From positions 1 through 34,656 of the IMG/VR virus record IMGVR_UViG_3300034280_001032: DNA of 34,656 bases; one strand, given 5' to 3'. A program made the position numbers and the translations under genes. The notes beneath the pieces are model-generated. The model searched no databases. It was not told where the DNA came from and worked only from the letters and a program-made list of their open reading frames with translations. Source of the stretch: a virus. Below, piece by piece: positions 1 to 34,656 of this stretch. The first letter of the stretch is position 1; every line of letters begins with the position of its first letter.

Positions 1-452
1 CTCAGTTAAGTCAACAACAGTTAGGGATTGCTGTTGATAAGTTGACGGTATCCAATCAGATTGCAGGGATTGATCAACAGGCTTTGGCATCTGACCAGAA
101 TAATGAGCGATTCGCCCTGCAAGAAGCAAACCGGAAGGCGTTGCAGGACACGGCGCTAAGAGGAGGTGAGTTGGCATCTCAAGGGGCTATAAACGTCGAT
201 CAGATAATTCAGGTAGATATGTCTTCTATCAAATTTGATTTATCCCCTATTACCCCGATGGTAGATTTAACTTCTCAAATCAACACTAAACTGGACGCAC
301 TCCTTACTGCTATTACAGGACTGATAAATAAACCCACTGGCAATAATATAGAGAGCTTGACGGTGGTGTCCAGTGATCCAACTGGGGATAGTCGGCAAGT
401 CATGGAGGAGATGACACGAGCCAAAAATATGTATTCTTGGGTTAGGGGTTAG
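1..452 (+). CDS. C-terminal end of a phage virion protein, possibly tape measure (partial)
   Basis: The frame is open from the left edge (first full codon at position 3) and stops at 450-452, so the 5' part lies outside the window. An internal TTG at 42 could be read as a start but the frame continues upstream without a stop. The visible part is rich in Gln, Asn and Ala at the start, then has short amphipathic stretches (LTSQINTKLDALLTAITGLI), which suits the C-terminus of a long coiled tail protein such as a tape measure. No domain is recognisable, so the role is inferred only from its place next to a tail/head operon. It is transcribed rightwards, convergent with the leftward virion operon that ends at 798. 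Confidence 0.7.
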   Translation, partial: QLSQQQLGIAVDKLTVSNQIAGIDQQALASDQNNERFALQEANRKALQDTALRGGELASQGAINVDQIIQVDMSSIKFDLSPITPMVDLTSQINTKLDALLTAITGLINKPTGNNIESLTVVSSDPTGDSRQVMEEMTRAKNMYSWVRG

Positions 453-506
453 GAAGTTTTAAACCCAAAAGAAAAAGCCAAAATCTATCATCAAGGTGAG
501 GACTGA

Positions 507-716
507 ATGCACATAAACTTTTATCCAGTATTGCTCGGCAGTGAAAACACAAAAGAGCCAGACTTTATATTTTTGGGTGATTATGGTATTTCTTTTTACC
601 CCATAAATGGATGGTTGGGATTTAGTTTTGATGTTAAGCCAAATTCTCAATTCTGCCTTGATTGTTTCTGGTTCCGTATGTCTAAAAATTATGGTATGCG
701 ATCGCACAATCCCTAG
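507..716 (+). CDS. Small hypothetical protein, 69 aa
   Basis: An ATG at 507 follows a plausible ribosome binding site (GTGAGG, 5 nt before the start) 54 nt after the stop of the preceding rightward gene, and a terminator follows at 757-783. The product is aromatic-rich (many Phe, Tyr, Trp) with no domain I recognise. The last codons run through a HIP1 palindrome (GCGATCGC near 701). An antisense frame also stays open over the same stretch, so the evidence is the start context and the terminator rather than the protein itself. It may be the last gene of the rightward tail operon; treat as tentative. Confidence 0.4.
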   Translation: MHINFYPVLLGSENTKEPDFIFLGDYGISFYPINGWLGFSFDVKPNSQFCLDCFWFRMSKNYGMRSHNP

Positions 717-756
717 CAATTCCGTTTAGACTGCGTTAACCAATCCAAAAAACTTA

Positions 757-783
757 GGCACGGATTCAACCCCGCGCCTTTTT
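757..783 (+). terminator. Rho-independent terminator of the rightward operon
   Basis: GGCACGG at 757-763 pairs with CCGCGCC at 772-778 (one A-C mismatch) and is followed by five T at 779-783. It lies between the convergent rightward gene ending at 716 and the leftward gene ending at 798. The 35 nt before it resemble the stretch at 1919-1953 that carries the promoter of the predicted small RNA. Confidence 0.6.
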
Positions 784-797
784 GATATCTAATTCGA

Positions 798-1199
798 CTA
801 TCTGATTAAATCCCCTACAACCCCGATCTGTTCCCTCTGGCAGTCTCTAAACCAATCTTCTAAGGCTGTGGAAACGATAGACTCAACAAACGCCACTGAG
901 TGAGGCTTCCCCATTCTTGATGCTAAAGATATTAGGCGACTAAAATCGGGGAGTCCCAAGGTTTCAAAAATGACTTGAGTTTCAATATCTCTAACTTTGA
1001 TAATTTCCCCTCGATGCTTAAACCCCAATTCCTTTAGCGCAGTCAATGGATCAAGTTGTCTAAGTTCGGCGTACCCGACAACAGAAATTGCTGATTCAAT
1101 GGTGACTCGGTATTCTCTATCAGGGAGTCTAAAACCTTCACACTGGATAACGTGGCAAAACCGAATAGGAAACTTTCTGGATTCTATGATGGGTTTCAT
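798..1199 (-). CDS. Antirepressor-like phage protein, second of a tandem pair, 133 aa
   Basis: I choose the ATG at 1199 because it overlaps the stop of the upstream gene as TAATG, the usual sign of translational coupling; a longer frame to 1253 would overlap that gene by 55 nt. The protein reads as a diverged paralogue of its upstream neighbour: both have [FL]PD.E[KY]R near residue 25, a helix of the type ALKELGF / GLWDIGY, a conserved I.VRD or ISTRD segment, and a C-terminal helix with L..A/S...W/L. That layout resembles antirepressor-like regulators of cyanobacterial prophages. Such proteins normally inactivate a phage repressor. The relationship is judged by eye; the function is inference. 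Confidence 0.5.
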   Translation of the reverse strand: MKPIIESRKFPIRFCHVIQCEGFRLPDREYRVTIESAISVVGYAELRQLDPLTALKELGFKHRGEIIKVRDIETQVIFETLGLPDFSRLISLASRMGKPHSVAFVESIVSTALEDWFRDCQREQIGVVGDLIR

Positions 1200-1735
1200 T
1201 AGTTCAACCCTCCCTCTAACAAAAATTGCTCTTGTTCCACAATCACGCTCCAATCGTCATAGTTGGCATTTAAGGCATCCTGGAGATCTTCTGTAGTCCA
1301 TTTCGTATAGTGGACAATTTTCTCCAGTAGGAAATCTACGGATTTATTGTCGAACAACTTGTCTACAATTACGTCTAACCCAGTTTCAGCAAAAGCAGCT
1401 AACAGGACAATTGAACTCTGATTTTTGTTTACTACAGCGTCCCATGTGATTACTTTTGTAAAGTCTCTGGTTGAGATAGTCTTACTTCGTGTCGCACCTC
1501 TATCATTTTTTATCTCGGTTTCCTCTAGGCGACCTGTGTAACCTATATCCCATAAGCCATTGAGCGTTTTAGTACCCTTTTTAGCCGACTTGCTCAAATA
1601 CTCTTTATTCCGTCCGATAGCAATACTCGCCCCACCTATTCCGATCCGTTTCTCTCCATCTGGGAATAGGTAGCAATCAATAATTTTATCCCCTAGATTC
1701 AATTCTGCACGGATTGATCTTACAATATCTGACAT
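1199..1735 (-). CDS. Antirepressor-like phage protein, first of a tandem pair, 178 aa
   Basis: ATG at 1735 is preceded by AAGGAG with 10 nt spacing. Visible blocks are an N-terminal segment with FPDGEKRIGIGGASIAIGRN (about residues 24-43), a central TKTLNGLWDIGYTG, then ISTRDFTKVITWDA and SIVLLAAFAETGLDVIVDKLF, a layout I associate with cyanobacterial prophage antirepressor-like proteins. It lies at the downstream end of the virion operon but has its own promoter (extended -10 at 1812-1820) and a structured leader (1770-1797), so it is probably regulated apart from the virion genes. The same leader sits before the MSV199 antirepressor at 14031, which supports the regulatory reading. No HTH is certain. 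Confidence 0.6.
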   Translation of the reverse strand: MSDIVRSIRAELNLGDKIIDCYLFPDGEKRIGIGGASIAIGRNKEYLSKSAKKGTKTLNGLWDIGYTGRLEETEIKNDRGATRSKTISTRDFTKVITWDAVVNKNQSSIVLLAAFAETGLDVIVDKLFDNKSVDFLLEKIVHYTKWTTEDLQDALNANYDDWSVIVEQEQFLLEGGLN

Positions 1736-1769
1736 GGTGAACCGTCTCCTTAGAAGTTTTGGTTTACTA

Positions 1770-1797
1770 CCCCTGGGTGTTTACGCACCGCGAGGGG
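1770..1797 (-). ncRNA. Antirepressor leader RNA motif, copy A
   Basis: Read leftwards the element is an outer stem CCCCT/AGGGG, left bulge CGC, inner stem GGTG/CACC with hexaloop CGTAAA, and a single C on the right. It begins 14 nt after the -10 box and ends 34 nt before the ATG at 1735; GTAAACC follows the hairpin. Copy B (1999-2028) and copy C (13976-14005) keep the bulges and the TAAA loop but change both stems in compensatory fashion (GCTCCT/AGGAGC, GCCCTT/AAGGGC; GGTG/CACC to GATG/CATC). This is strong evidence for RNA structure. Function is unknown; antirepressor control is inferred from location. Confidence 0.75.
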
Positions 1798-1811
1798 TTT
1801 TGTTATTATTA

Positions 1812-1820
1812 ATTATATCA
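1812..1820 (-). promoter_or_regulatory. Extended -10 promoter of the antirepressor pair
   Basis: Leftward TGATATAAT (TG-N-TATAAT). The distance from its last base to the leader hairpin is 14 nt, exactly as at 13953-13961 before copy C. No good -35 hexamer is evident, as is normal for extended -10 promoters. Predicted transcription start is near 1805, placing the hairpin at the very 5' end of the mRNA. Confidence 0.65.
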
Positions 1821-1873
1821 TTTTTTATTAAGTTGTAGTATAGAACATACAATTTAATAAAAACAATTTACAT

Positions 1874-1905
1874 CCGCCGTTTAGTCTCCACCATAATCCG
1901 ATCAA
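1874..1905. repeat. Diverged copy of the 3' end of the tail-completion gene
   Basis: This 32-nt segment matches 2052-2083 at 30 of 32 positions. Both are followed, leftwards, by a copy of the leader hairpin, so a unit of gene end plus hairpin seems to have been duplicated in tandem. Leftward translation gives NEIVKTLDRIMVETKRRM here and DRIMVETNRRL in the other copy. The 354-nt gap between 1735 and 2090 holds this repeat, the two hairpins, and two promoters pointing in opposite directions; I see no full gene in it. Confidence 0.7.
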
Positions 1906-1951
1906 GAGTTTTAACAATTTCGTTTAGGTTTCGTTAACTGGTCTAAAAACT

Positions 1952-1960
1952 TGATATAAT
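1952..1960 (+). promoter_or_regulatory. Extended -10 promoter of a predicted small RNA
   Basis: Rightward TGATATAAT, identical to the extended -10 of the antirepressor promoter on the other strand. No convincing -35 hexamer. It would start transcription near 1967 and the first intrinsic terminator downstream is the hairpin at 1999-2028 followed by a T-rich stretch. Confidence 0.5.
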
Positions 1961-1966
1961 AGATCG

Positions 1967-2038
1967 TAGTGGGTTACTTCGTAAAACGTGGATCTACGGC
2001 TCCTGGGTGTTTACGCACCACGAGGAGCAATTTTATTT
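1967..2038 (+). ncRNA. Predicted small RNA antisense to the antirepressor leaders
   Basis: About 70 nt between the promoter at 1952-1960 and a terminator-like hairpin (GCTCC/GGAGC outer stem, GGTG/CACC inner stem, then AATTTTATTT). A 5' domain can fold through CGTAG/CTACG closing TTAC-TTC-GTAA. The terminator hairpin is the reverse complement of leader copy B, so its loop TTTACG is complementary to the leader loop CGTAAA: it would pair fully with the core of leader A (18 of 18 over GGGTGTTTACGCACC and flanks, allowing one change) and about 15 of 18 with leader C. Existence and function are inference; no transcript data are available. Confidence 0.45.
1999..2028. ncRNA. Antirepressor leader RNA motif, copy B (structured on both strands)
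   Basis: Leftwards: outer stem GCTCCT/AGGAGC, left bulge CGT, inner stem GGTG/CACC, loop CGTAAA, right bulge C. It lies directly downstream of the tail-completion gene and has no gene of its own behind it. On the rightward strand the same hairpin is followed by a T-rich run and can end the predicted small RNA. It may be a relic of duplication or the source of the antisense RNA. Confidence 0.65.
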
Positions 2039-2089
2039 AACAACCCTATAGCCGCCGATTAGTCTCCACCATAATCCGGTCAATTCTAA

Positions 2090-2494
2090 CTAAGATAAAA
2101 AACCAATTTCCCTTTTAAACATCTCAACCGGATCTAACCTCTTAACCGCCCGTTCCGTCCAATCCCGTCCAGGTATCCAACGCCCGACTCGATAAGCTCT
2201 GAAGCCTGTTAAAATCCGTCCTGCGTAGGGTTCTCCTGTGATTGGATCGTGGGGATTCCATTCGTAATTAGCAACAGTTTTATCGCCTTGTCTTGAGACG
2301 TTCAAAACTTGAGAATCGTTAAATCTTCCTGTGTCAATAATGTCTTGATTATCTAAGCCTAAATCAGAGAATTCGCTAGTGTCTTCAATCACAGCATGAA
2401 ATTCATTATCAAGAGCCGTCACAACCTCAGCAAAGGCATTGTCAACGGTTTTTAAAACTTTATTTAATGCAGCTTGATTAATTTTAATAGCCAT
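2090..2494 (-). CDS. Tail-completion / neck protein, HK97 gp10-like, 134 aa
   Basis: The pattern IIDTGRFNDSQVLNVS (about 51-66), then VANYEWN, YAGRILTGFRAY and a C-terminal helix is typical of small neck or tail-completion proteins of siphoviruses, where 'DTG.L..S' is the recurrent signature. It follows the 131-aa gene by 2 nt in a row of head-tail joining genes. The last sense codons are GGT TTT TTA TCT TAG. A -1 slip on T TTT TTA would bypass the stop and add 16 residues (ILVRIDRIMVETNRRL), ending at 2046; a diverged copy of that tail exists at 1874-1905, so the original protein probably had it. Confidence 0.65.
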   Translation of the reverse strand: MAIKINQAALNKVLKTVDNAFAEVVTALDNEFHAVIEDTSEFSDLGLDNQDIIDTGRFNDSQVLNVSRQGDKTVANYEWNPHDPITGEPYAGRILTGFRAYRVGRWIPGRDWTERAVKRLDPVEMFKREIGFLS

Positions 2495-2496
2495 AA

Positions 2497-2892
2497 TTAA
2501 TTATCAATCCACCATCCCTTAATTTTAGTCCCTGTATATTCCTTTTCCCAAGGCTGTTGATTATGAATCGAAGCCGAAAACTTACCTTTCTTACCATCAC
2601 ACTCAGCTTCAAACTCACGGGGCAAAACAACACCCGGAGGGAACACCATTGGCTCTACTAGATAGCCTTGCATATAGCTCGATGATATTCCTAACCCTCC
2701 GGGTCTTTGTTGCTTCAAATCATCTTTAGACCCCGTTTCCTTGAGATAACAGAGAAAGGGCTGTTTAGTTATTGATGGCACAATGTTACCCAGGTTATCC
2801 GTTGTTAGGCTATCCCCTGGCGTTTCTACCCAGAGTGTAACTTTTAATAAATATCTATCCAGATGGGATAAAAAGTAACTTTGCCTAACCAT
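2497..2892 (-). CDS. Head-tail joining (head-closure-like) protein, 131 aa
   Basis: A short beta-rich protein with a basic, aromatic N-terminus and a terminal KIKGWWIDN. Size, order (between the 174-aa and the gp10-like genes) and the middle segment EFEAECDGKKGKFSASIHN agree with a head-closure or stopper protein that joins portal to tail, but no specific motif proves it. Its start overlaps the upstream gene by 8 nt (2885-2892), so the two are coupled. Part of the leftward virion operon. Confidence 0.5.
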   Translation of the reverse strand: MVRQSYFLSHLDRYLLKVTLWVETPGDSLTTDNLGNIVPSITKQPFLCYLKETGSKDDLKQQRPGGLGISSSYMQGYLVEPMVFPPGVVLPREFEAECDGKKGKFSASIHNQQPWEKEYTGTKIKGWWIDN

Positions 2893-3409
2893 AAATAGCC
2901 CCTTCTTTGATTAACTCACAAGCAAAATTAACTTCGTAGTTTTTGGCATCTTCTGGAATTTCAATCCTATAGGCTTGACGGGAATCACAATCATAAACAA
3001 TGTGGATACCAGGTTTGATGTGACTATCAAAAACAGCGATATCTGATTGCACCCACTCAAGGTTAATAATCTCAGGACAGATTAACAAGATACCTACAGC
3101 AATAAACGCCCTCGGTGGTTTTGCCTTGCCATCTGTAACCCCGTCTAACAATTCCATCACTGGTATCTCAGCAACCGCCCAAGACGGGATTTTTTGAGAG
3201 TCTAATAATGATTGAAATGTGTTACAGCAAGCCGTTGAAAATTTCTTGTCTTGGGATTTAAAGAAGCAGAAATCCTCAGTGCTTTTATAGGGGGGTTTGG
3301 TGACATTAAATCTATAGAGAAGGGATGAAAGTTGGGCGATCGCAATTTCTTCAAAATGCAGTCTTTCCCGTTCAAACTTCTCCCCCTTCTCCAAAGCATC
3401 AAGGATCAA
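2885..3409 (-). CDS. Putative tail terminator / virion protein, 174 aa
   Basis: The start is TTG at 3409, overlapping the TGA of the upstream gene as TTGA; no in-frame ATG occurs until well inside the protein, so the TTG start is favoured by coupling. The N-terminal half is helical and charged, the C-terminal half has beta stretches (IHIVYDCDSRQAYRIEIP). Operon position after the tail tube and chaperone-like genes suggests a tail terminator or neck protein. No family recognised. Confidence 0.45.
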   Translation of the reverse strand: MILDALEKGEKFERERLHFEEIAIAQLSSLLYRFNVTKPPYKSTEDFCFFKSQDKKFSTACCNTFQSLLDSQKIPSWAVAEIPVMELLDGVTDGKAKPPRAFIAVGILLICPEIINLEWVQSDIAVFDSHIKPGIHIVYDCDSRQAYRIEIPEDAKNYEVNFACELIKEGAIYG

Positions 3410-4155
3410 CCAGATTGGTTGCTCACCAAAACTTTCGGGTTTGAATCGGTTTTCTGACGGCCAGAGCCTTTGGACTCTCCAGAAGATTTCTCCCCAATCG
3501 GTGCGGGAGGTTCGTCTGAAGCCTTTTTTATATCTTCCTCAGTGATTTCCTGAACTTCCTCAGTGGGTTCGGGATTTTTACCGCCATTCCGTTGACGTTC
3601 AATAAACGCCCAAACATCCTCGATATAACCCCAGGATAAACGGTTCTCGGTATCGGAATCACTCCATTTTCTGATCTCACTAATTGCACCCAAAACTTGA
3701 GAGCGATTAGGACTATCAGATGGGAGACTTTCTAGTTCATCCTGTAGTGATTGCCAACACCGATTAGCAATGGCAACAGTACAAACCGCCATTTTCTTAG
3801 CCGAAGACTCCCGATCTAACTGCACCGACATTTCACCAATATCAGAAGCGTACTTTAACCGGATTTCCTGATAATCAATCTCGGAATCTTCACTTTCCTC
3901 GGACGAAGATGTAATCACTTGGTAGGCTTTGGTGAGCTTAATTTTCTCGGCTTCTGCAATCGTTCGAGCTAGTTTAGCTACAAGGGTAAAACCAGGGGAG
4001 AATTTATCGGAAACCTCGTCAATTTTTGCTTGTTCAGAAGCGAGTAAAGCATTTTTCCCTTTCTCGCCTTTATGAACAAAGAACTTGACACCTTGAATTT
4101 CTTCGTAGGATTCCTCACTCCGTTTTGACTGCAAGAAAAAAGGCAAGCTGACCAT
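3406..4155 (-). CDS. Tail assembly chaperone-like protein, 249 aa
   Basis: A mostly helical protein directly downstream of the tail tube gene, the normal place for the tail assembly chaperone that coats the tape measure before tube assembly. Residues about 50-190 are helical and acidic; from about 195 the chain is low-complexity (E, P, K, S, G) and probably disordered. I see no second overlapping chaperone frame with a convincing slippery site, unlike the G/GT pair of lambda. Start ATG at 4155 lies 24 nt after the tail tube stop. Function is inferred mainly from context. Confidence 0.45.
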   Translation of the reverse strand: MVSLPFFLQSKRSEESYEEIQGVKFFVHKGEKGKNALLASEQAKIDEVSDKFSPGFTLVAKLARTIAEAEKIKLTKAYQVITSSSEESEDSEIDYQEIRLKYASDIGEMSVQLDRESSAKKMAVCTVAIANRCWQSLQDELESLPSDSPNRSQVLGAISEIRKWSDSDTENRLSWGYIEDVWAFIERQRNGGKNPEPTEEVQEITEEDIKKASDEPPAPIGEKSSGESKGSGRQKTDSNPKVLVSNQSG

Positions 4156-4179
4156 ATTTTATCCTTAAAATTATCGTGA

Positions 4180-4932
4180 TTAAACCGTGGCAACCAAAGC
4201 AGATCCGTTAAATTTAACGGTGACAATTCCGCAATATTTAAAATCAATATTGCCCATAATAATTCCTTTTGAAGATGATTCAATCGGGTCAGAGGTAATA
4301 TTAGCAATCCCCTCATAGACAAACCCGGCAGTATAGGCAGTATCACCCGGACAGGTAGGGGTTGGATAGGCGACTTTTAAGAACACTTTACCCGGTGCCC
4401 CAACTTGATATTGAAGACGGGCTTTTTTGACGTTCATATAACCCGCGTCAAGGTTCATAAACATACCCGTAGTGGAAATAGTTTGACCTAGTGATGTTTT
4501 GGCATAATCTCGCCACCCATCATTATCAAAGTTTTCCAGTTCAACCTCATCATCTTCTGAGTTGTTATTAACTGTAGACCGACCGCCTAATTTTGTCGGC
4601 CATTCAGCCGTTGATGCTGCGGTGATAGCCTTCGGGATTGGCTTGGTGGGGATAGAAGTGGCACCCGCAGTGATGTCTCCATTAACTTCTACCATTGTTT
4701 CTTCTCCCGTGACGGAATCCTTGAACAAAAGGAAGGGTTCCGTCACTTCAGGACGGGTTAGGAATGATGCTCCGGTAATCGGAATTGAGGTATCTCCGGC
4801 ATCCGCTCCTCCAGTAGCGACGGTAAAGGTTCCAGATTGGGGATAGATCAAAGTACAGGGAACAGGAGCAACCCAGATCCGAGTTCCTTCACCTTGGGTT
4901 CCTGCTAAATAGAATGCTTTGTTTGTAGCCAT
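4180..4932 (-). CDS. Major tail tube protein, 250 aa
   Basis: A beta-rich protein of the right size with a typical tail-tube layout: an N-terminal strand region with Gly/Thr/Ala loops (TFTVATGGADAGDTSIPITG), a middle 'DNDGWRDYAKTSLGQTIS' resembling the DDGW.....GQ segment seen in many tube proteins, and a C-terminal segment GIIMGNIDFKYCGIV. An inner repeat-like ADAGDTSIPI / TAGATSIPT suggests an Ig-like insert near residues 40-100. ATG at 4932 has AGGAAACC a few bases upstream. It sits before the chaperone-like gene, as in siphoviruses. Confidence 0.6.
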   Translation of the reverse strand: MATNKAFYLAGTQGEGTRIWVAPVPCTLIYPQSGTFTVATGGADAGDTSIPITGASFLTRPEVTEPFLLFKDSVTGEETMVEVNGDITAGATSIPTKPIPKAITAASTAEWPTKLGGRSTVNNNSEDDEVELENFDNDGWRDYAKTSLGQTISTTGMFMNLDAGYMNVKKARLQYQVGAPGKVFLKVAYPTPTCPGDTAYTAGFVYEGIANITSDPIESSSKGIIMGNIDFKYCGIVTVKFNGSALVATV

Positions 4933-4952
4933 TTTGGTTTCCTGTTAATCAA

Positions 4953-5375
4953 TTAGGGTATGGGAGTAGGAACAGTTAGGGTATAGTCTTCAGTGATTTT
5001 GAAGCACCCTTTCACTGTCCGAACAATTGCGGGGATTCCTGAAGTAGAAACCTGAACATCAAATACAAATTGTTGACCAGGTTCTAAACCTTCTGAGTCT
5101 GACGGTTCAGCAATTAAAACTGTAACTTTCTTAATGAAATCACTAACATTAATGATTGTCACGCCCTGGTTGGCAACGGTTTTGGCTGCAATAATTACGT
5201 CTTGAGGAACGAGTTTTAAAGAGCCAACAACAGCCAATCCGGTCAAGTCAGTTCCGGTGATTGTGCCATGCAAGATAACGGTATCTTGACGAGGAAAATC
5301 AGGATTAATTGAATTATCAACCTTTTGACCCGTGCGTTCAAATTTGAAATTTAAATCAAGCAAAGTTTCAGCCAT
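4953..5375 (-). CDS. Beta-sandwich virion protein, 140 aa
   Basis: Alternating strands and Thr/Val-rich turns (TVILHGTITGTDLTGLAVVG, GQQFVFDVQVSTSG) point to an immunoglobulin-like or similar beta fold, as used in head decoration or tail-surface proteins. Its start overlaps the end of the 221-aa gene by 8 nt (5368-5375), so the two are translated together. It comes right before the tail tube gene. No named family is evident. Confidence 0.5.
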   Translation of the reverse strand: MAETLLDLNFKFERTGQKVDNSINPDFPRQDTVILHGTITGTDLTGLAVVGSLKLVPQDVIIAAKTVANQGVTIINVSDFIKKVTVLIAEPSDSEGLEPGQQFVFDVQVSTSGIPAIVRTVKGCFKITEDYTLTVPTPIP

Positions 5376-6033
5376 CGCAATTAAATCTCAAATATCCGCA
5401 AGTAGGCTGATATTTCCGAGTTGATTTGTTACCAACTCTGAAAGCATATTTGCACTCATCTCCTGGAATGTTTTGAGTCTCAAGAGGGAGAATAAATACA
5501 GTGCCAATAATTTGTTCTTCTCCCGTAGGAAGAACCGTGATTTCATCCTCTGAAATTCCACCAGGCATCAATTCAACTTTTTTGCTAATAATTGGAACAT
5601 TCCCAAGGGTGAAAATTTCAAATTCAGCAAATAGATAATTTAAGCGATATCCGGTCAAGATATAAGTCAAATTGAAGTTACTGCCTTTTTTGATTGTGGC
5701 TGATTCAATCGGGACTAAATCATCAACAAACAATTCAACTTTAGGAGCAGGAACAGAGGGGGAAAACACCCAGGGAACTACGGTGGTTTCCGTTTCTGGG
5801 TTAATCTTAGCAATTCCGTGGCGGTGTCTCTCATATTTGTTAATAGTTGTTTTTAACAAACTAAAGGATGTCGCAACATGGGGAGAACGATCACGCCCCG
5901 TAATGGCAGGTGTTGTTTGGGTGAGCGCACCCATTTGGATTAACGCCCCACGCTCCCTTATCAAATCTAACGCTGCGACTTCTGTGGTTTGACTAACCAC
6001 TGGAATTGTTACTGAACCTAAAATTAGTGGCAT
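5368..6033 (-). CDS. Virion protein of unknown role, 221 aa
   Basis: A gene of the leftward virion operon with GGGAGG-type Shine-Dalgarno (GGAGGGAATT before the ATG at 6033). The protein has an N-terminal helical region and a middle beta region with LTYILTGYRLNYLFAEFEI. Four Cys occur near the C-terminus (DECKYAF, PTCGYLRFNCDG). Translationally coupled to the next gene. Position between a Gp80-like protein and the tail tube suggests a baseplate, decoration or neck role; I recognise no family. Confidence 0.5.
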   Translation of the reverse strand: MPLILGSVTIPVVSQTTEVAALDLIRERGALIQMGALTQTTPAITGRDRSPHVATSFSLLKTTINKYERHRHGIAKINPETETTVVPWVFSPSVPAPKVELFVDDLVPIESATIKKGSNFNLTYILTGYRLNYLFAEFEIFTLGNVPIISKKVELMPGGISEDEITVLPTGEEQIIGTVFILPLETQNIPGDECKYAFRVGNKSTRKYQPTCGYLRFNCDG

Positions 6034-6042
6034 AATTCCCTC

Positions 6043-6840
6043 CTAGATTAAGGTATGGGCAATTTCACCCGCCAGGAATTTGAATTGATCATTGAGATCA
6101 ATAGTCTTGGCTACATCCAAGGCACCTCCGGCGAGGAATTGACCGCCCGTTTCAGAATCATGCCAACCGAAGTGAGTCTGAGTCCCTTGATTAGCCGTTG
6201 CCAGAGGGAATAAGATATCCGAGTTCAGGAGCTTTTGACCCCCTGACCACGGCGAAAAGTTCGCCGCGCTATTGGCTACAGTTTGACGAACATAGCCACC
6301 AACTGCGGGTTCTGTTCCGCCTGCGGTTGCTGTGGGGGCTGTCAGGTAGTGGGCTGCGTAAATCGTCGGAAACACGGGAATAGGGGCGACATTGTAGCAA
6401 TCATTCAGGATCAGATTCTTGAGATAATTGCTATATAGTCCAGAGATAAAAGTATGATTCAGACCGCCTGCAAGTATGATTAGACGATCGCGTACCATGA
6501 TTGTCTCAACGTCTTCAGCGTGCCAAAAGACGTAACAGTTCCCCGCTACAGACGAATCAAACAAGCCAAACCCGACAATTTGACCCCAGTTAGCGGTTGC
6601 TCTAGGGTAGGTGATATCCAATAACTGTGTCACAGTCCCCGTTGTTGAGTCGCTAAAATACGTCCCGTTCAGTGCGACTCGGACATACCCACCCCCTACG
6701 GGTTCCGAGCCAGGGCCGTTAACTGAAGGGGTGGTAATAAACGCAGCTAAATAAGGGGAATGAGAACTTTTAGAATTACCACCAAAAATATGGTCGAGAT
6801 ACTTCTGAGCGGCGAGATTGGTAAATGATCCAGTTGGCAT
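6043..6840 (-). CDS. Virion protein with a duplicated beta domain, 265 aa
   Basis: Two copies of one domain lie in tandem, about residues 28-135 and 158-265. Each starts with a strand plus T.PS/T, goes on with EP..GGYVR, a block ATAN.G, a F..HD/FGLFD segment and ends with .LAGGLNHTFI or FLAGEIAHTLI. This pattern fits the Gp80-like family of phage tail or capsid-surface proteins (LYTAPP...TEVSGGSYAR type). A strong AGGAGG lies 7 nt before the ATG at 6840, inside the end of the upstream gene, with which it overlaps by 65 nt. Head-decoration or tail-surface role is inferred. Confidence 0.6.
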   Translation of the reverse strand: MPTGSFTNLAAQKYLDHIFGGNSKSSHSPYLAAFITTPSVNGPGSEPVGGGYVRVALNGTYFSDSTTGTVTQLLDITYPRATANWGQIVGFGLFDSSVAGNCYVFWHAEDVETIMVRDRLIILAGGLNHTFISGLYSNYLKNLILNDCYNVAPIPVFPTIYAAHYLTAPTATAGGTEPAVGGYVRQTVANSAANFSPWSGGQKLLNSDILFPLATANQGTQTHFGWHDSETGGQFLAGGALDVAKTIDLNDQFKFLAGEIAHTLI

Positions 6841-7177
6841 TGTTATCTCCTCCTAATGCGAAGGGATTGAATTGAGGAGCGAGTTTATAACCTATTGTTT
6901 TGGCTAATTCTCGCCTGAGTTTTTCTAGGTGATTAGAGATGTCGCACTTGCGGTTTTCCTTCCATTCGATGACATCAACTCTTGTTAATCCGGTGGCAGC
7001 TTCATCAGCTTTGCTTTCAAAATCCTTGATTCTTAGGATTAGTTTTTGAGTTTGTTGAACCCAAGCCTCTGAACGTTTTTCTAGGATTTCCAAGAGTTCC
7101 ATTAAGGGTTTTTCTTCAGAAATATCAATTTGTAATATTCTGAGAACTTCCCATTTTTCCTCTAGCGTGAATGGCAT
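6776..7177 (-). CDS. Coiled virion or head protein, 133 aa
   Basis: A largely alpha-helical, charged protein (residues 1-100) with a C-terminal NPFALGGDN segment. It directly follows the zinc-ribbon gene with 9 nt between them and overlaps the duplicated-domain gene by 65 nt; the overlap is real because the next gene's AGGAGG site lies inside it. No recognisable family. Position after the capsid gene suggests a head-completion or connector adaptor. Confidence 0.5.
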   Translation of the reverse strand: MPFTLEEKWEVLRILQIDISEEKPLMELLEILEKRSEAWVQQTQKLILRIKDFESKADEAATGLTRVDVIEWKENRKCDISNHLEKLRRELAKTIGYKLAPQFNPFALGGDNNANWIIYQSRRSEVSRPYFWW

Positions 7178-7186
7178 TGTTTTCCA

Positions 7187-7438
7187 TTATTCCACCGGAC
7201 AATTAGAAGGTTTTGGAGTGACAGGACAGATATACTTCCCTGAATTATCGGTCAACCTTTTCGAGCCACAAATCGGGCAGGAATACCCAGCATAGCTAGG
7301 ATAAATTGGCTTAACTTCTGTCTTTTTTTCCTGCTTTTTATTGTCCTTGGGTTCCTGTTTTCCGTATTGAATTACAGGGGATGGATTGACTTCTACAGGG
7401 AAAGATTCTTTTGAGATTTCTGGTTTTTCAGTTGCCAT
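7187..7438 (-). CDS. Small zinc-ribbon protein downstream of the capsid gene, 83 aa
   Basis: The N-terminal 48 residues are Lys/Pro/Glu-rich and probably disordered. The C-terminal part has CPICGSKRL at about 54-62 and then C..T....NCPV, four Cys that could bind one zinc ion. Start ATG at 7438 lies 9 nt from the capsid gene stop with GGGAGAAATT as binding site. It may be a small head or assembly factor; the function is unknown. Confidence 0.6.
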   Translation of the reverse strand: MATEKPEISKESFPVEVNPSPVIQYGKQEPKDNKKQEKKTEVKPIYPSYAGYSCPICGSKRLTDNSGKYICPVTPKPSNCPVE

Positions 7439-7447
7439 AATTTCTCC

Positions 7448-9343
7448 CTATAAAGCAACATCAAGAGTCCGGACTTCCACAACTCGCAACTGTTGATCGT
7501 TAGACAGAGGGGGATTAGATGCGGGGTCAACGTCTAAAGCTGCCGCGCATTCATAGGAATTCCAAATAAATCGGTTAATTCGTCCGAATCCATCTTCTTT
7601 TGCTTTTTTGATTGTGAAAGGCATGGCGATTGAGCGTCCGATAGTATCTCGACCTGCAACATAGGAGGAACGGGTCAATCTAGCACCGGAACCCGTGGTT
7701 TCGGTTTGGACTCCCTCTGTTCCCGTAGCACCTGCACCAAAGGCATTAGTAATAAAGATGTGGAAATTAGCAACGGAATACAAATACCCGTCAGTTTTCC
7801 CCAAATCATTCATCGTGGTTTGTTTCAGGAGTGAGGTTAAATCCTCCATCCCGACCTTGGTTGTATATCGGGTATTTTCTTGCAATGAGTTGGTTAAACC
7901 CGCTGCCGAGAATGGATTGGAAACGAGAATGTAATGTCCGTCATCAAGAGGGGGAACTTTCAGGAATCCGTACAGATAGGCGTAAAGATTTGTTAGGAAT
8001 GGAATGGTCAGGATTCCGCTATCCCCAGCACCCAGGTCGCCGACTGTGGTGGTAACTCCACTGTTGTCGTTATAAACAACCCGCGTAGTACCGCCCCATA
8101 GTTCACGGATTAAAACGTCTTCAAATTCGTTGTAATTGTAGCCAAGGTTTCTCTCAATAAATGGCATTAGGTCAAGCAACGAAGTCCGCATATAGAACTC
8201 AGCAATTGTTAAAGGTGGCATGGTAGCATCTTTGCCTAAACCATATTCTTTAAGAACTGCTTTGACGTGACCCGCTTCTAAAGCCTGGTTATTTGCGGTA
8301 ATATCAACCAGAGGATCTAACTCCCAAGCGTTAGATGTTGTGGCACTACTTGAATACCGAACACGGGGGATTTGGATCGTATCTCCGACGTTATACCCTA
8401 GACTGATATTTCTATTAGCAAACTGCCAAAAGATAAATGCTGGGCTGTGATTTGTCCGAGCCAATGCACTCAGGGTTTCTAAATACATTGGGGGGATTGT
8501 TGCAGGGCTGGTGTTATCAGAATTTCGCCCTTGTAACAATCCGTTGCGCTTCATTTGCTGCTCTAAACCGTCAACGATTGAATCGTAATTTAATCGGGTA
8601 AATCGGTCTAAATTGGTGGTGTCTTTGAACTGTACAATTTCTCCCGATTGACGATTAACAGAACTTACAACAGGGCAGTCTGTTTTGCTGTCAATAATGC
8701 GTTTAACTTCTCGAAAAGCGTCAAGCCCTGACATCCGATGGGTGCGACCTTCTACCTGTAGATAAGGTGAGGGTCTGTAATTATCAGATTGAACTTGCAG
8801 GACTCCTTGTTCTGCTATCTTTAGGTCGATACCAGTGTCAGCAAAGATCCGAGTCCAATCCTCTGTTTTCTTGCGTTCTTCTCTGAGTTTATCTTGATAG
8901 GCTTTTTCTAGTTCTAATAACTTGTCTTTGGCTATTTCAGCCTCTTGTTTAGCCCTGGTAGCTTCATCAAGACTTTGTTGAATAATAACAGCGTCTTTAT
9001 CAGCTTGCATCCGAACATTTTGATTGATTAACGCTTGCAACCCATTACGATCTAATTTGATCGTGTTGTCGCTCTGCGCCTCGATAACAAGATCGGGTTT
9101 GTTCTGAGGTGCTTCGGGCGCGGGGGGTGCTTCCTCTTGATTATCTTTCCCCACGATTGTCGGGGGTTTTACAGGTGGATTCATAGGGATATCGGATTCT
9201 GTTGGTGTGGGAACTTGATCAATTCTGCTTTGATCGGTTGTTCGTTGTTTTTTGGCATCGTTCAACTTTTTGATCGCATCTTGTTCAATTCCGTGGGTTG
9301 AATCAGAAAACGTATCCTTTAAAATTCTCAAGGCACGTTTCAT
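7448..9343 (-). CDS. Major capsid protein with N-terminal scaffold domain, 631 aa
   Basis: Residues 1-100 are Pro/Gln-rich and disordered, 105-165 form a charged coiled coil (KQEAEIAKDKLLELEKAYQD), and 180-631 are a globular capsid domain. This agrees with HK97-fold capsid proteins in which a fused delta/scaffold domain is cut off by the prohead protease, and the protease gene lies immediately upstream at 9684-10337. The capsid part has long helices, the acidic loop VVYNDNSGVTTTVGDLGAGD, and the C-terminal KEDGFGRINRFIWNSYECAA. HK97-fold is inferred; N4-gp56-like capsids are an alternative. A rightward XRE gene separates it from the protease gene. Confidence 0.75.
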   Translation of the reverse strand: MKRALRILKDTFSDSTHGIEQDAIKKLNDAKKQRTTDQSRIDQVPTPTESDIPMNPPVKPPTIVGKDNQEEAPPAPEAPQNKPDLVIEAQSDNTIKLDRNGLQALINQNVRMQADKDAVIIQQSLDEATRAKQEAEIAKDKLLELEKAYQDKLREERKKTEDWTRIFADTGIDLKIAEQGVLQVQSDNYRPSPYLQVEGRTHRMSGLDAFREVKRIIDSKTDCPVVSSVNRQSGEIVQFKDTTNLDRFTRLNYDSIVDGLEQQMKRNGLLQGRNSDNTSPATIPPMYLETLSALARTNHSPAFIFWQFANRNISLGYNVGDTIQIPRVRYSSSATTSNAWELDPLVDITANNQALEAGHVKAVLKEYGLGKDATMPPLTIAEFYMRTSLLDLMPFIERNLGYNYNEFEDVLIRELWGGTTRVVYNDNSGVTTTVGDLGAGDSGILTIPFLTNLYAYLYGFLKVPPLDDGHYILVSNPFSAAGLTNSLQENTRYTTKVGMEDLTSLLKQTTMNDLGKTDGYLYSVANFHIFITNAFGAGATGTEGVQTETTGSGARLTRSSYVAGRDTIGRSIAMPFTIKKAKEDGFGRINRFIWNSYECAAALDVDPASNPPLSNDQQLRVVEVRTLDVAL

Positions 9344-9355
9344 TTAATGTTTACA

Positions 9356-9448
9356 GGTAAAGTATGCTGTTTTTATCTTAGTATCTGTTTTATGTAGAGG
9401 TGATATAATTGATTCAATAATGATGCAATTTAAAGGGTAAAGTATGCT
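9356..9448. promoter_or_regulatory. Pair of direct repeats, probable operators of the XRE regulator
   Basis: GGTAAAGTATGCT occurs at 9356-9368, just upstream of the capsid gene start, and again at 9436-9448, overlapping the start codon of the XRE gene; the spacing is 80 nt (copy to copy). A site at the regulator's own start and one before the opposing capsid gene is what an autorepressor that also controls capsid expression would need. Binding is inferred. Confidence 0.5.
9401..9409 (+). promoter_or_regulatory. Extended -10 promoter of the XRE regulator
   Basis: TGATATAAT in the rightward direction, 34 nt before the start codon at 9444. It is the same extended -10 sequence as at 1952-1960 and (leftward) 1812-1820. 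No clear -35 box. It lies between the two GGTAAAGTATGCT repeats. Confidence 0.5.
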
Positions 9449-9683
9449 AAACAAACCCCAGGAAAATAATGATTCAGACAATATAGACGAATTAAGTTTA
9501 GGAGAACTGATAACAATAGCAAGAAATAGAGCCAACTTATCCCAGGAAACATTAGGGAAAAGGGCTGATGTGAGTCGTCTTACTGTTTATCGGTACGAAA
9601 AGGGTTACTCTATCCCAACCTGCGACCGCCTTGAAAGAATTGCTAAAGCGGTCAATCACCCGATTGATTGGTTTTATCAATAA
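9444..9683 (+). CDS. XRE/Cro-CI family repressor, 79 aa
   Basis: A classic helix-turn-helix of the XRE type: LITIARNRANLSQETLGKRA (about 23-42), then DVSRLTVYRYEKG as recognition helix and turn, and P..DRLERIAKAVN after it; the final DWFYQ is common in small repressors. The whole protein is one DNA-binding domain with a 20-residue acidic N-tail. It lies on the opposite strand between the prohead protease and the capsid genes, an unusual place for a repressor, and is flanked by repeated operator-like sites (9356, 9436). The gene ends 1 nt before the protease gene's stop. Confidence 0.85.
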   Translation: MLNKPQENNDSDNIDELSLGELITIARNRANLSQETLGKRADVSRLTVYRYEKGYSIPTCDRLERIAKAVNHPIDWFYQ

Positions 9684-10337
9684 TTAATCATCTGGTAATT
9701 CAATTTTTGCCCCCGGTAAATTAGGAATCAGAACCAAGCTAACTTCCCCTAAATCTTTGGAACCTTTTCTGATATAAAAAGGGGAAGTTAAATCGCTATC
9801 TGGTTCATAGGGGGAGGGGATTAAATGGGGACAAGCTGCGTCATAGAATGAACAGTCACACAATGGACACCAGAGATCGTCAATAGTGAAGTTACCTAAA
9901 GAAACATAGCTGGTCATGCCCAACCAGAGAGACTCAAGAATAGGAGCATCAACCGGAATCATAGCTTTTAATTGTAGTTTTGTATAACCTTCATCCCCTA
10001 CAATCCATCTGTTTAGATCAAAGTTTCCGGCTTTTGCTAAGTCTTCATAGGGCGGTTCTTTAGTCTCGCAATAAGCATCAAATATCCTACCTTGAACTTT
10101 ACTAATATTATCCCAATCATGATCTAAAGTAACGGTTATCCCCGGTGCTAACATTGCTAACTTTTGCAATGAATCTGTTGACCATTTTCCTCGACTTCTA
10201 TTCATCAAATTGTCGGCGGCGGTTATTTCTACCACCACAATCTGGTGGGATTCTGCCTTGGAAAACTTTTTAACTTTTAACATTTCCTCCGGTGTTGGGT
10301 GGGGAAAACCAATTTTTCGGTCTGAATCTGTAAACAT
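9684..10337 (-). CDS. Prohead (capsid maturation) protease, 217 aa
   Basis: The segment GITVTLDHDWDNISKVQGRI (about 66-85) with His73 is the His-containing strand seen in S78-like prohead proteases ('LDHD....GR'), and YVSLGNF with Ser146 is a candidate nucleophile region, followed by GEVSLVLIPN. In between lies an unusual Cys/His cluster, CPLCDCSFYDAACPH (157-171), probably a zinc knuckle. Place just upstream of the scaffold-capsid fusion supports the role of cutting the scaffold part. Catalytic residues are assigned by eye. Confidence 0.6.
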   Translation of the reverse strand: MFTDSDRKIGFPHPTPEEMLKVKKFSKAESHQIVVVEITAADNLMNRSRGKWSTDSLQKLAMLAPGITVTLDHDWDNISKVQGRIFDAYCETKEPPYEDLAKAGNFDLNRWIVGDEGYTKLQLKAMIPVDAPILESLWLGMTSYVSLGNFTIDDLWCPLCDCSFYDAACPHLIPSPYEPDSDLTSPFYIRKGSKDLGEVSLVLIPNLPGAKIELPDD

Positions 10338-10373
10338 TTTGTATACTTAAAATATTGAGTTAATAACAATTAT

Positions 10374-10580
10374 ATGGCAGTTTACGTTGATAAAAATAAC
10401 CCGCAAACTATTGTCATCTCATCACGGGATGCTAACGGTGATTTGCAGGAGGTAGGGACGGTTTCAGTAGCTTATACCGTAGTGGCAAACAAGGAAGTTG
10501 CAACTCTGGCAATTGTTCCGACTCCTACTGTGGCAACCCTTGGAGGGACTACAGCAGCCGTCACTTTGACGCTTGCATAA
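10374..10580 (+). CDS. Small beta-rich protein, 68 aa
   Basis: The rightward frame fills the gap between the protease start (10337) and the head-morphogenesis stop (10561), overlapping the latter by 20 nt. The product is all beta-like: alternating Val/Thr strands, the turn SRDANGDLQEVG, and a Val/Ala/Thr-rich C-terminus (PTVATLGGTTAAVTLTLA), similar in style to Ig-like decoration proteins. No clear Shine-Dalgarno precedes the ATG. Together with the XRE gene it is a rightward insert in a leftward operon. Role unknown. Confidence 0.5.
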   Translation: MAVYVDKNNPQTIVISSRDANGDLQEVGTVSVAYTVVANKEVATLAIVPTPTVATLGGTTAAVTLTLA

Positions 10581-11244
10581 AGTCCTTATTCCAAATAGAA
10601 AGGGAGAGCCGTCTGACAAAATCTTTCGGCTTTTCTTTTGCAAATTCCTTAAAACAACCACAATTAGACCGACAATCACATTGTTCCGTTGGGGCGGGGA
10701 GTGTGTTAATTGGTTGCCATCCCATGCCCTCGTAAATGATGCAGGGTTGACAGGATTCGGTTTTGGTTCTTCTCCGGCGCTCCCAATTAAACCCGTTTTT
10801 AGAGTGCCCCTCGGTTCGGGCTTTTTCGTGTAATCCAGATCCGGCACTACTATACAAGTCCAACCTTCTGAAAAATTCAGCTTGACTCATACCCTTGGTT
10901 CTGAGTTCTTCCCCGAATTTCCTCAAGTATTGATACTCCCTCCTAAGTCTTTGACCAATCAATCCATAGTCCCGTTGAGTTACGGAGTTTTTACCACCAA
11001 GCCCTAATAAATAGGATTGAATATGCAGGTTTTTGAGTGCGATCGCCGTGGTTTCTTCCCAGGTTGAAAGGGATATTTTTTTATTGACTAATAGCTCGCC
11101 AATAGTTCTAATATCCTCTTGGGTTTGTTCTATATTGCGCTGCAACATAAATTTAATGGCAGTAGCGGGGACAAATTGACCCCGCCCTGCACCCTGTTTA
11201 TAGTGGTAGCGCTGAGTTTTAGGGTTAAATATAAACTCATTCAT
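10561..11244 (-). CDS. Head morphogenesis protein, SPP1 gp7 / Mu F-like, 227 aa
   Basis: The helical first 150 residues are followed by a Cys-rich region with C.PC..Y.GMGWQP and TLPAPTEQCDCRSNCGC, the signature of the minor head protein family of SPP1 gp7 and Mu gpF. In those phages the protein enters the head with the portal and links it to the capsid or DNA. Here no portal gene precedes it in the window. Start ATG at 11244 overlaps the upstream 60-aa gene by 8 nt, so the two are coupled. Confidence 0.7.
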   Translation of the reverse strand: MNEFIFNPKTQRYHYKQGAGRGQFVPATAIKFMLQRNIEQTQEDIRTIGELLVNKKISLSTWEETTAIALKNLHIQSYLLGLGGKNSVTQRDYGLIGQRLRREYQYLRKFGEELRTKGMSQAEFFRRLDLYSSAGSGLHEKARTEGHSKNGFNWERRRRTKTESCQPCIIYEGMGWQPINTLPAPTEQCDCRSNCGCFKEFAKEKPKDFVRRLSLSIWNKDFMQASK

Positions 11245-11419
11245 AGGGCATTGTGAACTTATGCTCTGTGATGATATTAACCAGATTTTCCAACTGTTCG
11301 TCTGTTAATAGAACTTTCCCCCCAAAATCATCGGTAATAATCCACTGGGTAGTATCCCCGTCCGTTTCCTTGGCTACGGTTGGGCAACACCGATTAGAAC
11401 ATAATTCAGTTCTTTGCAT
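11237..11419 (-). CDS. Small Cys-containing phage protein, 60 aa
   Basis: A short protein with a CSNRCCPT start and then WIITDDFGGKVLLTDEQLENLV. It overlaps the head-morphogenesis gene by 8 nt and lies 5 nt after the membrane protein gene stop, so it fits the operon. The C..CC set could bind a metal. No family recognised; conserved-looking D[DN]FGG..L[TS].EQL blocks are common in small phage proteins. Confidence 0.55.
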   Translation of the reverse strand: MQRTELCSNRCCPTVAKETDGDTTQWIITDDFGGKVLLTDEQLENLVNIITEHKFTMPYE

Positions 11420-11423
11420 AATC

Positions 11424-11771
11424 TTAATTGTTGTTATTAGGATCTGGCTCTAAATCTAATTCTAACTCATAGATTCCTTCTAGTTTGTCAACTTGAAATT
11501 CTAGGGAATATTCAATCATTATTGCAATATAGGCATTAAACAGCGCACAAAGGAAACCTTGGGGGATATTAAATGGCATTCCCAGAAGGAAATATACTAT
11601 TACTGATGTTTCAAAAGTTTGGCAGTATGGACACCCAAAAAGCTCAGTAAATAGCGGGTGCTTATCGTTTAAATAGTTTCTGACTGGGTGCAGTAGTTTG
11701 TATTTGAATAGGAACCAACGCAACCCTAGAGACAGGAAAAGGAAGATTATAATATTGTCTAATAATGGCAT
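11424..11771 (-). CDS. Membrane protein with a CPYC motif, 115 aa
   Basis: Two hydrophobic segments are seen: about 5-22 (NIIIFLFLSLGLRWFLF) and about 55-85. Between them is GCPYCQTFETSVIVYF, a CxxC pair next to a membrane helix, similar to small phage membrane proteins of the DUF1360 kind (CPWC..). The C-terminus is acidic and ends in Asn. It is the second gene of the virion operon. Role unknown; a redox or metal function is only a possibility. Confidence 0.55.
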   Translation of the reverse strand: MPLLDNIIIFLFLSLGLRWFLFKYKLLHPVRNYLNDKHPLFTELFGCPYCQTFETSVIVYFLLGMPFNIPQGFLCALFNAYIAIMIEYSLEFQVDKLEGIYELELDLEPDPNNNN

Positions 11772-11776
11772 AAAGT

Positions 11777-12328
11777 TTAAATGTCTATAATATTTTGGTC
11801 TTGTTTCTCCCGAATACTTTGATAATATTCAGCTAAAACCTTGGTTTGATCTAGCTGATCGTAGGCTTGAAAGATTGTTTTAACTACCTCTACAGCAGTC
11901 CGAGTTACTCGATCAGAACCCGAATATGTCAGCCTTGTACAAGCCTTGATCGCGTCATCACTTTTCGATGCTTGCTTATAAGCATTACTGCTTACAGTGA
12001 GTGAGTGGGCTGCAATTGTTTCCAACCCACTAACATAAGCCCTCAATTTTCGTTGACGTTCTTGCAGTTCTTGTTCGTATATTCCCTCTTTATCTTTTTC
12101 GATTATAGCTTCCATTTTACTAGCCCTTCCCCGCAGCAATTCCTGTCTTATTTGTTCCCAGATTGGATCTTTCTTCCAAGTGCGGATAACTTTTTCGTCA
12201 ACTCCGATTCGTCTGGCAACCTCTCTATTACTGAGTTCTGGGTCGTCAAACAAGAGTAGAATGGCTTTTTTTATTAGCTCAATATGTGATGTTTTGATGG
12301 TTTTGTCCGCACCTTTCCGCAACAACAT
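11777..12328 (-). CDS. HTH protein, probable terminase small subunit, 183 aa
   Basis: A homeodomain-like helix-turn-helix lies near the N-terminus (LSNREVARRIGVDEKVIRTW), followed by a charged helical region (SKMEAIIEKDKEGIYEQELQ) and a second helical part. This is the layout of phage small terminase subunits that recognise the packaging site, and the gene is the first of the virion operon. I prefer the ATG at 12328; a frame starting at 12379 would overlap the divergent ParB-like gene. No large terminase or portal follows, which is odd, so a transcription regulator is the alternative. Confidence 0.5.
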   Translation of the reverse strand: MLLRKGADKTIKTSHIELIKKAILLLFDDPELSNREVARRIGVDEKVIRTWKKDPIWEQIRQELLRGRASKMEAIIEKDKEGIYEQELQERQRKLRAYVSGLETIAAHSLTVSSNAYKQASKSDDAIKACTRLTYSGSDRVTRTAVEVVKTIFQAYDQLDQTKVLAEYYQSIREKQDQNIIDI

Positions 12329-12372
12329 TAGTTTTAAGTTAACATAATTGAAAACATTGCTACAACTTAAAC

Positions 12373-13023
12373 ATGACAAAACCTAAAATTACTGAGACTG
12401 ATATCTCTAAATTGACTCCCGATCCTAACAATGCCCGCAAAAGAACGCCATTATCAGCAAGCGTTATTAGAAAATCGTTAGAACAGTTTGGGGCGGCTCG
12501 AAGTATTGTTGTCGATGAAAATGACGTGATTCGGGCGGGTAATGGGACGTATGAAGAGGCGGGTCAATTAGGGATTGAGAAGGTTGTCACCATTGAGGTA
12601 GACGGCAATACTATTGTTGCAGTCAAAAGGAGAGGATTGACTGAGGAACAATGGAAAAAGTATGCGATCGCTGATAATACGGCTTCTGATTTCTCAACAT
12701 GGGACTTTGATATTTTGAGTGAGTTAACTCAGGAAATTGATCTATCTGAGTTTTTCCCTGATGATAAGTTGAATGAATTATTAAAACAATTGGGGGATAG
12801 CAAGAATGAAGGTATCAATGTTTTCCCTGATTATATCAACATGGACGATCAGGATGTAGAGACAACAGCAGAAAATTTTAGCTCGAATGTTAAGAGGAGT
12901 ATAATTATTGATTTTCCTGCCGATGAGTATGACGAAGCTAAAAAACTATGTAACACAGCAAAGAAAAAAGGAGAAGATATTGGTGCTATTTTAGTATCTG
13001 CACTAAAAGATGTTTTACAATAG
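12373..13023 (+). CDS. ParB/sulfiredoxin-fold protein, 216 aa
   Basis: The N-terminal 120 residues have the ParB nuclease-like pattern: LTPDPNNARKRTP, IRKSLEQFGAARSIVVDENDVIRAGNGTYEEA with the GN.. turn, and then the VKRRGLTEEQWKKYAIADNT block found in phage ParB-like proteins. The C-terminal part is acidic and ends in a domain with IIIDFPADEYDEAKKL that a broken reading frame further on (13689-13898) also resembles. No methyltransferase domain is fused. Starts a rightward cassette, divergent to the virion operon. Possibly a DNA-binding/nuclease factor in base modification or packaging. Confidence 0.7.
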   Translation: MTKPKITETDISKLTPDPNNARKRTPLSASVIRKSLEQFGAARSIVVDENDVIRAGNGTYEEAGQLGIEKVVTIEVDGNTIVAVKRRGLTEEQWKKYAIADNTASDFSTWDFDILSELTQEIDLSEFFPDDKLNELLKQLGDSKNEGINVFPDYINMDDQDVETTAENFSSNVKRSIIIDFPADEYDEAKKLCNTAKKKGEDIGAILVSALKDVLQ

Positions 13024-13047
13024 AGAACGAACCAGTAACCTGTACAA

Positions 13048-13749
13048 ATGAAAGAACAAAAATTAATAGTAACAAAACATGACTACAAAAGAAATGATAG
13101 CCCAACAAGCCTCATTCCGAACGTAGTAGACTCAACTGTATTCCTTGATTCTATCGGTAACAAAGTTGGATTTTATCTCAGGAGTTTGCCGGATGATGTT
13201 AATGATGTTTTAGAATATTGCAACAAAGAACTAAGAAGTGACAGAGTACCTAAATCGACAATGCACAGACAATTGCCACTGGGAACTAAAAGCAAGACAG
13301 GAGCGTGGGAATATGATACTGTCGAACAGGAGTCTGTGATAATCGGATCTGTACCCGCAAAGCCTCACCAAAGAAGACCTTTTAATTCAATAAGTCAAGT
13401 TCATTTAAAAAATTCAGCGTCTGCTTTTATTAAAGGAATGATAGTATTAGCAAAGCTGTCAGAGAATCTGATTAAAGATATTATGCCAGAGCAGTATTTT
13501 ATTCAGAAAAAAATAATAGAAGAAAATGTTTTAAAAAAATTTAGATTTGGAGATTTATTTACTAGCTCTATTAGCAATTATAATATAGCTGCTAATTATC
13601 ATCAGGACAATAGAAATCTCAAGAACACTGTAAATGTTATTTACTCAAAAAAAGAAAATGCCAGTGGTGGAAATCTTCATGTGCCAGAGATGGTGACGAA
13701 TTTGATGAAAATGATCCTACGACTGAATCATCGGAATGGATTACTGTAG
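13048..13749 (+). CDS. TET/JBP-like 2-oxoglutarate oxygenase, C-terminally truncated, 233 aa
   Basis: Near the end the protein has NYHQDNRNLKNTVNVIY with an HxD iron-binding pair, then ENASGGNLHVPE, the 'HxD ... GG.L..P' pattern of phage 2OG/Fe(II) dioxygenases related to TET/JBP base hydroxylases. The distal His and Arg that should follow about 30-60 residues later are missing: after HVPE the frame runs into a basic nonsense tail and stops. A different protein C-terminus continues in the -1 frame (13689-13898). So the enzyme is probably dead, unless a frameshift rescues it. Next to a ParB-like gene, a DNA-modification origin is likely. Confidence 0.55.
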   Translation: MKEQKLIVTKHDYKRNDSPTSLIPNVVDSTVFLDSIGNKVGFYLRSLPDDVNDVLEYCNKELRSDRVPKSTMHRQLPLGTKSKTGAWEYDTVEQESVIIGSVPAKPHQRRPFNSISQVHLKNSASAFIKGMIVLAKLSENLIKDIMPEQYFIQKKIIEENVLKKFRFGDLFTSSISNYNIAANYHQDNRNLKNTVNVIYSKKENASGGNLHVPEMVTNLMKMILRLNHRNGLL

Positions 13750-13898
13750 TTGTTAAAATCCCTTCTGATGCGATGGAGAGAATACAAGATGTGTACAACA
13801 TCGTAAAAGATGAAAGGGGTACTTTACACAAAGATAAAGCGATTGCATGGGGACAGGTTTTGGAGTCTATGTCTGCTGATTACTTAGCTGGAAAATAG
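13689..13898 (+). pseudogene. Orphan C-terminal fragment related to the ParB-like protein's C-terminus
   Basis: In the -1 frame relative to the oxygenase gene a good protein end is readable: DGDEFDENDPTTES, then WITVVVKIPSDAMERIQDVY and a terminal VLESMSADYLAGK, stopping at 13896-13898. It resembles in style the ParB-like C-terminus (IIIDFPADEYDEAKKL...). It has no start codon before an internal ATG at 13773. The simplest reading is a deletion that joined the 5' part of an oxygenase gene to the 3' part of another gene. A -1 shift on the seven A at 13647-13653 could in principle join the two frames. Confidence 0.5.
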
Positions 13899-13952
13899 GA
13901 ATAATTGAACCTAAATTAATCGGGAGATTGCCAGACTAATTAATATTAATTG

Positions 13953-13961
13953 TGGTATAAT
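13953..13961 (+). promoter_or_regulatory. Extended -10 promoter of the split antirepressor
   Basis: TGGTATAAT (TG-N-TATAAT), 14 nt before the leader hairpin, the same spacing as in the other antirepressor leader. The -35 region has no good hexamer at the normal distance. Predicted start near 13968. Confidence 0.65.
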
Positions 13962-13975
13962 GGTTAATAGTAATC

Positions 13976-14005
13976 GCCCTTCGTGATGCTTAAACATCCA
14001 AGGGC
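13976..14005 (+). ncRNA. Antirepressor leader RNA motif, copy C
   Basis: Outer stem GCCCTT/AAGGGC, left bulge CGT, inner stem GATG/CATC with loop CTTAAA, right bulge C. Compared with copies A and B both stems have changed on both sides, keeping pairing, while the bulges and TAAA of the loop are kept. TGTAAACCTAAC follows, similar to TAGTAAACCAAAAC after copy A. The ATG of the antirepressor is 26 nt downstream. Confidence 0.75.
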
Positions 14006-14030
14006 TGTAAACCTAACATACAGGATCACA

Positions 14031-14300
14031 ATGATTGATTTTAGCAAAGAACTGGCTTTAAGTTTACTCGGATCTGGTAAAGAATACCCCGTTGATTTTG
14101 AAGACGCTTGGCAATGGTTGGGATATTCGAGTAAACAGGCTGCCAAAAAGAAGCTAACCCGCAACTTTGAACAAGAGGAAGACTATTTATCCGAATGGAT
14201 GAAAACCCCAGATGGCGGTCGTCCTAGCGAATCCATCTATCTCACCGTCGATTGTTTCAAGGCATTAGGGATTGATTGTTTTAATGTGTTATACTATTAA
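14031..14300 (+). CDS. Antirepressor N-terminal fragment (MSV199 domain), 89 aa
   Basis: ATG at 14031 follows AGGATCACA. The product has the MSV199 domain pattern: VDFEDAWQWLGYSSKQAAKK, an acidic stretch, then GGRPSESIYLTVDCFKALGI at about 62-81. In intact relatives this is directly followed by MMAGTEKG...R.YFL.CEKEL. Here codon ATT at 14271-14273 is followed by a few chance codons and a stop, and the missing continuation, MAGTEKGRETRQYFLRCEK, starts at 15032 after the endonuclease gene. So the gene is split exactly in the conserved junction. The fragment could still fold as an independent DNA-binding or binding domain. Confidence 0.75.
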   Translation: MIDFSKELALSLLGSGKEYPVDFEDAWQWLGYSSKQAAKKKLTRNFEQEEDYLSEWMKTPDGGRPSESIYLTVDCFKALGIDCFNVLYY

Positions 14301-14307
14301 AACAATC
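14274..14307 (+). repeat. Perfect hairpin at the left end of the endonuclease insert
   Basis: GATTGTTTTAAT at 14274-14285 is perfectly complementary to ATTAAAACAATC at 14296-14307 with a 10-nt loop. The first base of the hairpin is the first base after the inferred exon end (14273). No T-run follows. It may be a structural part of the insert, or an attenuator that lowers read-through into the endonuclease gene. The right end of the insert has no such repeat. Confidence 0.6.
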
Positions 14308-14327
14308 ACACAACACTTTAACAATAA

Positions 14328-15029
14328 ATGAACATCGAAATATCTTCTGTTACGCCCCATCTAATTGAAGATTTAGCTAAGACAGGAATTTATTCTATTA
14401 CACAAAAGAGTACGGGAAGAAAATATATAGGGAGTACATCGGAAAATTTTTACCAAAGATGGAGGCGACATTTAAGCGAACTAAAAAAAGGTAATCACCA
14501 TAGCCAGTTTTTGCAACGAACCTGGGATAAATATGGCTCCGATGATTTTGTATTTGAGATTATTGAATTTCACGACGTACTATCTGTTTTAGATAATTTA
14601 TCTTTATTGAATTTAGAACAGTCTTATTTGGATAAATTAACTCCAGAGTTCAATATTTCACCTTCTGCACATAGTAGAAAAGGGGTGAAAGTATCGGAAG
14701 AAACCCGCACTAGAATCAAAGAAGCAAGAAAATATCAAGTAATGAAACCCGTTAAAGAAGAAACAAAGAAAAGAATTTCAGAATCAAATAAAGGAAAACA
14801 TGAGGCAAGTATTGAAACTAGAAGAAAAATGGCTGAAGCAAAAAGAGGATTACCACTTAGGGCTATAAATACTTATGTCTTAACATCTCCACTTGGTGTT
14901 GATATCACGGTAAATAACCTAAAAGATTTTTGTCGAGAAAATAATCTGAATTATCAAAACCTTTTTCATGTTATAAGAGGGAATAGAAAATCTTCTCAGG
15001 GATGGAAAATAGTCAAGATAAATCCCTAG
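14328..15029 (+). CDS. GIY-YIG homing endonuclease with NUMOD tail, 233 aa
   Basis: GIYSITQKSTGRKYIGST (about 20-37) is the GIY-YIG motif; RWRRH follows with the catalytic Arg, and LNLEQSYLDKL carries the catalytic Glu. Then come NUMOD3-like modules (KRISESNKGKHE, RRKMAEAKRG) and a C-terminal NUMOD1-like domain (LGVDITVNNLKDFCRENNLN, ending QGWKIVKINP). The gene lies inside the antirepressor gene. It fills nearly the whole insert (14274-15031), leaving no room for a group I intron core. So it looks like a free-standing homing endonuclease inserted in a coding gene, as known for mobE in nrdA of phage Aeh1. Confidence 0.85.
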   Translation: MNIEISSVTPHLIEDLAKTGIYSITQKSTGRKYIGSTSENFYQRWRRHLSELKKGNHHSQFLQRTWDKYGSDDFVFEIIEFHDVLSVLDNLSLLNLEQSYLDKLTPEFNISPSAHSRKGVKVSEETRTRIKEARKYQVMKPVKEETKKRISESNKGKHEASIETRRKMAEAKRGLPLRAINTYVLTSPLGVDITVNNLKDFCRENNLNYQNLFHVIRGNRKSSQGWKIVKINP

Positions 15030-15556
15030 AGATGGCGGGCACGGAAAAGGGGCGGGAGACTCGACAATATTTCCTGCGGTGCGAGAAGGAATTGAAAAAC
15101 GCTCATGGAATTAATTTACTAGACAAGCCTTCACCTCAACTGATTAGTGATGCGGTTATGGCAGTTTTCCGACCCACCAATGTTGACCCAACACTTATCT
15201 CAGGGGTCATTGCCAACAACATCGCTAAAACTTATCCGGCGTTAGCTCCTGCGATGGAAGAAGCCAAAAAACATCTAACCGTCGAAGTTAAGGAAAAACT
15301 TCTGACACCCACCGAAATCGGATTAATCTTAGAAAAGCGCACTGGCATCAAATACAGTGGCAGGCGAGTTAATCAATTGTTAGCCGAGAATGGATTGCAA
15401 ACTCCTAACCCCACGGGGAAAGATCCGGCTTGGGTTCCAACTCCAGAGGGGAGTGCTTTTTCTAAACTATTACTTGCAGCGCAGAAGGGCGTTAAGGATG
15501 CGACTAGACGACATTTGCAGTGGTTTGAATCTGTTGTAGACGTTTTGGCGGTTTAG
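15002..15556 (+). CDS. Antirepressor C-terminal fragment, 184 aa
   Basis: The genuine antirepressor part starts at MAGTEKGRETRQYFLRCEK (ATG 15032) and runs to a C-terminal domain with PTEIGLILEKRTGIKYSGRR and RHLQWFESVVDVL, like KilA-C/antirepressor C-termini. The frame is open to an ATG at 15002 inside the endonuclease gene, which would add 10 residues. If 758 nt (14274-15031) were removed, codon ATT (14271-14273) would join ATG (15032) in frame and give ALGIMAGTEKG, the normal junction. A strong terminator follows at 15565. Whether it is expressed as a separate subunit is unknown. Confidence 0.75.
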   Translation: MENSQDKSLEMAGTEKGRETRQYFLRCEKELKNAHGINLLDKPSPQLISDAVMAVFRPTNVDPTLISGVIANNIAKTYPALAPAMEEAKKHLTVEVKEKLLTPTEIGLILEKRTGIKYSGRRVNQLLAENGLQTPNPTGKDPAWVPTPEGSAFSKLLLAAQKGVKDATRRHLQWFESVVDVLAV

Positions 15557-15564
15557 AAGGTTGA

Positions 15565-15608
15565 AACGACAAAAACCCCAGGGCTTGAATCCTGGGGTTT
15601 TTGTCGTT
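15565..15608. terminator. Strong bidirectional terminator
   Basis: An 18-bp perfect stem (15565-15582 with 15591-15608, 8-nt loop GCTTGAAT) holds CCCCAGG/CCTGGGG and five A/T pairs on each side. It lies between the antirepressor C-fragment (ends 15556) and the leftward gene ending at 15623, and serves both transcripts. Confidence 0.9.
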
Positions 15609-15622
15609 GGGAGTGCGATCGC

Positions 15623-15853
15623 TTAATCTTTTTCCTTATCTTGCCTGTCTCTCTCCCGTCGCCTTTCGGCGCACAGGCGTTTTTGTTCGCGCCGATTTTC
15701 CTTTTGTTCTGGGGTTAAGTTGGCAAGGTAGCGTTTCCGCCGTTCCCTTGCCTTCTCCGTCCCCTCGTATTTTAGATCCCGATCCTTGCCCTTCTGGGTT
15801 GCCTTGTATCTTTGTTGGGCTTCCCAGATGGAGGGTTTCCAGTCTTCGGTCAT
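15623..15853 (-). CDS. Small highly charged protein, 76 aa
   Basis: Arg, Lys and Glu make up about half of the residues; the chain is one long helix candidate (KARERRKRYLANLTPEQKEN, ending RERDRQDKEKD). ATG at 15853 overlaps the stop of the upstream gene as ATGA, so the pair is coupled. Charged helices of this kind are common among HNH-linked or nucleic-acid-binding phage proteins, but no domain can be named. Confidence 0.6.
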   Translation of the reverse strand: MTEDWKPSIWEAQQRYKATQKGKDRDLKYEGTEKARERRKRYLANLTPEQKENRREQKRLCAERRRERDRQDKEKD

Positions 15854-16125
15854 GTGATAAACCAGTAATATTTCTTTAACCCTGTACTTCTCCCGTTATT
15901 GGGGCAATCCTCACCCATAACGAGGTTTCCGTCATTGGTGGGATAACCGTCTTCAGTTTCCCCGACTATTGAGAGCATGGCTCTATTTAGTGTGGAGACT
16001 GAGCAAATAACGTCCTTTTCTTCTTTCAGTTTTTGGGCTAATTCTTTGGTAGAAACCCCGTCAATCCATCCGGGGTCGCTGTCAATTATCCCCTTAATTG
16101 TTGTTTTTAATTGCTCTGCTTTCAT
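15850..16125 (-). CDS. Small DNA-binding-like protein, 91 aa
   Basis: The layout AEQLKTTIKGIIDSDPGWIDGVSTKELAQKL, then TLNRAMLSIVG and a short tail with KKYYWFIT suggests a winged-helix-like fold (helix, helix, wing) used by small regulators. It starts at 16125 and is coupled to the next gene by ATGA. A perfect 8-bp hairpin lies 32 nt upstream (16157-16183). Function unknown. Confidence 0.5.
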   Translation of the reverse strand: MKAEQLKTTIKGIIDSDPGWIDGVSTKELAQKLKEEKDVICSVSTLNRAMLSIVGETEDGYPTNDGNLVMGEDCPNNGRSTGLKKYYWFIT

Positions 16126-16156
16126 CTGTCCCTCCGTGCTTGTGTGTTTGTTGAAT

Positions 16157-16183
16157 CCCTAGCCGTTTGATGTTTGGCTAGGG
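16157..16183. repeat. 8-bp hairpin between two small genes
   Basis: CCCTAGCC at 16157-16164 pairs with GGCTAGGG at 16176-16183, 11-nt loop. No T-run follows on the leftward strand, so it is not a clear intrinsic terminator; it may limit read-through from the gene at 16197-16409 or protect the 5' end of a processed mRNA. Confidence 0.5.
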
Positions 16184-16196
16184 TGCGGGGTTGCTA

Positions 16197-16409
16197 TTAG
16201 TTTTCTAAGACATCTAAATCGCCAATTGGTCTCATGGGATTCACATAAACAAACCCCACTTCAATAGGACTTTTTAGCGTATAGACCGGCCCTTGTCCCC
16301 ATCCGTAATCAGAAGGTTTACCCATTACCGTGTAAACGGTTTCAGCATCGCAGCCCGTGGGATATGGAGCTTTATTGATTTTAACTTTGTCGCCAGATTT
16401 AATTGTCAT
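16197..16409 (-). CDS. Small SH3/KOW-like protein, 70 aa
   Basis: Starts with SGDKVKINKAPYPTGCDAET, a strand-turn-strand seen in small SH3-like barrels, followed by YTVMGKPSDYGWGQGPVYTL. AAAGGA lies 8 nt before the ATG, and a near-consensus promoter lies 37 nt upstream. It is the first gene of a short leftward unit. Role unknown; it could bind nucleic acid or host transcription factors. Confidence 0.55.
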   Translation of the reverse strand: MTIKSGDKVKINKAPYPTGCDAETVYTVMGKPSDYGWGQGPVYTLKSPIEVGFVYVNPMRPIGDLDVLEN

Positions 16410-16445
16410 TTGATTCGTCCTTTGCTTTTGCGTGTTGTTAATTAC

Positions 16446-16474
16446 ATATTAGTAGACCTACGGCTATATGTCAA
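16446..16474 (-). promoter_or_regulatory. Sigma70-type promoter
   Basis: Leftward TTGACA (16469-16474) and TAATAT (16446-16451) with a 17-bp spacer, the best canonical promoter in the window. It drives the small gene at 16197-16409 and probably the two genes behind it. Predicted start near 16439. Confidence 0.75.
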
Positions 16475-16501
16475 GCGTTTTCAGAAAATATTTTTTAGAT
16501 T

Positions 16502-16538
16502 GACTAAACTCCTTGCTATGTAAGGAGTTCAGTCTTTT
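16502..16538. terminator. Terminator of the zinc-ribbon gene pair
   Basis: A 13-bp stem with one mismatch (16502-16514 with 16522-16534), loop GCTATGT. Leftwards it is followed by a T/A-rich stretch, rightwards by TTTT. It separates the genes at 16541-17072 from the promoter at 16446. Confidence 0.75.
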
Positions 16539-16540
16539 GG

Positions 16541-16825
16541 TTAATCCTCAAATTTTGCCTTGAGAGCCAGCATAGCCTTTTTCTTCTTATGCCTTAAATA
16601 AGATTCGGTATCGGTCAATTTCCTGCCTGGAAAAATAGACGGTCTTCCCACGGGCTTAGGATCAGTTTTGGGATGAATTCTCGGTCTTCCCACGGGCTTA
16701 GGGTCGGAGGTTTGGGACGCTCCGCAGGGGGTACAGCGCCATTTTTGCCGACCATCAGGACGCACCCCGTTCTTTTTCATCCTATGCCCACACTTCGGAC
16801 ATGGCGGGTTTTTTTTATCGCTCAT
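16541..16825 (-). CDS. InsA-like zinc ribbon with two AT-hook-like repeats, 94 aa
   Basis: Residues 9-33 form a zinc ribbon (CPKCG...KNG....QKWRC..CG) of the InsA/IS1-like kind that often precedes a transposase HTH. Then PKPVGRPRIHP and PKPVGRPSIFP form a tandem repeat around GRP, the core of AT-hooks that bind the minor groove of AT-rich DNA. A basic helix ends the chain. No transposase, inverted repeats or target duplication are nearby, so I read it as a stand-alone DNA-binding protein derived from such a domain. Overlaps the upstream gene by 11 nt. Confidence 0.6.
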   Translation of the reverse strand: MSDKKNPPCPKCGHRMKKNGVRPDGRQKWRCTPCGASQTSDPKPVGRPRIHPKTDPKPVGRPSIFPGRKLTDTESYLRHKKKKAMLALKAKFED

Positions 16826-17072
16826 TGATTGATCCTTGATGTTTACTTAATACAATTGCAGCCGGATAAATTGCCATGTAATCGTTTTCACCTAAGCTGA
16901 TTTTCTGTTGCTCAACTAAAGTAAAAATTGCAAACCAGAATACTTTTTCAGTTAGTCCTAAATCTTTCTGAGCTTTGGAGGGATAGATAAATACTGCCCT
17001 CTTTCCTAGGAATTGAGGGGCTAACCATTTTTCCACAATAGCAATCGCATTCTCTAATTCTTGATTGATCAT
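16815..17072 (-). CDS. Small protein of unknown role, 85 aa
   Basis: Helical start (ELENAIAIVEKWLAPQFLGK), a short strand AVFIYPS, then FWFAIFTLVEQQKISLGEND. No domain recognised. Coupled to the zinc-ribbon gene by an 11-nt overlap and divergent from the tail-fibre gene at 17137 across an AT-rich 64-nt region. Confidence 0.5.
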   Translation of the reverse strand: MINQELENAIAIVEKWLAPQFLGKRAVFIYPSKAQKDLGLTEKVFWFAIFTLVEQQKISLGENDYMAIYPAAIVLSKHQGSINER

Positions 17073-17103
17073 AATTAATCAACTTAAAACTATTGTTTTA
17101 TTA

Positions 17104-17109
17104 TATAAT
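17104..17109 (+). promoter_or_regulatory. Probable -10 box of the tail-fibre genes
   Basis: TATAAT in a very AT-rich stretch 28 nt before the ATG at 17137. No convincing -35 hexamer; the region is shared with the divergent gene at 17072. Confidence 0.35.
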
Positions 17110-17136
17110 ATAAATAGTTCTAAACGCTAACAAAAT

Positions 17137-17493
17137 ATGGCGATCGCAACGAATATAAACCAAAGAATTGAAGGGCAAAAACTTCTATTCACGGCTGCCA
17201 CTGATACCATGATCATCGGGGGAATAGTTAGCAATCTTTCTGTAACGGATGCCTATTTTAGCTTAAAACCTTTTATGGTTAATGCTAAGATAGATCAAGG
17301 CTTTCCATTCCAACTCCAGACTAAACTGCTGACACCCAAATTAAAAGAGGTTAAGGCTTTTGCTGCTGATGCTCCTATTAATTTATTATGGGACTCTAGC
17401 GATGGTTGGAACTCGGAAGTTATAGAAGATTGGAACGGGGCAATCCCTAACTTTATTCCTGTATTACTGAACTTAACTATAGCGGAGATTTAA
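17137..17493 (+). CDS. Tail-fibre-associated virion protein, 118 aa
   Basis: A beta-rich small protein (LLFTAATDTMIIGGIVSNLS, LLWDSSDGWNSEVIEDWNGA) right before two further rightward genes with fibre and hydrolase features, only 4 nt from the next start. The first codons include a HIP1 palindrome. No family named; a role as fibre adaptor or adhesin part is inferred from context. Confidence 0.5.
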   Translation: MAIATNINQRIEGQKLLFTAATDTMIIGGIVSNLSVTDAYFSLKPFMVNAKIDQGFPFQLQTKLLTPKLKEVKAFAADAPINLLWDSSDGWNSEVIEDWNGAIPNFIPVLLNLTIAEI

Positions 17494-17497
17494 CCAA

Positions 17498-17980
17498 ATG
17501 CCTTGGATGGGTTCACGCGCTAATATTGCAGCTATAACGGCTTTAGATGTCACTGATTATCAAGACGGCATTCTATTTTTTGCCCTTGCAGAAAAAACCT
17601 GGTTAGTGTTAACAAAGTCGGACACTACCTCAACAGCAAACAGTAAAAGTTGTTTCACGGCAACGGGGGGCGGTCGTTGGTTTATATCCAGAGACTCCAC
17701 TGTTGTTGCCACTACCACGCCAACGGGGGCGGCTGCGATTGGAACCCGTTGGATATATCAAGAGAATGGGGCGGTCAATACTTACGACTCGGTTTTGAGT
17801 TATGTTTATAACGGCGCGGCATGGGTTGAGACAGATACTAGGATGCGACTCCATACCGGAACTCCCGACAGCTTATCTAAAACTCCTAACTCGGATCGGG
17901 AGTCTTGGAAGGATACGTCAACGGGAATAGTTTATAACGCTTTCAATGGCGGTTGGGTGGCAGGAGGTGGCTCTACTTGA
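17498..17980 (+). CDS. Fibre-like protein, 160 aa
   Basis: The product is Thr/Ser/Gly/Trp-rich with segments common in phage fibre and carbohydrate-binding modules: NIAAITALDVTDYQDGILFF, TATGGGRWFISRDS, TRWIYQENGA, and a C-terminal GIVYNAFNGGWVAGGGS. The stop overlaps the start of the GH10-like gene as TGATG, so adhesin and hydrolase are made together. Role in host recognition is inferred. Confidence 0.55.
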   Translation: MPWMGSRANIAAITALDVTDYQDGILFFALAEKTWLVLTKSDTTSTANSKSCFTATGGGRWFISRDSTVVATTTPTGAAAIGTRWIYQENGAVNTYDSVLSYVYNGAAWVETDTRMRLHTGTPDSLSKTPNSDRESWKDTSTGIVYNAFNGGWVAGGGST

Positions 17981-18729
17981 TGCAGCAGTTTACCTGTGGA
18001 AGTTCTTTACCATTGGATTTGACCCCGTTTGACGGGGTTGTGATCGGCTACCATTGGCAATGTTTCAATCAAGATGGCACGAAGAACTCTCTGAACTTCC
18101 CTGATAAAATCATCCGATCTCAATTCCTTTATGGACACAAACATCACAAACCCTGCCCATTTTCCGGTTGTGATTCAATTAAAGAATGGGTGGGGCAAAG
18201 GATTAAAAGATTTCCACAGATCACTGAGTGGGTGTTAGTAAATGAATGGACGGATGACCTTGGGATTCCGTATCCCAACTATTCCCTCGATGACCTAAAA
18301 CGTTATTGTGAAGCCGCCTATACTGCTAATCCTAGCGCGCGAATAATTTTAGGAGATTTCAGACCACATCTTCTGAATAAATGGCGTGCGATCGCTAATA
18401 TCTGCCACGAACTAGCTAAGGATTTTCCGGTAGAAGTTGGGATTCAAACTCACATCAAGAGTTACAACGCTCCCGTTATTTTGGCTCGTCTCCCTGAAAT
18501 AATTGGGATGTTTGGCGATATTCCCGTGCATTTTATTGAGGCTAGTTTGTGGTATAAAACCATTGCCGACAAAGCGGTTTGTAGTGGGCTGTGGTCGGAA
18601 TTGATATCAATAGCCGAACAGCATCAAGTCCAATCATTTTGTAAGTGGTGGCTTCATCCTGAAGATGCGGAAGTTGGGCGGCGGATGCCAACTTTTGAGA
18701 AGTTAAACCTTTATATCCCCTCAACGTAA
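17980..18729 (+). CDS. GH10-like glycoside hydrolase, probable tail depolymerase, 249 aa
   Basis: ATG at 17980 overlaps the upstream stop (TGATG). The order of motifs follows GH10 barrels: SQFLYGHKHHKPC (in place of RGHTLVWH), ITEWVLVNEW with Glu89 as likely acid/base, ANPSARIILGDF, EVGIQTHI (in place of IGLQ.H), and VHFIEASLW with Glu187 as likely nucleophile. At 249 residues it is shorter than usual GH10 enzymes (about 300-350), so loops are trimmed. With fibre-like genes upstream it probably cuts a sheath or capsule glycan of the cyanobacterium. The substrate cannot be told from sequence. Confidence 0.6.
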   Translation: MQQFTCGSSLPLDLTPFDGVVIGYHWQCFNQDGTKNSLNFPDKIIRSQFLYGHKHHKPCPFSGCDSIKEWVGQRIKRFPQITEWVLVNEWTDDLGIPYPNYSLDDLKRYCEAAYTANPSARIILGDFRPHLLNKWRAIANICHELAKDFPVEVGIQTHIKSYNAPVILARLPEIIGMFGDIPVHFIEASLWYKTIADKAVCSGLWSELISIAEQHQVQSFCKWWLHPEDAEVGRRMPTFEKLNLYIPST

Positions 18730-19319
18730 AAAGCCATATCAATAATATCCCCGTGCAATCTGTTCCACCAAGCGTTATGGTCAGGAATATCTGAGATTCC
18801 CAGATTATCACGCTCGATGGTGTAGGTAGAATGGTCTGGAAGGTCTTCTACTTTAACAGGCTGTTCCCCGTATTCAGCCCCATAACTTACATCACCGTAG
18901 CCAAGATCACGAGAGACTAAGTAAGGATGAATTGTTGGTAATAGTTTGATTGTCCTAGAAAAATTAGCAGGAATCCCCAACCCTTTAACGACAATTTTGA
19001 CAGATGTTTTATTGCTAATCAACAAAGCATCGGCATCGGGTAAAGTATCTGGATTATCGGTTAAATCATAAATCTCTAGCTCTAAATTAAGAAGTTCATT
19101 GCTACCCAAGAAATAGAGGGAATTGTTAGCATAATAAAAATTCGCTAATGGCATTTCTATGTTTGGGTCTGTTGTGGCTATTGGGTATGTGCTATCGGAT
19201 ATAATCCTATCAAACGGAGACATAGATAACGACCATTCGTAAAACCCTCCATAGGTTCGGACAACCGACTTACGGAATAGTTTTTCATCATCAAAAAGAG
19301 AGCTATTTATTCCTGTCAT
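18711..19319 (-). CDS. Virion or baseplate-associated protein, 202 aa
   Basis: Last gene of a leftward four-gene unit; its start overlaps the stop of the 782-aa gene by 4 nt (ATGA) and its 3' end overlaps the convergent GH10-like gene by 19 nt. Beta-rich with Ser/Asp/Tyr-rich loops (GYGDVSYGAEYGEQPVKVED). No family recognised. It most likely belongs to the same virion structure as the 782-aa protein. Confidence 0.5.
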   Translation of the reverse strand: MTGINSSLFDDEKLFRKSVVRTYGGFYEWSLSMSPFDRIISDSTYPIATTDPNIEMPLANFYYANNSLYFLGSNELLNLELEIYDLTDNPDTLPDADALLISNKTSVKIVVKGLGIPANFSRTIKLLPTIHPYLVSRDLGYGDVSYGAEYGEQPVKVEDLPDHSTYTIERDNLGISDIPDHNAWWNRLHGDIIDMAFYVEGI

Positions 19320-21664
19320 GTTATGCCGCCTCCGGGTTCAAATAAGGGAAAACTATTAGGAGATAGCCTCAGCCATTTTTTAATTCTCCCATCTTTAATT
19401 ATAGGATATCCCCTCAATCTTTCGTGTTCCATGTATTGCTCGAAAAAGCCGGGGAAAATTGGGCTTATTAATGATAGACTAATACTTTGGCTATAAGACA
19501 GGTAATAATAATTGCTATTCTTTTTATAACCCGCTCCTTTTCTTAGGCATCTATCTTTGAAATCAACTAACTTATTAGGGTCTAACTCATTCAAAAACGG
19601 ACGTTCCATCATTAAGTAAAACACCCAATAAGTATCATCCCAGTCAGTCTTGAGTGTCAAAAAATCATTGACAATGGCAGCAGAATAATCAATCGGATAG
19701 TCATTAGTCGGAAAAGGTCTAGCAATTGTGGTTTCAGTGTAAGCTATTGGAACAGAGGGTCGGCAATCTAATTGAAAATACGGGGTCGGAAGTCCTAAAT
19801 ATCCAATCCTTTCTGGCGAAGGGCTAGAAATAACGGGGGTATCTTTATTCGTCATGTTAACAATAGAAAGCCCTGTATTGTACTGTCTAAAGTTTGCTCT
19901 TTGACTTATATCTAATATGGTATTGTGTTGCAAAAAATTATCCGTGAATAGCCCCTTAGTTATTGGGTGATTCCCTATAAATGTTTCTGTATTTGTAATA
20001 GTAAAAGATGCTTTATCTATGGTGTATCGAACTGTCTTATTAAATTTATCTCGCAAAGCTCTAGCATATATTTGTTCTCCCTGTTGACTATAGAGACATT
20101 CGTATGTTTCACCAGTCGGAGATTCATTGTCGTTCACATACTGAATATCCCTGCCAATAATACCAGGTCTTTCTTGGGAATAATTACCAACATTTCCACC
20201 AACTCTGTACATACTTCCATTTGGAAGAACCTGTAAACCGCTTTCGTATTCCCGAATAATTTCATAAATAATATCAACATAAATATTATTTTTATCAATA
20301 TTAACCCGCCCAGAAAACCATTCTGCTAAATAGGGTTCCTCTATTCTTTGACCTTCTGTTTCTTGCAGAAGGTTAAGGTTTAAAAATTCATTATGCTCAT
20401 ACTTGATATGGGTAACTCTAGTCGGAAAATCAATTGGCAAGGTAAGCTCCTTTACTAACCCATTTTTTTGATAATTAATAATTACATCACAATATCTTCC
20501 ATAGTATTCGGTATTGCTGATTAAGGCGGGTGTAGAGGTATCTGGTGGGTAGCCCGACCCCGCACCAGACGCACAAGAGCCAGCACCCGCTCTGTTTATT
20601 GCCATAGAACCAAGTAGATTTGACTCGGCACGGCTATTATCTAAAACCCCCCAGTAAGCCAACATAGACTCCATATAGGAAAGCCACGCAGGGTAATCAT
20701 CGATTGACCCACGCCAAACTATAAACTCGTCCGTAGCATCATAAAGATTATCGCCAACGTGCCTAAACGAAACGGATTCGCCTGGCGCTACGTCACCACG
20801 ATAGAGCCACCATCCATCAAGATTATCACTACCACATTCGTTAAGCGTTTCGACTTCGCCCATTGAAGCTGTGGGTTGAAAAGCGGCTTCTAATTCAGCG
20901 ACATAAGGCTCCCCATCGTATTGCTGAAAGAAATCCGCCCAGCTTGCGTAACTGTCGCGTTCTGGCGGTACTACAGTACCACCAATGCCACCACTCTCGA
21001 TAACACCGTAAAACCCAGAAGATTTATAGGCTTCTTTGTGCCAATTAACAGATAAAGAATAACCAATTTTTCCCTTAACTTCCGGTGGAGGGTTATAGCA
21101 AAAGACAGAATCTTGAACCGATAAAAAAGGCTTGTATCCTTTAGCTCCTATACCCCCTGATTCGGCATCAAAAAAAACATAAGCGGTCTTCAAAATCGGA
21201 CTAATCCCTGCACTAACATAGTCGGCATCTGTATCACCAGAAGGAGTCCCAACCGTATCGCCCTGAAAACCGGACAAAAAACCCATAGCCATGCGTCTAG
21301 GTGTAGGGTATGAAGCGTTTCTAAATACCCATAAAACAATGATTTCCCGTGAGTCTTCATCACCACCATCTCCTTCATCTCCTCTGACACAAGGCGCATC
21401 TTTTCTATCGGTTTTTCGTTGCCTTAACTTAGCTTTTGCCAGAGATTCATAATCCCCCGTATTATCTGGCAATTCAATAACAACAAATCCATCTACACTT
21501 TCTTCATCTGCAACATACGTCTGCTTAATAATCTGCCATGATTTAGATTCCGACCGATAAACAAAAGGACGGGTTTCTGATTGAAGTTTTTTATACAAAA
21601 AGACAGCTTCAGGGGTTCCACCGCCCCTGGTATTAAATCTATATTTTCCAGAAAGGTTAGGCAT
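19316..21664 (-). CDS. Large virion protein, possibly baseplate or fibre, 782 aa
   Basis: The second largest protein of the window region and without a family I know. It has many short Gly/Ser/Tyr/Asp-rich beta stretches, an acidic low-complexity loop (VRGDEGDGGDEDSREI, about 100-115) and several Trp-rich spots (GWWLYRG). There is no signal peptide or membrane segment. It is flanked by the 286-aa and 202-aa genes with 2-nt gap and 4-nt overlap, so all are co-translated. Location between fibre genes suggests a virion surface component for host contact. Confidence 0.5.
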   Translation of the reverse strand: MPNLSGKYRFNTRGGGTPEAVFLYKKLQSETRPFVYRSESKSWQIIKQTYVADEESVDGFVVIELPDNTGDYESLAKAKLRQRKTDRKDAPCVRGDEGDGGDEDSREIIVLWVFRNASYPTPRRMAMGFLSGFQGDTVGTPSGDTDADYVSAGISPILKTAYVFFDAESGGIGAKGYKPFLSVQDSVFCYNPPPEVKGKIGYSLSVNWHKEAYKSSGFYGVIESGGIGGTVVPPERDSYASWADFFQQYDGEPYVAELEAAFQPTASMGEVETLNECGSDNLDGWWLYRGDVAPGESVSFRHVGDNLYDATDEFIVWRGSIDDYPAWLSYMESMLAYWGVLDNSRAESNLLGSMAINRAGAGSCASGAGSGYPPDTSTPALISNTEYYGRYCDVIINYQKNGLVKELTLPIDFPTRVTHIKYEHNEFLNLNLLQETEGQRIEEPYLAEWFSGRVNIDKNNIYVDIIYEIIREYESGLQVLPNGSMYRVGGNVGNYSQERPGIIGRDIQYVNDNESPTGETYECLYSQQGEQIYARALRDKFNKTVRYTIDKASFTITNTETFIGNHPITKGLFTDNFLQHNTILDISQRANFRQYNTGLSIVNMTNKDTPVISSPSPERIGYLGLPTPYFQLDCRPSVPIAYTETTIARPFPTNDYPIDYSAAIVNDFLTLKTDWDDTYWVFYLMMERPFLNELDPNKLVDFKDRCLRKGAGYKKNSNYYYLSYSQSISLSLISPIFPGFFEQYMEHERLRGYPIIKDGRIKKWLRLSPNSFPLFEPGGGIT

Positions 21665-21666
21665 AA

Positions 21667-22527
21667 TTAAATAATAATAATATCTTTAGAATTAAACGAT
21701 ATATCTGTAATGATTGTATCATAACTTATTCCTTGAGAAAATGGGGTTGTGTATCCGTGACAGAAGGCAACCATAGAATCATTATTTTCATCTACCGAGT
21801 AGAGAAATAATAAATTAATATCATCACTAGCAGAATTTAAAAACTGAATCCCCGTTGATAGCTGTATAGAAACCCAAGGCGTGAGAGTTGAAACAGTATT
21901 TAAAACCTGAATATTTGTATAATCAACTGTTGTTACTGACTCAGGAATAATACCCGCCAAAATATCGCTAGACTTACTTAATATTATTCCATCGTCATCA
22001 ACAATAAACGGAGCTAATGACTGAGAAGATATTCCAAACCCAGTAAACCAATCAATATTACTACTAAACCACGTCAGACACTCCCTAGAGAAGCAATCAA
22101 TCGGTGGTGCACTGGTAACATTATCAGGCTTCTTATCATAATTAGAAACCATAATAACTTCATTTTTACCATCTTCATCTATCCTGAACAAATAGAGTGA
22201 TTTGGCTTTATTTGCCTTAGCAGATGGGATCGAAATATCGTTATAGCCAATATAAACGGGTGAAGATTCCGGTCGGGTGTAGGCAAATGGGTTCTTGATT
22301 GATATAGTTCCCTTTGGTGACTCCAAAAACTCTGATTCAGAATTAAGACACAGCCATTCCGAGTTGGTTGTGGAGTGAAACATGGGGACAATTGTTGATA
22401 TTCCCAACCCATAACTAACATCTGAATCCCATTGCTTCTTAGCTACATATTCTAAAAAATCAATAGTTGGTAAAAGTGAAATTGTACTAACGTAGAAAGG
22501 GTTTGTACCAACGTCGTTATTGGGCAT
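21667..22527 (-). CDS. Virion-associated protein, 286 aa
   Basis: Begins with a short N-terminus including FYVSTISLLPTIDF, a stretch that also occurs as YVSSVSLLSTVDF in the start of the following upstream gene (acetyltransferase). The rest has beta strands and the phrase FLYSVDENND / YLFRIDEDGKNE twice, a possible internal repeat of a sensor-like or fibre-like module. Starts at 22527, overlapping the acetyltransferase stop by 11 nt. No family recognised. Confidence 0.5.
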   Translation of the reverse strand: MPNNDVGTNPFYVSTISLLPTIDFLEYVAKKQWDSDVSYGLGISTIVPMFHSTTNSEWLCLNSESEFLESPKGTISIKNPFAYTRPESSPVYIGYNDISIPSAKANKAKSLYLFRIDEDGKNEVIMVSNYDKKPDNVTSAPPIDCFSRECLTWFSSNIDWFTGFGISSQSLAPFIVDDDGIILSKSSDILAGIIPESVTTVDYTNIQVLNTVSTLTPWVSIQLSTGIQFLNSASDDINLLFLYSVDENNDSMVAFCHGYTTPFSQGISYDTIITDISFNSKDIIII

Positions 22528-23038
22528 TTTTTCTATATTTAATTATTTTAATTTTTGTATCATTACAAATAATAGCATTATCAGGAATATCCTGATTAAC
22601 GATTGTGCCAGCACCAACAACAACATTATCCCCAATTGTTACGCCCGGAAGAATAATCACACCCGCACCAATCCAACACCCTTTACCGATGATTGTAGGC
22701 TTTAAAATATAATCATCACCAAATGGGATTCCGGTTTTGTAATTGTGATTTGCTGATAGGATTATTGTGTTAAAAGCAATTACAACATTATCCCCAATCA
22801 CAACTCCACCACGACCCCTGATATTGACATTCTTACCGATATAAACATTTTCTCCAATTGTGACATTTTTAGGAGAATCAATATCTACTCCTTTGTAAAA
22901 AAATTTTACATGATTTATAATTTTTTTTATAAATTTAATCATAAATAATTTCCTGTGTAATTTGGTATATCCTCTATAACAAAAATCCACTGTTGACAAC
23001 AATGAAACCGAGCTAACATAATCAGTCGTTGTTGACAC
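22517..23038 (-). CDS. Hexapeptide-repeat O-acetyltransferase, up to 173 aa
   Basis: From about residue 55 on the chain is a left-handed beta helix of [IV]-G-x-x repeats (VTIGENVYIGKNVNI, VVIGDNVVIAFN, TIIGKGCWIGAGVII, VTIGDNVVVGAGTI) with the acceptor-site His in ANHNY, as in maltose/colanic-acid type acetyltransferases. The true start is more likely ATG at 22942 (AGGA 9 nt upstream), giving 141 aa; the GTG at 23038 adds a piece resembling the N-terminus of the 286-aa protein. Probable role: acetylating a surface glycan, either for superinfection exclusion or virion glycan. Substrate is unknown. Confidence 0.8.
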   Translation of the reverse strand: MSTTTDYVSSVSLLSTVDFCYRGYTKLHRKLFMIKFIKKIINHVKFFYKGVDIDSPKNVTIGENVYIGKNVNIRGRGGVVIGDNVVIAFNTIILSANHNYKTGIPFGDDYILKPTIIGKGCWIGAGVIILPGVTIGDNVVVGAGTIVNQDIPDNAIICNDTKIKIIKYRKNAQ

Positions 23039-23053
23039 TGTGATCGCACTCCC

Positions 23054-23329
23054 CTAATTTCTTTTCCACGCTTTCTTGCAATCCTCAGAACTGAACTTAT
23101 ATAGCGTTCCGTTGTCACGAGATGCCTCCCCGCCTTTCTGACCTGTTTCAGTTATATGGTCTTTGTTCTGAGATGTTTTTGTTCCGCCTTCGCTGCAATC
23201 TTCAGGAGTGAACTTATATAGCGTCCCGTTGTCACGAGATGCCTTCCCGCCTTTACTAGAAATCTCTCGACGTTTTTCTGGACTCATAGCAGCAAATCCA
23301 TATTTCTTTTTCTTATTTTCTGGTTCCAT
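23054..23329 (-). CDS. KGG-repeat (Con-10-like) protein, 91 aa
   Basis: Two repeats of the KGG motif type: EKRREISSKGGKASRDNGTL and TGQKGGEASRDNGTLYKF, with a third degenerate unit SEGGTKTSQNKDH between them. This is the Con-10/general-stress (KGG) family, which has no defined biochemical role. The N-terminus is Lys-rich. First gene of the leftward virion unit; 120 nt upstream lies the divergent methyltransferase gene. Confidence 0.8.
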   Translation of the reverse strand: MEPENKKKKYGFAAMSPEKRREISSKGGKASRDNGTLYKFTPEDCSEGGTKTSQNKDHITETGQKGGEASRDNGTLYKFSSEDCKKAWKRN

Positions 23330-23380
23330 AATTAATAAATTTAAGTTAATACTATTTTAACACAAATATTTTATTATAAA

Positions 23381-23416
23381 AAAAGTATCTGAGTTTGTAG
23401 AGCATCAGATACTTTT
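23381..23416. repeat. 12-bp perfect hairpin between divergent genes
   Basis: AAAAGTATCTGA pairs with TCAGATACTTTT, loop of 12 nt. On the leftward strand it continues into seven T, so it would be a good terminator for leftward transcripts entering the KGG gene; rightwards it lies in the leader of the methyltransferase gene and could attenuate it. Confidence 0.65.
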
Positions 23417-23448
23417 AAACAACAACCACGCACTAGGAGTAAACAACA

Positions 23449-24000
23449 ATGATTATACAACAACTTTGTCTGTTTGAAACACAACCGTCATTAATTGATT
23501 CAAACGAAAATTATACCCCATCAGATTTAATCGGTTTAGTCCATAAGTTTTATGGATTTCCTGAATTAGACCCTTTTAGCTGTGAGCAAGCCAATCAAAT
23601 TATTAAAGCTCAAAAGATATTTACAATTCAAGATGATGGATTCAAACAGAACTGGAGACGGGCTAAAACACTCTGGTTGAACCCTCCCTACAGCGCGGGA
23701 TTTATTGAGAAGGTTGTTGATAAATTGATTGCAACATTGAACGAGACTGAAGCGGAAGCATTCTTGTTAACTAATACCGACAACAGTACGGTTTGGTACA
23801 AAAAGGCTTTGAATCGGTGCGATCGCTTCTGCCTACCGTCAACTCGGTTAACTTTTTATTCCCCAAAACGGGCAGTGGAAGGGAAGAAACAAAACCAAAA
23901 CCGATTCTCCCAAACTCTATTTTATTTTGGATTGCAGCCTCAAAGATTTGAGGAAATTTTTGAAAGTTGGGGAACTGTTTGTCAGACTTCTAAATGGTAA
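23449..24000 (+). CDS. Phage N6-adenine DNA methyltransferase (Dam-like), 183 aa
   Basis: Features of the phage DNA N-6-adenine-methyltransferase family: LDPFSCEQAN (about 40-49), IFTIQDDGFKQNW, LWLNPPYSAGF with the catalytic NPPY at 78-81, LTNTDNSTVWYKKA and the C-terminal QTLFYFG. AGGAGT before the ATG is the binding site. The N-terminus IQQLCLFET has a QLxLF motif typical of beta-clamp binding. Target sequence cannot be read off; GATC (also the core of HIP1) is a good guess. Followed by a bidirectional terminator. Confidence 0.9.
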   Translation: MIIQQLCLFETQPSLIDSNENYTPSDLIGLVHKFYGFPELDPFSCEQANQIIKAQKIFTIQDDGFKQNWRRAKTLWLNPPYSAGFIEKVVDKLIATLNETEAEAFLLTNTDNSTVWYKKALNRCDRFCLPSTRLTFYSPKRAVEGKKQNQNRFSQTLFYFGLQPQRFEEIFESWGTVCQTSKW

Positions 24001-24034
24001 CTATAATTAAATAGTACGCATGGATTGACGCACT

Positions 24035-24069
24035 AAAAAGCACCTCTAAATTAATTAAAGGTGCTTTTT
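24035..24069. terminator. Bidirectional terminator after the methyltransferase gene
   Basis: AAAAAGCACCT (24035-24045) pairs perfectly with AGGTGCTTTTT (24059-24069), A-run on one side and T-run on the other. It separates the convergent methyltransferase and the 65-aa gene. Confidence 0.9.
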
Positions 24070-24086
24070 ATTTGTTGAAACTTAAC

Positions 24087-24284
24087 CTATAAAGTAATCG
24101 TTTTTCCTGTTAAAAGATTTTCGAGAGCAACTCGATTTTCCATTAGGTGAATGGACTCTCCATCAAGACACTGAGATCCTATCTCGCCCTTTCTAATTTT
24201 CAAACAGTGGCTTGTTTTATTTGTCATTACCACCACAGGAATAGGGGGATAAGGTGGGGCTACTATGTATGCCGATAATTTCAT
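24087..24284 (-). CDS. Small protein of unknown role, 65 aa
   Basis: ATG at 24284 has GAGG 15 nt upstream. The Pro-rich hydrophobic start (YIVAPPYPPIPVVV) is followed by a short polar tail. Placed at the 3' end of the RuvC operon and ends 18 nt before a terminator. No family recognised. Confidence 0.5.
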   Translation of the reverse strand: MKLSAYIVAPPYPPIPVVVMTNKTSHCLKIRKGEIGSQCLDGESIHLMENRVALENLLTGKTITL

Positions 24285-24337
24285 AATTATTGATTTAGTC
24301 CTCTGCGCTAACTCCTATTATAGTACAAATCAAACCC

Positions 24338-24805
24338 TCAATATCTCCGCCTTAAATATTCTGCCAATAATAACGCCTCTGCCCTGCCGTGATGTTTTTC
24401 GAGTTTAAGATTATTAGTTTCGCCCGGAAACATCTGCAACGCCATCACCCTTGACGCTTTCTTATCCTTTCCTATTAGGCTGTAGTGTTTTTTCCATGCC
24501 TGGGGAGTAACAAACTCCATTGGGATTCCTAGCGCTGCAATAATCCCAATCCAAATCCCAAAACCCATCCCAAAATTAAAGGTACTGGTCACCCCTTGCT
24601 TGGGCATTGCATGAACATTCTCAATAATTAGGTGAGTATTGAGGGTGATCATTTCCTTCAGTCCAGATGCCATTAATGTCGGGTTGGGGCGTATCCTGCC
24701 CCCGATTTTAATAACTGGACAGTCAAGGAATTTAACCTCACCATTAGAAATCCTACACACTGCCCCCGTCGCTCCGGGGTCAATTCCGATAAATGTTTTA
24801 GTCAT
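24338..24805 (-). CDS. RuvC-like Holliday junction resolvase, 155 aa
   Basis: RNase H fold: FIGIDPGATGAV with the first Asp at the start, LIIENVHAMP with the Glu, and HHGRAEALLLAEYLRRRY at the C-terminus with the terminal acidic residue. The segment KQGVTSTFNFGMGFGIW is typical for phage RuvC-like resolvases. I choose ATG at 24805 because it overlaps the stop of the 106-aa gene as ATGACTAA and starts right before the core; a longer frame to 24853 adds an unrelated piece. It resolves or trims branched replication products before packaging. Confidence 0.85.
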   Translation of the reverse strand: MTKTFIGIDPGATGAVCRISNGEVKFLDCPVIKIGGRIRPNPTLMASGLKEMITLNTHLIIENVHAMPKQGVTSTFNFGMGFGIWIGIIAALGIPMEFVTPQAWKKHYSLIGKDKKASRVMALQMFPGETNNLKLEKHHGRAEALLLAEYLRRRY

Positions 24806-25118
24806 TATCCGTTGTTGTTTGTAAATAGTTGATAACAGATGGGCTATAGTCAAATATTAAAATTCTTTCAATTGCCCAACAGAAGTTGTATTTATCAATT
24901 TTTTCACCAAGTCTTCTGCTTAGAATTTTAAATATTATTCTGATTTTATCGCCAATATAAGCAGACCCATAATTTAGATTTTTGGCAATCTCAGGATAAG
25001 TATTATCGTTTAATATTCCCTCGATAATCTTTCTAGTCAAGCTATCAAGATGTTTTCCGGTCTCGGAAAATACCAAACTATCAACCAACCAGATATATTC
25101 TAACTGTTCCCTAGTCAC
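24798..25118 (-). CDS. Stand-alone STAND/NB-ARC-type N-terminal HTH protein, 106 aa
   Basis: GTG at 25118 overlaps the previous stop (GTGACTAG). The segment SLTRKIIEGILNDNTYPEIA, then LNYGSAYIGDKIRIIFKILS and LGEKIDKYNFCWAIER is the winged-helix domain that in cyanobacteria is fused to NB-ARC or AAA STAND ATPases ('L...TYE.IAEELGYS..YL....LW..LSE.LGEKV.K.NF...L'). Here it stands alone without ATPase or repeat domain. It could act as a regulator or as a decoy for host STAND defence proteins; the latter is inference. Confidence 0.7.
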   Translation of the reverse strand: MTREQLEYIWLVDSLVFSETGKHLDSLTRKIIEGILNDNTYPEIAKNLNYGSAYIGDKIRIIFKILSRRLGEKIDKYNFCWAIERILIFDYSPSVINYLQTTTDND

Positions 25119-25401
25119 CTATAAAATCTCCCTCCGCATGGTAGATCCCATTATGAATTTTAAAACCTTCAATATTCTCGGTTTCAATATCCGAAAAACT
25201 TACCCGTTCACTAACCATCCAGATTAGTAATTTTTCTAAAGTGTCAAAAGCTGGAAGGTGTGGCAGTTCAAGCCTTAATCTATCGGGTGTTCCAAAAGCA
25301 CCTTTAAAGTGAGTGCTGAATTTAAAGATAGAATAATGGCGATCGCTTACCCCTCTTGATATTTTTTCCACTTCATCGAGTAGGCATCCTAAGTTTTCCA
25401 T
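25111..25401 (-). CDS. Small protein of unknown role, 96 aa
   Basis: Start ATG at 25401 lies 1 nt after the TAG of the previous gene (TAG-G-ATG) inside a 14-bp tandem repeat. A frame to 25443 would overlap the upstream gene. The chain has a helix-strand layout with FKFSTHFKGAFGTPDRLRLE and a C-terminal IHNGIYHAEGDF. Co-translated with the 106-aa HTH gene. No family recognised. Confidence 0.5.
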   Translation of the reverse strand: MENLGCLLDEVEKISRGVSDRHYSIFKFSTHFKGAFGTPDRLRLELPHLPAFDTLEKLLIWMVSERVSFSDIETENIEGFKIHNGIYHAEGDFIGD

Positions 25402-25412
25402 CCTAAGTTTTC
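25385..25412. repeat. 14-bp tandem repeat across a stop-start junction
   Basis: Two perfect 14-bp copies (CATCCTAAGTTTTC on the rightward strand) plus 5 nt of a third. Leftwards each copy holds ATG-GAAAAC-TTAGG. The repeat overlaps the stop of the 91-aa gene and the start of the 96-aa gene, a likely replication-slippage duplication that created the present junction. Confidence 0.75.
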
Positions 25413-25678
25413 CATCCTTTCTTAACACTATTGGCATTTGCAAAAGCTATATGATCTCGCGTTATTTGCCACTCGTAACGAGGTCTTAGTCCCTCTCCAA
25501 TCCTAACACAATCCGAGTCTGTATCAGTCAGAGGAGTCACACCATTCTGATATTTGAACAGGGTCTTAGTCACCCAGTTAATATCTGTTAGTTGTTGATT
25601 TCCCCCGCGCTTTTTTGCTGTCTCAACAACTAATTCCGCGATCTCTGGATATTCTGATTTTAATTTTGCTTTTGCCAT
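25403..25678 (-). CDS. Small DNA-binding-like protein, 91 aa
   Basis: Reads as a short helical protein (PEIAELVVETAKKRGGNQQL) with a central NQQLTDINWVTKTL and a middle TPLTDTDSDCVRIGEGL; the first half resembles a helix-turn-helix. Ends in GWKT and TAG within the tandem repeat. No family recognised; membership in a replication/recombination operon is inferred from neighbours. Confidence 0.45.
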   Translation of the reverse strand: MAKAKLKSEYPEIAELVVETAKKRGGNQQLTDINWVTKTLFKYQNGVTPLTDTDSDCVRIGEGLRPRYEWQITRDHIAFANANSVKKGWKT

Positions 25679-25711
25679 TAAGACTCCTGTTCGTTATCTA
25701 TGGTTTTCTTC

Positions 25712-25748
25712 ATTCCTGAGATAATAGGGGTTAAACTTTCTCAGGAAT
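25712..25748. repeat. 9-bp hairpin between lysozyme and small gene
   Basis: ATTCCTGAG (25712-25720) pairs with CTCAGGAAT (25740-25748), 19-nt loop. No T-run in either direction, so not a clear terminator. It may be a processing site between the wall-hydrolase block and the RuvC operon. Confidence 0.45.
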
Positions 25749-25764
25749 GTTAACTGTCCAACAC

Positions 25765-26385
25765 TTACCAACTCGGATTACCGCCATTAACGGCATCAAT
25801 CATGTATTTAGTCCTGCGATGCCACCCAGTTTTGAATACAGTCTGAGAAGGTCGGGAGGTGTAAATCGAAGTGTAATAATCATCCTGGGATTTAATGTAA
25901 TTAACCGCCTGTTCTGATGGTGTAGACCCCGTTATGCTCCACTTCTTACCACTATTAACATAAGAGTTCATAATGGCTAAATTTAACGGTTTCTGTGCTT
26001 TATCTGCGCCCGACTGCAACCAATAATCTTGATAATATATTTTGATTGCTTGGGGTAAAGTTATTGAGGAAACGTTTAACCCGTGGCGTTTAGCTACACT
26101 TTCAATGATACCGTATTTAGTCTTGCCACCGCCATCGGCAGGGTGATCCGACCAACCGCCTTCTACTTTTAGAATATGCGCGATCGCCCATGCAAAATTA
26201 GGATCACTTATACCAGCTTGACTAACAGCTTTCTTAATCTCTTCAGGGGCTTGTGCTTTAGAGATATCACCAGAAACATTACCCGATGGATTAGCACCCG
26301 TTACTGATTGAATTGCGGGGGATTGCAACAGATTAAAGACTGCAAACCCAGATACACCTAACATCATCAAATTGTTGAAAATCAT
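25765..26385 (-). CDS. GH108 family muramidase with N-terminal membrane anchor, 206 aa
   Basis: Residues 8-22 are hydrophobic (a signal or membrane anchor). From about 60: FAWAIAHILKVEGGWSDHPA with the catalytic Glu75 in EGGW, then DGGGKTKYGI and the long helical C-terminal domain, all typical of GH108 glycosidases (YPF/ZliS type). It is a lysozyme that cleaves peptidoglycan. It follows an M23 peptidase, so both glycan and peptide bonds are attacked. Could be endolysin, or the wall-opening part of the membrane apparatus encoded upstream. Confidence 0.85.
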   Translation of the reverse strand: MIFNNLMMLGVSGFAVFNLLQSPAIQSVTGANPSGNVSGDISKAQAPEEIKKAVSQAGISDPNFAWAIAHILKVEGGWSDHPADGGGKTKYGIIESVAKRHGLNVSSITLPQAIKIYYQDYWLQSGADKAQKPLNLAIMNSYVNSGKKWSITGSTPSEQAVNYIKSQDDYYTSIYTSRPSQTVFKTGWHRRTKYMIDAVNGGNPSW

Positions 26386-26392
26386 TGTTTTT

Positions 26393-27010
26393 TTAATTTA
26401 ATGGGACTACTGTTTTGGGGTCAATCCATTCGCCGTTTTTCTTTATTCCTAAGTGCAAATGTGGCCCTGTAGACATTCCTGTACTGCCAACTAAGGCAAT
26501 GGTTTGACCTGATTTGACGCTTTCACCTGTCTTAATTTCGAGCTTTGAGGCGTGGCAATAAACTGACATATACCCGCCACTGTGATTAATCCTGACCCCT
26601 TTACCACAATTACCAAGATCACCCGATGACTCAACTACACCATCAGCAACAGCATAAATAGGCGTTCCCGTTGGCAATCCCAGGTCAACACCGGAGTGCA
26701 TTTTCTTCTCACCAGTAACGGGGTGAATCCGATAACCAAAACCCGAACTTACCGAGACTTTTTGAGGTAGTGGATAGATGAATTTGGGGGTGTCCTTGCC
26801 GGGCTTAAACTTTTCTGATGTTTGGGTTGTAGCAGGTGTGGAAATTTGAGATGGGGATAGGTTGTTGAATTTAAGAAGCGTAAAGCCCAACAGCAAAGTA
26901 GTAACGAAAAGCCAGAAATAAGCATCATCAATAGATTTTTCAATGTCTTCAAATAACCTAGAGTGATCGTCTGGCTTTTTATCGAGAAATAGTCTTGGGC
27001 GTTGTGGCAT
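26393..27010 (-). CDS. M23 LytM-type metallopeptidase with membrane anchor, 205 aa
   Basis: Start ATG at 27010 is preferred: it begins 2 nt after the upstream stop with a GGGGGGAAAA site, whereas the longer frame to 27178 overlaps that gene by 160 nt. A single membrane helix is at about 31-47. The LytM domain has HSGVDLG (His105, Asp109), a catalytic YCHAS His153 and HLHLG (His184, His186), all zinc/catalytic residues present. It cleaves peptide cross-links, facing the periplasm. Neighbour of the GH108 gene and the FtsK-like ATPase. Confidence 0.85.
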   Translation of the reverse strand: MPQRPRLFLDKKPDDHSRLFEDIEKSIDDAYFWLFVTTLLLGFTLLKFNNLSPSQISTPATTQTSEKFKPGKDTPKFIYPLPQKVSVSSGFGYRIHPVTGEKKMHSGVDLGLPTGTPIYAVADGVVESSGDLGNCGKGVRINHSGGYMSVYCHASKLEIKTGESVKSGQTIALVGSTGMSTGPHLHLGIKKNGEWIDPKTVVPLN

Positions 27011-27014
27011 CGAT

Positions 27015-27377
27015 TTATTTTCCCCCCATGTCCTGTTTCCCTGTCTGTTCGGATTTATCATTTTGGGGAACGTCGAGGTTATAGCGCGATCGCAAGCCAC
27101 CCAGTTTAAATTCGCCTGAGAATAGTTTTTTAGAGGTTTCTTCCTTAGACTCCCCTGGTTTATTCTCTTTACTTTCACCGGGCTTTTTGTCTTCTGGTTT
27201 AGGTTCTTCTTTGGGTTTAGCCCAGTCTTCGGTCGGAATAGTTTTAACTATATCGGGAACAACCTTAACGATTTCAGCAAACCCTTTCTTGAACCACCAA
27301 GGGATAGCCTGATTCCATATCAAATAAATCAGAAAAACCCATCCCAACAATCCTCCAGCATTAAAAAAAACTCTCAT
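27015..27377 (-). CDS. Single-pass membrane protein with Lys/Glu/Pro-rich middle, 120 aa
   Basis: N-terminal membrane helix (FNAGGLLGWVFLIYLIW, about 5-22), then a helix with amphipathic sides and a KPEEPKPEDKK / PGESKE repeat region that looks like a flexible linker, then a short conserved tail LGGLRSRYNLDVPQ. Starts at 27377, overlapping the 79-aa gene stop by 4 nt (ATGA-type). Likely bitopic, tail in the periplasm or cytoplasm not clear. Confidence 0.55.
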   Translation of the reverse strand: MRVFFNAGGLLGWVFLIYLIWNQAIPWWFKKGFAEIVKVVPDIVKTIPTEDWAKPKEEPKPEDKKPGESKENKPGESKEETSKKLFSGEFKLGGLRSRYNLDVPQNDKSEQTGKQDMGGK

Positions 27378-27613
27378 TCTCTAACGTCCTCCAAAGATTC
27401 AATTGGGGTAATTGTCTCAGAATCATCACCCTGGTTTTTGGGCAAGGATCTTTGATTGCTGTCGGCGTTAATGCTGCCACCAAACCAATAGGATAAAGTT
27501 CCCATAGTTTTTTCAAATCCCGTCTTGATAGCGGTTTCTACTGTCATCTCTCTGACTCCAAAAAAGATAAGTAGTGTTAGGGCGGAGATCAAAGCAATTC
27601 TTGATGGTTTCAT
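27374..27613 (-). CDS. Small single-pass membrane protein, 79 aa
   Basis: The start ATG at 27613 is used because the longer frame to 27655 would overlap the upstream gene (ends 27621). After MKPSRI comes ALISALTLLIFFGVR as membrane helix, then a soluble tail with GSINADSNQRSLPKN. 4-nt overlap with the next gene. No family. Confidence 0.55.
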   Translation of the reverse strand: MKPSRIALISALTLLIFFGVREMTVETAIKTGFEKTMGTLSYWFGGSINADSNQRSLPKNQGDDSETITPIESLEDVRE

Positions 27614-27620
27614 GGTTGTC

Positions 27621-28004
27621 CTATTTGTTAATTTGGGTGATGTCAGCTTGTTCAAAACGAACCGTTACCCTGGTTTTTTTGTTGACTTTAGACGGCTCGA
27701 ATACTATGATTAATGACTCTTTTCTGTCAAGAAAAACGAATTTTCTTGTAGAAGAAGGGGAATTACCTGCCATTGCATTACGATTTATGCGAAGTAAAGA
27801 AAACTTGATATCCGAAGAAATGGTAACTAATTGTCTTGAATCAAAGGGATTGATAATTAACTGTCTTTTGGGTGTGTTGCCAACTGATACTAGATAATTT
27901 CCTGAACCTTCAAAGGCTGATTCTGCCACGGAAAATATCGGAATAGACAGTAACGAAGTCGCGGCAATCAATCCAATAGTCAATAGTTTCAACCTTTTAT
28001 TCAC
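27621..28004 (-). CDS. Exported protein with signal peptide, 127 aa
   Basis: A clear signal peptide: KRLK basic n-region, hydrophobic core LLTIGLIAATSLLSIP and a probable cleavage after SVAESA (about 27). The mature part is beta-rich (LVTISSDIKFSLLRINRN, KESLIIVFEPSKVN) and about 100 residues long. It lies 11 nt after the ATPase gene and would be periplasmic, a fit for a partner of the membrane complex. Family not recognised. Confidence 0.6.
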   Translation of the reverse strand: MNKRLKLLTIGLIAATSLLSIPIFSVAESAFEGSGNYLVSVGNTPKRQLIINPFDSRQLVTISSDIKFSLLRINRNAMAGNSPSSTRKFVFLDRKESLIIVFEPSKVNKKTRVTVRFEQADITQINK

Positions 28005-28015
28005 AACAGATACTC

Positions 28016-29443
28016 CTATTTATTCACAAGGGTTTTGGCTTGAGCTAACTGATTCTCCCAAGCGGGTTTTAGGTATTGGGTATATCGGTTGTTGGTTGAA
28101 CGGGGTTCAATTCCCAACTCGGAACAAATCTGTTTAAGCGGTGATTGAATCAAACTTTGGCTATATTTAATAGCCCTAAGTTCAAGTGATAGCTTAAACA
28201 GACTTGTGTTCACTTCCTGCCACCAAATATCGTCAGAGTCGGTCGGGTTGTTGTTAGCAAAACTAACGTTAAATCCAGACAAGTTAGGGATTGTAACTAC
28301 TCTTGACTGCCCTTTTATGGTGCAAATAGCAGGACGTTTCCCGTCTTTTAATAACCTTTCAGCTATCAAGATTAATTCATCTTTAGCACCGCCCAAATAT
28401 CTCAACTGAGTTTCTGGGATTGCGGGATAACAGATAATTAATTGGGCAATATTCTCAAGGGTTGCCAAGGTAAAACCGCCCTCACCAACCGAAGCACTCT
28501 GTCCAACAGGAATTAACTTAATCTTGTATCCTCTACCCTGTTTAATGATTTCAATTAATTTATCAAAGCGAGAATTAGTTTTATCTGATTTGTAACGCTC
28601 GACAATTGAGTCGAACTCCTCACAAATTAGACAAATGGGTGTTAGGTCAATTTGAAGGTCAGAGATTTTTGTAGCCCCATTCTTAGCCCCCTCTACGCAG
28701 CATTTAATCCGTTCATCTAATTGGCTATGAACGTAATCAATCAATGCGTCGATTTCATCATCAGGCTGTTTAATCCATTGGTTATCTAATCCGAACCAAT
28801 TATTAAGGTAGCCGTCATTATCGGGTTTCCCGTAGTTCGGGTCAGCTATAAAAAGTTGACCGTCTGGATTGTTTTCTAGCCATTGACTAATAATCAATCC
28901 CAGTAACTTAGACTTACCCGAACCCGTCCCGCCGGTGAGTCTTTGGTGTGGCAACGATAGAAACTCTGACACCCAACCGGAATCATTCTTAATTGATTGA
29001 AACTTCGACTTGATTTCCGGTGGTATAGCTCGGATTATTAGCTGACTTGATTTTGCGTATCCTTTCTCGCCAAAGTCACCCAGGGAATCCAACCCTTGAC
29101 CAATCCCCCAAACAGTCCAGGCGATTGTTTTGGATAGGGTATTTGGGACGGTAGAGGGAAGCTCCTCAACTTTAATCAAAGGCTCACCCCCTAATACCAA
29201 ACCAGCAACACCACCGAGACAACCTAGACCGACCAGGAATAATAGACCGGAATTGCTGAGGGGTTTTTGTTCGATAACGAGGGTGTGACCCCACTCACCG
29301 CTTTTATTTTGAAATGGGGATATTCCTTTCAAATCTTCTATTTGAGTTGACGCGGCACTAAATAAACCAATTGCTGATAATCCCAACGTTGCAGCAATGG
29401 CAACCCCCCAATTATCTTTAGTAAAACTATTTGGTTTTGGCAT
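28016..29443 (-). CDS. FtsK/HerA-type DNA-pumping ATPase with two membrane helices, 475 aa
   Basis: Two hydrophobic segments (about 12-30 and 66-86) anchor the N-terminus. The motor follows: Walker A GGTGSGKSK at 171-179, DPNYG after strand 2, a Walker B-type TPICLICEEFDS at 268-279, and the sensor LIPVGQSASVGEG. The C-terminal end is helical and HTH-like. This is the form of FtsK/TraD/VirD4 coupling-type ATPases that move DNA through a membrane. No relaxase is in the window. The gene lies in a block of membrane and wall-lytic proteins. DNA transfer, virion packaging or filamentous-type extrusion are possible uses. Confidence 0.75.
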   Translation of the reverse strand: MPKPNSFTKDNWGVAIAATLGLSAIGLFSAASTQIEDLKGISPFQNKSGEWGHTLVIEQKPLSNSGLLFLVGLGCLGGVAGLVLGGEPLIKVEELPSTVPNTLSKTIAWTVWGIGQGLDSLGDFGEKGYAKSSQLIIRAIPPEIKSKFQSIKNDSGWVSEFLSLPHQRLTGGTGSGKSKLLGLIISQWLENNPDGQLFIADPNYGKPDNDGYLNNWFGLDNQWIKQPDDEIDALIDYVHSQLDERIKCCVEGAKNGATKISDLQIDLTPICLICEEFDSIVERYKSDKTNSRFDKLIEIIKQGRGYKIKLIPVGQSASVGEGGFTLATLENIAQLIICYPAIPETQLRYLGGAKDELILIAERLLKDGKRPAICTIKGQSRVVTIPNLSGFNVSFANNNPTDSDDIWWQEVNTSLFKLSLELRAIKYSQSLIQSPLKQICSELGIEPRSTNNRYTQYLKPAWENQLAQAKTLVNK

Positions 29444-30236
29444 CTTTAGCCTCCTTTTCAGCCAATTTTTGAGCCTCTAACTCAAGTTGTTTTTGGAGTG
29501 CTTCTGTGCGTTTTTGCTGTTCGTAAGTGAGCATTCTTAACTGCATTGAAACCTCGGCAAATCGGCGAACATCAGAAGCTAAAACCGCAACATTAACAGA
29601 GGTAAATTTAATCTGAACTTGATCGGCGGCTGTGGTTTCCCAGTGGCGTTTTAATGCCAACAAATTACCCCAAACCTCGAATAACAGATCGGCGGCTGCT
29701 TTACGTTCTTTGGGGCTACCGTTAAACTCACCCGCTAGGGTTGCTTTATCAAGTTTGTTGGCTAAGAAGTTAATTTTCTTAATCAGAAATAACTCAATCG
29801 AAATTGGTTGTTTTTCGATTGCACTTCTGGCTTGTAACAGGAAAGTTTCTGCTACCGACTCACTCAAGTTATTAATCTGAAACCCGACTTCGTTTAATGA
29901 CTTATCAAGCAAGTCATTTCTGAGCATTTCCAGGTCAGGAGATGGCTGAAAATCTTCAGAGTTACTATCTGATTCTGTTGAAGACTCTCCCGTTGGTTCG
30001 GCTGCTGTCATAGCTGAAATATCAACGTTTTCAGCAACAGGAACGTTAGGAGCAAATTTTTTAATAATTCCCGATTTATTTCCAACTAAAGAAATGAAAC
30101 CACAAACTGCAATAACTGCTAATAAAACAATCACCCGTTTATGTGTTTTGTTAGGCTTTTTGCGCTCCCTTTGCGGGGTATCTGAATCCCCACTAATCGG
30201 GGGGTAATCTTCACTTAGAGGTAATCCATCCATCAT
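29427..30236 (-). CDS. Bitopic membrane protein with coiled-coil, 269 aa
   Basis: Cytosolic N-tail with basic stretch (RERKKPNKTHKR), one membrane helix (VIVLLAVIAVCGFISLV, about 35-51), then an acidic low-complexity region and a helical domain ending in a long coiled coil (LQKQLELEAQKLAEKEAKDA). Overlaps the ATPase start by 17 nt, so the two are made together; a membrane-bound partner of the ATPase is plausible. No family recognised. Confidence 0.6.
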   Translation of the reverse strand: MMDGLPLSEDYPPISGDSDTPQRERKKPNKTHKRVIVLLAVIAVCGFISLVGNKSGIIKKFAPNVPVAENVDISAMTAAEPTGESSTESDSNSEDFQPSPDLEMLRNDLLDKSLNEVGFQINNLSESVAETFLLQARSAIEKQPISIELFLIKKINFLANKLDKATLAGEFNGSPKERKAAADLLFEVWGNLLALKRHWETTAADQVQIKFTSVNVAVLASDVRRFAEVSMQLRMLTYEQQKRTEALQKQLELEAQKLAEKEAKDAKTK

Positions 30237-30241
30237 CTGTA

Positions 30242-30667
30242 TTAGGCTCCATCATTACGGTGTAGGGTTTTGGTTTTTGGGGTGTTGGTGTTTGGAGTGT
30301 CGTTTTCCCCTGAAAGGGTCTTCCAATATAGATCAAGGGCTGTATAATACTCAGGAGTCCCTGGTAGCAAGGCGTTAAGGTGATTTTCTGCCGACCTTTG
30401 GATTAGTTCACCCAATACAAGGCTAAAGTCTGGTTTTAGCTCCGGTTTGTTGGGTGTATAATCGGTTTTTGATTGGTCTTTATTGGGGCTAGAAGCGGTG
30501 ATTATTGAGGTAGCTGTGGAACTAGCTATTAATCCGATAAACAGACCGTATTGCCCCATCCTAAGTTCTGATATTTCGGGTTCTAATGTTAGGGATAAAA
30601 GGACTGAACTAACGCCACCAATCACAGTTCCTAAGAGGATCGCTTTAACGGGTTCTAAGATTTTCAT
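30242..30667 (-). CDS. Membrane protein, two helices, 141 aa
   Basis: The ATG at 30667 is preferred (MKILEPVKAILLGTVIGG); it overlaps the 41-aa gene by 23 nt. A frame from a TTG at 30736 would overlap that gene for most of its length. Two hydrophobic segments occur (ILLGTVIGGVSSVLLSL and GLFIGLIASSTATSII), then a soluble tail with LLPGTPEYYTALDLYW. 6 nt before the bitopic gene. No family. Confidence 0.6.
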   Translation of the reverse strand: MKILEPVKAILLGTVIGGVSSVLLSLTLEPEISELRMGQYGLFIGLIASSTATSIITASSPNKDQSKTDYTPNKPELKPDFSLVLGELIQRSAENHLNALLPGTPEYYTALDLYWKTLSGENDTPNTNTPKTKTLHRNDGA

Positions 30668-30770
30668 GCCGATAATTTTGGGATTGTTCCCTGATTCTAC
30701 TGTAGACAATTTGATTGCTAAAGATTGCGACACCAAGAAAGAAAGCGATTAAGTAACAGATAAAATTCAT
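30645..30770 (-). CDS. Very small membrane protein, 41 aa
   Basis: An ATG at 30770 with GGGAGG 6 nt upstream. The N-terminal half FICYLIAFFLGVAIF is a membrane helix, followed by a basic/polar tail (SRIREQSQNYRHE). Its stop at 30645 lies within the start of the 141-aa gene, and its start overlaps the stop of the 27-aa ORF as TGATG. Too short to be found by most gene callers; the strong site and tight packing are the evidence. Confidence 0.55.
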   Translation of the reverse strand: MNFICYLIAFFLGVAIFSNQIVYSRIREQSQNYRHENLRTR

Positions 30771-30853
30771 CAGAAACCTCCCATTAAAAACGGCATAACA
30801 TTATAGGAACAGTAGACCCCGAAAATATTAACTAAATCAATGATAATTCCCAT
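30770..30853 (-). CDS. Very small hydrophobic peptide, 27 aa
   Basis: ATG at 30853 follows GGGAGG by 7 nt. The peptide is hydrophobic (GIIIDLVNIFGVY, MPFLMGGF) and may sit in the membrane. It starts directly after the TGA at 30854-30856 that ends the -1-frame extension of the 167-aa protein, and stops in TGATG with the 41-aa gene. A length of 27 codons alone would not be convincing. Confidence 0.45.
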   Translation of the reverse strand: MGIIIDLVNIFGVYCSYNVMPFLMGGF

Positions 30854-30954
30854 TCAAAATCCTCCCATTAACAATTCTAACTGTTGACTAACTTCACTGG
30901 GTTGAGGGATTTTAAGTATTTTTTCAATCCGTCCAACCCGATATTCAAGTTCAT

Positions 30955-31458
30955 TTATTCGCCGAAAAAACTTTTCATAGCAAGCTGTTTTTTTGACTTT
31001 CCCACTGCTTCGTCAAGTTGTTGTTGCAGGGATTCGATTGATAGATCCTCGTCAAAATCTAACAGACTTTCTATCTCGTTTCCAGATGCTTCATTGACTG
31101 ATTGGCGGTATTCGGGAATGCCAATTAATAGGGCTTTGGCACTTTGGATTTCGGCATCTGCTAACTGATTTAAGAAAGCTAATTGTTCGGCTTGAGCAAA
31201 AAGCGCGGCTTTTTCTTTTCCGCTATTCTGTCCGGCTGCAATTACCGCCTTTGTATTGGTGATTGCATTGGATTTTGCCTTGGCTTGAGTCTTGTTAACG
31301 GCATCGTTTAGCTGTTCGGTTGCAGAGCTTTTAGTAATAGCTTTAGCCCGTTGTTTTGGTTGCTCCGCCTGAGTTTGGGGTTTCCGTGAGTTCTGATACA
31401 ACTCGGTAAGTTCCGGTTGAGTGTTGTCGTCGATAGGTTGTGATTCGTTGAATGACAT
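30955..31458 (-). CDS. Coiled-coil protein with -1-frame extension, 167 aa (203 aa extended)
   Basis: Gln/Ala/Lys-rich helical protein (SATEQLNDAVNKTQAKAKSN), with FDEDLSIESLQQQLDEAVGK near the end. The last sense codons are AGT TTT TTC GGC GAA TAA. A -1 slip on T TTT TTC would continue in frame as RRINELEYRVGRIEKIL... for 36 residues to TGA at 30854-30856, immediately before the 27-aa ORF's ATG. There is no start codon in that frame, so either programmed slippage, an uncalled T in the six-T run, or a mutation is needed. Structural coiled-coil role is inferred. Confidence 0.6.
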   Translation of the reverse strand: MSFNESQPIDDNTQPELTELYQNSRKPQTQAEQPKQRAKAITKSSATEQLNDAVNKTQAKAKSNAITNTKAVIAAGQNSGKEKAALFAQAEQLAFLNQLADAEIQSAKALLIGIPEYRQSVNEASGNEIESLLDFDEDLSIESLQQQLDEAVGKSKKQLAMKSFFGE

Positions 31459-31816
31459 CGGTTTTAAATTCCTTAAATAGTTGGTTTGTATTCAGCATTA
31501 ACATCTTTTGAAACACCTCTATCTCAAGGGATAATCCATTGTTCAAACAATGGTGATAGAGGCTTTGGAATTGGTAGTAGGTATGGTGCGGGTACTTAGA
31601 GGAAACAAAGACGTGCAGGAGGTATAAAACTTTTAATTCCGCCCATCCTACGGGTTTTCTTTGAATCCCTAATATCCTTTTCCTTTCAGCAATTGTTTGG
31701 TGAGAGATGTCGAAAATTAGTTGGACTTCCTTTGAGGAAAATGGCTGTAACGCATCTTCGTTTTTGAGGTCTATGATTTTTCGGACTCCCCCTTTTCTTG
31801 TCTTAAAGTCGAGCAT
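31343..31816 (-). CDS. HTH protein at the head of the membrane-block operon, 157 aa
   Basis: Helix-turn-helix at about 25-45 (FSSKEVQLIFDISHQTIAER). The remainder is helical with aromatic positions (YLLHVFVSSKYPHHTYYQFQ), ending in a Thr/Ser/Gly tail. ATG at 31816 starts the operon. Its 3' 116 nt overlap the start of the 167-aa gene in another frame; that gene's AAGGA site lies inside. A repressor of the block, or replication-related, is possible; no family named. Confidence 0.55.
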   Translation of the reverse strand: MLDFKTRKGGVRKIIDLKNEDALQPFSSKEVQLIFDISHQTIAERKRILGIQRKPVGWAELKVLYLLHVFVSSKYPHHTYYQFQSLYHHCLNNGLSLEIEVFQKMLMLNTNQLFKEFKTDVIQRITTYRRQHSTGTYRVVSELTETPNSGGATKTTG

Positions 31817-31907
31817 TCATGGATGTCTACATCTCTCCGGTTTAGGTTGACTCAGACTTGATTTAATCTGACACAAACAACAATAAACCCACCCAATCAA
31901 GGAAACA

Positions 31908-31933
31908 ATTCACAAGTGCAGGCACTTGTGAAT
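31908..31933. promoter_or_regulatory. 12-bp perfect palindrome, likely operator
   Basis: ATTCACAAGTGC and GCACTTGTGAAT with 2 nt between them (26 bp). It lies upstream (92 nt) of the operon starting at 31816 and downstream of the XRE gene. The tight symmetry with 2-nt centre is what a dimeric repressor site looks like; an RNA stem is the alternative. Confidence 0.5.
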
Positions 31934-31949
31934 AAGATTAATAGCCACT

Positions 31950-31992
31950 AAAAAACCCTCCACAGCAAGGTACTGGAGAGGGTTTGTTTTTT
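31950..31992. terminator. Terminator of the 67-aa XRE gene
   Basis: AACCCTC and GAGAGGGTT with an inner CCAG/CTGG form a stem; A6 on the left and T-rich sequence on the right serve leftward and rightward ends. It follows the gene ending at 32008 on the leftward strand. Confidence 0.7.
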
Positions 31993-32007
31993 GAGCTTTT
32001 CAATTTG

Positions 32008-32211
32008 TTATTGATAGTTGGCTAATACTTTTTGAGCTTCTTTCATGGCTCTCGGTGACGGGTTGCGATCGCCTGAACTCCACTTGCTAACTGCGCTTAC
32101 AGAATAATCCATTTCTTCAGCTATTTTCTCGATAGTCCAACCTAATCTGGATTGGAGTAAATGAACTGGGTTAATACGGTCGTTTTGTGCAAACATTGTC
32201 TTAAGCCTCAA
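32008..32211 (-). CDS. Small XRE-family HTH regulator, 67 aa
   Basis: HTH: LQSRLGWTIEKIAEEMDYSV then SAVSKWSSGDRNPSPRAM, as in Cro/C1-type proteins, filling almost the whole chain. ATG at 32211 or M6 (32196) are both possible. Divergent from the RHH gene at 32329. Between both is a 117-nt region with a promoter candidate. Probably part of the element's genetic switch with the RHH protein. Confidence 0.8.
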   Translation of the reverse strand: MRLKTMFAQNDRINPVHLLQSRLGWTIEKIAEEMDYSVSAVSKWSSGDRNPSPRAMKEAQKVLANYQ

Positions 32212-32278
32212 CTTATGGGTTAAAGAATGGGTTGGGGTGGGGCTGATCGGCTGATATCCGGTCAGTCCCTTTTAGTAT

Positions 32279-32307
32279 TTGTGTTAATGTTATGCTGATT
32301 ATATGCT
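32279..32307 (+). promoter_or_regulatory. Candidate promoter of the RHH gene
   Basis: TTGTGT (32279-32284) and TATGCT (32302-32307) with a 17-bp spacer, 22 nt before the GTG at 32329. Moderately good match to sigma70 sites. Confidence 0.4.
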
Positions 32308-32328
32308 AAACGACATAAAAAAACAACA

Positions 32329-32583
32329 GTGGACAAAAGATATAGAATTACGATTAAGATCCCTGCGTGGCATAATAAGCGACTAAGGGAATGGGCGGCA
32401 CTCAAGGGTGTAGCACGCACAACCTTGGCGGGTAACGTATTGCAGGCTCGAATAGAAGCAAACGACGAACAAATTGTGGCGATGTTAAAGTCTCGGTCTG
32501 AGGATGAAGGGTTGACTATTGAGGAATTTATTAAAAAGATTGTCAATGATTCAGATGACGATCAAGAAAAGCCCACTAGGTAG
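32329..32583 (+). CDS. Ribbon-helix-helix-like DNA-binding protein, 84 aa
   Basis: Start GTG at 32329. RYRITIKIPAWHNKRLREWA forms a strand followed by helix, then GVARTTLAGNVLQARIEA as helix-turn-helix, as in CopG/Arc-type small regulators. Acidic C-terminus (DSDDDQEK). The opposite XRE gene makes a divergent regulator pair. A copy-number or lysogeny control role is inferred. An antisense frame over the same DNA is open too, but lacks a protein-like pattern. Confidence 0.6.
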   Translation: MDKRYRITIKIPAWHNKRLREWAALKGVARTTLAGNVLQARIEANDEQIVAMLKSRSEDEGLTIEEFIKKIVNDSDDDQEKPTR

Positions 32584-32635
32584 AGTGAGCTTCTTTGGAG
32601 TTACCGGGAATAAGGGCAAGAGTTGTAAGATTGTC

Positions 32636-33085
32636 TTAGATAAGACTGTTCAAACTGCTTACAATTTCTTCCTTATTAATCTCGTCATCTACAAAGTTTT
32701 TTGTATGGATTGAGTCAATTAAGAATGGGAATGCCCTTGATTCAGTAAGATGTATTGGTATCTTTAAAACATTGTCAATCTCACCGTTAAATATTTTATT
32801 TGCTATTGTCACAGCATCTTGAACGCTTAGAACGCCATCATGTACCAACAATTCCACAATGCCAATTAATCCCATGTAGAATCCAGCTTTTAATAAATCC
32901 GAATAATCGGGTTTTACTATTTTGGCTTTTTCGTTAATTTCAACTGTAGATTTATGAGCTAAACTGTATTCTAAACAGTATTTGAAATTTTCTGGGTTTA
33001 ATTGTGAAAGCAAAATAACGCCTTTGTCACTTACAAACTTTGAGCCAGAATCTAATTCTTTAATGTCCATTTGACTTGTCTCCAT
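32636..33085 (-). CDS. Protein of unknown function, 149 aa
   Basis: Helical, with FVSDKGVILLSQLNPENFKY, AGFYMGLIGIVELLVHDG and the repeated motif [DN]xxL near the end. The N-terminus is preceded by a long imperfect hairpin (33103-33135). No TM segment. No family recognised; it lies between the regulator pair and the early operon. Confidence 0.5.
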   Translation of the reverse strand: METSQMDIKELDSGSKFVSDKGVILLSQLNPENFKYCLEYSLAHKSTVEINEKAKIVKPDYSDLLKAGFYMGLIGIVELLVHDGVLSVQDAVTIANKIFNGEIDNVLKIPIHLTESRAFPFLIDSIHTKNFVDDEINKEEIVSSLNSLI

Positions 33086-33102
33086 AGTGTTTTCTGTGGG
33101 AT

Positions 33103-33135
33103 GCCCCTATTTCTGATTCCCGTCAGAGTAGGGGC
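33103..33135. terminator. Hairpin with TTTT on the right, probable terminator
   Basis: GCCCCTA (33103-33109) pairs with TAGGGGC (33129-33135), inner TCTGA/TCAGA. Rightwards it is followed by TTTTAATTT. Leftwards it sits in the leader of the 149-aa gene and may stop transcripts from the upstream early operon. Confidence 0.55.
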
Positions 33136-33206
33136 TTTTAATTTATTTTATCGCCACCATTGTCCGTCGCTGATGAAGTCTTGATCCTGTTTGGCGGTTA
33201 GATTTA

Positions 33207-33533
33207 CTAAAACAAACTTAATTGACCCTCACTAGCAACCGCTTTACGTTTTGGATTGTTCCACGATTCCCCCCGACTGTTGACACAGTTTCGCCAGTCG
33301 GGATAGGTTCTGAATGGTTGTTTCAGAGCCACAAATTTCGGAACCAGTTTCAGTTCCTCAAGCCAGATTTTGTAAGGTGAATGTTCTCTGGCTCCGAATG
33401 GATACCGCGCATTGACATATTCCCGTGCGTCTTGTGGGTTAATTTCTTGACCGAGACAAGCGCATTGTGCTTCGTACTCGATCAAAGAGTCTGCAATCTT
33501 CGAGATTGTATGATCCCGCCATGACATTTGCAT
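33207..33533 (-). CDS. Early protein with C-terminal beta-clamp motif, 108 aa
   Basis: Pattern ISKIADSLIEYEAQC, YPFGAREHSPYKIWLEELKL and CVNSRGESW; the YPFG.R...PYKIWL block recurs in phage early proteins of unknown function. It ends with QLSLF, the canonical peptide that binds the bacterial sliding clamp. ATG at 33533 is preceded by GGAGGG and begins 1 nt after the stop of the 56-aa gene. Probable role: recruits something to the replisome. Confidence 0.6.
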   Translation of the reverse strand: MQMSWRDHTISKIADSLIEYEAQCACLGQEINPQDAREYVNARYPFGAREHSPYKIWLEELKLVPKFVALKQPFRTYPDWRNCVNSRGESWNNPKRKAVASEGQLSLF

Positions 33534-33534
33534 T

Positions 33535-33705
33535 TCAATTCCCTCCAGAATAATTTAACCAATACCAAAACGTTGTCAGTTGCCACTCGTGGGGTTTTTT
33601 ACGACTGACAATATTACGCCATAGTCTGAAATTAACAGTGCAGTCATGGAACCCGTCATGGAGTCCGCCGCGGGTTTCGTCGCGCATCCGATCAAATAAT
33701 TTCAT
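33535..33705 (-). CDS. Small early protein, 56 aa
   Basis: Shorter than usual ORF thresholds but with GAGG 8 nt before the ATG and tight packing: 10 nt from the upstream gene's stop and 1 nt from the next gene's start. The product is aromatic-rich (NFRLWRNIV, FWYWLNY) with LHDGFHDC. Its codon pattern is normal for the window. Role unknown; early-operon context. Confidence 0.6.
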   Translation of the reverse strand: MKLFDRMRDETRGGLHDGFHDCTVNFRLWRNIVSRKKPHEWQLTTFWYWLNYSGGN

Positions 33706-33715
33706 TGTTTTACCT

Positions 33716-33973
33716 CTAGGGTTTGAGTGAACGGCGATAAATCAAAATTGCTTGAGCGTGATTCCTGTCTTTAACATCTTCGTGGCACAGTTGCCAATGC
33801 TTAATTAATGTCAGATTGTAGCTGTAGCCGCTCCGGTTCCCTCCTGGGCGTTTCTTATAGTGAATCCCGTTATCCCATTTCTTGTGGTAGTGCTTAACGG
33901 AATCTGGGTTTTTTAATCCCAGAAGTTTAGCAACCGCAACCTTTGATCCAAGTTCATAATCCTGGGTGATCAT
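33716..33973 (-). CDS. Excisionase/HTH-like DNA-binding protein, 85 aa
   Basis: SKVAVAKLLGLKNPDSVKHY reads as a MerR/Xis-like winged helix, followed by basic KKRPGGNRSGYSY, typical of excisionase-like proteins. ATG at 33973 overlaps the upstream stop as ATGA. A recombination-directionality or transcription role is possible; no integrase in the window. Confidence 0.5.
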   Translation of the reverse strand: MITQDYELGSKVAVAKLLGLKNPDSVKHYHKKWDNGIHYKKRPGGNRSGYSYNLTLIKHWQLCHEDVKDRNHAQAILIYRRSLKP

Positions 33974-34365
33974 AAACCTTGAATCCTTAACTGAATAGGA
34001 ACCTCGTTAATCTCCAACAATCCTTTTTTAGAAAGTTTTGCCAATTCAACCTGAACATCTTGCACATCGAATTTAATTTCTTTCTCCTTCCCCAATGGAG
34101 TTACGCCAGAACAGTCAAGTATTGTGATTAGATTTTCTGGTGTAACTTCTAAATCTTTATTGCAGCCATAAAGAAGACGAAGCATATAGAGAATGTAGAC
34201 AGATTTATTTATTCCCCCTGCTATTAAATCCGATTGCAAATTATAAACAGATTGGACTAATTTACCCTGTTCATTCATCACTGTCCCCATATTTTTCTCT
34301 GGGAATTGGACAATGTTTTCTTCCGTCGCCTCTGCATTTCCTAGCGAATACTCTCCCACAAACAT
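33970..34365 (-). CDS. Early protein of unknown function, 131 aa
   Basis: AGGAG 8 nt before the ATG at 34365 is the best ribosome binding site of the early operon. Helical: LIAGGINKSVYILYMLRLLY then VTPENLITILDCSG and VQVELAKLSKKGL, like a small winged-helix or replication-initiation fragment. Coupled to the next gene by ATGA. No family recognised. Confidence 0.5.
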   Translation of the reverse strand: MFVGEYSLGNAEATEENIVQFPEKNMGTVMNEQGKLVQSVYNLQSDLIAGGINKSVYILYMLRLLYGCNKDLEVTPENLITILDCSGVTPLGKEKEIKFDVQDVQVELAKLSKKGLLEINEVPIQLRIQGL

Positions 34366-34374
34366 GATTTTCTC

Positions 34375-34656
34375 CTATTTAGTAAATGCAATCTTGGCAT
34401 CCCAGAGGGTTTGAAGCCACTGGTTTTGAGTTGGCATTAAGTGTTGGTTTTTTTTTCTCAATGGATAAGGGAACATCCTCCGAGCTAGTTTAGATGCTGC
34501 GATCGCGTCTTTTTTAGAGTGAAAATACCCTGGGAAACATCGCCCCGATGCCAAGTGAGTGACACCCCAATAGTCGTCGTCAATCCGATGCACAGCGATC
34601 CACTTTCTGACAGTTGCCTTTATTTTCCAGCGCCCATAAATAGTATGGGTTACAAT
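34375..34656 (-). CDS. Early protein running off the right edge (partial)
   Basis: The leftward frame is open to the window edge with protein-like sequence (TIYGRWKIKATVRKWIAV before a GTG at 34593), so the 5' end lies outside. Visible: WGVTHLASGRCFPGYFHSKK, DAIAASKLARRMFPY and a Trp-containing tail, like small phage proteins of unknown function that bind DNA or proteins. Stop at 34375, 9 nt before the next start. Confidence 0.6.
   Translation of the reverse strand: MVTHTIYGRWKIKATVRKWIAVHRIDDDYWGVTHLASGRCFPGYFHSKKDAIAASKLARRMFPYPLRKKNQHLMPTQNQWLQTLWDAKIAFTK

Follow-up and report, generated by a model that had tools for sequence, protein, structure and literature searches.

A putative portable cis-antisense RNA with two covarying hairpins at the start of phage homing endonuclease and antirepressor-type genes

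The sar RNA of phage P22 has two stem-loops and convergent promoters, and the C4 RNA of phages P1 and P7 is processed out of the ant transcript itself and acts on short complementary stretches. IS10 RNA-OUT and IS200 art200 are structured antisense RNAs whose promoter is opposed to that of the transposase gene and which mask the ribosome-binding site. The sar RNA is a small antisense RNA that pairs with the antirepressor (ant) mRNA and reduces its translation, and C4 is a phage RNA that restricts antirepressor synthesis through base pairing (PMC12197685). Antisense RNA has also been found next to a homing endonuclease gene, namely CfrI in cyanophage S-PM2 (PMC12197685). In the T4-type endonuclease genes I-TevI, segB and mobE, RNA structure is located at the gene start, together with late promoters (PMC2988022). 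Few model cases of phage checks on homing endonucleases and antirepressors are known, and each of them is different.

The element described here occurs as copies A, B and C in the window, that is, the whole 34,656-nt stretch of viral DNA that was analysed. It consists of two hairpins, called P1 and P2 in the sense of the target gene and P1′ and P2′ on the opposite strand. The features of the window are as follows, the boxes and the tail being read from the sequence.

1199..1735, minus strand: target gene of copy A, 178 aa (PHROG 32599, annotated function unknown)
1721..1726, plus strand: antisense -10-like box TACAAT of copy A, within the first codons of gene 1199-1735
1736..1799, plus strand: copy A, putative antisense RNA element (covariance model R1, E = 5.2e-11; in the training set)
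1736-1768, plus strand: P2′ hairpin of copy A, overlying the ribosome-binding site of the minus-strand gene
1769-1798, plus strand: P1′ hairpin of copy A, part of 1736..1799
1799..1811, plus strand: T-rich tail after P1′ of copy A, candidate RNA end with predicted termination
1812..1820, minus strand: extended -10 TGATATAAT, predicted mRNA promoter of gene 1199-1735, 14 nt from P1
1952..1960, plus strand: extended -10 TGATATAAT preceding copy B
1968..2029, plus strand: copy B, a complete two-hairpin element and an orphan (R1, E = 1.3e-5; outside the training set)
13953..13961, plus strand: extended -10 TGGTATAAT, predicted mRNA promoter of the AntA-like gene
13975..14030, minus strand: copy C, putative antisense RNA element with P2′ and P1′ (R1, E = 3.6e-10; in the training set)
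14031..15556, plus strand: AntA/MSV199-like antirepressor gene, target of copy C, interrupted by a 758-nt insert (14273-15030)
14038..14046, minus strand: extended -10 TGCTAAAAT, predicted antisense promoter of copy C, inside the ORF
14328..15029, plus strand: GIY-YIG homing endonuclease within the antirepressor gene (Pfam PF01541, E = 2.9e-10; PHROG 314, E = 3e-28)

An earlier note on this DNA had reported one hairpin in three places, and its core pattern is indeed present at each of them with 0 mismatches; the 4 matches obtained at ≤3 mismatches are a number never reached in shuffles. As had been described, the outer stems are wholly different and yet paired, the CGY/C bulge is kept, GTAAACC follows copies A and C, and exactly 14 nt separate the hairpin from TGATATAAT in copy A and from TGGTATAAT in copy C. 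This hairpin exists but is only half of the element, because it is followed, ahead of the start codon, by a second hairpin, P2. Copy B, which had been taken to point rightward, has the same orientation as copy A with the motif on the minus strand, and only its TGATATAAT box points rightward. The TAAA that had been noticed in the loop is not conserved in the family, in which the loop varies and mostly has a C.A or U.G closing pair.

When IMG/VR and isolate phages were scanned, no fewer than 130 distinct copies came to light. An alignment of 67 of these copies gives two hairpins with 19 base pairs in all, and double compensatory changes occur at 15 of the pairs. In this alignment 97.6% of cells are paired, compared with 70.9% in shuffles; the covariation score of 0.739 falls to 0.193 in shuffles and does not exceed 0.140 when the alignment is slid. 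Among 107 matches that had been selected on sequence only, 80 retain 3/4 or more of the inner and 4/5 or more of the outer pairs. The earlier note's proposal of a covarying RNA element associated with these genes is strongly supported by the enlarged alignment. P1′ carries a conserved internal loop, 5′-UGG...GCGA-3′. Searching isolate phages with the sequence of the endonuclease-type hairpin gave nothing useful, since both stems vary; a target-protein search followed by model R1 was successful. None of 4227 Rfam models reaches its gathering threshold in the window, and at E up to 5 nothing convincing was found over the element at four loci, so that a known Rfam RNA was rejected. A helix joining promoter and start codon (P0), in which the upstream TATAAATA would pair with TATTTAT past the AUG as in T4 I-TevI, was also rejected, since the GGTAAATA elements, read by eye, mostly lack the matching change.

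Homing endonucleases of the GIY-YIG/HNH type predominate among the targets, and of 101 proteins encoded downstream 54 match PHROG 314 (homing endonuclease). The element also faces antirepressor-type genes, a BstA-like gene and a TnpB. Because the target proteins are unrelated, protein homology cannot explain the shared nucleotides. More copies are located ahead of antirepressor-type genes, but an element specific to such genes, as was first supposed, does not agree with the prevalence of homing endonucleases. Within the window, the second half of the product of the 14031 gene matches PHROG 63 ‘anti-repressor Ant’, although its match to AntA, 17.5 bits, is below the Pfam cut-off of 27. An antirepressor assignment lacks such support for gene 1199-1735, whose product has no Pfam match and belongs to PHROG 32599. 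Homologues of the latter gene are present in PaV-LD and in plasmid pCYLM02, but the element was not found in the plasmid. The phages and contigs with the element have cyanobacteria, Rhizobium/Agrobacterium, Pseudoalteromonas and Variovorax as hosts, and a phage can carry up to 14 copies; a single scan of genome contigs gave one contig with the element (L009). Fifteen of 130 copies face no ORF, several of them at contig ends.

In each of the 21 model matches inspected, the predicted 5′ end of the RNA is immediately next to a start codon; three of these are CDS starts in the depositors' annotation of PaV-LD. In copy C this end is position 14030, adjoining the ATG at 14031, and in Pseudoalteromonas XG4 and Variovorax V45v66 the element stops one base before the tblastn match. 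Promoter-like boxes, for which a promoter function is predicted, are found on both strands of the element. The antisense late-type box, TATTTA, is separated from the P2 end by 5-7 nt in 53 of 64 cases and occurs in all three reading frames, and its spacing to this end is unchanged when the AUG shifts upstream; within the first 30 nt it occurs in 33 target ORFs versus 12 other ORFs of the same loci. A -10-like box is present there in 13 of 17 non-TAAATA elements (shuffle mean 1.8, maximum 5 in 300 shuffles), and close relatives of the 14031 gene carry the same TGCTAAAAT box. On the gene side, TATAAATA stands upstream of most endonuclease targets, which came from a search that had selected for TATAAATA; upstream of other genes there it is mildly enriched (34/574, versus 20 for the reverse complement). 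At the opposite end of the element, at least four T are found in tail positions 2-9 in 99/102 and 19/28 elements. Outside the TATAAATA group the T frequency of the tail is about 0.4-0.6, P1′ is not a textbook terminator, and a terminator scan, which disallows bulges, gave no match at the elements.

The mismatches within the stems bear on which strand is structured. In gene-sense letters, P1 has 32 A.C and 4 G.U mismatches (counted in copies selected on strict Watson-Crick pairs only) and P2 has 182 and 27; especially, the third P2 pair is gene-sense A.C, equal to antisense G.U, in 108 of 119 copies and in 63 of 67 in the alignment. All 67 aligned copies fold more stably on the antisense strand (mean difference -6.8 kcal/mol); copy A folds at -25 kcal/mol, and the fold z of copy C is -3.83 on the minus strand versus -1.70 on the plus strand. 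Since gene-sense A.C becomes G.U on the opposite strand and this strand folds better in every aligned copy, the RNA is read as antisense to the gene, and, judging from pairing, the element belongs to the strand opposite its target. In the earlier note the hairpins had been placed in a leader RNA; on this reading they would control translation or stability of the target mRNA, like the hairpins of T4 endonuclease genes. They do follow the sense promoter and precede the start codon, P1 folds in the gene sense as well, and hairpin control is known for I-TevI, segB and mobE (PMC2988022). The excess of A.C over G.U in both stems nevertheless makes this decidedly improbable, as does the better fold of the opposite strand. 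The gene-sense strand has no stable hairpin of the T4 type, P2 being weak (-2.5 kcal/mol, versus -7.5 kcal/mol for antisense P2′) and the Shine-Dalgarno sequence having an unpaired probability of about 0.5, and an mRNA leader would leave unexplained the promoter-like boxes inside the coding start, where a likely promoter lies within the target ORF.

The main rival explanation assigns the structured strand to the neighbouring host operon, as its promoter and 5′ leader or insulator: a mobile gene inserted against the operon would carry a stable leader and a promoter facing outward, which would keep the next operon gene expressed and the insertion tolerated. Thirty-four of 51 targets in the TATAAATA group are opposed to both neighbours, in Rhizobium phages I46 and N34 the following gene lies 30-80 nt away in the direction of the RNA, and T4 endonuclease genes can bear promoters for downstream genes (PMC2988022). 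We regard it as unlikely, because the same structure is also seen where the neighbours run in the same direction, which precludes a leader, namely in 12 of the 51 TATAAATA cases and in many of the rest; in the window, too, the genes upstream of copies A and C run in the same direction as the targets. The T-rich tail after P1′ also argues against such a leader, which would leave unexplained the fixed 5′ end at the ribosome-binding site and start codon of the opposite gene. Alternatively, the hairpins might act as DNA, as a single-strand fold that a recombinase or transposase would recognise and that would mark the edge of mobile cassettes. Indeed, the targets are mobile genes, one of them TnpB (L185), promoter and hairpin are common to cassettes with differing upstream DNA, and one hairpin appears recombined (L037). 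However, each gene has only a single copy, invariably at the 5′ end and fixed to the ribosome-binding site and promoters, and the model found no partner element in 21 fetched stretches, which makes a role as DNA very improbable.

The element is probably the gene for a portable cis-antisense RNA brake on the synthesis of the target protein, which by analogy would resemble P22 sar, P1/P7 c4 or IS10 RNA-OUT without sequence relationship. Transcription from a promoter within the first codons of the target, in the direction opposite to the gene, would yield a small cis-antisense RNA some 60-75 nt long. P2′ would form its 5′ hairpin, complementary to the ribosome-binding site, and P1′ its second hairpin, after which the RNA would end in the T-rich tract located at the target gene's own promoter. 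The target mRNA would begin near P1 and hold the entire complement of the antisense RNA, and RNA-RNA pairing would mask the ribosome-binding site, in some variants the start codon too, with less translation of a mobile or potentially harmful gene. The conserved G.U of P2′ is an A.C mismatch in the mRNA, so that the antisense RNA would be folded and the mRNA leader loose. The complementarity of the element RNA to the target mRNA is certain; production of this RNA, its end point and repression we infer from sequence. Control of synthesis, as originally suggested, remains the likely function, via an antisense RNA instead of a 5′ leader. It is possible, if rather doubtful, that the element is a shared phage module of one fold that moves with unrelated mobile or harmful genes, that its internal loop binds a common partner, and that orphans like copy B silence incoming relatives in trans.

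Copies A and C would fit P22 sar by position and strand. However, R1 finds no match in P22 at E ≤ 0.1, and sar is known from one target, whereas the present family has one fold and many unrelated targets, mostly homing endonucleases. The element has no match to the C4 model (RF01695), and R1 has none in P1. IS10 RNA-OUT and art200 differ in sequence, hosts and targets, and the two hairpins and conserved internal loop of the present element set it apart from them by description. In the T4-type systems the ribosome-binding site of early transcripts is sequestered by the structure of the mRNA itself, whereas the stable strand of the present element is the opposite one; R1 has no match in T4, Aeh1 or Aeromonas phage 25 (seg43 hairpin). 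CfrI is antisense to psbA and not to an endonuclease start, and R1 has no match in S-PM2, nor in S-SM1, Ma-LMM01 and CL131.

If the antisense brake is real, phages would have, in one conserved covarying antisense RNA, a general solution travelling with the genes. The element could readily be used to mark mobile genes in phage genomes and would provide a new RNA family for annotation, and its copies would be natural parallel antisense pairs for studying specificity, with the conserved G.U pairs, which would open the mRNA and close the antisense RNA, as a clean design rule.

Copy B faces no ORF, as none starts on the minus strand there, and is flanked by 56-nt direct repeats (1850-1905 and 2028-2083) that are 79% identical. 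At the other locus, an uninterrupted relative of the 14031 gene (L094) aligns to 14031-14272 and 15031-15556, on either side of the insert.

The three hairpins described in the earlier note are all present in the 34,656-base IMG/VR contig, and the 14-nt distance from extended -10 boxes to hairpins A and C is exact. The 'rightward' orientation assigned to copy B was wrong, as the gene-sense motif of A and B is on the - strand and that of C on the + strand. The element consists of two hairpins, P1 and P2 in gene sense (P1′ and P2′ on the antisense strand), and P2 is located between P1 and the start codon. The copies and their targets are as follows.

1736-1799, gene-sense motif on - strand: copy A; target, gene 1199-1735 (PHROG 32599, function unknown)
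1968-2029, gene-sense motif on - strand: copy B, complete but without a facing ORF; it has a strong extended -10 box and lies between imperfect direct repeats
13975-14030, gene-sense motif on + strand: copy C; target, AntA-like antirepressor gene (14031-15556), interrupted by a 758-nt insert (14273-15030) carrying a GIY-YIG endonuclease

The orphan copy B could be either a relic or an RNA that acts in trans; its flanking direct repeats (1850-1905 and 2028-2083; 56 nt, 79% identical) suggest a duplication or insertion event there, and this segment is absent from the relatives L010 and L013. The insert in the AntA-like gene is almost entirely endonuclease ORF, which leaves little space for a group I intron, and directly ahead of the endonuclease ATG there is a 13-bp inverted repeat (TGATTGTTTTAAT/ATTAAAACAATCA). 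Upstream of copy C, gene 13048-13749 has a weak likeness to the Tet_JBP oxygenase domain (E = 0.0065, under the Pfam cut-off).

Counts of P1 in IMG/VR are lower bounds, the patterns being derived from known copies. A relaxed core pattern matched at least 79 contigs, and nearly all of them have a well-paired outer stem with many different sequences, although the pattern did not demand pairing. A second scan, with only TATAAATA, TCGYG and CCA fixed, matched at least 120 contigs; because it chose for TATAAATA, the frequency of TATAAATA upstream is not independent evidence. Among the matches listed, 80 of 107 distinct hits have at least 3/4 inner and 4/5 outer pairs, most P1 positions in these showing all four Watson-Crick types, and the loop is mostly closed by C.A (40) or U.G (26), which share the same shape. 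The hairpin is retained in relatives of the AntA-like gene, where its loop differs. P2 reads CUAAC.../...AUCAG in the endonuclease group and GUAAACC.../GGUUCAC in the window type, with strong covariation at its distal pairs. Hairpins at L037:11764 and L050:2092 join the left half of one type to the right half of another, or have lost the right half, possibly through recombination within the element or as assembly chimeras.

A covarying RNA tied to these genes is strongly supported; a leader on the gene strand is not. When hits were selected by strict Watson-Crick pairs only, a rule neutral to strand, mismatches in at least 130 distinct P1 sequences were 32 A.C versus 4 G.U in gene-sense letters, and the third P2 pair was A.C in 108/119. 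An A.C mismatch becomes G.U when the complementary strand is read, so selection acts on the fold of the strand opposite the gene. For 67 antisense sequences, RNAalifold gave two hairpins with 19 pairs, 15 of them changed on both sides. Paired cells amounted to 97.6%, versus 70.9% in shuffles and at most 45.2% when slid, and the antisense strand was the more stable in 67/67.

In the endonuclease group, TATTTA stands at a near-constant distance from the P2 end (5-7 nt in 53/64). It is translated in differing frames (MSIY, MYL, MIFI) and keeps its position in variants whose AUG is shifted upstream of CAGC. It is the reverse complement of a late-type ATAAATA box, which lies about 5 bases ahead of GCUG, the sequence that opens the conserved RNA at its 5′ end. 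Of 17 elements without TAAATA upstream, those of the window among them, 13 have a -10-like box at the corresponding place (shuffles: mean 1.8, maximum 5). An antisense promoter would thus account for the nucleotides common to the starts of unrelated proteins.

R1, a covariance model of the element, matches further phages: 14 copies in one 360-kb phage, 7 in another, 3 in PaV-LD, and one each in Rhizobium phages I46 and N34, Agrobacterium OLIVR5, Pseudoalteromonas XG4 and Variovorax V45v66. It matched none of nine reference phages, including T4, P22 and P1, and the distribution is therefore patchy. Each of the 21 inspected copies adjoins a start codon of the opposite strand; in PaV-LD these are CDS starts set by the depositors themselves. 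Among 101 downstream proteins, 54 match the homing endonuclease family PHROG 314 and 37, an overlapping set, match PHROG 655 (likewise homing endonuclease), and others include HNH families and antirepressors; Pfam adds NUMOD3, HNH, GIY-YIG, a TnpB (OrfB_IS605), BRO-N and Rha. In L009 the facing gene (1682-2515) is BstA-like (abortive infection); this contig is binned as Psychroflexus and may be misbinned, its element resembling the cyanophage type. In RHph_N34, a FinO-type RNA chaperone gene (L232:2283-2846) adjoins the endonuclease facing the element, and another phage contig with the element carries a permuted tmRNA (L113:4258-4544; RF04321, E = 2e-12) and a tRNA.

Structure, strand, position and promoter-like boxes on both strands are shown. 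From these we infer a short antisense RNA, which would be transcribed from inside the ORF, against the gene, to a T-rich tract beyond P1′, and would cover the ribosome-binding site by pairing with the mRNA leader. G.U pairs would hold the antisense hairpin shut while the mRNA hairpin stays loose, a natural role given that P2′ has -7.5 kcal/mol on the antisense strand versus -2.5 kcal/mol on the mRNA. In P1′, the conserved UGG/GCGA loop may serve as a site for a bound partner or for fast pairing. The strongest rival, a leader for the neighbouring operon, agrees with endonuclease targets commonly opposing both neighbours (34/51), but the identical structure also occurs where neighbours run in the same direction, which speaks against it as a general role.

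The antisense RNA so proposed would be functionally similar to P22 sar and P1/P7 c4, and also to IS10 RNA-OUT. The Rfam search gave no relationship, and R1 none with P22 and P1; sar and c4 both limit antirepressor synthesis through base pairing (PMC12197685). No report of antisense RNA over homing endonuclease starts was found in the open-licence papers searched, and T4 endonucleases are controlled by hairpins in the mRNA itself (PMC2988022).
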